A stretch of DNA of 64,000 nucleotides from Dictyophora rubrovolvata. Its lineage: Eukaryota; Basidiomycota; Agaricomycetes; Phallales; Phallaceae. Positions within the stretch are counted from its first letter, which is position 1; every line of letters starts with the position of its first letter. Shown here piece after piece: positions 1 through 64,000 of the stretch. A program made the translations under genes and the position numbers. The stretch is from contig CP114126.1 in assembly GCA_029959195.1 (NCBI GenBank), positions 1,116,001 through 1,180,000 of the forward strand. The letters are read 5' to 3'. Below the pieces are notes generated by a model that saw nothing but the letters and a program-made list of their open reading frames with translations, searched no databases and was not told the origin of the DNA.

Positions 1-390
<390 letters not shown>

Positions 391-3038
391 GCATCATATT
401 CTCACACTTGCCTAGCACCAGTTCCCCGATCCAAAGTGAATCGGGTTTTGAAAACTGGGATTCCTCCTTTGCTTTGCTCTTCCGAATTGCAACGGAAGTC
501 TTCCAAAGAATTCCTTTAGAACTCCGAAAGTTTCCAAGAAACCTACACTTCTGAACATATTAGCAATGATCTTTGGACGTGGGATTATAAATATATGCAA
601 CGTCCCAACTTCTCAAGATCCTGCCGTTAGCAAGCCCCAACTATATACATCGCGCAATTCAACTTTTCGGCGCATATTTACCGTGTGAGGGCTTCTAGGG
701 TTCCTGCCTTTGTTTAAGAAAATGGCGTAAGTGTGTGTACTATTTTTTTTTTCGTGCTTCTCAATGGCGGTTGACACAGCAGGTTTATCAACATCTCGCG
801 GCACCTTTATAGCAGTTGATCACATGAATGCTCAATTGAGGCTGCCTTATCCCCTTTCAATGGGAGTTATTCTTTGAGCCTTAGAAGGTTAGTACCAGAC
901 ATCTAGTCGTAACTTTGTTGAAAACATTGCTGATAAACCTCTCCTTAGCCCTTCGGATGTATGCACTTACTAAATGTTAACGTTTGGTAATTTTAGGATG
1001 CGTATCTTGAAGTGTCAAAGTTTCAGCGGTTTTTTTCGACTATCATTCTCCGACATAATTCATGATGTTATTATGGTTATCAACACCCTGGTGTCGATTA
1101 AGAATACATGCCCGGATTATTCTCAATGGGATTGTTCTAATTGGATGTCCCATAAACTAGACAAAACCAGCTTTGAAATCCTCAAGATTTGATGTAAACC
1201 TCCAGCTACTGCGGCATGGTAACTTGGAGCCAATTGAACCAGATCAGGACCCACACTAATCTGCATCACCTAAAGACATGTCCAGAACTCGAAAGAGAGC
1301 GATGGGGAATGAGTCTACAGCCGATGATTAAACGCCACTTTCGCTTCTGTTAGACTAGTCAAGCCCTCGCCTCTTGCAGATTACTTTCTGCAGGCACGCT
1401 TAGACCAAAGGATGATTAATCCAGGCCTCGTTACGTGAGTTGCAAATGACTGCCTTTTCTTGACTGAAAAACCGATGGTTATAGAATAAGACAGTTTTCA
1501 TGTTTGTGCGGGTATTCAGTTAAAGAATTTAGACATTCGTTTTCTTTCATATCCCCCCCTTTCTTCCAAATCATTGTCAATTCTTTTTTGGTAAGAACAC
1601 TAATAAGAACCCAAGAAAAAAGACAAGCGGAGTCCCATGTCCAGGGATGCAGGGAGATAGACAGACAAGCCAATAGTAAGGCCTTGCATTATCTCATGCA
1701 CATAAATTTTGATCATAATTCCAAGATGGGTGCCATTATGGTCAAATAGGGATTATTGGAACGATGTTTGCTTCGACATCTCCACCTGTGAAATCTCCTT
1801 TTTTTCGGAATGATGCGACAACGACGCATTATCTGTCATATCACATACATAATATTTCGTAACCCATATGATCACCGGCATCTTTACTTTGGTGCAGCAT
1901 ATTCAGGTTCAAGCTGGTTATTACGTCGCGTAATTGTGGGTTCATTGGCGCAGCGATCCGTCCAAATTTTTCCTACCCTGAAACAATATTTGTCATTGAA
2001 CACATTAGTTGTTAACACTCATGAAAGCGGTCATCCAGAAAATGCTGGTTTCAGACACGTTGGTTCCTAATTCTTGCTAGAAAAGACTGCTTCCCACTCT
2101 AGTGAAGCACATTAAAGTAAGAACACTGCGCTTCCAATCATCTTATATAGCTCACGACATACTACGTGAATTTAACGAAATGTCTGATACGATTATGTCG
2201 GGTGTAACGTCAGATTTGAAGAGATCCGTTGCGCAACGGGGTGAGATTATCTTACTTCCGAACTAAATTCGATACCCACATTTTTCAAATCAAGGTTTTC
2301 ACAGGAGGTGAGTCTCGTGGCAATCCTCTGAATTACTGTGACTTCTAAACCATAGTTCTTAAAGAAGAACCCGGTGCATATGATTATAGCTATATTATAA
2401 TACGATGCTGTGCGGCCGTCGTGATGTGCTATATTACGAAATTCGCTATAAAGATCAATGGACCCTCAAAAGCTAAGGAAAATTTTAATCTGACACAAAC
2501 AAGTTTCAAGGATCACGTTCGATGTATCCCCTGATAAAGGTCCCAACCGCAGTTGTTCTTCCCACCTTGAAAAAGAGGGCGCCCTTCGTATCCACTATTT
2601 TCCAGAGTTTCGGCCCAATTCATATTCATATTTCCTGCTCTTAAGATTTTTCCTATATTTTGTCCGTGCACCCGATGCGGGGAAGTATTTCCGGATCTGA
2701 CTTCCGATTATAAGTTGCGACGTGGCTAAAAACTTCGTCAGAGAAGCAGCTTTCGGCGTAGAACGTGCTCTTCCAAGTTCATTCATTCTCTCATTCATAA
2801 TTGGACTATCTTGGAGAGTATTATCATCTAGCAGGAATCAAAGAATAGTCGTTTAGCGGTGCTTAAGCTGTGAGCTCCATAATATTTTTATACAGCCGCC
2901 CTGGGTACGCACTAATAGAATTGTTTTCCGATGCGCAACGGACATTCAAGATAAGAATAGTTCAGGGCGTAAATCACCTCAATTTTAAAGACCTAAATAA
3001 TTTCGACAGGATAAAAAGAATTCTTGAAAAAAAAGACT
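391..3038. other. Intergenic stretch with no recognisable gene
   Basis: About 2.6 kb between TAD2 and the adenylation gene. Only short open frames (under 100 codons) without family signatures or a convincing splice pattern are present. No tRNA, no long direct repeat and no transposase motif was found on either strand. It may hold old, unrecognisable sequence. Confidence 0.5.
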
Positions 3039-3046
3039 TATATAAA
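3039..3046 (+). promoter_or_regulatory. TATA box of the adenylation-domain gene
   Basis: TATATAAA lies 56 bp before the ATG at 3102, a suitable spacing for a short 5' UTR. It is a consensus-like element in otherwise mixed sequence. Confidence 0.5.
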
Positions 3047-3101
3047 GGACCTGAGGATCGTCGTCGCAGACATTTGACTCACTCCGAAATCAGTCGACGC
3101 C

Positions 3102-5005
3102 ATGTCAATCATCGACATCACCAAGTTCGCGCCTATTGGACTGATACACCGACTTTCCGCTAAGAACCCAGACTCAGTCTTGTTCAAGCTCCCCACGTCA
3201 GCCAATGACGTCTGGGAAGACATTACCTATGCACAATTCTTTGCTGATGTTGAACGAGTCGCTTGCCATACTCTGTGCCAAAAATCTTGGCCGGAAGAAT
3301 CTGTCGTTGGAATATGGTTAAGTTCAACGCTCCTTATCGCGATTCAGTATTGAATAAACTCCCTATAGGACCTTGGGAATTACTTATTCGGATGTTGTCC
3401 ATATCTTCGCCATAATGAGGGCAGGTTGTGTCCCTCACCTTCTCAATGTCGAACTTTCAAACGCATCAAATGGCATTATTTTGGATCTCCTAAACGAATC
3501 AAATGCCCATGCACTATTCTTGGACCCTTCCCTCCTCAGGAACGACTTCTCCAGATTCAAATTCTGTGAATTATTCACCATCAAAGACATGAACGATTAC
3601 CCAGATGAAATCAACCGGAGCTTGCTTCCCCCGATCCCAACCGAGATCTCTCCCGAGCAAACTGTCTTGTTGTTGAACACAAGCGGATCATCCGGGGGTA
3701 GATGCAAGTTAGTCCGGTACGACTTCCGCATTTACAAAACCATTGTGAGGAAAAGGAAACATGTTCTGGATATGAGCCGAGGAAATGCTCCACTCACGGC
3801 TCCTCGAGTTGGCTCCTTTTGCCACTGCGCGCAAATTGTCGGTGAGGCGCCGTGGTGATGCAAAAAATTGAATTTCCCCCTAATGTTTCCTTTATTAAAG
3901 AATTTTTCATGGTCGTTGCGTACGCTGGCACACTCATTCTACTCAATCCGAACTTCAATTCCTCAATGTTACTTCGAATGTATCAAGAATGCCACCTAAC
4001 AGCGTTTGGTCAATTCACGCCCTTCATCCAAATGCATTTGAAGAACTCCAGAAAGGATAGATCCCTTTTAAACGCGTTAAAGTCTATGGATGAGATTCTT
4101 ATCATGGGCTCTGCCTTACCCGAGGATGAGGTGGAATGGGCAACCACGAATAAAATACCTCTTATGGTGAGTACGTAGTATGTTCATAACAAACTAGTTT
4201 CTTATGGTTTTACCACAGAATGCGTTTGGTTTAACTGAATGCGGCGGCATCCTGGTTGGGTGGAGGGAGAATCCAACACAATTCGTCCCTTTAGGTCTCG
4301 ACGACCTCCATCATGAATTTCGGTCTCTTTCGCATACAGGCAGAGATATTGAAGCAACTTTAAATACAGATAAAGCTCATACTTTCAAGGAATTGATTGT
4401 TCTGTCGAACTCGGCCGATTGTCCTCATCCAATTTCTCGGTCGAAGACCGATGGTCACTTTCACACAGGGGATATATTTGAAGAAGTCCGCAAAGGGTGT
4501 TACCGATATAAGGGTCGTTTGGACGACTTGATTAACATGGAGAATGGGAGGATATGCGATACAATGTATGTTCCTGACTTACTCTCTGAATCTTTCTCAC
4601 ATATTTTGACGGTTATGTAGAAGCATCGAAAACCATGTTCGCAAGAATTGCGGTGATATTGTACATGCATGCGTGGTAATTGGTACTCATCGTCCCTCTC
4701 CTACCCTTCTCGTGGAGCCAAAGATAGACAATTCCGATGAAGAGCAGCTTATATCGTCGATTGAGCATTGCTTATCGACATATAATGTTAATGTCTACCA
4801 ACATGAACGCGTAACACGGGATCATATAATTGCTGTTCCAAAGGGATCTTTACCTCGGACGCTGGTGAGTATCAGCTCTAAGACTTTCTCTGTATATACT
4901 TTAACATTAATTTTTTTCTAGAAAGGGAACATTCGAAAAAAGGTTTCTGAGCAGATATTTTCGCAACGGTTAGACGAGTTATTCGGACCGATTCCAGCTG
5001 TATAA
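3102..5005 (+). CDS. Adenylate-forming (AMP-binding, NRPS-like A domain) enzyme, possible frameshift
   Basis: Such enzymes activate a carboxylic acid with ATP to an acyl-adenylate. Exons are about 3102-3316, 3369-about 3841, about 3849-4166, 4219-4565, 4621-4864 and 4922-5005. ANL-superfamily core motifs occur in order: A3-like LLLNTSGSSGG, A5-like AFGLTECGG, A7-like HFHTGDIFEE, A8-like YRYKGRLDDLI and an A10-like KGNIRKK near the C-terminus. The A3 loop continues RCKLV instead of the usual KPKGV. No phosphopantetheine-carrier or reductase domain follows, so the protein is a free-standing A domain of about 570 residues. At 3841-3857 the reading frame changes (HCAQIVG is followed by GAVVMQKIEF in another frame) without a credible intron, so the gene may be damaged or contain a sequence error. 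The substrate cannot be told. It is convergent with the P450 at 5272. Confidence 0.8.
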
Positions 5006-5271
5006 TATTAACGGACGCATTACGCATGGGTTTAAATCGTGTTACTAATTACTCTCAATTGTATTATAAATTTTCATTGAATGATTTCGCACACTAACGA
5101 AGAAGCTCTTGTCATCCGGCATTGGAAATCTCAAAGGTCGGATCAACCGTAATATTTACTTAAAATTATATTGGATCTAACTCAAAAGAATTCGCCACTG
5201 ATCCGTTCGCTATCTCCCAAATCTCCTGTGAATAAGCCGAACATTCTTTCCTTAATCATATCGCAATGAAT

Positions 5272-7449
5272 TTATCTTATCAAAATTTGCTGCATGGTTT
5301 TCTCTAAACCCTGGCGAATTTCGAATTTGCAGCGGTATGGTGCCGCCGGCCGCCTATGCCAAGAACATTTAAGGTTTCTAGGGGCCATGCTAAAAGTTAC
5401 GTACGAAAGAGAGCCCTTATCAAAAAGTTCATTTTCGAATATGTTGTGGATAGCCTTTTCGTCGTAGGCGGATATATTGAACATGTGTAAAGTGTAGGTA
5501 ACCGTAATGAAAATGCCGGCCTCTGCGAAATGTCTTCCGGGGCAGACCCTGTAAAGGAAAAAGAATTAATTATAAATGTATTATGTAGATCACAATGCAT
5601 GTCATACCGTCTTCCATAACCGAAAGCAGCATCTGGATAGCCTAGCTTTTGATCCAAAAATCTCTCAGGTCTAAATTTACCAGCGTCGGGACCATACTTG
5701 CTCGTTGAACGGAGAAGAGCCCTAACAGATAATTTACGAATCTATTATTTGGATCGTATCAGATCAAACCTGGTGTTCCCTATAACCACAGTTCCCTTTG
5801 GGACGAAATACTCTCCGACAATATCATCCTGAGTCAGTCGATGGGGCACGCCAACAGGCCCGACCGCGTGCCAGCGTTGTACTTCCAGACAAATAGCATT
5901 GATATAAGGGAGATTTTCTTGGTTGCTGAACGAAGGTAAACTGTCTTTTCCCACCACCCTGTCTAGTTCTTCCTGTGCTCTTTTTTGCACTTCGGGATGG
6001 ATTGTCATTGCTAGGAAGAAGACTTGTAAGGCAACATCCGTCTAGTTTTTTTTTTAAACAACGAAATTAGAAAATTTATCAGCTTAGGACATTCGGTCAT
6101 TTTTGAGACAACATACAGTATCAATTCCTCCAAGGTAAAGCACAGTTGCTACTTGTTTGATCATTTCCGAATCTTCTGCTAATGATGGCTCTGCCTGAAG
6201 TTTCTCGAGGTAACTTGTAACAAATGAAGGTCTCGCTCGTCCGGATCTCTGAGGATTAGATATAGTCAAAGAAATAATATACAGCGGGAAAAAATGGACC
6301 CACAAATAGTGTTTCGACCTCTACAAAAGGGCGTTCCATCATATCCACGTAGAAGCTGTCTAGCTCTGCAGCTGCTGCTGGGAACCTCAAACCAGGGAAC
6401 CAGGAAGGAAGGAATTTTACTATTTTGAAATTTGAAAGGGAAGAAAACCTATCTTGTAATTAAGAAAACAACATACATATTGGAAGAAAATCAACCATAT
6501 ACGACCCAGGAATTATAGCCCTGGTCATACACTTCAAGGTTTTCTCGGCCAATTCGACGAAATGATCGTTTTTGGAACAAATCTTGATACCATATAATAG
6601 CTGAAAAAAGTGGGTATAAGTGACCTACTGGATTGCTGCAGAGTTTGACTAGGATGCCTCTACCTCCATAACAGAAACACCCAAAGTGTGCCTGATATGT
6701 GATCGTAGATTATCTGGATCAGAGTGCAGATAACAAAGGAATGTCCTAAGAAGCCACCTAGTCAGTGCGCCGGCGCGTCACGGGTCGAAGTAGCGTTTGT
6801 GCGAACCTGGCTGCTTCTTCCAGCATGTCCCAATTCTCAGCCATCTTCTTTGCGGAGAAAAGGTCGCGTATAATAGCTCGCCGTCGAGTCACCTCGCTTG
6901 AATACGGCATGGTAAGCAACGCGGTGTGTCCGAGGTGAGTTCTGAATTGAATGGATATGTAACTAAAAGAAGAGGTTCATTTGTCACTCACAAATCATGT
7001 AACATGGGAGTAACCACCCTGTCAGAATAGATCGCCCCACGTTTGTTAAAAAGCTCATGTGCCATCTCATAAGAGTTGACGAGTAGAGTTGAGTTTCCAA
7101 AAACCTCAAGATAAACGAGATCGCCTCAACTGAAACCTATTGTGAATTCCTAATAAGAGATAAACCGACACCTACCGTATTTTTTTGCTAATTCAACATA
7201 AGTAACGTATTCCGGCTTGTCTCCGGATGGTATGTCCAGGAGGTTTCCGATTATTGGCTTTCTAGGAGGTCCAGGAGGTAACTGAAGACCTGTTGCAAAG
7301 ATTTATCAAAAGCCATCCCCAATCCGGTTACTTGAATAAAGATCTGCTTTGGACAGACCTTTAGGGATTCTTGAATGGCTGAAGTACAAATATGAAGAAA
7401 AAGCCAAGCATAAACAAGGGATCAAAACATCCGAAACAACGGATAGCAT
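5272..7449 (-). CDS. Cytochrome P450 monooxygenase (microsomal, fungal E class)
   Basis: A heme-thiolate oxygenase read right to left through many short introns. The N-terminal membrane anchor (MLSVVSDVLIPCLCLAFSSY) is followed by the hinge LPPGPPRKPIIGN, the I-helix LYLGGIDT (usually AGxDT), the K-helix region EVQRWHAVGPVGVPHR, the PERF-type segment KFRPERFLDQ and the heme loop FGYGRRVCPGRHFAEAG with the cysteine ligand just after an intron. The start at 7449 gives a normal anchor; an in-frame upstream start at 7521 would add a 24-residue leader. The C-helix WxxxR motif is absent, and SEVTRRRAIIRDLFS stands where it is expected. It ends 267 bp from the convergent adenylation gene, so the two might work in one pathway, but nothing in the sequence proves that. 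Confidence 0.88.
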
Positions 7450-8689
7450 CACTAGTAGGTGGAAGAGGAATAAATGAGTCTTTCTTAAGAGCTTAGAGGG
7501 ACTAAATTTCCGGTTGGTCAATTTATTGCGTGGCAGTTAAGACTAGTAGAATACGTAAGCCTTCTTGAATTACAAACACAAGCCAAGATCTAGGGTGTAT
7601 TGCTGAGCATACGCAAGATCGCCCAATCGAAGCATGACTTAGTATGGGGCCAGAATCAACGTTTATCCAATCGGTCTTGAAGACATCAAGGGGCATGAAG
7701 CTTCTTCGCACTTTTCAGGTAGAGTCAGTGGAAAACTAACCTCAACTGAAACGCCACTCTAGCTCATGTTGCTTTGATGGATTCAGGGTGAAAATGAAGA
7801 GGAGCGGCATATAAACTGTATTCAAACCGCATAAAAATTAAGAAGTCAAGGCAAAAACCACCATCATTCTACGGTTTTACGCTTTAAATGATCGATAAAT
7901 TTACCTACCTATGGAGACGGTTCTTTGTTCTATCATACTCTGCTTCTGTTTCCTCGCCATTGGTGGACAATGGGACACACCATATGGCTGTTCTCCAGGC
8001 GGGCCGCTCCGGCCTTATCTTCAGACTAAAGTGACGTCAGTCAGTTTCATAAACCAACGTTTATATGGACGTAGGATATAAGATTTGGAGTGGGGTGCAT
8101 CAAGAACTCAAACATGGCTCAAACTAGATGTTCTTGTTTGGAGTGCCATGGAGCACAGCAGGAGTCGACTTGATAGATACCTAACGGGGAAACCTGATAC
8201 AAGACAAACGTTCGTGCCATATCAAATCCTTTGTTTAGGTGATATTCTTAATATACACGGTCTGTGAATCAATTTATTAGGACATCGAGACTTCATTCGG
8301 TTTTGTATACTTATCATTCCTACCGTCATAATTGGCCCATTGTTATAAAATATCCTCTAACTTTCTTATCATGCTTCGTCGCTACCATCAATTTGAATTC
8401 GAGACCATTAATAAAGGAGCAACGTTGAACCATGGAGTAGGCTTGATATGGAAAATACGTGACGCGTGACGAAACGCGGCGCTATTCCGGGCGCTAAGAG
8501 AGCGTGCCTTGGGCCACGACAAACTGCGCGCTCCGAGCTTGACGAAAAATTGCTGCGCCAGTTCAACGGACACACATAATAGAACAGACAATCAATGGAA
8601 TTCAGTTTCGTTAATATTGGTCACTTCCTTGGTGGATAATAATACCTGGTCTATATATTTGGTGAAATTGGACTCATTAGGGACGACTC
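7450..8689. other. Intergenic stretch without a recognised gene
   Basis: Upstream region of the P450 plus about 1 kb of sequence. Short frames on both strands carry no family motif or consistent exon structure. It must contain the P450 promoter. Confidence 0.4.
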
Positions 8690-9000
8690 GTCATAGTGTT
8701 CCAACGGCTTTTTTGGGGCTTAAAATAGCATCTGCGTCCTCGCTTTCGGCCACGACAGCTGAGTAGGTATATGAAGCACCAGCGAGCAAAACGCGATCGA
8801 GGCTGAACTTTACCTAGTGCATATTCAAGCTCGCCCACTTCAACATATCTCAGGACCTTTGCTCTTTGAGAATCCCTTTGTAGAAAGGGAAATCCGTCAT
8901 CTCCATATCCGCCGCGCATGGCTGCCTGAAGTTTGTCGCATAAAAGCTCGGACAGTATTCACCTCGTCGGAGATAACCTCGACATTATAAATAGCCTATA
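8690..9000 (-). pseudogene. Unrecognised degraded coding fragment
   Basis: On the minus strand a protein-like stretch reads KLQAAMRGGYGDDGFPFLQR and then KVLRYVEVGELEYALG. A GTAAAG...CTACTCAG intron of ordinary size follows, leading to AVVAESEDADAILSPKKAVG. The composition is coding-like, but the upstream reading needs a frame change near 8937 and no complete gene can be drawn. I do not recognise the family. The 400 bp to its right (9001-9403) shows nothing else. Confidence 0.3.
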
Positions 9001-9403
9001 ACATCATAGGACAATGTTTTCCGATATAACAGGAGGTAGCACAGCCGCTTGAATATCACCCCAGCGGTATTCTGACTTTATGTTATCGTCAAGGTAACAA
9101 CGGTTTACCAAAAGGACCTCCGTTACCGGATACAAACCGAGCTAGGTTTTGCCACGAACATTTCTGGCTCACCAGTAATTCAGTTTAGAAAGGTACCCGC
9201 CATATAAAAAAGATTCTGTTTGTGGACAATAAAAGCGCTTCGCCTTAGACTTGCCTTCTTTAAGGTCAAAGGGAGTCAAAGGGTTATCCTGGACTCCGGT
9301 CGATCATGTTGCGAATTCGACCGCGAAGTGACTTATCATTTTTTTGCTGGACTAACTACGGAAACAATCGCGTAAAAAAAACAATAACACATGGAATACC
9401 AGT

Positions 9404-11425
9404 CTAACATGTGAATGGAGCAGGAATCGCGTGGCTACGATAAGCCTCTACCAGCAGCTTGACCAAAGGAGTCAATAAACTCATTCGTCTCAAGGTTTGT
9501 CGGTCCATACCTTTATATACACAAACGTTCCGGAAATGCAGATGAAGGCGCCGGAAAGGATAGTGAACAAACATGCGATCACCATCCATTTGTGTGTCTT
9601 CAATCCTCTTACTCCATTTTTGAGATAATAAATGTCATGAATTCCGAAAAATCCAGCAATTCCATAAGTATACCTAAAAGTCAACATTAGTCGTGTTTTT
9701 GTATGTCGTCGAATATAGTCTTACCAGGAAGCGAAAAGCGAAGAAGCTAAACCGATAAGAAAACTAAAAATCGGGACTGCCACGCTAAAAATGAAAGCAA
9801 GGGCTGCCAGCGCAAAGCAAAGAATACTCCATACTATCCAACCCAAAAAAGTATGAGAATGAATGTGTCTTCTATCTCGGTTTCTGAATATACGAATGAA
9901 GATGAGCTTCGCGGGTACGTGAGTATAAAGACCGCCTGCTATCAAGAAATTCGGCAGGGCTAACGCCAAAGCGACTTTTGCCCATGTCGGGGAGAGTGAT
10001 ATAAGAGAGAATCCGTTGACACCAGGACCAATATATGCGTAGGTAACCACGGCGAAAACCACATAGAAGGTCGTAGAAAAGCCTTGTAACAACCAGGCCG
10101 CCTGCAAACAATATTCTGCGATATTCCAAGAATCTTTGGTAATACCACTCACTTTCATGGCATCCTGTGGCCGTTTCATTTCTGAAATCAAAATAAAAAA
10201 CCTTTCGGGCTGTCAGTTTTGCGGGACTCCAACTGATCCGAAATGCCCACATGAAGTGTCCTGATAAATAAAATCTATTACATTGAATACAATATATGTG
10301 AATGTTACAAATGCTCACCCGCATAGGCAAATACCTAGTATGTAATACCAATTTAGACACTTTGCATCAACCATAAGGGATAGATAGTTGACAACGGATT
10401 CTTACGGGATTGCTAATCGCGAGAAACGCATTAGTAAAACTTTGGGGAATAGTCGCCTTGAGTACTCTGTCTGGAGTCGGATTTACTCCAGCTCCAATCA
10501 TACCAATCACGCCAGCCGTGAGTATAGATATAGTACTTATCGCACCAAGCCAATTCAACTGGTTCAATGTTCGGGGAAGCGCCATGAAAAATGATGCGAA
10601 TGAGAAAATAAGAATAAAATAAGTGGCGCATAGTTTCCCATTCGACAGTTCTGTGAGAGCCTGCTGTCCGGAAAGAACTTCTGATCCCTGGCAACAGATA
10701 TTAGACGGTTTTTAGAAATGGCCTAGTTTATAACTCACTGTGGCGAATACGGAGAAAATGATTGTGCCCAGTGTCAATATTTCTCGACCTATTGGTCCGA
10801 ACAAAATAAAACCAGCATCCCCTAGGTGCATGCAATTCATAATAGAGCGGGAATACTAAAAGAGATATCCACTTACCCATGCTATGTACTTCAGGATGGT
10901 TCAACTTGAAATCAATCAAAAGCTTCGCAGTGAAAAGTGCGAATACCCCGAGGAATATGATTAAGAATACAGCTGGGAAAATACCTTCATTAAAAGAGAT
11001 AGTGTTAATTTTAAATATGAGACTTTGATGGTTATGGCCTAACCAACGGTAGCCAGAGCGCTGGGTAAAGATAGCATCCCATTGCTTACAATCTCTGCTA
11101 TCATAAAAAACCCGACGAACTGTAATACACGAAGTTTCTGATTAAAGAGGGATCAAACGTGTAATGGAAGAGGAAACAGACCTGCCAAGATAATGTCTTA
11201 TAATGTATCTATAAAAAAAATAAAGTTAAACATTATCTGTCCAAACTCGGGGGAAACGTTTTCTTTGACCTGATGGCCTTCTTCATCTCCAAACACGTCA
11301 CTATTTGGGGTTTTAACCTTGTCAGATAGCGAACTGAATTTGGAATCTTCTCCTGATTCAATGCCGGAAGTTGGACCAGAGGTACTACTAGTAGATTTTT
11401 CGCTCGGTGCTGTGGGAACAGTCAT
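9404..11425 (-). CDS. Amino-acid transporter, AAAP family (Aa_trans), about 12 exons
   Basis: A polytopic membrane permease of the amino acid/auxin permease family, expected to move neutral amino acids across the plasma or vacuolar membrane. Exons on the minus strand are 11270-11425, 11182-11208, 11044-11119, 10877-10984, 10739-10821, 10406-10687, 10319-10334, about 10240-10260, 10153-10185, 9725-10101, 9511-9673 and 9404-9457. The N-terminus is a Ser/Thr-rich cytosolic tail ending DVFGDEEGHQ, followed by IHYKTLSWQ and FFMIAEIVSNGMLSLPSAL, the diagnostic first helix. Later helices include FAYAGHFM and EMKRPQDAMK, and the C-terminus is AIPAPFTC. One exon is only 16 nt (VFAYAG) and one 27 nt. 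The border between HFMWAFR and MKRPQD is uncertain because only a weak donor (GTTGGA) is available. Confidence 0.87.
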
Positions 11426-12440
11426 TGCAGATGGGCTAGGAAGTAGACGGCCTCAATTAAAAAGAGGCGAGAAAAGCCTTGCGTGTACTATATTCATGCT
11501 TTAAAAGCCTTCCTCAGGGTCATGTGATTGAATTGAATTTGAATTGAATTGACTTGATCCTGGTAATTGATTGTGCGGTGGCTTGGTAGGCCTGTTCATC
11601 TTCTGTTCAAATTCTTCAGCGTGTTTGTCAAAAGTCGACTAATTCACTCAGTCAACTGTCAATATAGCAGCTACAAACTTTTCCAGTTGAAGGGAACGCA
11701 CCTCGGCCCGTCATCTGCAGCAGATATTTGTAATTTTGAAATGCGGATTTGCTTCGGCGATGGACGCCAATTGGGTGTAGATACCGTGTATCTGACTCTC
11801 TTCTTCTCAACGCGCCTAATAATCGTGGCGCTGATATTCAGACCCCTTCAGTTCTCTCGGTGTTGGGAGTTAACCGCCGTGCTCCATGCAATTCTTGTTC
11901 TACGGAGAAAAAAGCCCAAAACAGGGTTCAGATCGTGGCGTCGTGTAGCGTGTTTCTGACTTTGACAGCGGATTGCCCGGGGTGTAACTACGTACATATG
12001 TAGAGCAATGTTGAATAACCAGAACTCGGTTACTTCGGCTTCGTCACTAAACGTGAGGGATCCATCGAGGGAACGGATTTTACAGATTAAGGGCAAATTG
12101 GTTTGCACGAGACAAAATAATTAGTGTGGGTGTATCGAGTAAGGTGTTATGAGGGTAACTAGCGAAGGGAAGTTTTCTTAATTATAAGATGATGTTGCCC
12201 CAGAAATCAAGACTCTACACATCCGCTGAGCCATCATCGTCTTTTTCCAACATGTACGGAGCTAATTGATAGTTCTGAAGCCGTATTGTGTCTCACAGGG
12301 ATTGATATGCGCCGCTAGGGGGTGAGTGAGGAAGGTGTAAGAAACAGGAGTAATCATGTTTGTAAGGTAAAGATTTAATGAACTTTAGACAAGTCGACAA
12401 GAGGTGTTTTTCTTAAAAGTTAAGATATGATCTGAAGAAA
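11426..12440. other. Intergenic, includes the transporter promoter
   Basis: About 1 kb upstream of the transporter. A short A/T-rich run of GAATT-type repeats lies near 11526-11553. The longest open frames look like chance and show no motif. Confidence 0.4.
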
Positions 12441-12499
12441 AAGTGTGATAAATGGGGCGGGAATTCCCTATTTTTTTATTACGATCTAGATGACTCTTT

Positions 12500-12763
12500 T
12501 ATATACATGATATACATGTTGTTGAAGATAGACAGCGCCACTAAATGTGAGCGCTTGTGTAGTGTTGGTATCGGAGTCGCCGGCTAACAGTCAAATTAAT
12601 ATTGCGTCGTCGCCGACGACGCATTAGTTAAGTCTTAGTAAAATATTATAAATCCCGGTAGTTAGTTTTTACCTTTTTCATATTTATAATTTTGTATATA
12701 AAGCTCTATATTTCGAGCACTAAATAACAAGTTCTATCTAAACCATAACCGCTAGTTGCGACA
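12500..12763. mobile_element. Possible LTR-like fossil fragment
   Basis: A/T-rich segment with a promoter-like TTGTATATAAAGCTC at about 12693 and an end reading GTTGCGACA, resembling the right end of the better LTR candidate at 13163-13711 (shared TATATAAAGC and GCGACA ends). It includes a 21-bp near-perfect palindrome at 12603-12623. The left edge cannot be set. If real, it is an old broken LTR fragment. Confidence 0.3.
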
Positions 12764-13162
12764 TGTAGATAGTTTTAGCTTAGTCACACACTCACCTAAA
12801 GGTTCAAGGCTTCGCCTTGAACTCTTTAGCTATATTCTGCTGCTCATAATATAAGCTATATTACCCTAGCTGTTGTTACATGTGAAGAAGAAAATAATAG
12901 AGGAGGAATGATGTTGTAAGACAGAAAACATGTAAAGACGAAAGAGATTGCTTGTGGACAAATGCATGTCGTCTCATCTATTTCTTACAATCTCCTTGTG
13001 AGCTGTTCCTGCCCTCAACAGGATGAAGACCCATCACTGCAGTTGTGGGTCAATGTTTCTTGTAACACTTGACTGCTACATTGGGACGATACACCACCTA
13101 TATTTCTTAGTATCAATTGTGCAGCAGTATTACTTTTTTTTAACTGACTTGAACACGGAGGG

Positions 13163-14070
13163 TGTCATGATCCGATTCATGACATCACTAGCGATACGGA
13201 TTCCTTATTATATTCCCTTATCTTATCGTACTTAAACGTTATCTTATCACAATCACTTCATAGATGCCACGACCGGAAGTCTTATCAGACTTCATCGCCG
13301 TTTTTACGAAGTCCTAGAGGCCGTCGTCTTCCTAGGACTTACAGTAAGCCGCGGATAGACCTTTGGTATAAATTCTAGTTCCAAACCGCGCATGAGATCA
13401 TCTATGACAGTTGTAGGTCCTTATGTGCTTTCCCTTTGTTCTTGTTGCCTCATGTTTGCCACATGGCAAACTGACCCTGCATATACCTATGATACTCACG
13501 AATTGCTATGACATGTATACGTTCTCAAGTTCATTATCTATTTCGAACTGAGATTCAAACCTCTAGCATACTTGTATATAAAGCCTCCTATACTTCGTAG
13601 CTAGACTTCTCTTCAGACTTAATATCGAACCTAGTTCGATATCTCAATATAGTCTTCATTTCCTAATAGCGCTTCAGTCATTTCCAAACGCTTTAAATCT
13701 AAACCGTCCGTAGCGACAACGCCATTCCGGCGTTGGATCCGCTACTTCTTCCATCTCTTGTTCTTCTGCTTTCTAGTCGACGATCTATTCTACCAGATCG
13801 TTTTAGACTTCTTAGAGCTTTGGCTCAACGAGATTCTACGACAACTTGAAGATCCCGAATGACGTCAAGACAAGTAGAGCCAACGTCCAGAGGACTGTCA
13901 TGGTACAACCCACTCAGGTTGAGACCGCGCTCTACGACATTATGGTGACGTTTGTATCATCATTAAATATGATTATTAATGTTTATACATTCGTCGCCGA
14001 TACCCGAGAATCGGTACTTAACAGAGGGTCAAATGACAAGTACCATCCTTGTTTATGTGCTGACGACTGA
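13163..14070 (+). mobile_element. LTR-retrotransposon fossil: one LTR plus a short internal remnant
   Basis: The candidate LTR spans 13163-13711. It starts TGTC and ends GACA, begins with a TGTCATGA...TCATGACA hairpin, and has an internal TTGTATATAAAGCC at about 13571 as a promoter-like signal. Sequence to its right (13712-14070) looks like a decayed internal region with coding-like stretches. No reverse transcriptase or integrase and no partner LTR was seen here. The organisation suggests a Ty3-like or related family, but it is a broken, old copy and the family is not certain. Confidence 0.4.
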
Positions 14071-14089
14071 ATCAATTAATATCAATATA

Positions 14090-15204
14090 TTACTCGTGGT
14101 AAAAGCCACAAAAACAATGAACAGATGTTTCGCTTAAATATCCAGCTAGTCTCCGTGTGTGGTATCCCCCCTTCAACAGGAAGATCCGCTGTCGATAATG
14201 TTTCCAGCGCTTGGAGAGTAAATGTGATTGATGGGGACCCCCCTCTCTTGTTACATGGTGAGCTTTAAGTTCCGTGATGAGAGCATGCCCATTCAAGTCA
14301 GTTTGAGAGGGCTTCAATACGTATAATGTAACTTCAAAGAGTTGACTGGGTGCACTGATGTACAAACCCCAGACTCGACCTGCAAAAAATGCATCTAACT
14401 TCCAAAATGAATAAAGTCTAAAGAATACCGTTTGCAACAAATTCAGTACTAAAGTGAAAACCCGACTGCAATCTTTGCAATATGTCAGGAATGAACCACA
14501 TCAATTTAAAGCCAGCCAATTTCGAGTCGGGAACCACCATCATCACATTTTCCACAAGTCTGCTTTGCAACCTTAACTTATATCCGATTTCTGTATGCGG
14601 CAGTGCCTGACTGGCAGGTAGAGTTTGAAGCCACTTCAAACTTTCTGTTCGAATCCGCTTAAAATACTCATTGAATCCGGTTTTGGCACATGCAAGATAC
14701 ATCTTGTCTCGTACAGCTGCGGTCAGGGGAAGCTCATCCAGAATCATTTGGAGTAAGCGATGTCGCGTCTTGGCCTTTGAGGGGCTGTCTGACAGCAAAT
14801 GGAGGATTATTGAAGCTGGTAGAGGCTTGCCTTCCACTTGCAGATTGTAGAATTGGGAGAGCAGACCAATAGGTGATTCCGTTCATTTACAAGCCTTTAT
14901 GCATTTGCGGACGGTTCTTAAGATGCATGGTTTCAATTTTTGTGTATAAGAAGTGACCCAGATAGTTTGAATCTGAATAAAACTCTGTGGTCGATGGGGC
15001 GTTATTGATTCGAATCTAGCACTTACTAGTGCAACTATTTGGTTGTTAAGTTTATCCACGGATTTGATATCATTAAAACTGTGGAAGAAGAACCAAGATT
15101 CACTACAGCTGGATTTGCACCTGCATAACTTTGACAGGATCCCCTTCTTCATTTGTGTAGCAGTGATTCTTTCTGAGAAGGCGAGTGGTAATGTCAAGAG
15201 CCAT
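14090..15204 (-). CDS. Unrecognised protein gene, possibly multi-exon or decayed
   Basis: I do not recognise this protein. A possible first exon starts at 15204 with MALDITTRLLRKNHCYTNEE. A long open exon spans 14418-14837 and reads in coding-like fashion (LQMILDELPLTAAVRDKMYL and LKWLQTLPASQALPHTEIGY), with many leucines, suggesting helical packing. A second open frame at 14090-14440 may add a C-terminal exon. No signal peptide, membrane segment or known motif can be named. It lies just outside the left arm of the SDR inverted duplication and has no counterpart next to the right arm. Confidence 0.4.
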
Positions 15205-15447
15205 TCTGGTTGAAGCCGGGAAATCTCCGTAAAGGTAATTGTTCAAAACAGTATCATCGCAGAATTGTTTTATGTGATGAGATTAGTAAAGGGAGGTAGT
15301 GGAAAAACAGCACAACATTGTAATCACATATGACATGGATGATGATGATGACATACAACATATGTAAGCGCCAAATCAAGCCATAGAAACACTGTACGTC
15401 ATTGAAAAGTTAAAATAAGTCACGCCGTGACAAGGCTACCACCAGAA

Positions 15448-17380
15448 TCACAACATGTCAGGATACCTTCAGCACAAAGTGAGTCTTGGTCGTCGTCCTC
15501 CGTTCATTTTTTTTTGTGAACAGCTTCATCATAGGTAGCCATAATCACCGGAGCAGGGTTGTAAGTAACAAAAAAATTGATTCTTATCTAATTCCGATCA
15601 CTTACCCTGCTCAAATCAGTGGAATCGGCCTTGAATCAGCGATTTTGTTCACATCAGAAGGTGCAAATGTTGTACTTGCTGATATTAATGTACCTGAGGC
15701 AGAACGCGTTGCTAAACGTATCGTCGAATTGTATCCCAATGCAATTACTCTAGTTCACAAAACTGATGTTGGGAAGGAAAGCGATATCAAAACTTTGGTA
15801 GATGCTGCGATCGCGAAATTTGGAAGATTGGATGTGATGGTATTTGTTTTTCTTCAGTAATTTTTGATCATCGATCTTATATCTAACTCCATATCTTAGT
15901 TTAATAATGCTGGTAACAGCGTCCAGCCGTCATGTATTATGTAGGTTCTTATCTGAATTGACCAAAACAGGTATCATGCATCCAGACAACTCTACTGCCT
16001 TAGAGACAGAAGAATCCATCTGGGATCTTACAATGCAGGTAAATGTCAAAGGTGTTTGGTGGGGCAGTAAATATGCTATTATTGCAATGCATAAAAATCC
16101 TACCAATGCATCGAAAGGCCTTCACGCTGGGGGTAGTATTATTAATACCGCTAGTTTTGTATCTGTTGTAGACGCAGCTACACCTCAAATTGCATGTAAG
16201 TTGTTGTATTCACCCCTCTGCATGATGTATCATTATCATATTTAGATACGGCTTCCAAGGGTGCGGTCTTGGCCATGACTCGTGAGCTCGCTATGGTTCA
16301 TGCTCGTGAAGGAATCCGAATCAACTCCTTATGCCCGTATGTTATATTGTGTCTCTTTTATGTATATGCTCACTCCCGTCACAGTGGTCCGTTAAAGACC
16401 CGTGAGACATTTCAGTAATTGATTCTTTGTCTTCCCCAAAAGTTTACGCTCCAGTCCAGCCTTGTTGATGGATTTTCTTAATACTGAAGAGAAGCATCAA
16501 CGTCGTCTTGTCCATTTACCTATGGGAAGGTTTGGAGAAGCCGTGGAACTTGCACGATCTGCCTTATTTCATGGGTTATGTTATATTGAGAGTTTGAATT
16601 GATTTTCAAAATTAATAAATTCATTAGTGGCAAGTGATGATAGTAGTTACATTATAGTATTTCTGATCACCATTTCTACATAGTGCATTCTAAATACGTT
16701 TTGATAGGGAGCTGATTTCCTAGTTGATGGAGGTCTTTCATCATGCTACGTTACGCTCAAAGGACAGCCTGCCCTCCCTCCTCCTACCAGCCTCGCTTAA
16801 ACGTATCAATAGCTTATCAAAATTTTCGTGTGTGTCATTTGCTTTTTATCGATACTCTTTGTTCATTAAAAAAGTTGCAGGTGCATCTATATACTGACTT
16901 CTTAGTACTATCAGTGTCCAAGTCTTCTTGTTGCATTTTGGGTTTTGAATTTGGGTTTTGAACAAATAATAGAATGTCATTTGGAAAGTCGGGGCATGTG
17001 GTTTAATTTTGTTGAAGAGCGTCAGCAGTACAATGAAATCATGTAGCATGGCAGATACAGATATATGCTGCTCTGTACTTGAAGATGTCTTATCATGTAA
17101 ATTCTTGGGCTGTTTTGCCATTTCAACTTTTATGTCCCGTCTCACTTTGAAAGATTTCACGGAGCATTCAGAGAAAAACTGCTGGATATCATTCAGGGAT
17201 CATCAAAAACCATCAAAGTGGCAATATTAGGACAATGCACACCTAATATGTAGTGGTAACGTGTAAGTAATTTGTTTAAACTATGGTATTTGCAGAATAA
17301 TTTTGTAGCTCTGAACGAAATTTAGCATCTTATATTATATAATGCCCAATGAGCAAAAAATCGACACCGCAGAAGAACCT
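15448..17380. repeat. Left arm of a large inverted segmental duplication
   Basis: This stretch recurs in reverse complement at about 24000-25887. The match starts at the SDR start codon, covers all exons and introns, and continues about 580 bp past the stop codon to near 17380, with several small indels after 17060. Outside these limits the two flanks differ. The arms are separated by about 6.6 kb. Confidence 0.9.
15455..16800 (+). CDS. Short-chain dehydrogenase/reductase, left copy (probably splice-damaged)
   Basis: Classical SDR: an NAD(P)-dependent oxidoreductase with a Rossmann fold. Exons are 15455-15478, 15535-15560, 15620-15839, 15900-15912, 15971-16195, 16246-about 16338, 16385-16401, 16460-about 16570, about 16619-16655 and a last exon after the acceptor near 16709, ending with TAA at 16798-16800. 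The cofactor motif TGxxxGIG reads TGAGFGIG, with Phe where the other copy has Ser. NNAG, INTASF and YTASK give the Asn-Ser-Tyr-Lys active site, and FLVDGGLSS is the usual C-terminal motif. At 16571-16572 the intron donor is AT where the right copy has GT, so correct splicing after the ARSALF exon is doubtful unless a cryptic GT at 16575 is used. A 13-nt exon and a 17-nt exon are notable. Confidence 0.82.
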
Positions 17381-18049
17381 CATTCTCACATGATTTCTGG
17401 TTTTTTTTCGCCGCAGTGGCAGCTATCTCCATCATACGCAATTTCTAACTCAGAAATTAGCCTCTGAGTGACATTCTAGAATCCAGGGGACTTACCTCAC
17501 CCACTCCCCTGCTGCCCATCTTCTGGCTCATCCATCTTTGCACATCGGTCGAAAGTCATCTGAAAAAAGCGAAAGAGGACTGACCGTTACATGAATTACA
17601 GGCATTTCCTTAACCTTAATTTCCACCTGAACTGCTGGTATAACATCAAGAGATATGACACGATTGCCTGAGAGGTGAGCAGTAGTATAGAAACAAGGAG
17701 ATATGGAACTGAGAGCTTGGCAGCATCCCTGGTGGGGAAGCTCCAATTGTTAATGGTCATTTGATTCAGAGCCTTGTCAGACATTAGAGATGTTGAAATT
17801 TGAGATGCTAGACCTTCCAGTTTATATTGTATTTACACAAGCACAAAATGACTTCTTAGGCCCACAGCTTCTCACAAAGGGTCAAATGACATTTGATGAT
17901 TTTTATATCAAGGCTTAATATTTAGATGTGCCACAATGCCTAAGAAAGTTAAATGTCAAACAAAAAAGGAGCAAACAAACTTAATTAGCAACAGGAAATG
18001 AAAAGCCTTCTTTCATGGACATAAGTAGTGAATGTGATAGACGTTGACA
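17381..18049. other. Spacer sequence without a clear gene
   Basis: A minus-strand open frame near 17528-17784 has a hydrophobic patch but no recognisable family or splice pattern. Nothing else is supported. Confidence 0.35.
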
Positions 18050-18204
18050 TGTCGCAAAAATTGAAATTATTTATTTAAAGTTGAGCGAACCGACCAAGGC
18101 TCTGACAATGTTGGGTTTATGTAGCATTATAAACCCTTTATTATGCAAGTTAGAGCCTTGATCCGTTCGCTTAACAAAGGAATTTAACTTTGATTTTTGC
18201 GACA
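18050..18204. repeat. Foldback (MITE-like) element, about 155 bp
   Basis: The segment is an imperfect palindrome along its whole length. It begins TGTCGCAAAAAT and ends ATTTTTGCGACA, a perfect 12-bp terminal inverted repeat. Further inside, GAGCGAACC pairs with a GGATCCGTTCGC-like arm, AAGGCTCT pairs with AGAGCCTT, and GGGTTTAT pairs with ATAAACCC around a small loop. There is no coding capacity. No clear target-site duplication was found, so the transposon family is unknown. Another ATTTTTGCGACA-type end occurs at about 18915-18926. Confidence 0.7.
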
Positions 18205-19631
18205 ATTCACAAGGCAGGAGTAAGAGAAGTGGATTCCAGAAGGTTGATACTTATGGTACTTAAACACATTGATCTAAAAAACATAAGATCAATAGTGTTG
18301 AAGAATTAGTGAGGGTTTGATCAGACCTAAATATAACCCCTTTTGCAAGTGGTATTGCCTCCCAGGAGTATGTTTAATACTGATTCACGAGTGCTGAAAA
18401 TTGCACCCAGTCTTGCGCAACAATTTTGCGGCCTCGACCCTGTCTGACTGTTGATAACGTTAGTGACGCGGCTTATGTACATGTATTTAATTTTAAAGAG
18501 ACAAGTAGATAAATTGTTTATTGGTAGAAAATAGATGTATTTGATATACGTATATAAAAGCGTATTTAATAAACATCACTATTCAACATATATTCTTGTG
18601 CTGATCAGTGACACTCGAGTTAGGGCAAAATAATTAGGCCAAATTCGATTGATATATGCCAATCTACCTCCAGCCATTCAGACCAGGAAATCGTCCCCAA
18701 ACCTCGCTATATTTGGATTCACCTCTCAGATCTGGCCGTACGTTCCATACTATCCCCGGGCATCTCTGATACATCAACTGTAGTCCTGATACGCCTTCGG
18801 CATTCCTGACCGTCACCAGGAATACCTGATACACGTCGACTCCGCATTTCGGTCTTCAATCTGATCAGGCCTTCAAGCTCCGTCAGACTGATCAGACCGG
18901 ATCCGGCACTTCCTATTTTTGCGACATTACAACGCCCCAAAAAAAATTTTGAAAAAAAAATTATGAAGACCGTACCTTATAACCTTAAGGTGCAATATGT
19001 AAGAAGACCAAGTCATATGTACTACCATTATTATTACCCAATTCGCTCAATCCCGCAAATGCATTAATATGTAAACGGACCACTAAAAATTTATGATTTT
19101 ATAGTTTCATCAGGAAAATTATCTAATATTTAAATAAACACAACGATTTCTTTCTGTTTTCTTTGCTTTGTTTATCTCGGAATAAATGACCTTTCAACCC
19201 ATGACGATGATGACTGTTGTTGTCATCGTTATTGTCAATGTAACATGTGTTTATATCGCGTCCAGCATGGATTCAACGGTCTTCAATTTTCCGAGTCGCT
19301 CGGCTCAGCTCACTGTCAAGCTGCAGCTGGTATTCAACAATGAAAAGGAAAGGCTATACTTTTGTCTACGATTTTTGGGATTCATATTTATACTGAGCTA
19401 ACAAGTAACCTGTTAACCTCGTACTACTTTATATAGGTATGTCGCAAAGAACTCAACAGCGATGCTAGCCTTCTATTACTAGTAGCGTTTGGGACGTCTC
19501 ATCTATTCCGACGTAATGAAATGATCTTGAGGCGCTGAGGAGCATTCCAGGTTTGATCAGTAAACAATCTGGTTTGACGAAGCATGTTCCTCAGTTGTTT
19601 GCAGGCCACTAATGGAATATACCCGGTGCAA
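18205..19631. other. A/T-rich spacer with possible element ends, no gene
   Basis: Contains the candidate short LTR at 18449-18588. From 18700 to 18910 there is a stretch rich in recurring CTGATAC, CTGATCAG and TCAGAC words. It ends in a second TTTTTGCGACA sequence at 18916-18926, followed by A-runs. The frame at 19186-19401 is hydrophobic but unsupported. No protein family was recognised. Confidence 0.4.
18449..18588. mobile_element. Possible short solo LTR fossil
   Basis: Starts TGTTGA and ends TCAACA (a 6-bp terminal inverted repeat), with a TATATAAAAG signal inside at about 18551. The 140-bp size fits a short solo LTR of Copia type, but no target duplication is evident. It is weak, and an old broken copy at best. 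Confidence 0.25.
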
Positions 19632-20329
19632 TCACACCTTCGTTTGCTTATCGTCCGGTACTTCACCGTTCTCCAATTCAACCTCCATCGCATTTGTAGA
19701 ACCAGGCTCTTCTTCGTTGTTTGATTTGGCTTGCGACGCTACTCACAAGACTAATTCAGGAACAAAACGAAACAATTCATTCGCACTCAAACTCACAACT
19801 CGCTTGCCATGGCTTCGTAGAATCATTATTTTCACCGCGGACAATATTCCCTAAATATTTCTCAATACTCGACAAAAACGCCTCGTCTTTGAAAGTTGAA
19901 AGGTTTGAAACAGCTTGCTGGATCATCGGATATCTATTTATAGTTAAATAAGAATATGGGAACCTTTGAAGTGAACTTACTTTTCGACTTCCTGCATCAG
20001 CTCTGCGTGTATGGTCTCTTTCATCTTTATCTCCAACCGCTTATCTGTAGCTAATTTGTCCTTGGATATGTCCTCGATGCCCGTCATAAGTGGTTTAAGA
20101 ACATCGTCCTAATCCAAGTGATTAGCGTCTTTGATTCTTAGAGCACTCCCTTAGACTAACACTATTGGTAAATTGTGTAAGAAGCTGTCTTCTCAGCCGG
20201 TCGAATTCACCAGACTTCTTAAACCTATTGATCATGATTGTATGATTTAAAGTCGATATTGAACAGAATAACGCACTCTTCAACTAATTGGGCCGTGTTT
20301 TGAAACGTTACATTCACTCCTGACGACAT
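19632..20329 (-). CDS. SHG1: COMPASS complex subunit Shg1 (BOD1/SHG1 domain)
   Basis: Shg1 is a small component of the Set1/COMPASS histone H3-K4 methyltransferase complex. Exons on the minus strand are 20277-20329, 20161-20224, 19981-20108, 19797-19933 and 19632-19741, giving 163 residues. The family core is clear: LVEEFKKSGEFDRLRRQLL and then FTNS near the N-terminus, KRLEIKMKETIHAELMQEVE in the middle, and an acidic tail NNEEEPGSTNAMEVELENGE. All introns are 47-55 nt with GT-AG borders, and the last uses a canonical GTGAGT donor. It sits inside the spacer of the SDR inverted repeat. Confidence 0.85.
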
Positions 20330-20545
20330 TAGTTCAAAAATAAAGGAAAGAGATCAAGTATTCGAGTTGATTGGCCAAGGTGGTTCGCTGCAAGCTGCGT
20401 GACGAATCGGCAAGAACCGAACGAGTCACGCTTGCGGGTTGCTAATCATCCAATCACACAACTTACAAGAGGCTCACTTAATATCCAAGTCCATTTAAAT
20501 AAAATATACCTCTGCTACTATAATGAATCGAAATAACTATTTATC

Positions 20546-22057
20546 TCATGCCTCAGCTTCTGCATCCGATAGATTTTCGAGTCTATCGAGAAATTCCGCG
20601 ATATCACTGGATGGCAAAGAAACTTCCGTGGATGTATATTGCGAAGATTGACCGAAGGAGAACTGGGAACTAGAGGCCGCCAAAGACAAAGACGAACAGG
20701 CATCAGGCGCTTTTTCATCTGTTAGTCTACTGCTTTCTGGCCGAAGACATTTCAGACCGAATTCTTGTGCGAGTGGAATTTCGGACGGAGAAAATTCAAT
20801 TTCGGTCCGTTTTTCCAATCCCTCGAGAAATTCGTGGATGTCAGATGGGCATGTTTCCTCTACGAAGGTATACTGGGAATCGTTTCGCCCATAAGATGAT
20901 AGGGAACTGGGAGGAGGGCTTTGGGAACTCTCGGATTGTAAGAATTCCATGTCCTCAAATACAGGCGTCGACCTCGTATACTGTTCTGCATGCTCCTCAG
21001 TTTGATTGGTGGTCGGTGGGGTGAGGGATGCATCAATACGAACATAGGCCACTTGTTCTTTGAATTGCTGTCCGGGCTTGAGATTGCTTTGATCAACCAA
21101 GGGCGGTCTGTCAGCTTTCTCATCGCTTTCATCGGAGCTTGAGAATGGTATTTGAATGAAAGATAATTTACCAAAACATTCAAAGCCTACTTACCTGTTC
21201 TCCATCCGTTCTATAGTGGACTCGGATTCATGGAGAGAACCTTTAGGATCTACATCGAAGGCTCGACTTCTTGCTAAAACTACAAGATCCAATTCGTTTG
21301 GGCCCTGAGAACAAGGAATAAGTTCTTTCGGAGAAAGAGGAGGCTTTCCGGTAAACTTGGGAACTCGCTGCGGAGATATCACATATGGTAGTAGGTACTG
21401 AGATTGGGAGGAAGGGATAATCTCATCAGCGGGGAGGGGCGGCGGTTGTGAATCGGAGACCCGGGGCTCTTCATCGCGCAGGGATATTGCAAGAGGAGAT
21501 AGTCTTTCGTTAATTTGCGAGGAAGGAATAATAATGGAGACTTTATCCAGCGGTGGAAACGTCAGCTTAGTCGAAGGGGGAGATGGATTCTTGACCGGTG
21601 TGGTTGTTGGCGTGTGATCAAGCTCCTTCAGGATGAGCTGAGATTTTGAGCCAAACGTTGTCTTCCCCAGATCAGCGCACAAAGTTCTAGTTGTGCTAGC
21701 ACTATTGACCAATGTGTCACCATCCCAAATCTCGTCATCTGAGTTGTCGAGGATTATGATTGGTGTTGTGACGTCCGCTCCCGGTGCAGCTGTTTCGCAA
21801 TTTTTCGTCGCGGGTGGCGATTTAAACGAGCGCTTTCGTTTTTTAGAAGGATAACTACATGTAACGGTATCAGATGTTTGAGGTCTCCGTTTATTAGGTG
21901 TTGTGAACGGGTGTTTCTGGGTAGCTTTGGACGTAATCGGTTTCATAAACTGCTCCAATGAAGATTGATAAACGAAAGGTTTTTCATGGTTATTTGTCCG
22001 ATTGGAGACAGTGGATTGTATGGAAGTCAAAAGATTTTTCTGTAGCCTGGGTGGCAT
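20546..22057 (-). CDS. Disordered Ser/Pro-rich protein with SUMO-interacting motif and C-terminal repeats
   Basis: Not assigned to a family. Two exons, 21195-22057 and 20546-21137, give 484 residues. The protein is almost wholly low-complexity and polar, with a basic nuclear-type patch PSKKRKR. A strong SUMO-interacting motif IIILDNSDDEIW is present. Several IIPSSQ-like boxes occur (IIPSSQINE, EIIPSSQSQ, LIPCSQG), with SQ/TQ sites that could be kinase targets. Near the C-terminus a module of about 35 residues occurs twice: SQYTFVEE..PSDIHEFLEGLE and SQYTSTEV..SSDIAEFLDRLE. These features point to a nuclear scaffold, perhaps in genome maintenance, but that is inference. It is divergent from the F-box gene, with 231 bp between the starts. 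Confidence 0.75.
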
Positions 22058-22288
22058 ACCGATAGTTGAGGTTGACTTAGAGTCAAAAGAGAGGACAGTG
22101 CTGAGTGAACACGACTCACGAGTCGGGCCCGAGGGTGTGACAATGCGAATTTACGCGATGTGTCACGTGGAGAGTGACATCGCGTGACATGTCCAATAGT
22201 CCAAAGGTTGTTGCCGAAGCCAAGCCGAGCATACCTTTTAATTACGCGGTTGGACACGCTACCGAAACTTTACCTTCTCCACCACACC
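22058..22288. promoter_or_regulatory. Shared divergent promoter (SIM protein / F-box protein)
   Basis: 231 bp between two start codons facing away from each other. It contains two ACGCGATGT-type words near 22153 and 22180 and a CACGTG-containing box near 22164. No TATA consensus is obvious. Bidirectional use is inferred from layout only. Confidence 0.4.
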
Positions 22289-23915
22289 ATGAGCTCGTAC
22301 AACCGTTCTTCTATGAACCAGTATGATTGCTGAATTCCTTCCAATTTCGGGAAACTTAATCATTCATATCTACAGATCACTTGCAGCTACCTTGATTCCC
22401 GATTTGCTTTTGATCATTGCTCATCTAGCATACCCAGATTTAGCAAGTCAGCCCGCTTCTAAATCTAATTTTATGAATATGACACAAGTGTGCCGCCATT
22501 GGCGCCATACATTTATATCATTTCCCAGATTTTGGACAAAAATCGAAATCCCACATAGGAGCGTCTCGTTCCTGGACGAGCTCTTGACCCGTTCAGCTGA
22601 TTACCCCATCGATGTTACTGTTGATTTGAAGTATTCTGTAAACGTGATGGGTGCATATCTAGATGTTCTTTCTTCTCATATGCACCACATTCGGAGACTC
22701 ATTATTCGAGAAGAGTCCTTTAACCACCGAGTGAATCATCTTAACTACGTTTTCCGTTTGATCAACAGATTTGCCCCGATGCTCAAAGTATTTCATTTTG
22801 ATATGTTTTCAAAAACATGGCCAGGCCAAGATTACCTTCATAGCTCTCCATCCATAGTTCGAGGAGAAGTTTTAGAGAACTTGTTCGATGGCATGGCGCC
22901 CGCCTTGCAAGAACTGCACATTTCGTGTATGAGAATTTCCCACCGGATGCCAATTTTCAAATCCGTAACAAGGTTATATCTCAAGCATGTGTGGGGTATT
23001 ACTCGCATAAATCATCTACTTGACCTTTTCGAAACTGCTTCTAATAATCTGGAACTCTTGGACATTGGCCCCGTTCCGACGCTTCCACCAAAATTCGATC
23101 TTAAAGTTTTGGATGGTCATTCAATCAAGTTTTCTTCTCTAAAATTGCTCTCCTTGGACCTCGGACCTGAAGTTTTGATGGCCGTTTTGGACCATATAGA
23201 GGTTCCGCTTGACATAAACTGGCAAATTGACTGTCAAGACGTATTATCCAGACCTAGCCTCGGCATCCCCCCTCTGATATTGTTTCTAAGGAAAGCACGA
23301 GTAGGAGTGTATCTCCTCATCAAAATCAACTGTGATAAAATGCAGATGGACTTCGCTCGAACGTCCCCAGATCCTTACAACGCAACCTTCAAGGTAACGC
23401 TACCTAACAATCCTAACTGCATAGGTCGGTTGGAACCCCTATTTAATAGCCTCGGTCTTTTCGAAATGTGCATTTGCAATATTATCTGTTCATCGCTGCT
23501 AAATAACACTAGTTGGAGAGAAGCATATTGGAGGATCTTCGTGTTCATTTTTCCTCATTTTTACCAGCTTAAAAGGCTCACTATCGCCTGCGACAACGCT
23601 CAGTCTTTGGGACCAGTCATAACACAACTACAGCCGGTAATGTTAATGCTACCATGTCCTCTATTAAGCCATTTGTCAATCGGACTAATGACTGCCGTGG
23701 GTGATGGCTTCATGTTGGTTCAGATTCTTAGGCATCGGGAGGCGGCCGGCGGTGTTTTACAGACTCTCACCGTGGATTACTACTACCTTCGTAAAATCGA
23801 GGAACACTATATTCGAGAGGGATTGAGGAAGTTTGCTAAAGAAGTCAAAGTGCACAGTGTCAACCCCTTTTACGAGGATAGCATAGACCTTCCACCGATG
23901 CCATCTTATAATTAG
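22289..23915 (+). CDS. F-box-like protein of agaricomycete type
   Basis: Expected to be a substrate adaptor of an SCF ubiquitin ligase. A short first exon (22289-22320, MSSYNRSSMNQ) is joined over a 55-nt intron to the main exon 22376-23915, giving 523 residues. The N-terminal F-box reads LIPDLLLIIAHLAYP, then MTQVCRHWRHTFISFPRFW, the usual signature of the large mushroom F-box family. The rest is leucine-rich without strict repeats (for example MAPALQELHISCMRI and LKLLSLDLGPE), as in LRR-like C-terminal halves. The intron model is preferred over the internal ATG at 22323, because that start gives no F-box continuity. Confidence 0.82.
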
Positions 23916-23999
23916 TACCCGGGCTTCGGCCTTTCGAGCTCTTATACCCAAATGCAGGCGTTTATAGCAAGCCTTCGAAATGTGATTGAGGAATTATAA

Positions 24000-25887
24000 T
24001 TCTTTTGCGGTGTCGATGTTTTACTCGGCGGGCACTATGATATTAGATGCTGAATTTCGTTTAGAATCACAGAATTGTTTTGTAAATACCAACTTGAAGT
24101 AACAGTTTAAACAAACTACTTACTAGTAAATACATGTTACTACTAATACATATTAGGCGTGGATTGTCCCAATATTACTTGACGATTTTTGATGACCCCT
24201 GCTTGATATACAGCCAGCAGTTTTTCTCTGAATGCTCTGTGGAGTCCCCCCAGAGTGAGAGGGGACATAGTCCAGAACTGCATACATCTGCCGTGCCAAT
24301 TGATTTCATTGTACTGCTGACGCTCTTCAACAAAATTAAACCACACGCCCCGACTTTCCAAATGACGTTCTATTATTATTTGTTCAAAACCCAAATTCAA
24401 AACCCAAAATGCAACAAGAAGACTCGGACACTGATAGTACTAAGAAGTCAGTATATAGATGCACCTGCGACTTTTTTAATGAACGAAGAGTATCGATAAA
24501 GAGCGAATGACACACGCGAGAATTTTGACAAACTATTGACACATTTAAGCGAGGCTGGTAGGAGGAGGGAGGGCAGGCTGTCCTTCGGGCGTAACGTAGC
24601 ATGATGAAAGACCTCCATCAACCAGGAAATCGGTTCCCTATCAAAACGTATTTGGAATGCACGACGCAGGGGTGGTGATCAGAAATACCGTAATGTAACT
24701 ACTGTCATCACTTGCCACTAATATTGATTTTGAAAATCAATTCAAACTCTCAATATAACATAACCCACGAAATAAGGCAGATCGTGCAAGTTCTACGGCT
24801 TCTCCAAACCTTCCCATAGGTAAATGGACCAGACGACGTTGACGCTTCTCTTCAGTATTAAGGAAATCCATCAACAAGGCTGGACTGGAGCGTAAACTTT
24901 TGGGGAAGACGAAGAATCGATCACTGAAATGTCTCACGGGTCTTTAACGGACCACTGTGACGGGAGTGAGCATATACATAAAAGAGACACAATATAACAT
25001 ACGGGCATAAGGAGTTGATTCGGATTCCTTCACGAGCATGAACCATAGCGAGCTCACGAGTCATGGCCAAGACCGCACCCTTGGAAGCCGTATCTAAATA
25101 TGATAATGATACATCATGCAGAGGGGTGAATACAACAACTTACATGCAATTTGAGGTGTAGCTGCTCCTACAACAGATACAAAACTAGCGGTATTAATAA
25201 TACTACCCCCAGCGTGAAGGCCTTTCGATGCATCGGTAGGATTTTTACGCATTGCAATAATAGCGTATTTACTGCCCCACCAAACGCCTTTGACATTCAC
25301 CTGCATTGTAAGATCCCAGATGGATTCTTCTGTCTCTAAGGCAGTGGAGTCGTCTGGATGCATGATACCTGTTTTGGTCGATTCAGATAAGAACCTACAT
25401 AATACGCGACGGCTGGACGCTGTTACCAGCATTATTAAACTGAGATTTGAGTTAGATATAAGATGGATGATCAAAAATTAGTGGAGAACAAATACCATCA
25501 CATCCAATCTTCCAAATTTCGCGATCGCAGCGTCTACCAAAGCTTTGATATCGCTTTCCTTCCCAACATCAGTTTTGTGGACTAGAGTAATTGCATTGGG
25601 ATACAATTCGACGATACGTTTAGCAACGCGTTCTGCCTCAGGTACATTAATATCAGCAAGTACAACATTTGCACCTTCCGATGCGAACAAAATCGCTGAT
25701 TCAAGGCCGATTCCACTGATTTGAGCAGGGTAAGTGATCGGAATTAGATAAGAATCATTTTTTTTTGTTACTTACGACCCTGCTCCGGTGATTATGGCTA
25801 CCTAAAATAAAGCTGTTCACAAAAAAAACGAACGGAGGACGACGACCAAGACTCACTTTGTGCTGAAGGCGTCCTGACATTGTCGTG
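24000..25887. repeat. Right arm of the inverted segmental duplication
   Basis: Reverse complement of about 15448-17380. The distal end (about 24000) lies only some 85 bp beyond the F-box stop codon, and the proximal end lies at the SDR start codon. It lacks a block present near 17080-17150 in the left arm and has several small indels. Confidence 0.9.
24545..25880 (-). CDS. Short-chain dehydrogenase/reductase, right (intact) copy
   Basis: NAD(P)-dependent SDR on the minus strand, starting ATG at 25878-25880 and ending TAA at 24545-24547, with the same ten-exon structure as the left copy. The cofactor motif is canonical, TGAGSGIGLESA. FNNAG, INTASFVS and YTASKGAVLAM supply the Asn, Ser, Tyr and Lys of the active site. 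PMGRFGEAVELARSALFLAS, DDSSYITG and TDFLVDGG complete the normal C-terminal half. Every intron can be spliced with GT-AG ends, including the one whose donor is lost in the left copy. It resembles dehydrogenases of the levodione-reductase or 3-oxoacyl-reductase type; the substrate is not deducible. Confidence 0.88.
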
Positions 25888-26396
25888 ATAAGGCCTAGCG
25901 GCTCCGAGCAAGCGCCAATTGACGTAATCTGATTGCAAATTGTATGACGTATACGGTATGTTGCTTGTTGCTTGACGAACAACAAATTCAATAATTCGAT
26001 TTCAATTCGATTTAATTGCACACAATACGCAGAACCCGTCAACTCAGACTGGTATTTCCATTCGTGATTTCAAGAGGCAAATATAAGCAGATTCAATAGC
26101 GACTCCAGAGTCCAGCAGACTGCTCAAACCGGGATTCTGTTTGGAAAGATGGTAGTCGATCCACTGTCGAAGATGGAATATATTGAAAGTGGCGTTTTAG
26201 AGACAAGAGGAGTAGAAATTTCTTCATCAACTTGAAACTGCACTCTTGATTTGGGTAGACCATTTGTTGTCATCTGAACCAAACAAATATCTCCTTAGCG
26301 AACTAATCCTATTACGGTCTACCCCTCCTTGAATATACATAATGGCCTGAAATAACCCAAGATTGAAGACAACCGTTAGATCTCTATAATCCGTAT
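25888..26396. other. Intergenic between SDR and aminotransferase
   Basis: Upstream sequence of the SDR and downstream sequence of the aminotransferase. It contains an A/T-rich run with repeated ATTCGATTT words near 25990-26015. No gene seen. Confidence 0.4.
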
Positions 26397-28129
26397 TCAA
26401 CTAATTTCTTTTCTTATTACTTCTCCTAATCTCCGAAGCGCCTCATTAACTTCGTCTTCATCCAAAAGACTAAAGGATGCACGGACATAGGCAGTCTTCG
26501 TATTGGTGGGAATGAAAACCGTTCCAGGGAGCGCAAGAACCCCATTCTCATAGGCTCTAGTCTCAATGAGCTGCTGCGAGTCTCCTTCGGGTGCGGCAGG
26601 GTGGCTCGGAAGTTGAAGCTTGAACCTATAATTTCTTTATTTTAATACGACCTTTAGACCAATGCTAAAGTCATTTCGTTCATACCAGAAAAACATGCCA
26701 GCTTCCGGAGTCACCCACTCTGCTAATCCATCAAGGTGTCGTTTCATTGCATTCTCAAATACATCTCGTTTTGCACGATAGAACTGTGACACATAATCTA
26801 CGTGTTTCTTCAAACCCTCGTATCCCCAGCCTGAAAATAGGGAGTACGCAATAGCTTGGGTAAGAGAGGATACCTGGAGGTTTGCCGTGCCGGTGTGCAT
26901 ATCGACAGCTCGTAAAATTGGTTCGGGTCCGGCGATGCAGCCTATACGGATACCTGCGCTGAGAACTTTGGAGAAACTGTCAAAGCGAATTACGTTCCCT
27001 ACAAGTCCACCCATTTGGGATTCTAGTGCGAAGTACGATGGTGGACGCTCTTCTTTCCCGAAGTACAAGTAGAAGTATGGATCGTCCTCGAGGATCAGAA
27101 TATTGTGGGCACGAGCAACTTGGAGCACTTCACGTCTTCGTTCTAGGGTTGCGGTCATACCAGTAGGATTGCACCCATACTGAAAAATCATGTGAGCATT
27201 CAAGCTTAACATCATCTTCGATTTTTACTCACTGGAACGGTATATAATACTCGTGGCTTCGGCTTATTGACGGGCCATTCGTCCATTATCTTCTTCAAAG
27301 AACTAGACGAAATGCCCCCAGCATCCGTTTCGACCTCTGCCGATCACAAGGAGCTATTAATACATCGAGTTACGGATAAAGACATTGGAACTTGCCTATC
27401 AATTCGCAATGAAGAGACTTGAAAATGGGTATGACTCCTCTGAATGCATCGATTACGGTAAGTTAACGAAAGCAATGAAGGGACACGAAAACAAACGCGT
27501 AGACGGGTGATTCAACGAGAACTGGATCTCCGTCATCTAATAGAGCATGGAATGCCTATGTTGACGATTAGCCTAGATCCGCGCATAGCGTTGTTTGATC
27601 GTAAATCTCACTTTGTATATCACATCTTGACTTCCGGAACCAATGCTAAGCTGCCAGCCCTCACCTTTCTTCCGTCCATGCGATACTTCTTGAAGACCAG
27701 TGAGCCAATCTATCAATTGGGGCAAGCCGGCAGTATCCGAGTATTGCAATGCTTGACTGAGTGCTGCACCAGATATGATATAGGAATCTTCTTTCGCGGG
27801 ATCATCCGGTGACCGGGCAGTGAATGAGACTGATGTGAAGGGAAAAGTGTCTGGATTGGGTTTTCCAGCCAATAGAGATATTACACCTGGCTTTTTTTCG
27901 AGCGGAAATAAACTACGAACTACACATGGGTCAGTTTCCAGGTTACACCGAAACATTTTGATTGCCATCAAAGTGACATACTCGGACTTGATCTACGTTC
28001 CTAATGAATAATTAAGTTAATTATCAATAAAACGATGCGGATGATCATTTGATATGCGCTTACCTTTGCAAGTACTGAAAGGAAGGGTCTGTAATATTCT
28101 GCAGGCTGCCATTGTATCGGAGAAGCCAT
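26397..28129 (-). CDS. Kynurenine/2-aminoadipate-type aminotransferase (PLP fold I)
   Basis: A class I/II aminotransferase of the Aro8/KAT II group, which transfers amino groups from 2-aminoadipate, aromatic amino acids or kynurenine. Exons on the minus strand are 28064-28129, 27982-28000, 27612-27919, 27497-27555, 27396-27439, 27233-27336, 26686-27179 and 26397-26625, giving 440 residues. Visible hallmarks are ISLLAGKPNPDTFPF near the N-terminus, GSGSQDVIYK, YGCNPTGMTAT, LEDDPYFYLYFG and the cofactor lysine in FDSFSKVLSAGIRIG (about K271). The C-terminus is ALRRLGEVIRKEIS. The intron 27337-27395 uses a GC donor (GCAAGT), a rarer but known splice class. Lysine or tryptophan metabolism in the cytosol is likely. 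Confidence 0.9.
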
Positions 28130-28885
28130 CGTCTGTCTGAGAGTGCTTCAAGTCGGTGCTGGCAAAAGCGCGCGGCGAACGTTTTGAAATTCTCAGCAGA
28201 ATTTTCAGCTATCGATTGCAATCAGTCAATGAGAAGTATTATATAGCTGTCGGGTAAGTTTCGACACGTACGAAATACTTTCCCGATCAACCTCAATCGG
28301 ACATGCTAAAAAAACGACTCGGACTCGAGAATTGAACAAGGGCTACTCACTCGCAGAAGCAGCGTGACCTCATTCAGAAGCCAAGTTAGCCTGATGGAAG
28401 ATCCGATGCTTGGAAAAGTCGTATAACATCGATTCTATCAGTCTCAGTGTTACGTCTTTTTCGCTCTGTGGTGCCCGTTAGGAAGGGCGGGGCTTGCTGG
28501 GGCTGGCTGTTCATACCGTAACGCTACGGAGACATCGTTTATTCAGGATAATAGAACATGAAATCGAAAGATGTATACATAGGATATAACCGATAGACTA
28601 AACTAGACTGGGAAAAATGACGAACAAAGAAATTGCGACAACGGTGGCAATACCGTGATGATGGTGGATGACGTTCAAAGCTTCAAGCATCTTACAAGAA
28701 CCAAAAAGATACAAATGAAAAGACCAAGTTAATTAAGCAGGGACCAAATTTTCAAAAAATACACTGCGTTTAGTATTGTAACAACTATTTATATCAGTAT
28801 CACGAAAGCTTTGGTATGGCATCCTCACGTCGTCTCACACACAACACGGGTATCAAGCGTGTCGAAAACGCAGGTAAATTAACGT
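28130..28885. other. Intergenic, no gene seen
   Basis: About 750 bp between the start of the aminotransferase and the 3' end of GPI13. One segment near 28300-28390 faintly resembles tRNA control boxes on the minus strand but does not fold as a tRNA. No other structure was found. Confidence 0.4.
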
Positions 28886-31858
28886 TCACCGAAGGTCTAC
28901 TCCTGATTCCCATGGCTGATAGAAAGTCCGAACCTTTTGAACCACTCGATAGGCTCCAATAAAACCTCCAATCAATAGGCCAACATCAACCGTCAACATA
29001 AACATCCCAGCTAACATAAACCGAGGCGCAAAGACCTTCCAGACCATCAGATGTCTTCTTAGCCATGCCGCACTGGCCGCGCTACTGAGAAGAAGAACCG
29101 AGAAATACAACGAGACACCAAGACATACACGGGTGACTGAAAGTAAGATAGTTATAGAAGTGCTTATGGAAAAAGACTTATTTTCGTGCTTCCCTATTTC
29201 GAGGGGTGTCTTCTTCCATAGCGCGATTAGGGGCGCGGAGACCGCAAAGACGAACAACGGACCCAGACTATTCAATAAAACCGAAATTGGAGAGATGGGA
29301 TACTTGAGGACAGGTGTCAAAAGGAAAGCGGACTTCCATTGAATTGACGCAGGTGTGGCTTCATGACCCGTCGTGAAGAAAGCAAGAAGTCCCAAGAGAG
29401 CTACAGGAGCGATAGCCTCCAATCCGAAAGGATATAAGATCCAGGGCCGATTCCTGATGTCTTCAGCACTGTCGATCATTTCAAGGAGAATGAACAAGGC
29501 CATGTAACACAGTATTAAAGCAAGCTGCCCACTGAGCTGCGTGGTAGTGAAAATGATAACAAAGCTATTTATTGAGAAAAGTGTGAACATGGATCCGTAT
29601 GAATTCGCGAAGCCCAAGACTCGTAACGGGTCTTTCAGCACTTGTAAACAGAGCGGAGAGAACCACCATATCAGATGTCCTGCGATGAGACTGAGCCCTA
29701 TTGCGAACCGGACCAATTCAGTTCGAACCGCTCGAAGCCAGATACTTTTCTCCAGGCTGGCAGATTCGATGAATTCAAGAATCCAGGCCAGATTTCCCAT
29801 GACTAGCATGGTTCTAAGTCCGCCTTCAAGAACATAAGGGGCTGGCCCTTTGTCTGAGGCTGAGATGGCCAAGAACCGTCTGAGCACATACGGGAACAAC
29901 AATGAAGCAGGAATGGATAACACGAGAACGGGAAGTGGAGGCGACGACAGCGTGGACGAACCGTAATATGTTACGTGGCAATACGGTTGCTGTTCTTCAC
30001 GACAGATTGTACTAATGCTGGCTAATCGAATGCAGATGATGAAACCGATGGAAAACAGTACTAGACGGCGACGTAAATGAGCAGGAGCCGTAGGATGAGA
30101 GAATGCGGCAAAGAGATAAGGCAAGGCAGACGAGGTAAGGAGAAAGGTTATTATTCGTTCTTCCCAGAATGTAAATGAATTGGACAAAAAGATCAGGGTA
30201 TGCAGGACGAGAATAATGGATGGTTTGGTGAAGAATGACGGTTTAATAAGTGTAACGAGGATGGTTAGAGATGAGGTTAAAGTGGTGCAGACAAGCATTA
30301 ATTCAGTGAATCCCATGATAATTGTCAATGCGGGGAAGGAGAACCAGAATACAATGCCCATAAAGCCACTAGCGTAGAGAGAAAGCAAAAGACGGATAAC
30401 AAGTTTATGGACGATGAGCGATATCGAGGTAGACCCAAAAGCAGAATACAAAGCGAAAACCGCAGCTGTACCCAGAGCCATGCAGAAAAGTCCGATATAC
30501 ATAAGAATAACGTTAAATCGAGCCCAGAAGGATCTACATGATGATAAGATGAAGCGATTGAATTCGTAAAGGATTTCCAAGGCTTGGTTCCCTTTTCCTT
30601 TTGCTTGTGTTATATGTTTCCAAGATTCTTCTACCTTATCCCATACTGCATCGAGTTCACCTCCGCTAGAACTCGCACGGTACGCATCAAGAAATTCTTT
30701 GATCTGGTTTGCATTCAATTGCATGGCTTGTTCGAGGAATCGTCCACCTTGCCATCCGAATACTTCCGGAATGATAGTGCCTAGGTTATTAAAGGGAATG
30801 GGTATGCCTAAAAGGAGAGAAATAGTCGGAACAAGATCGATTTGTTGAATAAAGCGATGCGATACTGGAGCCTCAGGGAAGGTGTTTTTGGGTAATAAGA
30901 GCGATGGTAGAGATACACGAGGTGAAGACAAGGGTTTGGATTTGCTGTATATCCATGTAGCAGCGTGAGTCTCGAATTCGCCGTCACCTCCATGGTCGCC
31001 TTTGCGATCCATGCCATGATCACCGAGTACGACAAGCAAAGTGTCATCGTCAAGGGCTTCGACCACGCGTGATAGCACTTGATTCATCTGGGTCAGCTTT
31101 GCAGTCATAGTAGGATGTGCCGGACCTAACCGATGTCCTACATGGTCTACACCGAGGAAGTGACCTATCAAGACATCCCAGCTAGAGGTCATGTTCGATT
31201 GGAGGAGGGGAAAGATGTGCTCGATGACGCCCTCGTCTACTGTGTGCAGATCTTCTACGTTGAACGAATCGAAAGGAAATTTTATTTCGAATGATGTTGG
31301 GTAAACTGTCATCCATGTATCGTCGCCCATGAAAGCTATCTACATCAATCAGTCGTTGCAATAACGCAAGATTTGGCTCGAGTGTTATCGTACCTTCTTC
31401 TGGGCTTGTCGTAGTTGGTTTATGAGGGAGTCTTCAAGAATCTGGCTTCCGCCAAAATTAGAGCCCACGTCGATGAAAGTTGGTAATGAACCGGTGGTTA
31501 TTCCTTTTATACGTTGAAGTGTCGCGGTGGGTGGATCAGAATATGTGTCGAATAAGAAACTGTGCGTTGGGTACTTGGCGGTCAGTTCTGCAGGAAGCGT
31601 CAAGACATTATGATAGTACGGCGATGGATTAATAGCGGGTTTCTCGGCGAGGAAATCAAAGCGAAGAGCATCAATTATCAATAGGACAAGTCGAGAATGT
31701 GTCGGTGGTAGTGTACATTCTGTGCATTCCGTGAGGTTGGGGAGAGAGAGCCGGGTAAGCAGGAATCCCCGCGAAAAGATATACAAGGTTGAGGCATGCA
31801 ATAATAGCACATAAGTCAAAAGAATGGCTATCTGCCATTCTAGCCGTGTGAATAGCAT
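28886..31858 (-). CDS. GPI13: GPI ethanolamine phosphate transferase 3 (PIG-O / Gpi13)
   Basis: An ER membrane enzyme that adds ethanolamine phosphate to the third mannose of the GPI anchor, the bridge later joined to proteins. Two exons, 31394-31858 and 28886-31339, with a 54-nt intron, give 972 residues. The N-terminal anchor is followed by the alkaline-phosphatase-like catalytic domain: LVLLIIDALRFDF, GITTGSLPTFIDVGSNF, FMGDDTWMTVYP, GHFLGVDHVGH and LGDHGMDRKGDHGG carry the metal-binding residues. ITTGSLPTFIDVGSNF is typical of the PIG-O subgroup. The C-terminal half is a long series of hydrophobic helices. The length fits the family. It is head-to-head with the nucleoside transporter. Confidence 0.93.
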
Positions 31859-31990
31859 TCAAGTTTTGTCAGAAAGAGTGTGGAGAGAAAACGCGAAAAC
31901 GTTTGTGCTGTTCGCCCGGCGCTGTTCGGCAGATCGGCGTATAGTTAGTTGTTGCGCGCGCGTCACTCCGTGTCCCACAACTAGCTAACT
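31859..31990. promoter_or_regulatory. Compact bidirectional promoter (GPI13 / ENT)
   Basis: Only 132 bp separate the two start codons, so both genes must share this control region. It is G/C-rich for the window (GCGCGCGCGTCACTCC near 31954-31970) and has no TATA box. A TAGTTAGTTG / CAACTAGCTAACTA inverted pair lies near 31941-31991. Confidence 0.5.
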
Positions 31991-33550
31991 ATGACTAGTG
32001 CAGAGATGCACAATGAAGAAGAGGACTCCGCAATTGATGAGTATGAGGAACGCACTCGTCATGACCGCCAGCCATCCGTTGGGGATGAAATGAAGCTGCC
32101 GTTTTCGGTGCGCTTTATCAGCTTTGTCTTAGGAGCTGCGGTTCTTCTACCATGGAATGGTGTGTGTGTTCTGTTGTGGTAACGTGGCTCAAGGGTTGCC
32201 TTATTTACTTGTTGGGCAATAGCTTTAATAACGGCCATGGAATACTTTGTAAATCGCGTCAGGGGATCGCCTTTCCAGTCTGCCTTCGCTTCGTATCTGT
32301 CTTTGTCATTCCTGGGGGCCAACTTCTTCTTTCTCGCCCATGCTACCTTTGCGCCGAAACGGGTATGATTTATCGATATTCGAGAGCTCGTATTATTTCT
32401 AAAGAACAACAATCTTCTTTTGTAGATGTCATGGGCCCGCGCGATTCGATTGACTTTATACGCAATTACAATTCTTAATTTATTACTCTTGTTGACGACC
32501 CTTATACCCTTTCCACCAACCCTTTACTTTTTCTTCGTCATTCTCAACGGAATAGCACAAGCTGCGGCGGGTTCGTACATGCAATGTGCGCTCATTGCAG
32601 TAATATCACTTCTGGGACCGTCAGCCATGCAGCCTTTCTTTTCTGGACAAGCGGCCGTAGGCGTACTGGTCAGCCTCGTGCAAATCTTCTCATCAGCTGC
32701 TGGAGTATCCAGCAACGAGATTGACAACCCCAATTCTAAGGCTGCAACCAAGGCGGCCTTTATTTTTTTTGCGGTGTCAACAATATTCACTGCATTTTCC
32801 ACCTTCATGCATGCGCGGCTACTTAATACTACCGAATACCGCACCATTGTCATCCCATTTGAGAAGGGCCCTATCGCTGTTTCGTCAGAAGAAGAAGAAC
32901 GCGAAGCCCTGGTAGGAAGTAACGAAGTTTCGAACTCTCCAGATTCGAAACGTAACATGCTCAATGTGATCAAGAAGAATGCCCGTTATAATATTTCTGT
33001 TGGGTACGTCTTCGCAGTAACATTGGCGGTCTTTCCAGCCATTACTTCTTTCGTACGCTCTGTGCAATACCCTCCAACCACCTTGTTTACCCACCCTCTG
33101 ACATTTACTGCCCTGCATTTCTTAATGTTCAATCTCGGCGATTTTTTCGGAAGATACCTCCCGTTGGTTTCCTGGTTCCAAATTTGGGATAGCTATACGC
33201 TGCTGTATCTGTCTTTCTCGCGAACGATTTTCATCCCACTTTTCTTGGCGTGCAATTTCCGGGGGCCTTCGACACCTCCAGGACCACCGGAAGCTAATGT
33301 GATCATTACCTCTGATTTCATATTCTTCTTCATTATGTTGTTGTTTGGGGCGAGCAACGGATACCTGAGCACCCTAGTTATGATGGCAGTCCCGTCACCT
33401 CAGCGAAACACATGGTTACAGCACAATCTCCAGGATGTGGGAATCTCAGCAACAATCGCGCAATTTTGTTTAATTGGCGGTTTGGCTTTTGGAAGTATTT
33501 TGAGTTTTGGTGCAACTGCATTTGTGTGCTCGTGTAATCCTTTTACATAA
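31991..33550 (+). CDS. Equilibrative nucleoside transporter (ENT/SLC29 family)
   Basis: A facilitative nucleoside carrier, likely vacuolar or plasma-membrane, related to yeast Fun26. Exons 31991-32159, 32223-32362 and 32426-33550 give 477 residues. After an acidic N-terminal tail comes the first helix FVLGAAVLLPWNALITAMEYF, the ENT signature (LLPWN..ITA..YF). About eleven hydrophobic segments follow, with a large polar loop around residues 230-260 (EEEEREALVGSNEVS). Late helices include FLMFNLGDFFGRYLP and LFGASNGYLSTLVMM, both typical of the family. Introns are 63 nt each. There is no sign of damage. Confidence 0.92.
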
Positions 33551-33850
33551 GAAAATAATAGATTTTGGAGATATGAAAAGGAAAAAAAACGTCTGATTTG
33601 ACGTGGCAAACCTGTAAGTACCAGGAATAGAGTCTGCGCGATTTCGACAAAAAAATTACATAAAAAAATAAAATAAATTGAGTGGATTGAAGATGCAGCC
33701 GTGACTAACGCGATCGGGTTGCGTCGCGTTGTGGACCATTGTTTGGGTGTGGGTCAGGCCCACTCCGCGCGTTGTAACATTCCCTACCACGACCTCGACA
33801 TTCACCCGCTACGCTTCCTTGTCGTTCTCCCCCTCCTTCAACCCTTATAG
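33551..33850. other. Intergenic ENT-CDC14
   Basis: 300 bp holding the ENT 3' end and the CDC14 promoter and 5' UTR. It is pyrimidine-rich just before the CDC14 start (33790-33850), a common core-promoter feature of fungal genes. Confidence 0.4.
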
Positions 33851-36306
33851 ATGGCAGCGCTAGGCTGTCAGCCGCTTTGTTGCTTTTCAGAGAGGTCAGT
33901 GCAGACTCACAATCGTCCTACCCAGACCTCCCTATTAACACCCATGCTCATGCATTCCCTTTTACTCCCCCCGTACAGGCTCTATTTCACCACCTTTTCA
34001 CCACCACTACCGCCCCCGGAATATCTCAATCGATCAGATCCTGATAAAATCTCGCCTCAAATACGTGGTCGATCGCGTACAAGAGGTCTCGCGTCGCCGG
34101 ATGATGAAGCGCAGTATTACTACTTTACAATCGGTCAGCTCTTTAGTTTCCTGACATGGATCCATGTCAACTGGCGTATACTTATCATTTTGTTCAGATG
34201 AAAGTCTAGTTTATCTGTCGTTCTACGAGGACTGGGGCCCGTTGAATCTCGCGATGGTGTACAAGGCATGCATACTCTTCCACGAATTACTAGAGGTAAC
34301 ACTCCTTTTACCCCATATAGGGATAGATACTCACCCGAAGACAGGATAAGAAATTGAAATCCCATCGTCTTGTTCTATACTCATCAGACGATCCCCGACG
34401 GAAGGCCAATGCCGCGCTACTGATGGCCTTATTTGTCGTACGTGAAAACACTTTGAAAATTCGCTTCATGACATGTTTTTTTTTTAAAAAAAATGATTTC
34501 ATGATAGATGATCGTTCAACGACAAGCCCCTTGGGAAGCTTTTCATCCGATTGCAGAAATGGAGTTTATGCCGTTCAGAGACGCAGGTCGGGGCCGATCA
34601 GACTTCAACCTCTCGATCCAAGACTGTCTTTGGGGGGTATGGAAAGCCATGCAAAACGGACTGTGCGATATGAACGAGTTTTCTCTTGAAGAATACGAGT
34701 ACTACGAGAAGGTAGAGAATGGCGACTGGAATTGGATTACCCCTAACTTTATTGCATTTGCTTCGCCCGTTGATCCATCATTCACCCGGAGGATGACCGG
34801 AGGAGGAGAAGGGGGCTTAGAAACGGCTCTTCAACGCAAACTACCCACACCTTTCCTAAATTGTTTGGAGTACTTCGAGAAAAGGGGTGTCAAACTGGTC
34901 GTCCGGCTGAACAACCCCTTGTATGATAAGAATGTCTTCACTGAAAGAGGAATCGATCATTTAGAACTTTACTTTGATGACGGAACAAATCCCACCGACG
35001 AGATTGTCCGCAAATTTATCCAGGTGTCAAATGCTATTATTGAACAGAAGGGCGTAATTGCTATACACGTGGGTTTCTTCATTTTGTTTTATCCGCGCTT
35101 CTTCATGTGTCTTCATGGCTCACTCATGTATTTCATGTGGTAGTGTAAAGCCGGTCTCGGGCGTACAGGCACCCTAATCGGAGGTAAGCAGAATTGCTTG
35201 TTTCATGCGTTTAGGGCTCATATATATCTCGTCTTCATAGCTTATTTAATTTGGAAGTATGGCTTTACGGCTAATGAAGCTATTGCGTTCATGCGAATTG
35301 TTAGACCAGGTTGCGTAGTCGGTCCTCAACAGGTAAGCAAAACACCCGCTTTTCCTATTGAAAGACTTTCGCTCTTTTCCGACTTACCAAACCAAATCCG
35401 ATCTAGCAATATTTATACCTAAAACAACTAGAATGGGTCCGATGGGCGGCCGCTGATGAAATCCAACGGGCTAAAGCAGCCGCTTCTATACCAGTTACAC
35501 CACCCCGTGAAGGTGCAGTTAACTTGCGACAGACAACAACACCTCCACCTATTACACCGCATCACCATGTCCTTAAATCTGTTACCGCCGCTCAAGCTAT
35601 CGCAACGCCGGGTCAGCCGCGGAAAACACCTGTTGCGAAGCGTCACCGGAATGCGCTACTCGAAGTTGAGGAAGGCGAAGAGGATGAAGAGATCGAGATG
35701 AGAGATATGAATGGGGCTGTTCCACCTGTGCGGAAAAGTCCGCGAACGAGCAATGCGAATCGCGCTCAAGCGCAGTCAAAGACCAATGGGGTCGGTTCGA
35801 CGAGTTCGTCATCCACTACTCCTACTACTAATGTAGCTGCGACTGCTTCCACGACGGCAACACGGATAACACGGACAACACGATCAGCGACTAATGCTAA
35901 GAAAATTGCCGCTGCGGCAGGAAGCGGAGGGACTACAAATGGTAACGCTAATACCAATGGTGTATCAGCGACAGCGCTTCCTAATAAAATTCCGCGTCTT
36001 GCAAAGAATACGGGGACAGCTAGGAGTGTTGACCATCCGGTTGCACGGAAACGACCTCCGGGATCGCCTGTCGGGACTGCACCTTCACGGTTGCCTACAT
36101 TGGCGGGACGACGTGCGCTTGCGCCGACTTCGAATTTTAATATACGGTTGCGGTCGCAAGGGCCGCCACCTCCTCCTGCGCCTGATGCTTGGATGAATAA
36201 AGATTCGTCTGCTATTGTCGTTCATGGGTCTAAAGCAGATGCGCCAGTGTTGAGGAATGTACGACGGCGAAGAAGCAGCTTTAGCGCTGCTGATGTCGTG
36301 GCATAA
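33851..36306 (+). CDS. CDC14: Dual-specificity protein phosphatase CDC14
   Basis: The cell-cycle phosphatase that reverses CDK phosphorylation at mitotic exit. Exons 33851-33894, 33979-34133, 34198-34295, 34345-34437, 34508-35068, 35144-35183, 35241-35332 and 35407-36306 give 660 residues. The N-terminus reads [13 protein letters not shown], then [20 protein letters not shown], the CDC14 N-domain. The active site [16 protein letters not shown] has its catalytic cysteine near residue 318, split from the His by an intron. [15 protein letters not shown] and [13 protein letters not shown] close the catalytic region. A long Ser/Thr/Pro/Ala-rich disordered tail of about 280 residues with basic stretches follows, as is usual for regulation by phosphorylation. 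Confidence 0.95.
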
Positions 36307-37814
36307 TAATAATGCGCACGCGCACACACGCATGATGATAGCACGACCGGTCGGATCGATGAGTGTGGTATATTTGTTTGTTGCTTTTGTGTATTTTTTT
36401 GTGTTGCGTTTTTCAGCTCTGGCCTTTTTTGCTTTTTTTTTTTTGCTTTCATTTTTGACTTTCCCCTTTCTCCATGGCCAGATGCCCATTTGCCCTGATC
36501 CCCTACATGATTCATCGCACCGCCAACGGACCCCACTTCACTTGCCGTATCATCATATATCTTTCCCCGCGTGCCTACTATCATACCTTTACCGGTTCCG
36601 GAATGTACTACCGTTTTCTCTCCTCATGTTTTCGTTGATATATATCTGTGATGTCAACCTTGCACGTCTGTCCTACGCAATTTCATAATATTACACTTTC
36701 TGATTGTCAAAGCATTGAACCGCCGACTTTTTCTTTATTTATGTAACTCTTTGATATGTTTGTTATACTCTAAACTCTCCGCCGTTATGCTTATGGTTTC
36801 TGCATGAGACCTTAGATTCATCTATGCTCTAGTCGCTGAACGGTATATGAGAAAAACCACTGCCACGGCATCCGACCGAAAACCGAGTTCACTTGGCGTT
36901 CACCTAACACTGGTCAGTCGCGCTCTAAATGTCACACACGTAATGTCACGCATCACGATTTGGTGACCCGAATGCGTTGTACCTTGTGTTTTCCGAACCG
37001 CCACAAATTGATCATCGATCAATGCCTGCAGTGGCACGGAAGTCCGGAAGTTTGCTTATTGCTTTCAATGCCTGAAATTATTGATGTCAATTGAATTTAC
37101 AGTATGTATATGAGTTGGGGTCCTTTTGGTATTTCTCTTCCTCGAACTCTTTCGATGGACGTGTAGACTGCAGAGCGCTGCATAGAACTCTTTTCCGACG
37201 AACTCATCAACCGTTTCACCTTTACTCCAGATGCATGTACAAAAAATTTGGACGGTTCACATTATTCCTACTGCTTGGTATTCAAATGTGCCGACGTTGG
37301 CGCTCCTCGAATAGAAAAGGAAATGGGCAGCGGTGACACTGATTCCTCCACTCAAGTTGGTTTTAATATGAAAGATTATTAGTTGTCAAAGCCGGTGCAA
37401 TTTAATAAATCTCCCCAGGGGGTTAATGGGGGAATGGATTGTGCGCAGGCGATGTCAGTGCTGCCCATGCTGATTGCAATTAGGCCCTTGGATTTGGCGT
37501 TCTCGTAGGCGATTTGAATGAATAGCATTATCGTCCGCTGATGAATGACGTGGGGTTTACGGGTGCGCTCGCGTCCTCGTTGAGACTTTCGTGAGAGTCT
37601 CAAACAGCTTCGAAAGAGGAAGACGTTGTAAACATCCCCGCGGTGGCCGTCAGGTCCAATCTTTTAAGTACCTACGGTATTACTTATCTAGCCCAGACTC
37701 TTCCGGCCATAATCGTCGTCAAATTCGTTACGATGTAAATATGGCGTATCGTTTTCTCGAGCAGCGGAGTTATGCTACTATACATTACTATAACCCTTTG
37801 CCAGGTATCTCACC
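36307..37814. other. Intergenic; T-rich CDC14 3' region and a diverged repeat scrap
   Basis: The first 400 bp are T-rich trailer. At about 37185-37310 and 37740-37815 the sequence matches 41660-41790 and 41935-42010 imperfectly (for example TCAACCGTTTCACCTTTAC and TCGTTTTCTCGAGCAG). These look like old duplicate remains at the edge of the P450 repeat block. No gene was found. Confidence 0.45.
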
Positions 37815-38156
37815 GGCAGTGCCGAGCATCATGAGAGTCCAACAGCGCTGATGATGGATCTCATTTCTAAAACAAACAAAACCATTTATATTAATTCTGA
37901 TTTTGGGTTTAATATATCCCACCAATAGTCAGAATCCACGATCCGGGGGTTACTCAACTTTAAATAAAACACATAAATATTACCGCACAAGAATCATAAT
38001 ACGCATCTGTGCCACCCCCAGATGTAGGAAGTATATGAGTTATACTGTCACTGACATTTACAAAAATCAACTAAACAATTCTCACCAACTTTTTTAAGAA
38101 CGAGGTTTACATAGTGACGTACTTATCGTCTCGTCAAGTACCGGAATTCCTGAGTT

Positions 38157-40287
38157 TCATGTTTGACGCCGTCTGAACATCACTTCAGCAGTCATGTTAG
38201 GCATACAAGCCGTAGCTAGTGAGATATTCGGTGGGCGGACGCCTTCGTTCTCCAGCTTGATATCATAATTGAGTATAATGTGCGCCATCATTGCCTTCAA
38301 CTCGTTTGCAGCAAAAAACCGACCGGGGCTATCGCGTCAAAATGCATGTCACTTATTTTGCTCGTTGGGTTCTCGAGATAATAATACACTCACCATGAGT
38401 GTGTCCCATGACCGAAAGCAATGTAATCCAGAGAAGTGTTAACGTACTGATTGGTGGTGTTCAAATCCTCATGGGTTCTAATCTTTGCAAACCGGAAACC
38501 ATCAAATTTATTCCCCTCGGGGTATTTTTCATCGTCGCGGTGAATCGGGTATGCAGCAGCAGAAACAAGGGTTCCCTTCGGAATAAAAGTGCCGTCAGAG
38601 AAGGTAAAGTCTTTCAACGCCAGGCGGCTCAGGGAAGCTGTAGGGTAAAACGCATGCATGTTGATATTATGGAGGATGAATATATATGTACACTTACTGA
38701 ATCCAACCCCATTGTACCGCTGACTTTCTTTGAAAAAACTGTCCAATTTGTGCATTCTCGTCATCGCAACTTTTGTCCATCCGTCTTCCGCAATCACAGC
38801 TTCAATTTCCTCCCTGATTGGTTGTATATAATGCGGTTCGGCGGCAAGATGATAGAGAGCGTGAGTGAAACTCTGTTTTAATGATATGAATGTGAGTCTC
38901 TGCACAAACAAGTTGGCGAAACGAAGACACGAACCATACCACTTGTGTGAATGGACGCAAAGTTGAAAGCAACAACTCTCCTCGTCAGATTAGGAACGCT
39001 CAGTTCATCCGCGTCAGGGGCTACTTCTATCAGCCATTCCAAAAGATCAGACTAGCACATTGATCTATACGTATCCTTTGATGTTCATTTCAAGAAGGAC
39101 ATACTGGTTTATCAGGATAGTCCTGACCATACTCCTCCAGTTTTTCCCGCCGTTCTTTGATAACTGGACCGAGGAACTCTGCAGCTTTGGACATTGCCCG
39201 TGAGGTTGTAATTAGATATTTCACTACCAAACTATACAAGCCAGGGTTTGTCGAGTCAACCACTATCAAACCCGAACTCACGGCCTCAGAGATCTCGGGA
39301 AACGCATTATTGTTTTACGGCTTTTGCTCGCATGCATAGCAAAATTAATATTGACTTTGAGGAATTCCGGGTCACGACCTAAATATGACATAATGAAAGA
39401 TCGGTGTCACTGAGAGATAGAAATCATACGTACAGAGAGGCAGTCCGACAAAAATTCTGTTGGAAGCGCGAGCGACTATTTGAACCACCTTGGAATACGC
39501 ACGTACCGAAGTCCAATCTGCACAGTTAAATGTTATTTGGCACCCGGGATAGCGAGATAAATAATGAAATATACCTTCTGTCAAAGGGATATTGTCATCA
39601 AACGCTTCCTGGATTTCTCCTCGGAGATCGTCGAACAAATAGGCGAGGTTTTTGTTGAGATGTGAATGTATGACGCCAAGGTGGTATATATTGGTAAGAT
39701 CACCCAAAAGATAGTCAACGAAAAACAACTGGAAAAATCCTCAGGTTTATACGAAATGACATCGCAAAAGGAAAATATTCAGACCTCGTTCGCAAACCCT
39801 CTGTGTGACAGTATGTCGTCTGGGGCTTTCCGCAAATCATCGAGCTGATCTTGTCGGGCCACAATAACATGCCAGCGCCGATCATTATCTGGTATTCGGA
39901 AAGCCCCCTTTTGGTACTAAAATTCATATCTTAACCGAGAACGAGGACGTGAAAACAAAAAATATAAAGCAACACACCTTGTTATACCCAGCATAAATGA
40001 GATCGTGAGAGTGGTCATTGAATTTTTTCCCTGTAATATAAGCGGAAATAATATCACTGCCCCCTAAGGCAGGGATGTGAGCCTGGATAAAAGTGAATAA
40101 ACAATATTGCCTTTTGAAATGGGGTGATGCTTACGATTGGATCGGGTTTTAGAATCAAGAATGCTCCGTAGGAGAGTAGTATGGTAAGTAATGTGAATCC
40201 AATCCACGCGAAAGTCAAAGGAGGTTCATCGAATTGAAAGAAAAGGGAATAACTTTGAGGGGTGGCGGAAAAGTTCGTAGTAGACAT
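38157..40287 (-). CDS. Cytochrome P450, ent-kaurene-oxidase-like, left repeat copy
   Basis: A microsomal heme oxygenase on the minus strand. It starts MSTTNFSATPQSYSLFFQF, followed by a single membrane anchor FAWIGFTLLTILLSYGAFLIL. Further landmarks are HIPALGGSDIISAY, DWTSVRAYSKVVQIVARASN, EEYGQDYPDKP, THALYHLAAEPHYIQPIREE (I-helix), FFKESQRYNG (K-helix ExxR) and the heme loop FGHGTHSCPGRFFAANELK, with the cysteine ligand across an intron. The C-terminus is MTAEVMFRRRQT. All introns can be spliced, so the gene looks intact. The overall pattern fits the ent-kaurene-oxidase/gibberellin-type fungal P450 group, but the substrate is unknown. It is nearly identical to the gene at 50909-53065. Confidence 0.87.
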
Positions 40288-40393
40288 TATTATTCCCAGA
40301 CGAGGGTGTAGCCGGGCAAAGTGAAGTCTTTTTATAAGAAGCTGAAATGAATTCATGTAGCGCCGCGGTTTGTAGCTTGAGGATCCCATAGAG

Positions 40394-40554
40394 GAATGGC
40401 ACCATTAATGGGACCTATGGGTTATGTTTCGAATTTGGTACCATTTCAGTAGTAGTGCCAATTTCCCTATGTCATCGCATCGGCTAGGACCACTAGTGCC
40501 AAAAAGTACTGAAATGGTACCAAATTAAGGACGATTCAGGACTGCGCCATTCCT
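40394..40554. mobile_element. Short inverted-repeat element (MITE candidate) in the left repeat
   Basis: The segment starts GGAATGGCACC and ends with GCGCCATTCC. Inside, AATTTGGTACCATTTCAGTA is mirrored by TACTGAAATGGTACCAAATT, a 20-bp perfect inverted pair. The corresponding place in the right repeat (about 53163-53250) has unrelated sequence. It has no coding capacity and no clear target duplication was found. Confidence 0.5.
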
Positions 40555-41167
40555 TGTTGGGTGTGTAATGAAATAGGAGTTGAAGCTTCATATATCATGT
40601 GCAAGATTTAATGGAAGTGCCCTAGTGCGATATTAAGCAACGTAAGCGACTCGGAAATCTAACCAACCCAAATGCAACGCATACGCATCCATCTAGGCAT
40701 TCATCAAGGAGAACCCTTTCATAATAAATGGGAGACAACTCAAAGAGGAAAGATGTAGAACTGTCGTCCAAGTCATCGAGAATACCACGGCAACCAAACG
40801 CTGAGCCACGTGCACATTTTCGAGTTTATTTGCGGGCAGTTTTGATGGCTTTCGCTGAACCGCCCTATGGAGAGAACGTGTCCTGATTCGAACAGATATC
40901 AGGCTCAGCAATGAGCTAATGACTTCTCGGCGAGCCACGTAAGATTGGACACTTTCAATGCAAAGCTAGGGCCGCCGGAGCTGTGATCGGTACAGCGGAC
41001 AAACACGCCGTGTATTTGGATAATTTATAACCCATCGAGATTTGGTTTCGACCAACAGGCTTGTTAGAATCTTGAACCAGAAAGAAACTAATAATATTTG
41101 TCATTGTTTCAACCTTGTCACATGTCACATGTCACACGTGTCACCTCGGCTTCCACGCTTGATTCAT

Positions 41168-41494
41168 ATGGCGACCTCGAACACAAGCAAAGACTGCTTA
41201 TCTTGTCGACTGATTTCTTCCCTGACGCTGACGGGAATTGGAATCTATGCACTTAGACAAACCCGACCCAGATTTCCAGGTTCTCCTGCAGGTAAGGCAC
41301 TACTTATGGCAGTTGGCACAGGTGAGTCAAGAACGTTCAACTTCAAACTTGAGAGAGTGCGTCTTCTCACTTGGCTTATTGTAGGTCTCGCTATAATAGG
41401 AATAATTCAGGGCATAGATATTGTCAAAGATCCTAATTGGCAGGATAAATCAGACGCTACTGTTCTGTCAACGAAGCACAGAACCTCAGAATGA
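41168..41494 (+). CDS. DMAC1/DUF4536-like small mitochondrial membrane protein, left copy
   Basis: The family member in animals helps assemble the distal membrane arm of respiratory complex I. Two exons, 41168-41321 and 41385-41494, give 87 residues. The diagnostic N-terminal motif KDCLSCRLISSLTLTGIGIY has the CxxC pair followed by the first transmembrane helix. A second hydrophobic stretch, VGTGLAIIGIIQGIDIV, crosses the intron. The C-terminus is a polar tail ending KHRTSE. The ATG at 41168 is the first in frame before the motif. An almost identical gene is at 53901-54225. Confidence 0.75.
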   Translation: MATSNTSKDCLSCRLISSLTLTGIGIYALRQTRPRFPGSPAGKALLMAVGTGESRTFNFKLERVRLLTWLIVGLAIIGIIQGIDIVKDPNWQDKSDATVLSTKHRTSE

Positions 41495-41626
41495 AGCGCG
41501 GCTCTTGGCGAAACACAATTTCATTCATTAAAAACATGCGTTGCCATCGATCTACATATAATAACCCCAATATTGATACCAATAGATTTACCGTAAGTGA
41601 TTCTTCTTATAATGCGAAACCAGAAA

Positions 41627-41839
41627 CTAATCAAAATAGTTTTCAGTAATAATACAATTCTTTGCGAGCTCTGCGGGGATGTCGATCAACCGCTTCACCT
41701 TTACGCCGGATACAAGCATCACCTTCTTTGGGAGATTCGCATTATTCCTATTTTTTTGTACTAAAATGTGCTGACAGAGCGCAGCGGACACAGCCCCATG
41801 CGCTCCATGCAACCATCCCGGGGAAATAGCATGAGACAC
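41627..41839 (-). pseudogene. Possible GH3 C-terminal remnant
   Basis: Reading on the minus strand, KKVMLVSGVKVKRLIDIP, then AELAKN, lines up with the end of the GH3 enzyme (TFELEGEAVQISTFPQSS) in spacing and in the last bases, where CCCGCAGAGCTCG is shared. Upstream there is no GH3 catalytic sequence, so this is at most a C-terminal scrap. A related diverged copy lies near 37185-37310. Confidence 0.35.
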
Positions 41840-43969
41840 CAGCTGCTTCTGTCATAGACATAGCTAAACAGATCTCCCCGTTGTTTTCTCTTCAGGAACA
41901 AATATGGGGAGGATATCCTGAAACGATGTATGACATAGCAGCGCATCGTTTTCTCGAGCAGTAGGGTTATGCGCCTAGTTTACACTACTACGGCACTTTG
42001 CCAAGTATCTTACCTACGGACATTTGACACCGACTGAGCAGCGGGCACCGGTTGATCTGTTCCCGGAACGGCATGTCTGTCATATATATGGTTGCTATGG
42101 ATTATATCAATACCAAACCATACATGGAACTCCCGGTTGCTGCACGAACACAAATTGAGGAAGAACCGCCGATAACGCAATCAAGATGATCGGTCGACTT
42201 TGACTGGTGTGAACTCTTCAATTTGGCTGATCAGACCCGGACCCGGCGGGATTTCCTACTCATGTTTCGGAAAGCGTTTAGCAACGAATGCAAGTGGGAT
42301 CCGCGCAAAGACGTTATGCATCCTCTATCGCTGTCGACTGCTATTCGATGGTTGCGTGGTGTAAGACCACTTGGTGCTAACTCGTCCCAAACATGATCAG
42401 GGAACTTTGCTTCAGGTCCTGCCGGGGCCATGGTCGTAGACTTTATTCGTCTGAGATTTTCTCACTTTCCCCTTATACCTGTTCTATACTACCCATTTCA
42501 TTTTACCAGTTTATAGTTGTATGCTCCGAAAATCATCTCAGCTCTTTCAAGTGGAATATGCGTTCCACCGAAAGAGCTCGAACATTGTATTTATAATGAA
42601 TTGTTCCTCGAATTAATAAAGTAGTATTTTAGTATCTAAACACTCAAATTTTCCTCTATTATTTTCGATGATAATGTTTACTCTTCATTATTGTACACAT
42701 TGTCTCATTCTAGGAGTCGCTGTTGCTACACTCCACTCCAACTCGATACAGCATTCACACACATCGGCTTTGAATTTTGAAATTACTGGCGGTGATGTGG
42801 AAATTCGTTCAAGATGGTCTTTCTTTTGCTGTGTAAGGGCCGTCCAAATTTATTGATCGATCGGCGCGCGAGTACGAGATTCCGGGTGCACTGTCTTCAT
42901 GACCCTAAATACGGTGGATTATACGTACGTGAAAAATAGTCAAATGAGATGTCTATATTGAACCACTTACTGATTAGCCACAGGGGGATGGAGGTGAAGG
43001 GGTTTAGGGATGGGCTCGAAATACGGAGGTTCGGGTGAGGCGAGCATGATGGATGATTGAACGTTGGACGTATCTAAGACCATTCTCGAGACTTCAGGTG
43101 ATGCATAATTCAGAGAATCCCGTCGTTTGAAGGTGGGGGATCCAAATCATTAGACAAATTCTTTCAAACCGTTGGAGGGTCGAATATGTCATGGAACTTC
43201 GGAGCCTGGCGGCATGGGTTCCGAGCTGAACGTTTCTCCTATTCGAAGAACAAAGTCACCAAACCGAGACTCATCTTTATCAGACGCGGTTCGCGTTTGT
43301 GGCATGGCGATTGCATGAATTTGCTGTCTTGATTGGCGGAGATGCTTGCAAGTCGAGCAGACTGCGTGGATGCAGAGCCTGCATCAGACACACTGGAGTT
43401 AGACACGCTAATGGCTTAAATGCTCCCGGTGTTTGTCTCTCGAGTCGCCATGAAGCAAAAAGTTTGAGTTTTTGAGTCAGGATCTTCAAAGAATTATAGT
43501 AATGGAGATTGGAGACTCAATTGCAAACAGCAAGCCTACGCACGAACACACCATTAAACGAGATAATCATTCCGATATCGCTCACCTTGGGCGATAACTG
43601 ATATTGATATTCCACCTACGATAGTCGTCAAAGGTAGCGCAAGTGCAGCAGCTGCCCAGCGCCTAAATCTCTGGTGACAGTTACTCCGTCACGTGACAAG
43701 CACTACCAAGCGGCCTTCTCCAATATTTTACAGTTTCGTCGGTGTCAGTTCGACATGAGGCTTGGTCTATTTAGAGACCGCGAATTCTACCAACCATATG
43801 CTCGATAGTTTGCCGAGCATCTTTCAGATTACTACCCGGTGGGAGATCTTCCTGCTATTGGTGAGAAATTCAAGAATCAAGTCTAGACCGTGTCAAGTGA
43901 ATGCGTGTCAGGCTATCGTTCACTGGCCAATTAGGTACGTAAAGGATCGTATATAGTTCCTTGCACTGG
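41840..43969. other. Accessory gap without a supported gene
   Basis: About 2.1 kb between the left repeat and the decaying P450. Short frames such as 42231-42431 (minus) and 42668-42856 (plus) show no motif. 41935-42010 repeats part of 37740-37815. Likely decayed sequence. Confidence 0.4.
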
Positions 43970-46155
43970 ATGATCCTGATCACCTTTTGCGCTACCATGT
44001 TCGTGATCATCCTGCAGCTGATTTCTTTGTCCCTCGCGTTCGTATATTTGGCAGACCTTCTATGTAAACGAAAGTATCGACCGCCTAAAGGAATGCCAAG
44101 CTTCTTCGTCATCCTCGCTTCGAAGTTTTGACTTACCTTTGGACACATTTTGATAGGTTTGAGACTACCCCCTGGACCTTCCGGAAGACCTATCGTTGGG
44201 CATTATATGAAAACTTTCGATCGGAACCTAATGAAAGAATGGAGAGAGAAATATGGTATAGTCCTACTAGTAACGTTTTACTTTCAGATTGAGAAACCCC
44301 TAATTCTTGCATAATATAATATTCAAGGTAACATTGTATCGGTTCATGCTTTTGGAATGCCATTCGTTTTCGTATATTCCGATGAGATTGCACAAGAACT
44401 TTTTACGGCAAAGCGTGGTGCGACGTACTCTGACAGACCCCCCTTTCACATGGCTATCCTGTAAGTTATTTTATGTGAGGGACCGACATTTTCGAACTAC
44501 TATGTCATACAGATTGGGCTGGGACTATAACATAGCTTTTATGCCATATGGAAATTGGTGGAGACGTCATATCAGGGCGTTTCATCAGTTTTTCAATTCC
44601 AAAGCTGTGGCGGCATTTGAACCGGTTCAGGTGAAATCATGTCGGTGAGAAAGATCGTAACCTCCCTTCACCGTATTTGCCTAAACAGTTTAATAAACTT
44701 CAATGAGATCACTGCTTCAGAACTTGCTCGAGACTCCCGCTGAATTTGAAGAACATATGAAATTTTCTGTCAGTCAAATCATAATGGACGTATGTATATG
44801 ATTTTTGGAAGCTTACTCTTTTGAGCTGCTAATATCGTCCGTCATTTTTTCAACCAGGTAACGTATGCTATCGATATTAGACCAAAAAAGGACACTTTTC
44901 TTGATATGGTTTATTTGGCCCTTGAAGGGCTTGATCCAACTGTATCACCCGGTCAATGGCTCGTGGACATCTTTCCAACACGTGAGTACCTCACTCTCAA
45001 CTTGACTTTCGGTTTGTGACCAATTTTTAGTAAAACCTGTGCTCGAATGGGTTCCAGTATTAGGAGTCAAGGAGGTTATTACGAAATACAGAAAAATAAC
45101 CCGAGATGTTGCCGATGTTCCATTCAGTATTGTGAAGGTAACAAAATTCAAGACCACTAAAATGGGTTTTTGTCTCACAGCCAAACAGAATCGTGAGGAG
45201 CCGGATCATTCTTTTGTATCGATATCCTTGGAAAGAATGCGCAAGCTCAAGGATCTCTCTTTACCCGACGAAGAAGTAGTGATAAGCAACACGGCGGGAA
45301 TGGCATATGCAGCAGCTGCAGGAACTGTATGTAATCACTATTTGGAAAAGAAAAGAAAAAATTAGTTAAGGTTTTACCCAGATTATATCCTTCCTTCTAA
45401 ACGCGATTTTGTCCTGTCTGTTATTTCCTAAAATTCAACACAAACTACATGACGAGCTCGATAGAGTTCTTGGTGACCGTTTGCCAACCTTAGCAGATCG
45501 GGATGACTTGCCTTATTTCAATGCATTTTGCTATGAAGTGTTGCGCTGGAGACCCAGCCTACCTTTGGGTGTGCCCCACGCTGCATTGGAAGATAATGTC
45601 CTTGGAGAGTATTTTATACCGAAAGGAAGTATTATCGTTTTAGATTCATTGTATGACTTCCTTTTTCGGTGCTATTTTTCTCTACTAACTCTCGGCTAGG
45701 CAAATTCTACGCGATAAAAAATATGGTCCCAACCCCGAAGAATTCAATCCAGAAAGATACTTTCAACCCGGTATCCCTTTTCCTACAGAACACTTTGGTT
45801 TTGGACGAAGGTCAGTGTGTGCTTTGATATCCTCGGATGTGGATTACACCGCCCTGATTATTGACGTCTGGACAAAAGAATCTGCCCGGGTCGCTTCTTC
45901 GCTAACAATACGATTTTCCTTTTAATGGCATCGATGTTGAAAGCCTTTGAATTTGCACCGATGAAGGATAAAAATGGGCTTGACATACATATTTCAGAAG
46001 AGAATACTGACTCGCCTTTAATTCTGTTGGTTTTTAGTTATTTTCGATATTCTCGCTCATATGATTACAGTTCTCCTGTACCTTTCAAATGCTCTATCCA
46101 TCCTCGTTCTTCTCATGTCAACGACCTCATTTCTCCTGAGGATTCGAATGCATAA
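43970..46155 (+). pseudogene. Cytochrome P450 of a second subfamily, decaying
   Basis: Clear P450 landmarks run along the plus strand: anchor MFVIILQLISLSLAFVYLAD, hinge LRLPPGPSGRPIVGHYM, FGMPFVFVYSDEIAQELF, C-helix NWWRRHIRAFHQFF, FCYEVLRWRPSLPLGVPH (ExxR), FNPERYFQPG and heme loop FGFGRRICPGRFFANN. Several defects are visible. The first intron has GA instead of GT after CCGCCTAAAG (44085-44089). The frame is lost around 44705, before RSLLQNLLETP. The junction near 45137-45180 cannot be spliced in frame. The I-helix AGxDT aspartate is missing (AAAGTIIS). It most resembles the P450 at 5272-7449, not its immediate neighbours. Confidence 0.8.
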
Positions 46156-46582
46156 CTTCATCGCGAGGCATAAGGTGCAGTTTTATGTCTTTCCGTCGTT
46201 AGTTTGCCTTGAAGTTTAGGTTCGCTACTCGCTACACAGAGATTGATACAGCCCAGGCTGTCTGAAGAACTACATATGTGTAACCCGAGAAATTCACTGG
46301 AAATATTATTCCGTTTTCGCCGCCAGAAGGGAGTCTGTATACTCTTCAAGTTTGCTTAAGTCGATCGGTTTCCAAGAATGGAGGATAGTACGAAACTCAC
46401 GGTGAGACGACACTCCAATGGTTAGCTTCATCAGCTATATCAAAACCATATATCAATCAATTTCCCGTGTTATCATGTTTCTTGATACAGAAGCTCAGTG
46501 CGCGAGGTGTGTGCATTATAATGATCCACGATACAGCTTGGCAAACGGGTTTCCGCATTTTTATTTATTTGCTGGTTCGGAT
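46156..46582. other. Downstream of the P450 pseudogene, nothing recognised
   Basis: No gene or clear repeat seen. Short minus-strand frames lack motifs. Confidence 0.35.
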
Positions 46583-46941
46583 TAGTGATGGATCCAATTC
46601 GGTTTGTATTCAGTTGAAAGTCCAAGTTTAAGTTCAAATCCAAATTCAGGTTTTGTTCAGTTTGATTTGGGAACTGAACCGGATCTGAGATCGTCCAGAA
46701 TATCGAACTGGTTTGGAACCGGCCAAATCACCTATAGTCTTTTATAGAATGAAAATGGATTCCAAGCGCTGCCGATCCCGATACAAAGAAGCGAAGCAGG
46801 CTGTCTTTGGATCGTTCCGCAGCCTTGCAGCTTCTTAAGATGGTTGAATGAACTGCGGCAAACCACTCAAATTGCGATGGGCCGCCAAGTACGAACCAGT
46901 TTCAGACTGCACTGAACCGAACCAAACTGGATCCATAACTA
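46583..46941. mobile_element. Inverted-repeat element of about 360 bp (hAT-like MITE candidate)
   Basis: Begins TAGTGATGGATCCAATTCGG and ends with CCGAACCAAACTGGATCCATAACTA. The two ends are inverted repeats with few mismatches, and TAGTGATGG/CCATAACTA resembles hAT-type termini. TTCGGAT stands directly before the left end and again 5 bp beyond the right end (46947-46953), so a near 8-bp target duplication is possible. The interior is rich in AAGTTCAAAT and AACCGG words and has no transposase. Confidence 0.5.
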
Positions 46942-47655
46942 TACAATTCGGATGCTGGATTCTTTTTCTCGTTGACAAGTTTAAAAAGGGTTTGACTTCT
47001 TTTTCTTGTCAGCATTCAGCCGTTCGGACCGGACAAGGGCCATGGCTTGTTGAAGTTATGACACGCGGAATGACATTGCGCAATGGCTCACCAGGTGCAG
47101 TGATGGAAGGTTTATGCACAGTTTCCAATGAACGACGTGATTCAGATCGTGCCGAAGTGATTCTCTTTACTATTTGGGAACTGATAGGTTCTGCAATCCT
47201 GATTCTACAAAATGGTTGGAAAAATGTGTGCAGCTGTATGGCTGCCGAGACTCGTGTGCTGGCTGGACGGCAGTGCCTCTGATCTGAAATTAATTTGAGT
47301 TGGAAGGCTTCTTCCCACCGGATGTTTGCCCAAAGGTTGTCCATTCAAAAATCACTGGAAATTAATTGACCGTGAATCGCAACCAATCAAGGAACGTTTG
47401 TGGTTAATCGATAAAAATTCTTGTCATCGTTAATTTATACTCATGTCAGCACGACCATCTCATCGGCTCCCGGGGAAAATGCATTCACCTTCTTCTCGCA
47501 TAACCGGAATGGCTGCCTATCGGGTTCGCAGGCTATCGGGCGTATACTTCAGAAAAAGTACTCCTGTATAGGGAAACAGTTTTTCCATCGCTCTTCGTGA
47601 ATCCTTATAAAGACTTGACCTTGCCTTGACTGTCTGGCAACATCTCCCCCTGACA
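46942..47655. other. Upstream region of the third ent-kaurene-oxidase-like P450
   Basis: About 700 bp. An open frame on the minus strand (47009-47344) overlaps one on the plus strand. Neither has a recognised motif. It presumably holds the P450 promoter. Confidence 0.35.
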
Positions 47656-49826
47656 ATGTCGTCTTCTACGAATTTTTCCGCCAACCCGCAAAGTTATTTC
47701 CTTTCCTTTCAAATCCACGAACCTCCTTTGACATTCTCGTGGATTGGGTTCACATTGCTTGCAATAATACTCTCATATGGGGCATTTTTGATTCTAAAGC
47801 CCGATCCATACGTACGGATCTTCTCATCTCGATACAACGACAGGCGTTGACACCGTATTATTATTTAGACTCATATACCGGCTGTAGGAGGTAGTGATAT
47901 TCTCTCTACTTACACTACAGGGACGCAGTTTTACAACCACGCTCTAAAACTTCTCACTGCCGGTTACGACAAGGTCTGTGCACAGATGCTTCCATTTCTT
48001 TGGCTGTTTAGGCTGTTTCTTCGGTTAACATATAGTATAGTACAAAAATGGCGTTTATCGAATACCGGATGACCACCGTTGGCATGTAATTGTAACTCGA
48101 GCGGATCAGATCGAAGAATTACGGAAAGCTCCTGACGATGTAATGTCATTCAGAGAGTCTGTTAACGAGGTTTGATCTAACTTCTTGTGATCATAATTTG
48201 ACCTTGAATATTTAACTTTCTGAAAGACCCTTTTCGTTAAATATCTTCTGGGACCTACTATCTCCACTAATGAATACCACGTCGGTGTCGTACGTTCGCA
48301 ACTTACCAAAAACCTCGCTCACTTGTTCGACGATCTTCGAGAAGAGATTCAGGTTGCATTTGATGATAATATCTCTTTAACAGAAGGTATGTGGTGTATG
48401 GTGTAGCACTCGTGTCGCTATCTCAGGCCCACCATGCAAATATTTACCAGATTGGACTCCGGCAAACGCATATGCCAAGGTTGTTCAGATCGTCGCCCGT
48501 GCTTCTAACAGAGTTTTCGTTGGACTACCTCTTTGTATGTATGATTTCGACATCTCAATGATCCCGTTTTCATACTCATCCCGTAGGTCGTGAATCGGAG
48601 TACCTTCGAGTCAATATTGAATTCACGAAGAGTGTGACCGACGGCCGTAATATCTTAATACGCATACCGGGATTTTTGAGACCGTGAGTCCTGGTTAATA
48701 TCTAGCTACTAAAACTCATTTAACTTTATTATTAAGTTTGGCAGCAAGATATTTGACCAAAGTTCCACAATCAATTGCCATAGCTTCGAAGTACCTTGGT
48801 CCCATCATTGAAGAACGACGCCAAAAAATTGAGGAGTATGGCCAGGACTATCCGGACAAACCTGTACGTCTTCAAATAAGTTTCACTGAAGTAGTGTTAT
48901 ATGTATTTCGATAGAATGATATTTTATCATGGCTAATGGACGAAGCCACCGGCGATGAATTAAGCGTACCCAACCTGACGAACAGAGTTCTTACTCTCAA
49001 TTTCGCGGCTATTCATACAAGCAGCATGGTTTGTGTCTTTAATTTTCTTATTGTCTGTGTGTAACTCACGTGTGCTTCCGTACACGAAACAGAGCTTCAC
49101 TCACGCTCTGTATCATCTCGCCGCCGAACCGCATTATATACAACCGATTAGGGAGGAAATCGAAGCCGTTATTGCCGAAGACGGATGGTCAAAAGTTGCA
49201 ATGACAAAAATGCACAAATTAGATAGTTTTTTCAAAGAAAGTCAACGATACAACGGGATTTCATTCAGTAAGTCCATAATGTTTGCAAATGATATTGAGT
49301 CTAAACTTTAATCGACACGCGTTCATTCTGCAGTTTCCTTAAACCGTCTTGCATTGCGAGACTTCACCTTTTCAGACGGCACTTTTATTCCAAAAGGAGC
49401 CTTTGTTGCTGCTGCTTCATACCCGATTCACCACGACGATGAAAAATACCCCGAGGGGAATACATTTGACGGTTTCCGGTTTGCAAAGATTCGATCTCAC
49501 GAAGGTTTGAATACTACAAATCAGTTTGTTAATACCTCTCCGGACTATATTCCTTTTGGTCATGGAAAACATGCATGGTGAGTTACAACACGGGGAAATG
49601 GTAGTGGCAAAGCGTTGGTGAGTTTATGCTAACTCCATGTACTATATCTCAGCCCAGGTCGATTTTTCGCCGCAAACGAGTTAAAGGCGATGATGGCTCA
49701 TCTTGTACTCAATTATGACTTCAAAATGGAGAGTGAGGGTGTTCGTCCTCCGAACAAGTCAATCGCATTGGCCTGCACGCCCGACTTGACTGCTAAAGTG
49801 ATGTTCAGGCGGCGACATCAATCATG
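47656..49826 (+). CDS. Cytochrome P450, ent-kaurene-oxidase-like, third paralogue
   Basis: Same family as the two repeat-borne P450s but opposite in direction and more diverged. It starts MSSSTNFSANPQSYFLSFQI with anchor FSWIGFTLLAIILSYGAFLIL. Landmarks are HIPAVGGSDILSTY, DDHRWHVIVTRADQIEELRK, THALYHLAAEPHYIQPIREE, FFKESQRYNG and the heme loop FGHGKHACPGRFFAANELK. The C-terminus is LTAKVMFRRRHQS. Every intron has usable borders, and no stop or frame break was seen. The duplicated flanks of the other two are missing here, so it arose from a separate, older duplication. Confidence 0.87.
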
Positions 49827-50554
49827 AAATCCGGTGTTTATTACTGTTGAATACTAGTACTTTCATCTTCAAATGATTTGGTAATCATGAGTGTGGTAAT
49901 CAATTTATGTACAGTATGTTCCTTAGACTACTAGTGGCGAAATCTCTATCTGCTGCTGGGGCACGTCGGCTGTTGCTTTCACCTTCAATCCATCCGCAGT
50001 ACCTCCTTTTCTTAAAACAGTTTTTTCATCGCATTTTCAGTCAATTGACTCTTATCATCCTTCGGTTTGGCGATTTCCATATCTCTCATCCCAAGCTTGA
50101 CCTCGAGATCTTGAAGCTCTGTTTCGAAAACCCGACGCTAGCTCATATGACGATGTGAAGGCATTTATCGATCATCACCATATACTTATACATATTATTC
50201 CAGGGATCTTTGAGTGACATTGAGGTCGTTCGGAGGGCCAAATCAAACAATTCTCGGCAGTGAACCCCCCTTGAAGCATTGAATATTGAATGATAAGACA
50301 AGTTTGGAACTTTTACGTTATTTGTAATTGATTGTGCATGCATATACATAGTATATAATATGAAGTTCAAATCAAGATTAAGGTTCAAATTCGCAATTCT
50401 TACTTTCTGGGAATATTTAAGGACAGGTTCACCAACGACAGAACTTTCAATGGATGCCAAAGAACGTAACGACTTATCACTTCTGCAAGGTTGTTTACTA
50501 CTGCTTTGCTGGTCCAAGTGCGTGGAACGACGCCGGCTTGCATGAGATCCGAAC
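49827..50554. other. Intergenic, no gene seen
   Basis: Holds the P450 3' end and about 600 bp of sequence. Overlapping short frames on both strands (50143-50630) look like chance. Confidence 0.4.
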
Positions 50555-50908
50555 GCACAGCGCCGAGCATCATGAGAGTCCAACACCGCCGATGATGGAC
50601 CACCGCCGGTCTCAGTTCAAAAACCAACAAAACCAGTTATATTGATTTTGATTTTGGGTTTCATATATCTCACTAATAGTTGGAATCCACGATCCGGGTT
50701 TCCTCAACTTTAAATAAAACACATTACCGCACAAGAATCATAATGCGCTCGCATATAAATATATCTGTACCACCTCCAGATGTAGGAAGCATATGGGTTA
50801 CATTGTTCACTGGTACTGGCAAAAATCAACTAGACAATTCTCAGGATTTTTTTCAAGAATGGGGTTTACATAGAGTGACGTACCGTCAAGTACCGGAATT
50901 CCTGAGTT

Positions 50909-53065
50909 TCATGTTTGACGCCTTCTGAACATCACTTTAGCAGTCATATTAGGCATACAAGTCATAGCCAGCGAGATATTCAGTGGGCGAACTCCTTCGT
51001 TCTCCAGCTTGATATCATAATTGAGTAAAATGTGCGCCATCATTGCTTTTAACTCGTTTGCGGCAAAAAATCGACCAGGGCTATCGCGTCAAAATGCATG
51101 TCACTTATTTTGCTTGTTTGTTTCTCAAGATAATAATACACTCACCATGCGTGTTTCCCATGACCGAAAGCAATGTAATCCAAAGAAGTGTTAACATACT
51201 GATTGGTGGTGTTCAAGTCCTCATGGGTTCTAATCTCTGCAAACCGGAAACCTTTAAATTTATCGCCCTCAGAATATTTTTCGTCATCACGGTGAATCGG
51301 GTATGAAGCAGCAGAAACAAAGGTTCCCTTCGGAATAAAAGTGCCGTCAGAAAAGGTAAAGTCCTTCAACGCCAGGCGGCTCAGGGAAACTGTAGGGTTA
51401 AAACGCATGCATGTTAGTATTATAGAATATGAATATGACATGCTACTCACTGAATCCAACCCCATTGTACCGCTGACTTTCTTTGAAAAAACTGTCCAAT
51501 TTGTGCATTCTCGTCATCGCAACTTTTGTCCATCCGTCTTCCGCAATCACAGCTTCAATTTCCTCCCTGATTGGTTGTATATAATGCGGTTCGGCGGCAA
51601 GATGATAGAGAGCGTGGGTGAAACTCTGTTTTAATGATATGAATGTAAGTCTTTGTATAAACATGTCGGCGAAACAAAAACAAAGACACAAACCATACTA
51701 CTTGTGTGAATGGCAGCAAAGTTGAGACCAACAATTCTCCTCGTCAAATTAGGAATGCTCAGTTCATCCGCGTCGGGGGCTACTTCCATCAGCCATTCCA
51801 AAAGATCAGACTAGCACATTGATCTATATATATCCTTTGATGTTCATTTCAAGAGGACATACTGGTTTATCAGGATAGTCCTGACCATACTCCTCCATTT
51901 TTTCCCGCCGTTCTTTGATAATTGGACCGACGAACTCCGCAGCTTTGGCCATTGCCTGCGAAGCTGTAGTTATATATCTCGCTACCCAACTAAGCAAGAA
52001 GATAGAAGTCAGGGTTAGTCGAGTTAACCGAGTTGATACAATATCAAACCGGAACTCACGGCCTCAAAAATTTCGGGAAACGCATTATTGTTTTACGGCT
52101 GTCGTTTACATGTATAGTAAGATCAATAAGCAGTTTGAGGAATTCTGAGTTACGACCTAAACATGATATTATGAAAGATCGGTGTCACTGAGAGATAGAA
52201 ATCATACGTACAGAGAGGCAGTCCGACGAAAATTCTGTTGGAAGCACGGGAGACTATCTGAAGCACCTTGGAGTACGCATGTACCGAGGTCCAATCTGTA
52301 CAATTACATGTTATTTGGCACCCGATATAGCGAAATAAATGGTGAAATATACCTTCTGTCAGAGGGATATTGTCATCAAACGCTTCCTGAATCTCTCCTC
52401 GAAGGTCGTCGAACAAATGGGCGAGGTTTTTGGTGAGATGTGAACGTATGACGCCAATGTGGTATTCATTAGCAGGATTACCCAAAAGATAGTCAACGAA
52501 AAGCAACTGGAAGAATCCTCAGGTTTATACGAAATGACATCGCAAAAGGGAAATATCAGACCTCGTTCGCAAATTCTCTGAATGACAGTACGTCGTCTGG
52601 GGCTTTCCGCAAATCGTCGAGCTGATCTTGTCGGGCCACAATAACATGCCAACGACCATCATTATCTGGTATTCGGAAAGCGCCTTTTTGGTACTAAAAT
52701 TCATATCTTAACCGAGAACGAGGACGTGAAAACAAAAATATAAAGAAAAGCACACCTTGTTATACCCGGCATGAATAAGATCATGAGAGTGCTCATTGAA
52801 TTTTTTTCCTGTGAAATGAGCGGAAATAATATCACTGCCCCCTAAGGCAGGGATGTGAGCCTGGATAAAAGTGAATAAACAATATTGCATTTTGAAATGG
52901 GGTGATGCTTACGATTGGATCGGGTTTTAGAATCAAGAATGCTCCGTAGGAGAGTAGTATGGTAAGTAATGTGAATCCAATCCACGCGAAAGTCAAAGGA
53001 GGTTCATCGAATTGAAAGAAAAGGGAATAACTTTGAGGGGTGGCGGAAATGTTCGTAGTAGACAT
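50909..53065 (-). CDS. Cytochrome P450, ent-kaurene-oxidase-like, right repeat copy
   Basis: Close twin of the gene at 38157-40287, with the same exon layout. It starts MSTTNISATPQSYSLFFQF and keeps the membrane anchor, DWTSVHAYSKVLQIVSRASN, EEYGQDYPDKP, THALYHLAAEPHYIQPIREE, FFKESQRYNG and FGHGKHACPGRFF with the heme cysteine. Differences from the twin are scattered substitutions, including a changed stretch after VGLPLCR (NSEFLKLLIDLTIHVNDSRK here) and a longer intron near 51990-52060. All introns remain spliceable, so both copies look functional. Confidence 0.87.
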
Positions 53066-53900
53066 TATTATTCCCAGACGAGGGTGTAGCCGGGCAAAGT
53101 GGAGTCTTTTTATAAGAAGCTGAAATGAATTCATGTAGCGCCGCGGTTTGTAGCTTGAGGATCCGATAGGAACCCAGTCCGGTTGTGCGGGAGGCAGCCG
53201 CGGGAAGAAGATGCGGACTTCTCTCGAGAAACCGGTGGAAGATAATGCAATAGGAGTTGAAGCTTTATAGCTTCATACATTATATATCATGCATGTCATG
53301 TGCGAGACCTAACGGAGTACCCTGCGATATCAAGCAACGTAAGCGACTCGGAGGTCTAACCAACCCAAATTTAACGCATACGCCTCCATCTAGGCGTTCA
53401 GTAGCCACATAAGTGCATAGGTTTTTCGGTTTAAGGACCCCGCCAAGTGGAACCTTTTTATAATAAATGGGAGACAACTCCCCTTTGATGTGGAACTGTC
53501 ATTCGAGATGATTGAATTGGTACCACGCTAACCAAAGATATTCGACAAATGCTGAGCCATGCACACATTTTCGAGTTTACCTGCGGGCAGCTTTCTGCAG
53601 TTTTGGGCTTTCGCTGAACCGCCCTGTGGAGAGAATGCGACCCGATTCGAACAGATTGATATCAGGCTCAGCAATGAATTAATGGCTTCTGGGTCACATA
53701 AGAGCACATAAGATTGTGCAATGCAAAGCTAGGGCCGCTGGAGCTGTGACCAGTCCGGTGAGCAAACACGCCGTGTCGTTTGGATAATTTAAAACCCATC
53801 GAGATTTGGTTTCCACCACCCGGGGCTTCAATTGGAAGAGAAGCTAATCGGATTTGTCATTCGTTTTCCTGTCACATGTCACACGTGTCACTTGATACTT

Positions 53901-54225
53901 ATGACGACCTCGAACACAAGCAAAGACTGCTTATCCTGTCGACTGATTTCTTCCTTGACGCTGACGGGAATTGGAATCTATGCACTTAGACAAACCCGAC
54001 CCAAATTTCCAGGTTCTCCTGCAGGTAAGGCACTACTTATGGCAGTTGGCACGGGTGAGTCAAGAACATTCAACTTCAAACTTGAGAGTGCATCTTCTCA
54101 CTTGGCTTATTGTAGGTCTCGCTATAATGGGAATAATTCAGGGCATAGATATTGTCAAAGATCCTAATTGGCAGGATAAATCAGACGCTACTGTTCTGTC
54201 AACGAAGCACAGAACCTCAGAATGA
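53901..54225 (+). CDS. DMAC1/DUF4536-like small mitochondrial membrane protein, right copy
   Basis: Two exons, 53901-54054 and 54116-54225, give 87 residues. It is identical to the left copy except for three visible substitutions (A2T in MTTSN, R to K in TRPKFPG, I to M in GLAIMGI). It has the KDCLSCRLIS motif and the same polar end KHRTSE. It is convergent with GH3, 165 bp away. Retention of two intact copies of a presumed housekeeping factor is unusual. Confidence 0.75.
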
Positions 54226-54390
54226 AGCGCGGCTCTTGGCGAAACACAATTTCATTCATTAAAAACATGCGTTGCCATCGATCTACATATAATAACCCCA
54301 ATATTGATACCAATAGATTTACCGTAAGTGACTCTTCTTATATTGCGAAACAAGAAACATCAAAAGGGTTTTCAGTAATAATACAATTCT

Positions 54391-56911
54391 TTACGAGCTC
54401 TGCGGGAATGTCGATATTTGAACTGCTTCCCCTTCTAGTTCAAACGTCGCTGACAATACTGCTGGCGTATCAACTACCAAAGTGTATGTTCCCGGGTATA
54501 CCCACAAGTTCCCGTTCGTGTCAGTGCGTGCAACTGACCCTAACGTGACCGGAAGAGAAGCTGTGCTCCCCTTTTGTGGACCGATGTCGTGCAATCGGGT
54601 AAAAGCGACCAGTTGCTTGTTGGGATGAGGCGTTGGACCGCCGTTTCCGCTTATAAACAAAAGGGCCGCGTAGTCCGACGTAACATGTCCCGTATTCTCA
54701 ACTTCAACTTCAAACGTATCGAACACCGCTAGGTCTTTAGGACCGCTGGTCGCCTTGCTGACAAGCGATCCGATATCATATCGCTTGGATGGTGACGATT
54801 TCCATGAAAATTTGAACGTGGTATAGTGCAATCCGTGTCCGAATTCATACACTGGCGTGCCGGTATACCATTTATAGGTTCGGCCTGGACTTGTGGCACT
54901 CGGACGGAGAGCCATATCGGTCATTGGCAAACTGATGTATGACGCTGGATATTGCGTAACAGGGAGTCGACCAGCAGGTGCTGCCTTTCCCCGAATGATG
55001 TCAATTATGGCGGTCCCTCCACTTTGACTTGGATATCCTCCCCAAATGATAGCGTTGACCTATATAAGTAGATGGACAGCTGAATTTCAAATTCGTTACC
55101 CCCGGGAAAATACTAATTTGCAAACCTGAGAGTTCGATTTGAGTTCCGTATCATCAACTTGGCCTCCACCGAATTGCAATACAACCAAAGGTTTCTTTAC
55201 GGCAGCAAGCTGAGCAATCAAATCAAGCTGATTCCCGGGCCAAGTGATCGCTGTTCTGTCGTTACCCTCAGCTTCAACCGAATCATCAATACCTCCTGCA
55301 TAAATCACGGCATCTGCTTCTTGGGCCGCCGCGACCGCAGCTGCGAAACCACTGGTGTCATTACCAGAGATCGTTGTACCTGGCTGGAAATTTACATCAA
55401 AACCAGCCGAAACGGCCGCCTGAATTGGGCTAATCAAAAATGGTGCTATGCCCTGGTAATTGCCCTGCATCTGTCTCGTCGCGTTGGCGAAGGGTCCCAC
55501 AATGGCCAGCTTTTTAATTGATCCTTTCAGTGGCAAAGTTCCGTCGTTCTTCAGTAAAACTATTCCTTCCACAGCTGCTTGATAAGCGAGCTGTTGAGCT
55601 TGAGGAGTATTGACATCGGCCCAACCAAGTTGTCGATAAGGTTGGTTTTCTGGTGGGTCAAAGTATCCGAGCCTTTGTAAAATAAAATACTTGGTCAGCT
55701 TTCTGATAAGAGTTTTATATTTTTAAACAACTTACCGCACGAGAGATGCATACAAACGTGTCAGAGATTGCTGGATTTGGGAAACCTCTACAAGAGACTG
55801 GTTCAACGCCGCTGGCAATTGCTGGGAATATGTACTTCCACAGTCGACATCCGCACCGGCATTCATCGCGACCGCGGCCGCTTCCGTCAGTGTAGCAGTA
55901 TAACTATGGCCATTGAAGATGTTGTTGATGGCATCGCAATCCGAGGTAACCCATCTATCTTCACCAAAACCCCAGTCGTCCCTTAAAATGGACTGGAGAA
56001 GATACGTGTTAGCACAAGATGGAACGCCGTTAACCGCGTTATAGCTGCACATAACCGAAGCGACTTTTGCGTCTCGCACGCAGCTTTGGAATTGGGGCAG
56101 GTAGTATTCTGATAAATCCTGCGTGGAAATAATGGCGTTGTAGGCGGTTCGGATGTTGCCCTCCCAGTTTTCTAGGTCGTACCCTGCAAAATGTTTGCAA
56201 TCTGCTCCGACCTTAAAGTATGGCTTTGGATCGATTCCGCCCTGAAGGCCTTGCACCAAGTTGTAAACGTATTGGGATGTTCGATAAGCGTCTTCTCCTG
56301 GCGTTTCCTGACCACGACCCCAGCGAGGGTCTCTAAACCCATTTATGTTCGGAGTGAAAAAGTCCAATCCAGCCTTTTGTATATATATCTCATTGAGCTT
56401 TGCCCGTGATGTGCTAGAGGACACCCACCTTGCCAGCGTTGTTGAATGCTCTTGCTTCAGTGCTAATCACGGTGGCCACTTCTTTGATTAGCGGATCATC
56501 AAAGGCCGCACTCATCAAGATAGGCTCGGGAAATGATGTCGCGAAACTGAACTCGCCGCTTGCCGAGAAGTTTACTCCTGGACTCAACGCGACGCCGTGC
56601 TATTCAAACGTTTTAGTCTCCTAGCACACTTTTACGCCATTGTGTCTTACCAGTGCTTCAGACCACCACTGATACGGGGGTATTCCCAGTCGAGAAACGC
56701 CTGGAGACTGGTTAACAGTATTCGCCGTCAATTCTTCAGTTGTAAATTGCTCAATCAGAGCGCGAGCTCGGGTTATAGCATCTTTGGACGTGTCGCAAAC
56801 GGCATTGCCGTTTAAAGGCGAGGACGTGCAGTCGGGAAAGGAGTATTGAAATTGGCCTAGAGCGAAGGGTATAATGCTCAATAAACCAAGTAATTGTCTG
56901 GGAGACTGCAT
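54391..56911 (-). CDS. Secreted GH3 beta-xylosidase
   Basis: An extracellular glycoside hydrolase of family 3 that releases xylose from xylo-oligosaccharides. Exons on the minus strand are 56651-56911, 56429-56599, 55736-56373, 55126-55672 and 54391-55059, giving 761 residues. A signal peptide (LLGLLSIIPFALGQF) leads to FPDCTSSPLNGNAVCD, the bxl-type N-terminus. Then come NINGFRDPRWGRGQETPGED and KHFAGYDLENW, and the nucleophile in WVTSDCDAI (about D289). Family-3 C-terminal markers are LLKNDGTLPL, GNDRTAITWPGNQ, YEFGHGLHYTTF and a fibronectin-III-like end. The CDCDA-type pattern favours beta-xylosidase over beta-glucosidase. It has no damage and is of normal length. Confidence 0.9.
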
Positions 56912-57929
56912 TGTTGTTTTGAAATCTGGGAAAGGTAAGGGAGAAAGGGAAGAGGGGAAGAGGAAGAGGAAGGACGGGAGGTTCCTCCGTTTTCGAACTT
57001 GAACTGGGGTTCTTTCAAATCCTTTTTTTCTTATTTTAAACTATTCGGCAAGGTGGGCTGCGGTTGTGCTAACGGAGGGTCAGACGTATGTACATATGCA
57101 CGTCCAGATCCCGGATATAATCAATAGTTAATTATAAAACTCTATGATGGTGCGTCATGAGATTTTCAGGAGTGAAGCGACGGCCCGTGAAAAAACTTGT
57201 CTTCTCTAACAGATGATCATCTACCTAAATTGTCGATATAATTAAATGATCCTCCTTCCCTCCATGAACAATTCAAACCAGACATCCGTTTCGTCATTAA
57301 TTTTACGAAGTTTCTTGGCCTTTTAGAAGCTTTTCATTTTCATACTTGATCAGTTTTGGTTATGTCTTACTATTAAAAAGAGATCAGCCTCCTAACATAC
57401 ATACATACATACATACGTACGTACGTATGTAGTCTGTCACGCGAGAAGTTATGATCTGATACTTGGTGGTGCAAATTCCGATAATATTCCGACCAAGGGT
57501 GGTCTGACTACACTTCTGTCATAAGTTCAGTCATCCCCACAAGGCATTTGCTCAACCGAAAAGAATTCGATGGTATAAAACACATCATATGATCAGAGCA
57601 TTCAATTGATCATGCATGCATTAGAAACACGATTCGAAAAAAGCCTCAAAAAATTCGAAAGGGCTTTCAAATTGAGTCCTTTAGTACTGGGCTTACGTGT
57701 ATCGAAGCAAGAGATGCTTTCAGGAGACTCTTTCACGTGGTTCTCCCAAGACCTTCGTCACGGGACATACGAACAGCTAAAAGGGGTTTCAGACATGCGC
57801 AGGTGGAGCTGTGTTCGTGGTCGTTTGCGTGGAGAAGAACTTTCCAAAGTCTGAGGACTCTCAACATGGAAGAACAGTCGTTTGTAAGAATAGGAAAAAG
57901 GAGAGCACTGTTGTGTGTGAAGGTATGTC
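56912..57929. other. Intergenic; GH3 promoter and tetranucleotide repeat
   Basis: About 1 kb. It contains purine-rich sequence just upstream of GH3 (56930-56975) and the ACAT/ACGT repeat at 57395-57430. The frame at 57606-57854 is unsupported and runs into the 3' region of the HAD gene. Confidence 0.4.
57395..57430. repeat. Tetranucleotide microsatellite (ACAT)n/(ACGT)n
   Basis: Six ACAT units run directly into three GTAC/ACGT units and a mirrored GTATGT. A simple repeat likely to vary in length. Confidence 0.85.
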
Positions 57930-59645
57930 CTAAAATAGGTAACCTTCTCGCTCCAACGCCCACTTGACTGCATCTTCGACGTTTGCAGCTTGGTGAGTTG
58001 GGTGGTGCGCGGGTGGACCAGTTTCGGGGTCGTAGACACCCGTATGCACGAGTATAGAAGACCAATTCGCCGCATTTGCTCCTAAATTCAGAAGCAGGTA
58101 ATCAATTCATTCAGCCTTTTGCCACGACGTAATTTAATCATGCCTACCAGCGATATCTGGGGAATTGGAAGTTAATAAGACTGCTAATTCATCGAAAAGG
58201 AGAAAACAAGACATTTACCACAAGCTGGATTATCTTTACATAATAATAAAACGATTGATTAAATGGACGAGTTGGGTTAACAATGTCTACTCTGCATACC
58301 TCCAATCATATATCTGAAACATTTTTTGATCAATCATGGCGGGTTAAGCGTACACAAATGCACGTACATTTTAGGTGGTTCTGATATATGTGGAAACTGT
58401 CCCTCAATATGTCTCATCAACTGCGATTTTGCAAAATCAAAAGTTGCTTTCAGTGGTTTTCCATACTGGATATATGGATGATATTCGCCAGCGACCGACT
58501 ACAATTTCAGGAGAAATAAAACATGAAAAAAAAGAATAATCCTTTTCCAAGCTAACCTTATATACGGCCTGAAAAGCTTCAATGAACGAACCCTGTCCCA
58601 AACGTGGATGATTGAATGCACCACGCCATAATATATCTGGATTGCAAAATATCAAATCGATTGGTTTAGGTGGCTGCCCACGGGGTCCACCCAGCATGCG
58701 ATTCTTCGATCGAAGAATGTCGAGCATAACTTGGATATCTAAAGACCAGTTTCGAGGGTCATGAAATACCATGATTGTGCCGAATCTGATCGTGGAGAAG
58801 TCTACTTTCTAAAAGAGGATTGAGTTCATATGAGAGAAAATACGTTGTGCTACATATTTATACCCTGATATGTAGAATATCTTCTTCGGACAATGTGTAA
58901 AAAGGCCAAATACTTTTGGCGCAGGTTAGAGAATCCTTTGAGGTGATAACTAATCTCACCTTGAGTTCCAGGCTAATATATCCAGGGTAGTATATACGGA
59001 TTTAAACCCATAGTTAAAATGGGGACACGAAGGTCCAGTGGGCATCCTGCTGTCACTACATCCAAACAGACTTACTTTTCGGCTATTTTTCGAACATTAT
59101 CCTTAGGACAAGGATTGAATCATGGGGATAGGGTCTTCCATCAGTCTGGCCGGGTAATTTACGGAGAATGGTATGTGCTTGAATTAATTGGAGCAGGTCA
59201 ACCTACGAATGAATAATACCCATTTTTTCTGCCCACACCGTGGCAAATAAATCAAAGGTTGGAGGATTTTACCTGAACGTCCAGCTGCGAAGATAATTTA
59301 CTAGACCGATCCTCTTCGCTGATCCCACCGCCGTTTGTAATCTTGGTGAGTGATTGTAAATAAGACCCAGCTTTGAGTGTACGAGAAATCGGCTTACTAA
59401 GATGTAGGGTATTTTCCTAAAGGTGTGTGTTTAAAACATGTACGTTTTTTTGGAATTGTAACCTGCGAGAATCCGTAGAGTGCGTTTAGCTTCGGGGAGA
59501 ACCTGGGAGCCTTGGAGAAGCACGCCATCCTTATTGCGTAAACTTCATTTAAAGATGTTGATGTTGTTACGATTTGAGGAGACATACAACATCGAATGCT
59601 AATGCAACTGATTTGCTAGTTTGTCCTGAGTTCCCTGAATTTTGA
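57930..59645 (-). CDS. HAD-superfamily hydrolase, CECR5/HDHD5 type; frameshift suspected
   Basis: A phosphatase-like HAD enzyme of the group of yeast Ykr070w, probably mitochondrial. Visible from the N-terminal side on the minus strand are VALAFDVDGVLLQGSQVLPE (motif I, Dx D G), IPYILITNGGGISEED (motif II), LLQLIQAHTILRKL, YGFKSVYTTLDILAWN, SIWPFYTLSEEDIL and VFHDPRNWSLDIQVMLDILR. KPIDLIFCNPDILWRGAF and GANAANWSSILVHTGVYDPE follow before the stop at 57930. Many small exons are joined by short introns. At about 59101-59110 the frame breaks between ILVL and KDNVRKIAEK, with the expected GG of a VLGG motif missing, so this allele may be damaged or misread. The N-terminal exon with the targeting signal was not located with confidence. 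Confidence 0.82.
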
Positions 59646-59844
59646 AGGGGAATGAGGTTTCTTTAATTTGACAGTACCCGGCTAACCTGAATGAACCAAG
59701 CGATAACGAACTCTTTGCGAAAAAAGACTGCGTATCGAGTTCTTTGTGATAAATGTGTTCATTATAAACAAAATATCAAGATTTCCGCTATATTTTTACA
59801 CATGAAAAAAAAAAAAGATCGGGGAGAGCGGAAGCAGATTTGTT

Positions 59845-60323
59845 TCAGGCGCTTAGGCTAACGTGTATCTCTCTGTGTTTAACCAAATAGACATCTGATG
59901 GTCTTCTATCGACATAGGAGGACGCATATAAGGTCAATGGAATTTTGCAAGGTTTCTCCCTTGGCCGATTGGAAAGGAATGTTGACAGACTGGAAGGACG
60001 GCCTAGCTGAGTGTCCCAGAGTATGTGAAGATCTGCCATCGCAAAAGACGGTGGGTTGAAAAGCCGGCGGTAGGAGACGAACCAGACGCAGGAGCAGCTG
60101 CAGAGCGATCAGCCTTGGTGGTGTTTTCGGACGACTTGGAGAGTGAGAAATTGCCAAGAATTACGAGTTGTAGAACTTTATCCCGCAGCGCGAGACGCCA
60201 ATGTTGAATGGATATAATGATTTCTTCTTCAAACCTTGTTGCGTCGTGTGAAAAGACGAATACACCTATCGGGTGGAGACCGGTACATTCAGTGAAACCG
60301 GTGTTTTGAGACATGGGTATCAC
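59845..60323 (-). CDS. Unrecognised protein-coding region
   Basis: I do not recognise it. From an ATG at about 60314 the minus strand reads MSQNTGFTECTGLHPIGVFV, then FEEEIIISIQHWRLALRDKV and LQLVILGNFSLSKSS, which is well-formed protein. The frame ends at 60003, while an overlapping frame to 59845 carries LHILWDTQLGR and SYVDRRPSDVYLVKHREIH. The two may be exons of one gene, or the gene may be broken between them. No motif, signal peptide or membrane helix was noted. It lies between the HAD gene and the HNH gene, all on the same strand. Confidence 0.4.
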
Positions 60324-60795
60324 GCTTTATAAGATGTTAAGGAAGCCAAAACAATTGACGCTGTTGTTGAAAAAAATGAATGAAATGTTAAAAAAGAAAG
60401 TCTGGGCTATTGAAAAAGAGCGTTTGATATACATAATAGATAAAAATCGCAAGTATCGACGTTGACCCAGCTTAGGTCAAGTCTTTATCGGATTTATAAC
60501 TCCAATTTGGTTGATTCAGTGCTATGCAATAATAATATTGATCTATGAAATGCCAACGGGAATCAGCACTCCTCCAGCATTGTGCTTTTTCGACGATATT
60601 TAAGCGAGCCTGTCACAGAGTAAGTTAAGACGAGTATCAGTTGCTAGGGAATTAGCATGTTAGTAGGAATGACTACATAGTTGTTGAATAATACTTCCAA
60701 GACCACCACATGTCGGATAGCGATAATAACGATAAACGTTCGTGAACCATGAGCAAATAGGAAAGCGGAGGAGCAAAACACAACAGGGCTATGAA

Positions 60796-61770
60796 CTATT
60801 CAGTGGCGAACTCTCGCAACCTGTCCACCAACATGAGCTCAAATTGTTCCCGGCCAAGAGGCGCTTCTCGAAGCTCTCCCATGATATCCGAACCAGGAGG
60901 ATAGTCATGTTCAAAAACCGGCTCTCCCGCCCCTCTCATGTTGGCAAAGACACATTGTCGGAAGTGCCATCGGAGAAGCTCGTCGGACACGTGGCGGGGG
61001 TCTTGAGGATCACAGCAAACAGGATCCAGTGTTCTTCCATCCATCCTCCAGCTGTTATGTTGGAAATCGACAATCTTATAGTTGTCCTTTAAACAATTGA
61101 ATATAATGCTCGTGCACGAAAAGCAGAAGAAAAACTTGCGTCAGGATTGACCGACATCGCATAACTATCCCATGCCTGGTGCAAATCCCCTTGAATGAGA
61201 AAACCGTTTTGAACGGAGTTAATCTTTGATTGTCCGGGAATTATGTGGGTAATCCATTTTCCAAAATTGTTCTGATCCCACACATTTTCGGCACTGAAGG
61301 GAAAAATGTGAGCGGCCTGGAAGCCATACCACAGCCCAGCCTGCGCTCCCCCATTGATGAGGCCTGAGAAAACACATCTGCCGCCGTCACGGTTACGAAC
61401 TGCTTCTCGAAACTTGGAATCTCTTGCTGAGTTGCTGCGAGTAATGATTCTAGGAACCCAAGCTTCGTCATTAACATTAATATCCTCTGCGCAATAAAGT
61501 CATTTAATATTATATCACCGGCAAAACAAACAAATTACCGTCACAGTAAATGTCATAATCTCCGTGCTGTAATTGATGGTCGGATCTAGTGACGATGTGT
61601 TGGTCTTGCCTCCTTTCGACACGGTATCCGACTTGAGTAACAATCAAACTTTCTAGCATGTCTAAAAAATTATTTTCTGTGACGGAGCCGTTTTGAACCA
61701 GGCCACCCAGGGAAGTGGCAGGTTTCTGAGCGTCATAAAAATGTAAGTTTCTCCCCGCGGAACGAGACAT
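60796..61770 (-). CDS. HNH_2-type endonuclease-like protein
   Basis: Fungal protein with an HNH_2 (His-Asn-His nuclease) fold; the biological role is unknown. Exons on the minus strand are 61539-61770, 61140-61486 and 60796-61086, giving 289 residues. The N-terminal domain reads LGGLVQNGSVTENNFLDMLE and HGDYDIYCDE. The nuclease core has FREAVRNRDGGRCVFSG, AAHIFPFSAENVW and NGFLIQGDLHQAWDSYAMSV. After an intron come MDGRTLDPVCCDPQDPRHVS and ANMRGAGEPVFEHDYPPGSD. The second intron (61087-61139) has a GC donor (GCAAGT...AAAG), required to keep VNPDDNYKIVDF in frame. The gene is complete and undamaged. Such proteins form large expanded families in mushrooms. Confidence 0.82.
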
Positions 61771-61844
61771 GACGAACTTGATTGGAAGAACGGTGATTTG
61801 GTGGGTTGTCGCGGTGTCACAACTGTGACACCCCCGTGAGCCCC

Positions 61845-62007
61845 CGACTACGTGGACGGCTCTGAAGAAAACTCAGAAGAAGGGTCTGAAGAAAGCTCAT
61901 CCGAATCTGCCTCTGAGGATGGCATGACTTCCGCGAAGAAGGCTTCGTTGCGGGATAAACAGAAAAAGCTGCGCGCTCATGTTGACAAGGCTAAGAGGAG
62001 TAAATGA
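61845..62007 (+). pseudogene. Orphan acidic/basic C-terminal coding fragment
   Basis: A short open frame too small for ordinary gene calling. It runs DYVDGSEENSEEGSEESSSE, then ASEDGMTSAKKASLRDKQKK and a basic end VDKAKRSK before TGA at 62005-62007. This acidic-then-basic tail is typical of nucleolar or chromatin proteins. Directly upstream lies the divergent HNH start, so no 5' gene body fits. It looks like the stranded last exon of a lost gene. The parent family is unknown. Confidence 0.45.
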
Positions 62008-62177
62008 TAAAAGGCGTTCTAGTACATATCATATTATTGTGATATAATTCCTTTTTTTACATTTATGTAAAGAAAAAATACATGATGTTGATCACAAAGT
62101 GGCTCGTGCAGACGATACATTATTATGTGTGAATATTCTTTCAAAGATTATGAGTGCTCATATATTCGTCATTGGGG

Positions 62178-62514
62178 TCACGAGTCCGCCTTGTTTATTT
62201 GTTCGTTCGAGTGTTCGTTGGTAGTTGAATTATCCGAATGCTATGACGGGGTTATTAGACGCAGCCAGTTCCAAGCCCAGAATATAGACACTAACCTTAT
62301 TTCCTTCAAGTTCTTCTATCATTCCTTCCAAGTTTTCTAATAACTTGTCCAGCTTATCTTCAACGCCTTGAGCAACGTCACCCGCTTCGTCGAGTTGTCG
62401 GAGAAGCACAGCCAAGTTGTCCGCCGCAGTTTCGTCCTTTACAGATGCATTTTGAAGAACATCCTGAAGGAATTTGACTTGCCGAGATAGGTCAGACTCG
62501 TCTTTTGACGACAT
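62178..62514 (-). CDS. Small coiled-coil protein (93 residues)
   Basis: Two exons, 62296-62514 and 62178-62240, joined over a 55-nt GT-AG intron. The N-terminal three-quarters is a heptad-rich helix (LSRQVKFLQDVLQNASVKDE, then VEDKLDKLLENLEGMIEELE) and the second exon is a hydrophilic tail HSDNSTTNEHSNEQINKADS. It could be a small subunit of a larger complex; no family can be named. Splicing is preferred over read-through, because the unspliced frame ends in a short hydrophobic tail without codon-like character. Confidence 0.6.
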
Positions 62515-62792
62515 ACACTTATCGCCGCCTTCAAAGGGTTGCAGTCGATATTAGGATATTAGAGGGCTGGCCTCGCGCAACTAGCGCCGGGGGGAAAGAA
62601 AGTTCCTGCAGTGCCAGCGGTGAACTGGGTAATGATTATAATATTTACATGTAGAGATCCGGGTTCATAAGAAAATAACTGAAGTAGAATGCATATGAGA
62701 GTGGTGTGGAACTGGGGATATAGAAGTGACTACTGGAAACAGTTGAAAAGATATAATAAATATAGCCAAAAAAAGATGGTTCGAGATGTTGT

Positions 62793-63990
62793 CTATTCTT
62801 TTGCTCGATAAACGACAGCGGCGACTACGCTTAAAACGAGTACACTGATGGCTGTTGATACGGAAGTCATAGGCTACAATTGAATAGAAATCAGTACTGT
62901 GACATTTACGAGCAATGAAGAACAAGACGTTCATACCACTTGTCGCTTCGCTTGAGCATCGACTTGAATTTCTTGGATGGCCTTTTGACGCATGTCTCGT
63001 GTCTCTTTCAGACCATTCTCCAAGCTTCGCAAGCCATCTTCAACACTCCGGAAACCACCTTCTAATGTTCGAAGACTTTCCTCAAGGTTCTTGTGTCCAC
63101 CTTCTACATTCACAATGCGGGACTCCCATTCCTCGAAGCGTGTACCCCATTCCGAGTGTAAAGCTGACCATTGTTTGATGAGGTCAAGGATCGGAGGTTC
63201 AGCGGCGTAGAGATCATTGGCGTATCCGTTCTCGAGTTTAGGTTGAACTGGGGGATCGGGCTTTTCGTCTTTTCTAGCTTCTGCAGCGACAGCCTCGACT
63301 TTACTTTCCAGCGCGGAGATCTTGGTCTCTAGAGATAGAATGATATTCTCTGTAGAGGCTCGCTGTGCTTGCAGTGCTCTGGAGGTAGAAAGAGCGTTTT
63401 CTAGTTGTTCCGACAGTGTATCAAGCCGATTTGTGACGTCGGATTTGAATGTATCCGTTATCAGAGCAGGATGATGGTCTTCCCGGTGCCGTTGCGTTGG
63501 TTCTGGTGTGTGCGGCCGGTTACCGTTCACGAGCTCCTGTCGTTCCCTTTGCAGAAGTTTATCACCTTCCTCATCATCATTGTCTTCATGTTCTGGTGTT
63601 ACAGTCGTAAAACTCTTGGTGTCATCGTCGTCTGCGGGATCATGCTTCTTCTCCTCGATATAGTCTCGCAAACTAGTAAACTCCCTTCTCATGGTATCGT
63701 ATTCAGTAGTAAGGTCGTTGAGAGCTCTTAGTTTCTCAACATGAGAGGATAGTGTCGTTTGTGTTTCCGTTAGTTGTGCTTGTAACGATGCGATAATGTT
63801 TTTGTCCGGAGCTTGAATAGAAAAAGGAGCAGCATTCTGAGGCTGAGTTATCTGGGGTGGCACTACAGGATCGGGGCGCACGGGAGGGATCGAGAGCGGA
63901 TAATTCTGTATTGGGCCAGGCTAAATAATATAACGGTCTAGCCCCTTTGAAAACCATTGATAGAAAAATAAAAAAAGCATACATTGTTAC
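62793..63990 (-). CDS. Tail-anchored coiled-coil protein, N-terminus beyond the window
   Basis: Minus-strand gene entering from the right edge. The main exon is about 62937-63920. It begins with proline-rich sequence (PLSIPPVRPDPVVPPQITQP) and continues into long coiled coils (IASLQAQLTETQTTLSSHVE and LETKISALESKVEAVAAEAR) with an acidic break DPADDDDTKS. Near the end a heptad-like unit recurs: LEESLRTLEGG, VEDGLRSLENG. After an intron (62874-62936) the last exon encodes STAISVLVLSVVAAVVYRAK and stops at 62793, a single C-terminal membrane helix followed by a few basic residues. That is a tail anchor, so the coiled coil should face the cytosol from the ER, outer mitochondrial or peroxisomal membrane. 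The family is not recognised. Confidence 0.7.
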
Positions 63991-64000
63991 CACTCAAAGT

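Follow-up and report, generated by a model that had tools for sequence, protein, structure and literature searches.

The case of Nobusato et al. 2000, an insertion with long target duplication in Helicobacter pylori, reportedly places a gene-bearing segment between long direct copies of its target. In Arabidopsis, according to PMC2869330, non-transposon genes have moved as DNA, and the repeats flanking them are mostly genic sequence. PMC1184071 describes local P450 duplicates with a conserved intron layout in the clusters of Phanerochaete chrysosporium, and PMC3790853 describes patchy near-identity of diverged segmental duplicates under interlocus gene conversion. The locus reported here, from a stretch of 64,000 nucleotides of Dictyophora rubrovolvata DNA (the window), resembles these systems in the features named. 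In contrast to the H. pylori case, it is a eukaryotic nuclear locus with a donor identified 12.7 kb away and an old divergence. Compared with the Arabidopsis genes of PMC2869330, there are two genes per block and the donor is local, on the same contig. Unlike in the P. chrysosporium clusters of PMC1184071, an unrelated mitochondrial gene was doubled too, and the copy is insertion-like rather than a tandem neighbour. It differs from the segmental duplicates of PMC3790853 in comprising only one pair, with two silent-site-supported tracts, evaluated here by a simple run permutation instead of GENECONV.

The window self-BLAST revealed two blocks of about 3.9 kb in the same orientation, with an offset of 12,741 bp from A to B; the main pieces of the match, two in number, each have E = 0.0, far from anything chance would give.

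37817 to 41686, plus strand: block A, the putative inserted (derived) copy of the P450 and DMAC1 block (self-BLAST, alignment and flanks)
50558 to 54415, plus strand: block B, the putative source copy, adjoining and overlapping the end of a GH3 gene (self-BLAST and alignment)

Common to both blocks are one P450 gene with 11 exons, one DMAC1/Dmo2-like gene (PF15055), their introns and the spacers. A further P450 gene, P450-C, lies between the blocks without an adjacent DMAC1.

38157 to 40287, minus strand: P450-A, open, 519 aa in 11 exons, with heme motif FGHGTHSCPG; PF00067 at 163.6 bits
50909 to 53065, minus strand: P450-B, open, 519 aa in 11 exons, with heme motif FGHGKHACPG; PF00067 at 161.8 bits
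47656 to 49827, plus strand: P450-C, inverted, open, 521 aa in 11 exons, with heme motif FGHGKHACPG; PF00067 at 170.3 bits
41168 to 41494, plus strand: DMAC1/Dmo2-like gene A, 87 aa in two exons (41168-41321 and 41385-41494), CxxC (CLSC)
53901 to 54225, plus strand: DMAC1/Dmo2-like gene B, 87 aa in two exons (53901-54054 and 54116-54225), CxxC (CLSC)

A preliminary description of this DNA had proposed two direct blocks with common gene order, introns and spacers, and with intact P450 and DMAC1-like genes in each. The blocks are borne out by the self-BLAST, with coordinates 2 to 6 bp off, and all four gene models are open. The inverted P450-C, the repeats X1 and X2 at the edges of block A and the GH3 end within block B were absent from that description.

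The two blocks are identical in 3302 of 3734 ungapped alignment columns (88.4%). The identity is patchy, from 68% to 100% per 100-bp bin of A, apart from two bins (40400-40599) where it falls to 40-45% and A has a dispersed repeat in place of the B sequence. This repeat matched at six other places in the genome.

40391 to 40540, no strand assigned: dispersed repeat, palindromic and MITE-like, some 100 bp upstream of P450-A at a place where block B has other sequence

The spacer between P450 and DMAC1 is identical in 407 of 523 columns (77.8%), and about 22% of its aligned sites thus differ. Assemblies of dikaryotic fungi can yield mis-joined haplotypes or false duplicates, and one of the blocks might be such an artefact; the 12% divergence, the unlike flanks, the dispersed repeat present in A only and the ordered structure of the junctions make this very improbable.

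The direction of copying can be read from the right edges of the blocks, where the end of a β-xylosidase gene is whole in B and broken in A.

54391 to 54415, minus strand: GH3 beta-xylosidase gene end, comprising the final 7 codons with the stop, inside block B (ORF, alignment with 7vc6)
41662 to 41686, minus strand: broken GH3 tail relic in block A, reading STSPQSSQ, with the stop lost

The solved xylosidase 7vc6 aligns through residue 220 of the 222 in the query, 2 residues short of the 7vc6 chain end. Since the right edge of B falls within the last codons of the GH3 gene and A holds a broken relic of this tail, B appears to be the source. Block A appears to be an insertion, because copies of an otherwise unmatched sequence, X, stand at both of its edges. 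We therefore infer that copying went from B to A.

37206 to 37814, plus strand: X1, left copy of the putative duplicated target, ending 2 bp short of the start of block A
41685 to 42014, plus strand: X2, right copy of the putative duplicated target, starting at the end of block A with a 2-bp overlap (AT)

X1 (609 bp) and X2 (330 bp) align in two stretches only, of 90 and 71 columns, with a middle part that differs in length; 126 of the 161 aligned columns are identical (78.3%). Among 128 placements of the same geometry across the window, two exceed 25.6 bits (60.8 and 58.1), both overlapping the flanks of A, and 100 single-base shuffles of X2 gave at most 22.9 bits. The best-scoring candidates of a genome search contained no copies of X besides X1 and X2, and none at block B. 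X is probably a gene relic. A more specific label, 'kinase-like gene relic', was dropped: a Pfam search on two pieces of X gave no match, and the genome matches are X1 and X2 themselves.

The flanks of A bear on a plain tandem duplication by unequal crossing-over, in which A and B were later separated by the insertion or rearrangement of 8.9 kb, a segment that holds a fourth P450 and P450-C. Such an origin would suit two blocks in the same orientation 12.7 kb apart, and PMC1184071 attributes the P. chrysosporium clusters to tandem duplication and rearrangement. However, it does not predict X1 and X2 at the edges of A only (the flanks of B, compared with each other, score 20.2 bits and have nothing notable in common), and a further insertion would have had to hit the junction precisely; we regard this origin as unlikely.

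The origin that we consider likely is a DNA-mediated copy of B inserted into X with a long target duplication, through template switching or break repair. Block B would have been copied as DNA, with its introns kept, and the copy would have landed in X, in the orientation of B and, measured before the insertion, some 8.5 kb upstream of B. The insertion would have doubled part of X, leaving A between X1 and X2. During replicative repair, synthesis could leave X, copy 3.9 kb from B and return upstream in X; equivalently, a break with long overhangs could be filled in around the captured copy. Later, A and B would have diverged (to about 22% in the spacer), the dispersed repeat would have replaced part of the upstream region of P450-A, and DMAC1 and the P450 5' end would probably have been homogenised by gene conversion. 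No terminal inverted repeats were found in the 200-bp block ends, where the best minus-strand match is 8 bp in A (E 0.45) and 7 bp in B (E 1.8), and no intron has been lost, neither any of the 10 in the P450 nor the one in DMAC1; capture by a TIR transposon and retroposition were therefore rejected. One genome suffices here to read which way a small block of genes was copied and by what probable route, the source being marked by the truncated tail of a neighbouring gene and the landing site by a duplicated target.

The identity of X1 and X2 (126/161) equals that of the P450-DMAC1 spacer of A and B (407/523; Fisher p = 1.0), which suggests that they are of the same age, as expected from one event. 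Against all silent A/B sites outside the homogenised tracts described below, X1 and X2 are more divergent (p = 0.04). X might also have been tandem already, A then entering between the copies when a circular or linear intermediate recombined with them, as PMC2869330 proposes for transposed Arabidopsis genes. Of 25 transposed genes whose parent site is known, 11 have flanking direct repeats of at least 15 bp according to that paper, which favours recombination between repeats over target duplication. The equal divergence of X1/X2 and the A/B spacer suggests one age instead, and block B offers no X to recombine with among the best-scoring candidates of the genome search, so that a pre-existing tandem X is improbable. 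This account shares with an insertion into a single X the roles of B as source and of A as insertion. We infer a single event with template switching.

The duplication had been called possibly recent, which its divergence does not support: the spacer differs at 22% of sites and dS between P450-A and P450-B is 0.183. Classical RIP was rejected as a cause of this apparent age, as C-to-T changes show no excess at CpA (0.065) and are slightly most frequent at CpG (0.094), with 0.064 at CpC and 0.087 at CpT (columns 40386-40605 left out of the counts). The A/B duplication is an old, ordinary DNA duplication. Two tracts stand out from it in near-identity, counted, like the spacer, without the repeat-swapped columns 40393-40605.

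41168 to 41600, plus strand: homogenised tract T3, covering DMAC1 and its 3' flank; 8 of 431 columns differ, and the part 41399-41600 is free of differences
40046 to 40384, minus strand: homogenised tract T2, covering the P450 5' end; 3 of 339 columns differ

The longest run of identical silent sites spans 145 sites, a length reached in 0 of 2000 permutations, and the second-longest spans 84 (p = 0.0015, run permutation); restricting the test to non-coding sites weakens the support for the second tract to p = 0.046. A 168-bp identical run in exon 9 has p = 0.0005 over all sites and falls outside the six longest silent-only runs; with only 22 silent sites, 1 of them different, it was not accepted as conversion. 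From these patterns in the alignment, gene conversion after the duplication is the probable cause of the homogenised state of DMAC1 and of the P450 5' end.

The description of the copies as near-identical thus holds for DMAC1, where 84 of 87 residues agree, and for a few other tracts, and fails for the block as a whole. Between the DMAC1 coding sequences, 3 changes are replacements and 3 are silent; the intron differs at 2 of 61 sites, and the 3' flank at none of 106 columns. Because this adjoining non-coding DNA is also identical, the near-identity of DMAC1 is better explained by homogenised tracts; gene conversion and constraint on the DMAC1 3' region cannot be separated fully. Dosage selection, also suggested earlier, would by itself explain why the second DMAC1 was kept and why both copies are open and nearly identical beside a spacer 22% different, a question separate from how the block moved. 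However, the intron and 3' flank are as conserved as the coding sequence and the shortage of replacements is not significant (binomial p = 0.18), which leaves this proposal without positive evidence and makes it doubtful. One gene of a duplicated block can be nearly identical in both copies without a recent event or dosage selection, as homogenised tracts can mimic both. Of the earlier proposal of recent hitch-hiking, the hitch-hiking beside a P450 is still the simplest account, and DMAC1 was most likely doubled as a P450 passenger.

DMAC1-A and DMAC1-B score 38.9 and 39.8 bits against PF15055 (cut-off 27 bits) and are the two PF15055 genes found in a genome search; before the duplication, DMAC1 was apparently a single-copy gene. 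A comparison of DMAC1-B with solved structures found no relative up to E = 1. The CLSC motif starts at residue 10, and a simple hydropathy scan gave a clear hydrophobic stretch at about 39-66 and a weak one at about 10-29 that overlaps the CxxC itself. In yeast Dbi1, the CxxC lies ahead of the first of two membrane segments, as described in PMC11850723. The preliminary label 'complex I assembly-like' derives from the human name; the yeast homologue is, in the same paper, an oxidoreductase for Tim17, Tim22 and Cox20. Quite speculatively, the insertion with long target duplication may have doubled a P450 and, along with it, an otherwise single-copy gene for a mitochondrial inner-membrane oxidoreductase, conversion keeping the coding parts while the shared promoter diverged, to give two differently regulated copies of both genes.

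P450s are diagnosed by the FxxGxxxCxG motif with the heme-ligand Cys and by ExxR; the models carry the former along with ESQR, and all three exceed the PF00067 cut-off of 22.8 bits. The introns of P450-A and P450-B are all GT-AG, and an intron interrupts the Cys codon of the heme motif in P450-A. P450-C is a third, older paralogue of this pair. With 14 ambiguous sites left out, replacement:silent counts are 38:21 on branch A (p = 0.013) and 26:27 on branch B (p = 4e-6), and judged by these substitutions both P450-A and P450-B are under constraint.

Self-comparison of the window (1116001-1180000 of contig C10 in the searched genome of 28.24 Mb and 11 contigs) bears out the direct duplication reported in the preliminary description. 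The abundance of short introns marks the DNA as eukaryotic, presumably fungal and probably basidiomycete. The self-comparison gives two blocks, A and B, offset by 12,741 bp, each with a P450 gene and a DMAC1/Dmo2-like gene. A third match to the blocks, inverted and roughly 73% alike, lies at about 47.7-49.8 kb and corresponds to P450-C, an older paralogue. Block A is flanked by two copies, X1 and X2, of one sequence X.

Duplicated blocks and the repeats at the edges of block A
37206-37814, X1, left flank of block A, at most 2 bp from the block edge
37817-41686, block A, direct copy, from window self-comparison
41685-42014, X2, right flank of block A, at most 2 bp from the block edge
50558-54415, block B, direct copy, from window self-comparison

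Two independent observations, the end of a GH3 gene within block B and the presence of X1 and X2 around block A, make block B the apparent source of the copy. The GH3 gene adjoining block B terminates inside it: 54391-54415 holds the last seven codons and the stop. The alignment to the solved xylosidase 7vc6 extends to residue 220 of 222 of the query and to residue 741 of 743 of the solved protein. Block A holds the matching 25 bp of this tail, with the stop lost and a Phe to Ser change. The GH3 gene is beta-xylosidase-like (traced over 54391-56466, minus strand), and its best-scoring solved relatives are 7vc6 and 7vc7.

When the same geometry was placed at 128 positions in the window, two placements scored above 25.6 bits, both overlapping the block A flanks; measured separately, the block B flanks gave 20.2 bits and the P450-C flanks 29.2 bits, an 18-bp match. 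No copies of X beyond X1 and X2 were found in a genome search that scored the best candidates. X1 and X2 can be aligned in two stretches only, with a middle part of unequal length. They are identical at 126 of 161 columns, which matches the level in the spacer between P450 and DMAC1 in the two blocks (407/523, 77.8%; Fisher p = 1.0), and are less alike than all silent A/B sites outside the homogenised tracts described below (p = 0.04). In our reading, the right junction would have an AT common to block A and both parents, and the left junction about 2 bp assigned to neither.

In the simplest history, a single event would have inserted a copy of block B into X and doubled part of X, by template-switching replication or by filling of a staggered break, two routes that cannot be told apart here. 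Long target duplications, reportedly found in Helicobacter (as cited in PMC2869330), are a precedent for the duplication of X. Flanking repeats accompany gene movement in Arabidopsis (PMC2869330), a precedent for X1 and X2, and Phanerochaete P450 clusters, described as growing by duplication (PMC1184071), are one for the copied P450. The block copy is a fresh example of already described kinds of duplication. No DMAC1 duplication of this kind appeared among the titles listed for the literature on DMAC1/TMEM261/Dmo2 (10 of 13 papers), fungal P450 gene conversion (12 of 63) and long target duplication (10 of 19), which does not imply its absence from print.

The near-identity previously attributed to the DMAC1 copies does not extend to the whole blocks, which agree in 3302 of 3734 ungapped columns (88.4%) and very unevenly by region. 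The P450 introns agree at 516/569 positions, the P450 3' side at 285/326, the DMAC1 intron at 59/61 and the DMAC1 3' flank up to 41600 at 106/106. We found no CpA excess among C-to-T changes between the blocks.

Two tracts exceed the remainder in likeness at silent sites: 41362-41600 (145 silent sites; 0/2000 permutations as long) and 40112-40323 (84 silent sites, p = 0.0015). With non-coding sites alone, the first still gives 0/2000 permutations (129 sites), and the region of the second has borderline runs of 62 sites (p = 0.046) and 59 sites (p = 0.067). Constraint on the DMAC1 3' region could account for such likeness; since introns and 3' flank lie within the tracts, gene conversion is preferred and is the rather more probable origin. 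Block A also contains a dispersed palindromic repeat (40391-40540, about 100 bp upstream of P450-A; six other genome places, 68-72% alike), at a site where the sequence of block B is different. Judging by a short match (42 bp, E = 4e-4), P450-C seems to have the block B state there.

The small gene belongs to the DMAC1/Dmo2 family (PF15055, 38.9 and 39.8 bits, cut-off 27); its protein has a CxxC motif and one clear and one weak hydrophobic stretch. Six-frame searches of the genome with the protein and the family profile found just the two genes in the blocks, a strong though not absolute count as only the best candidates are scored. Near P450-C there is none (tblastn over the window; besides the two block genes, nothing better than E = 0.3). 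The copies differ by three replacement and three silent changes. Most simply, DMAC1 was copied because P450 is its neighbour; no result here shows a dosage effect, and the proposed dosage selection is not upheld. Human DMAC1 has been detected together with complex I intermediates, and in yeast the homologue YDL157c (Dbi1) serves Tim17, Tim22 and Cox20 as an oxidoreductase (PMC11850723); given this yeast role, complex I assembly may not be the main task of the genes here.

Models of the three P450s, built by hand on a three-way alignment, all have 11 exons, a common order of GT-AG introns, a complete heme motif and a PF00067 match. The predicted proteins have 519 (P450-A, P450-B) and 521 (P450-C) residues. 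By the Nei-Gojobori method, dS is 0.183 and dN 0.061 between A and B, and the two dS values against P450-C are 0.875 and 0.923. With P450-C as outgroup, and leaving out 14 ambiguous sites, we counted 38 replacement and 21 silent changes on branch A. The counts for branch B are 26 and 27, with no significant difference between branches (p = 0.13). Replacements are below neutrality on both (p = 0.013 and p = 4e-6), so both genes have been under constraint.

A fourth P450-like gene (44304-46152), located after block A and before P450-C, has no nucleotide match to the three in the window self-comparison. Of four of its ORFs compared with PF00067, two matched. Dispersed relatives of this P450 family, 36-69% alike by matched exon, occur at C5:336768-341495 in the same genome, where they seem to form a further small cluster. 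The window also holds an inverted duplicate pair (15447-17056 and 24286-25889; 94.6% identity, 7.2 kb apart) carrying short-chain dehydrogenase-like ORFs.
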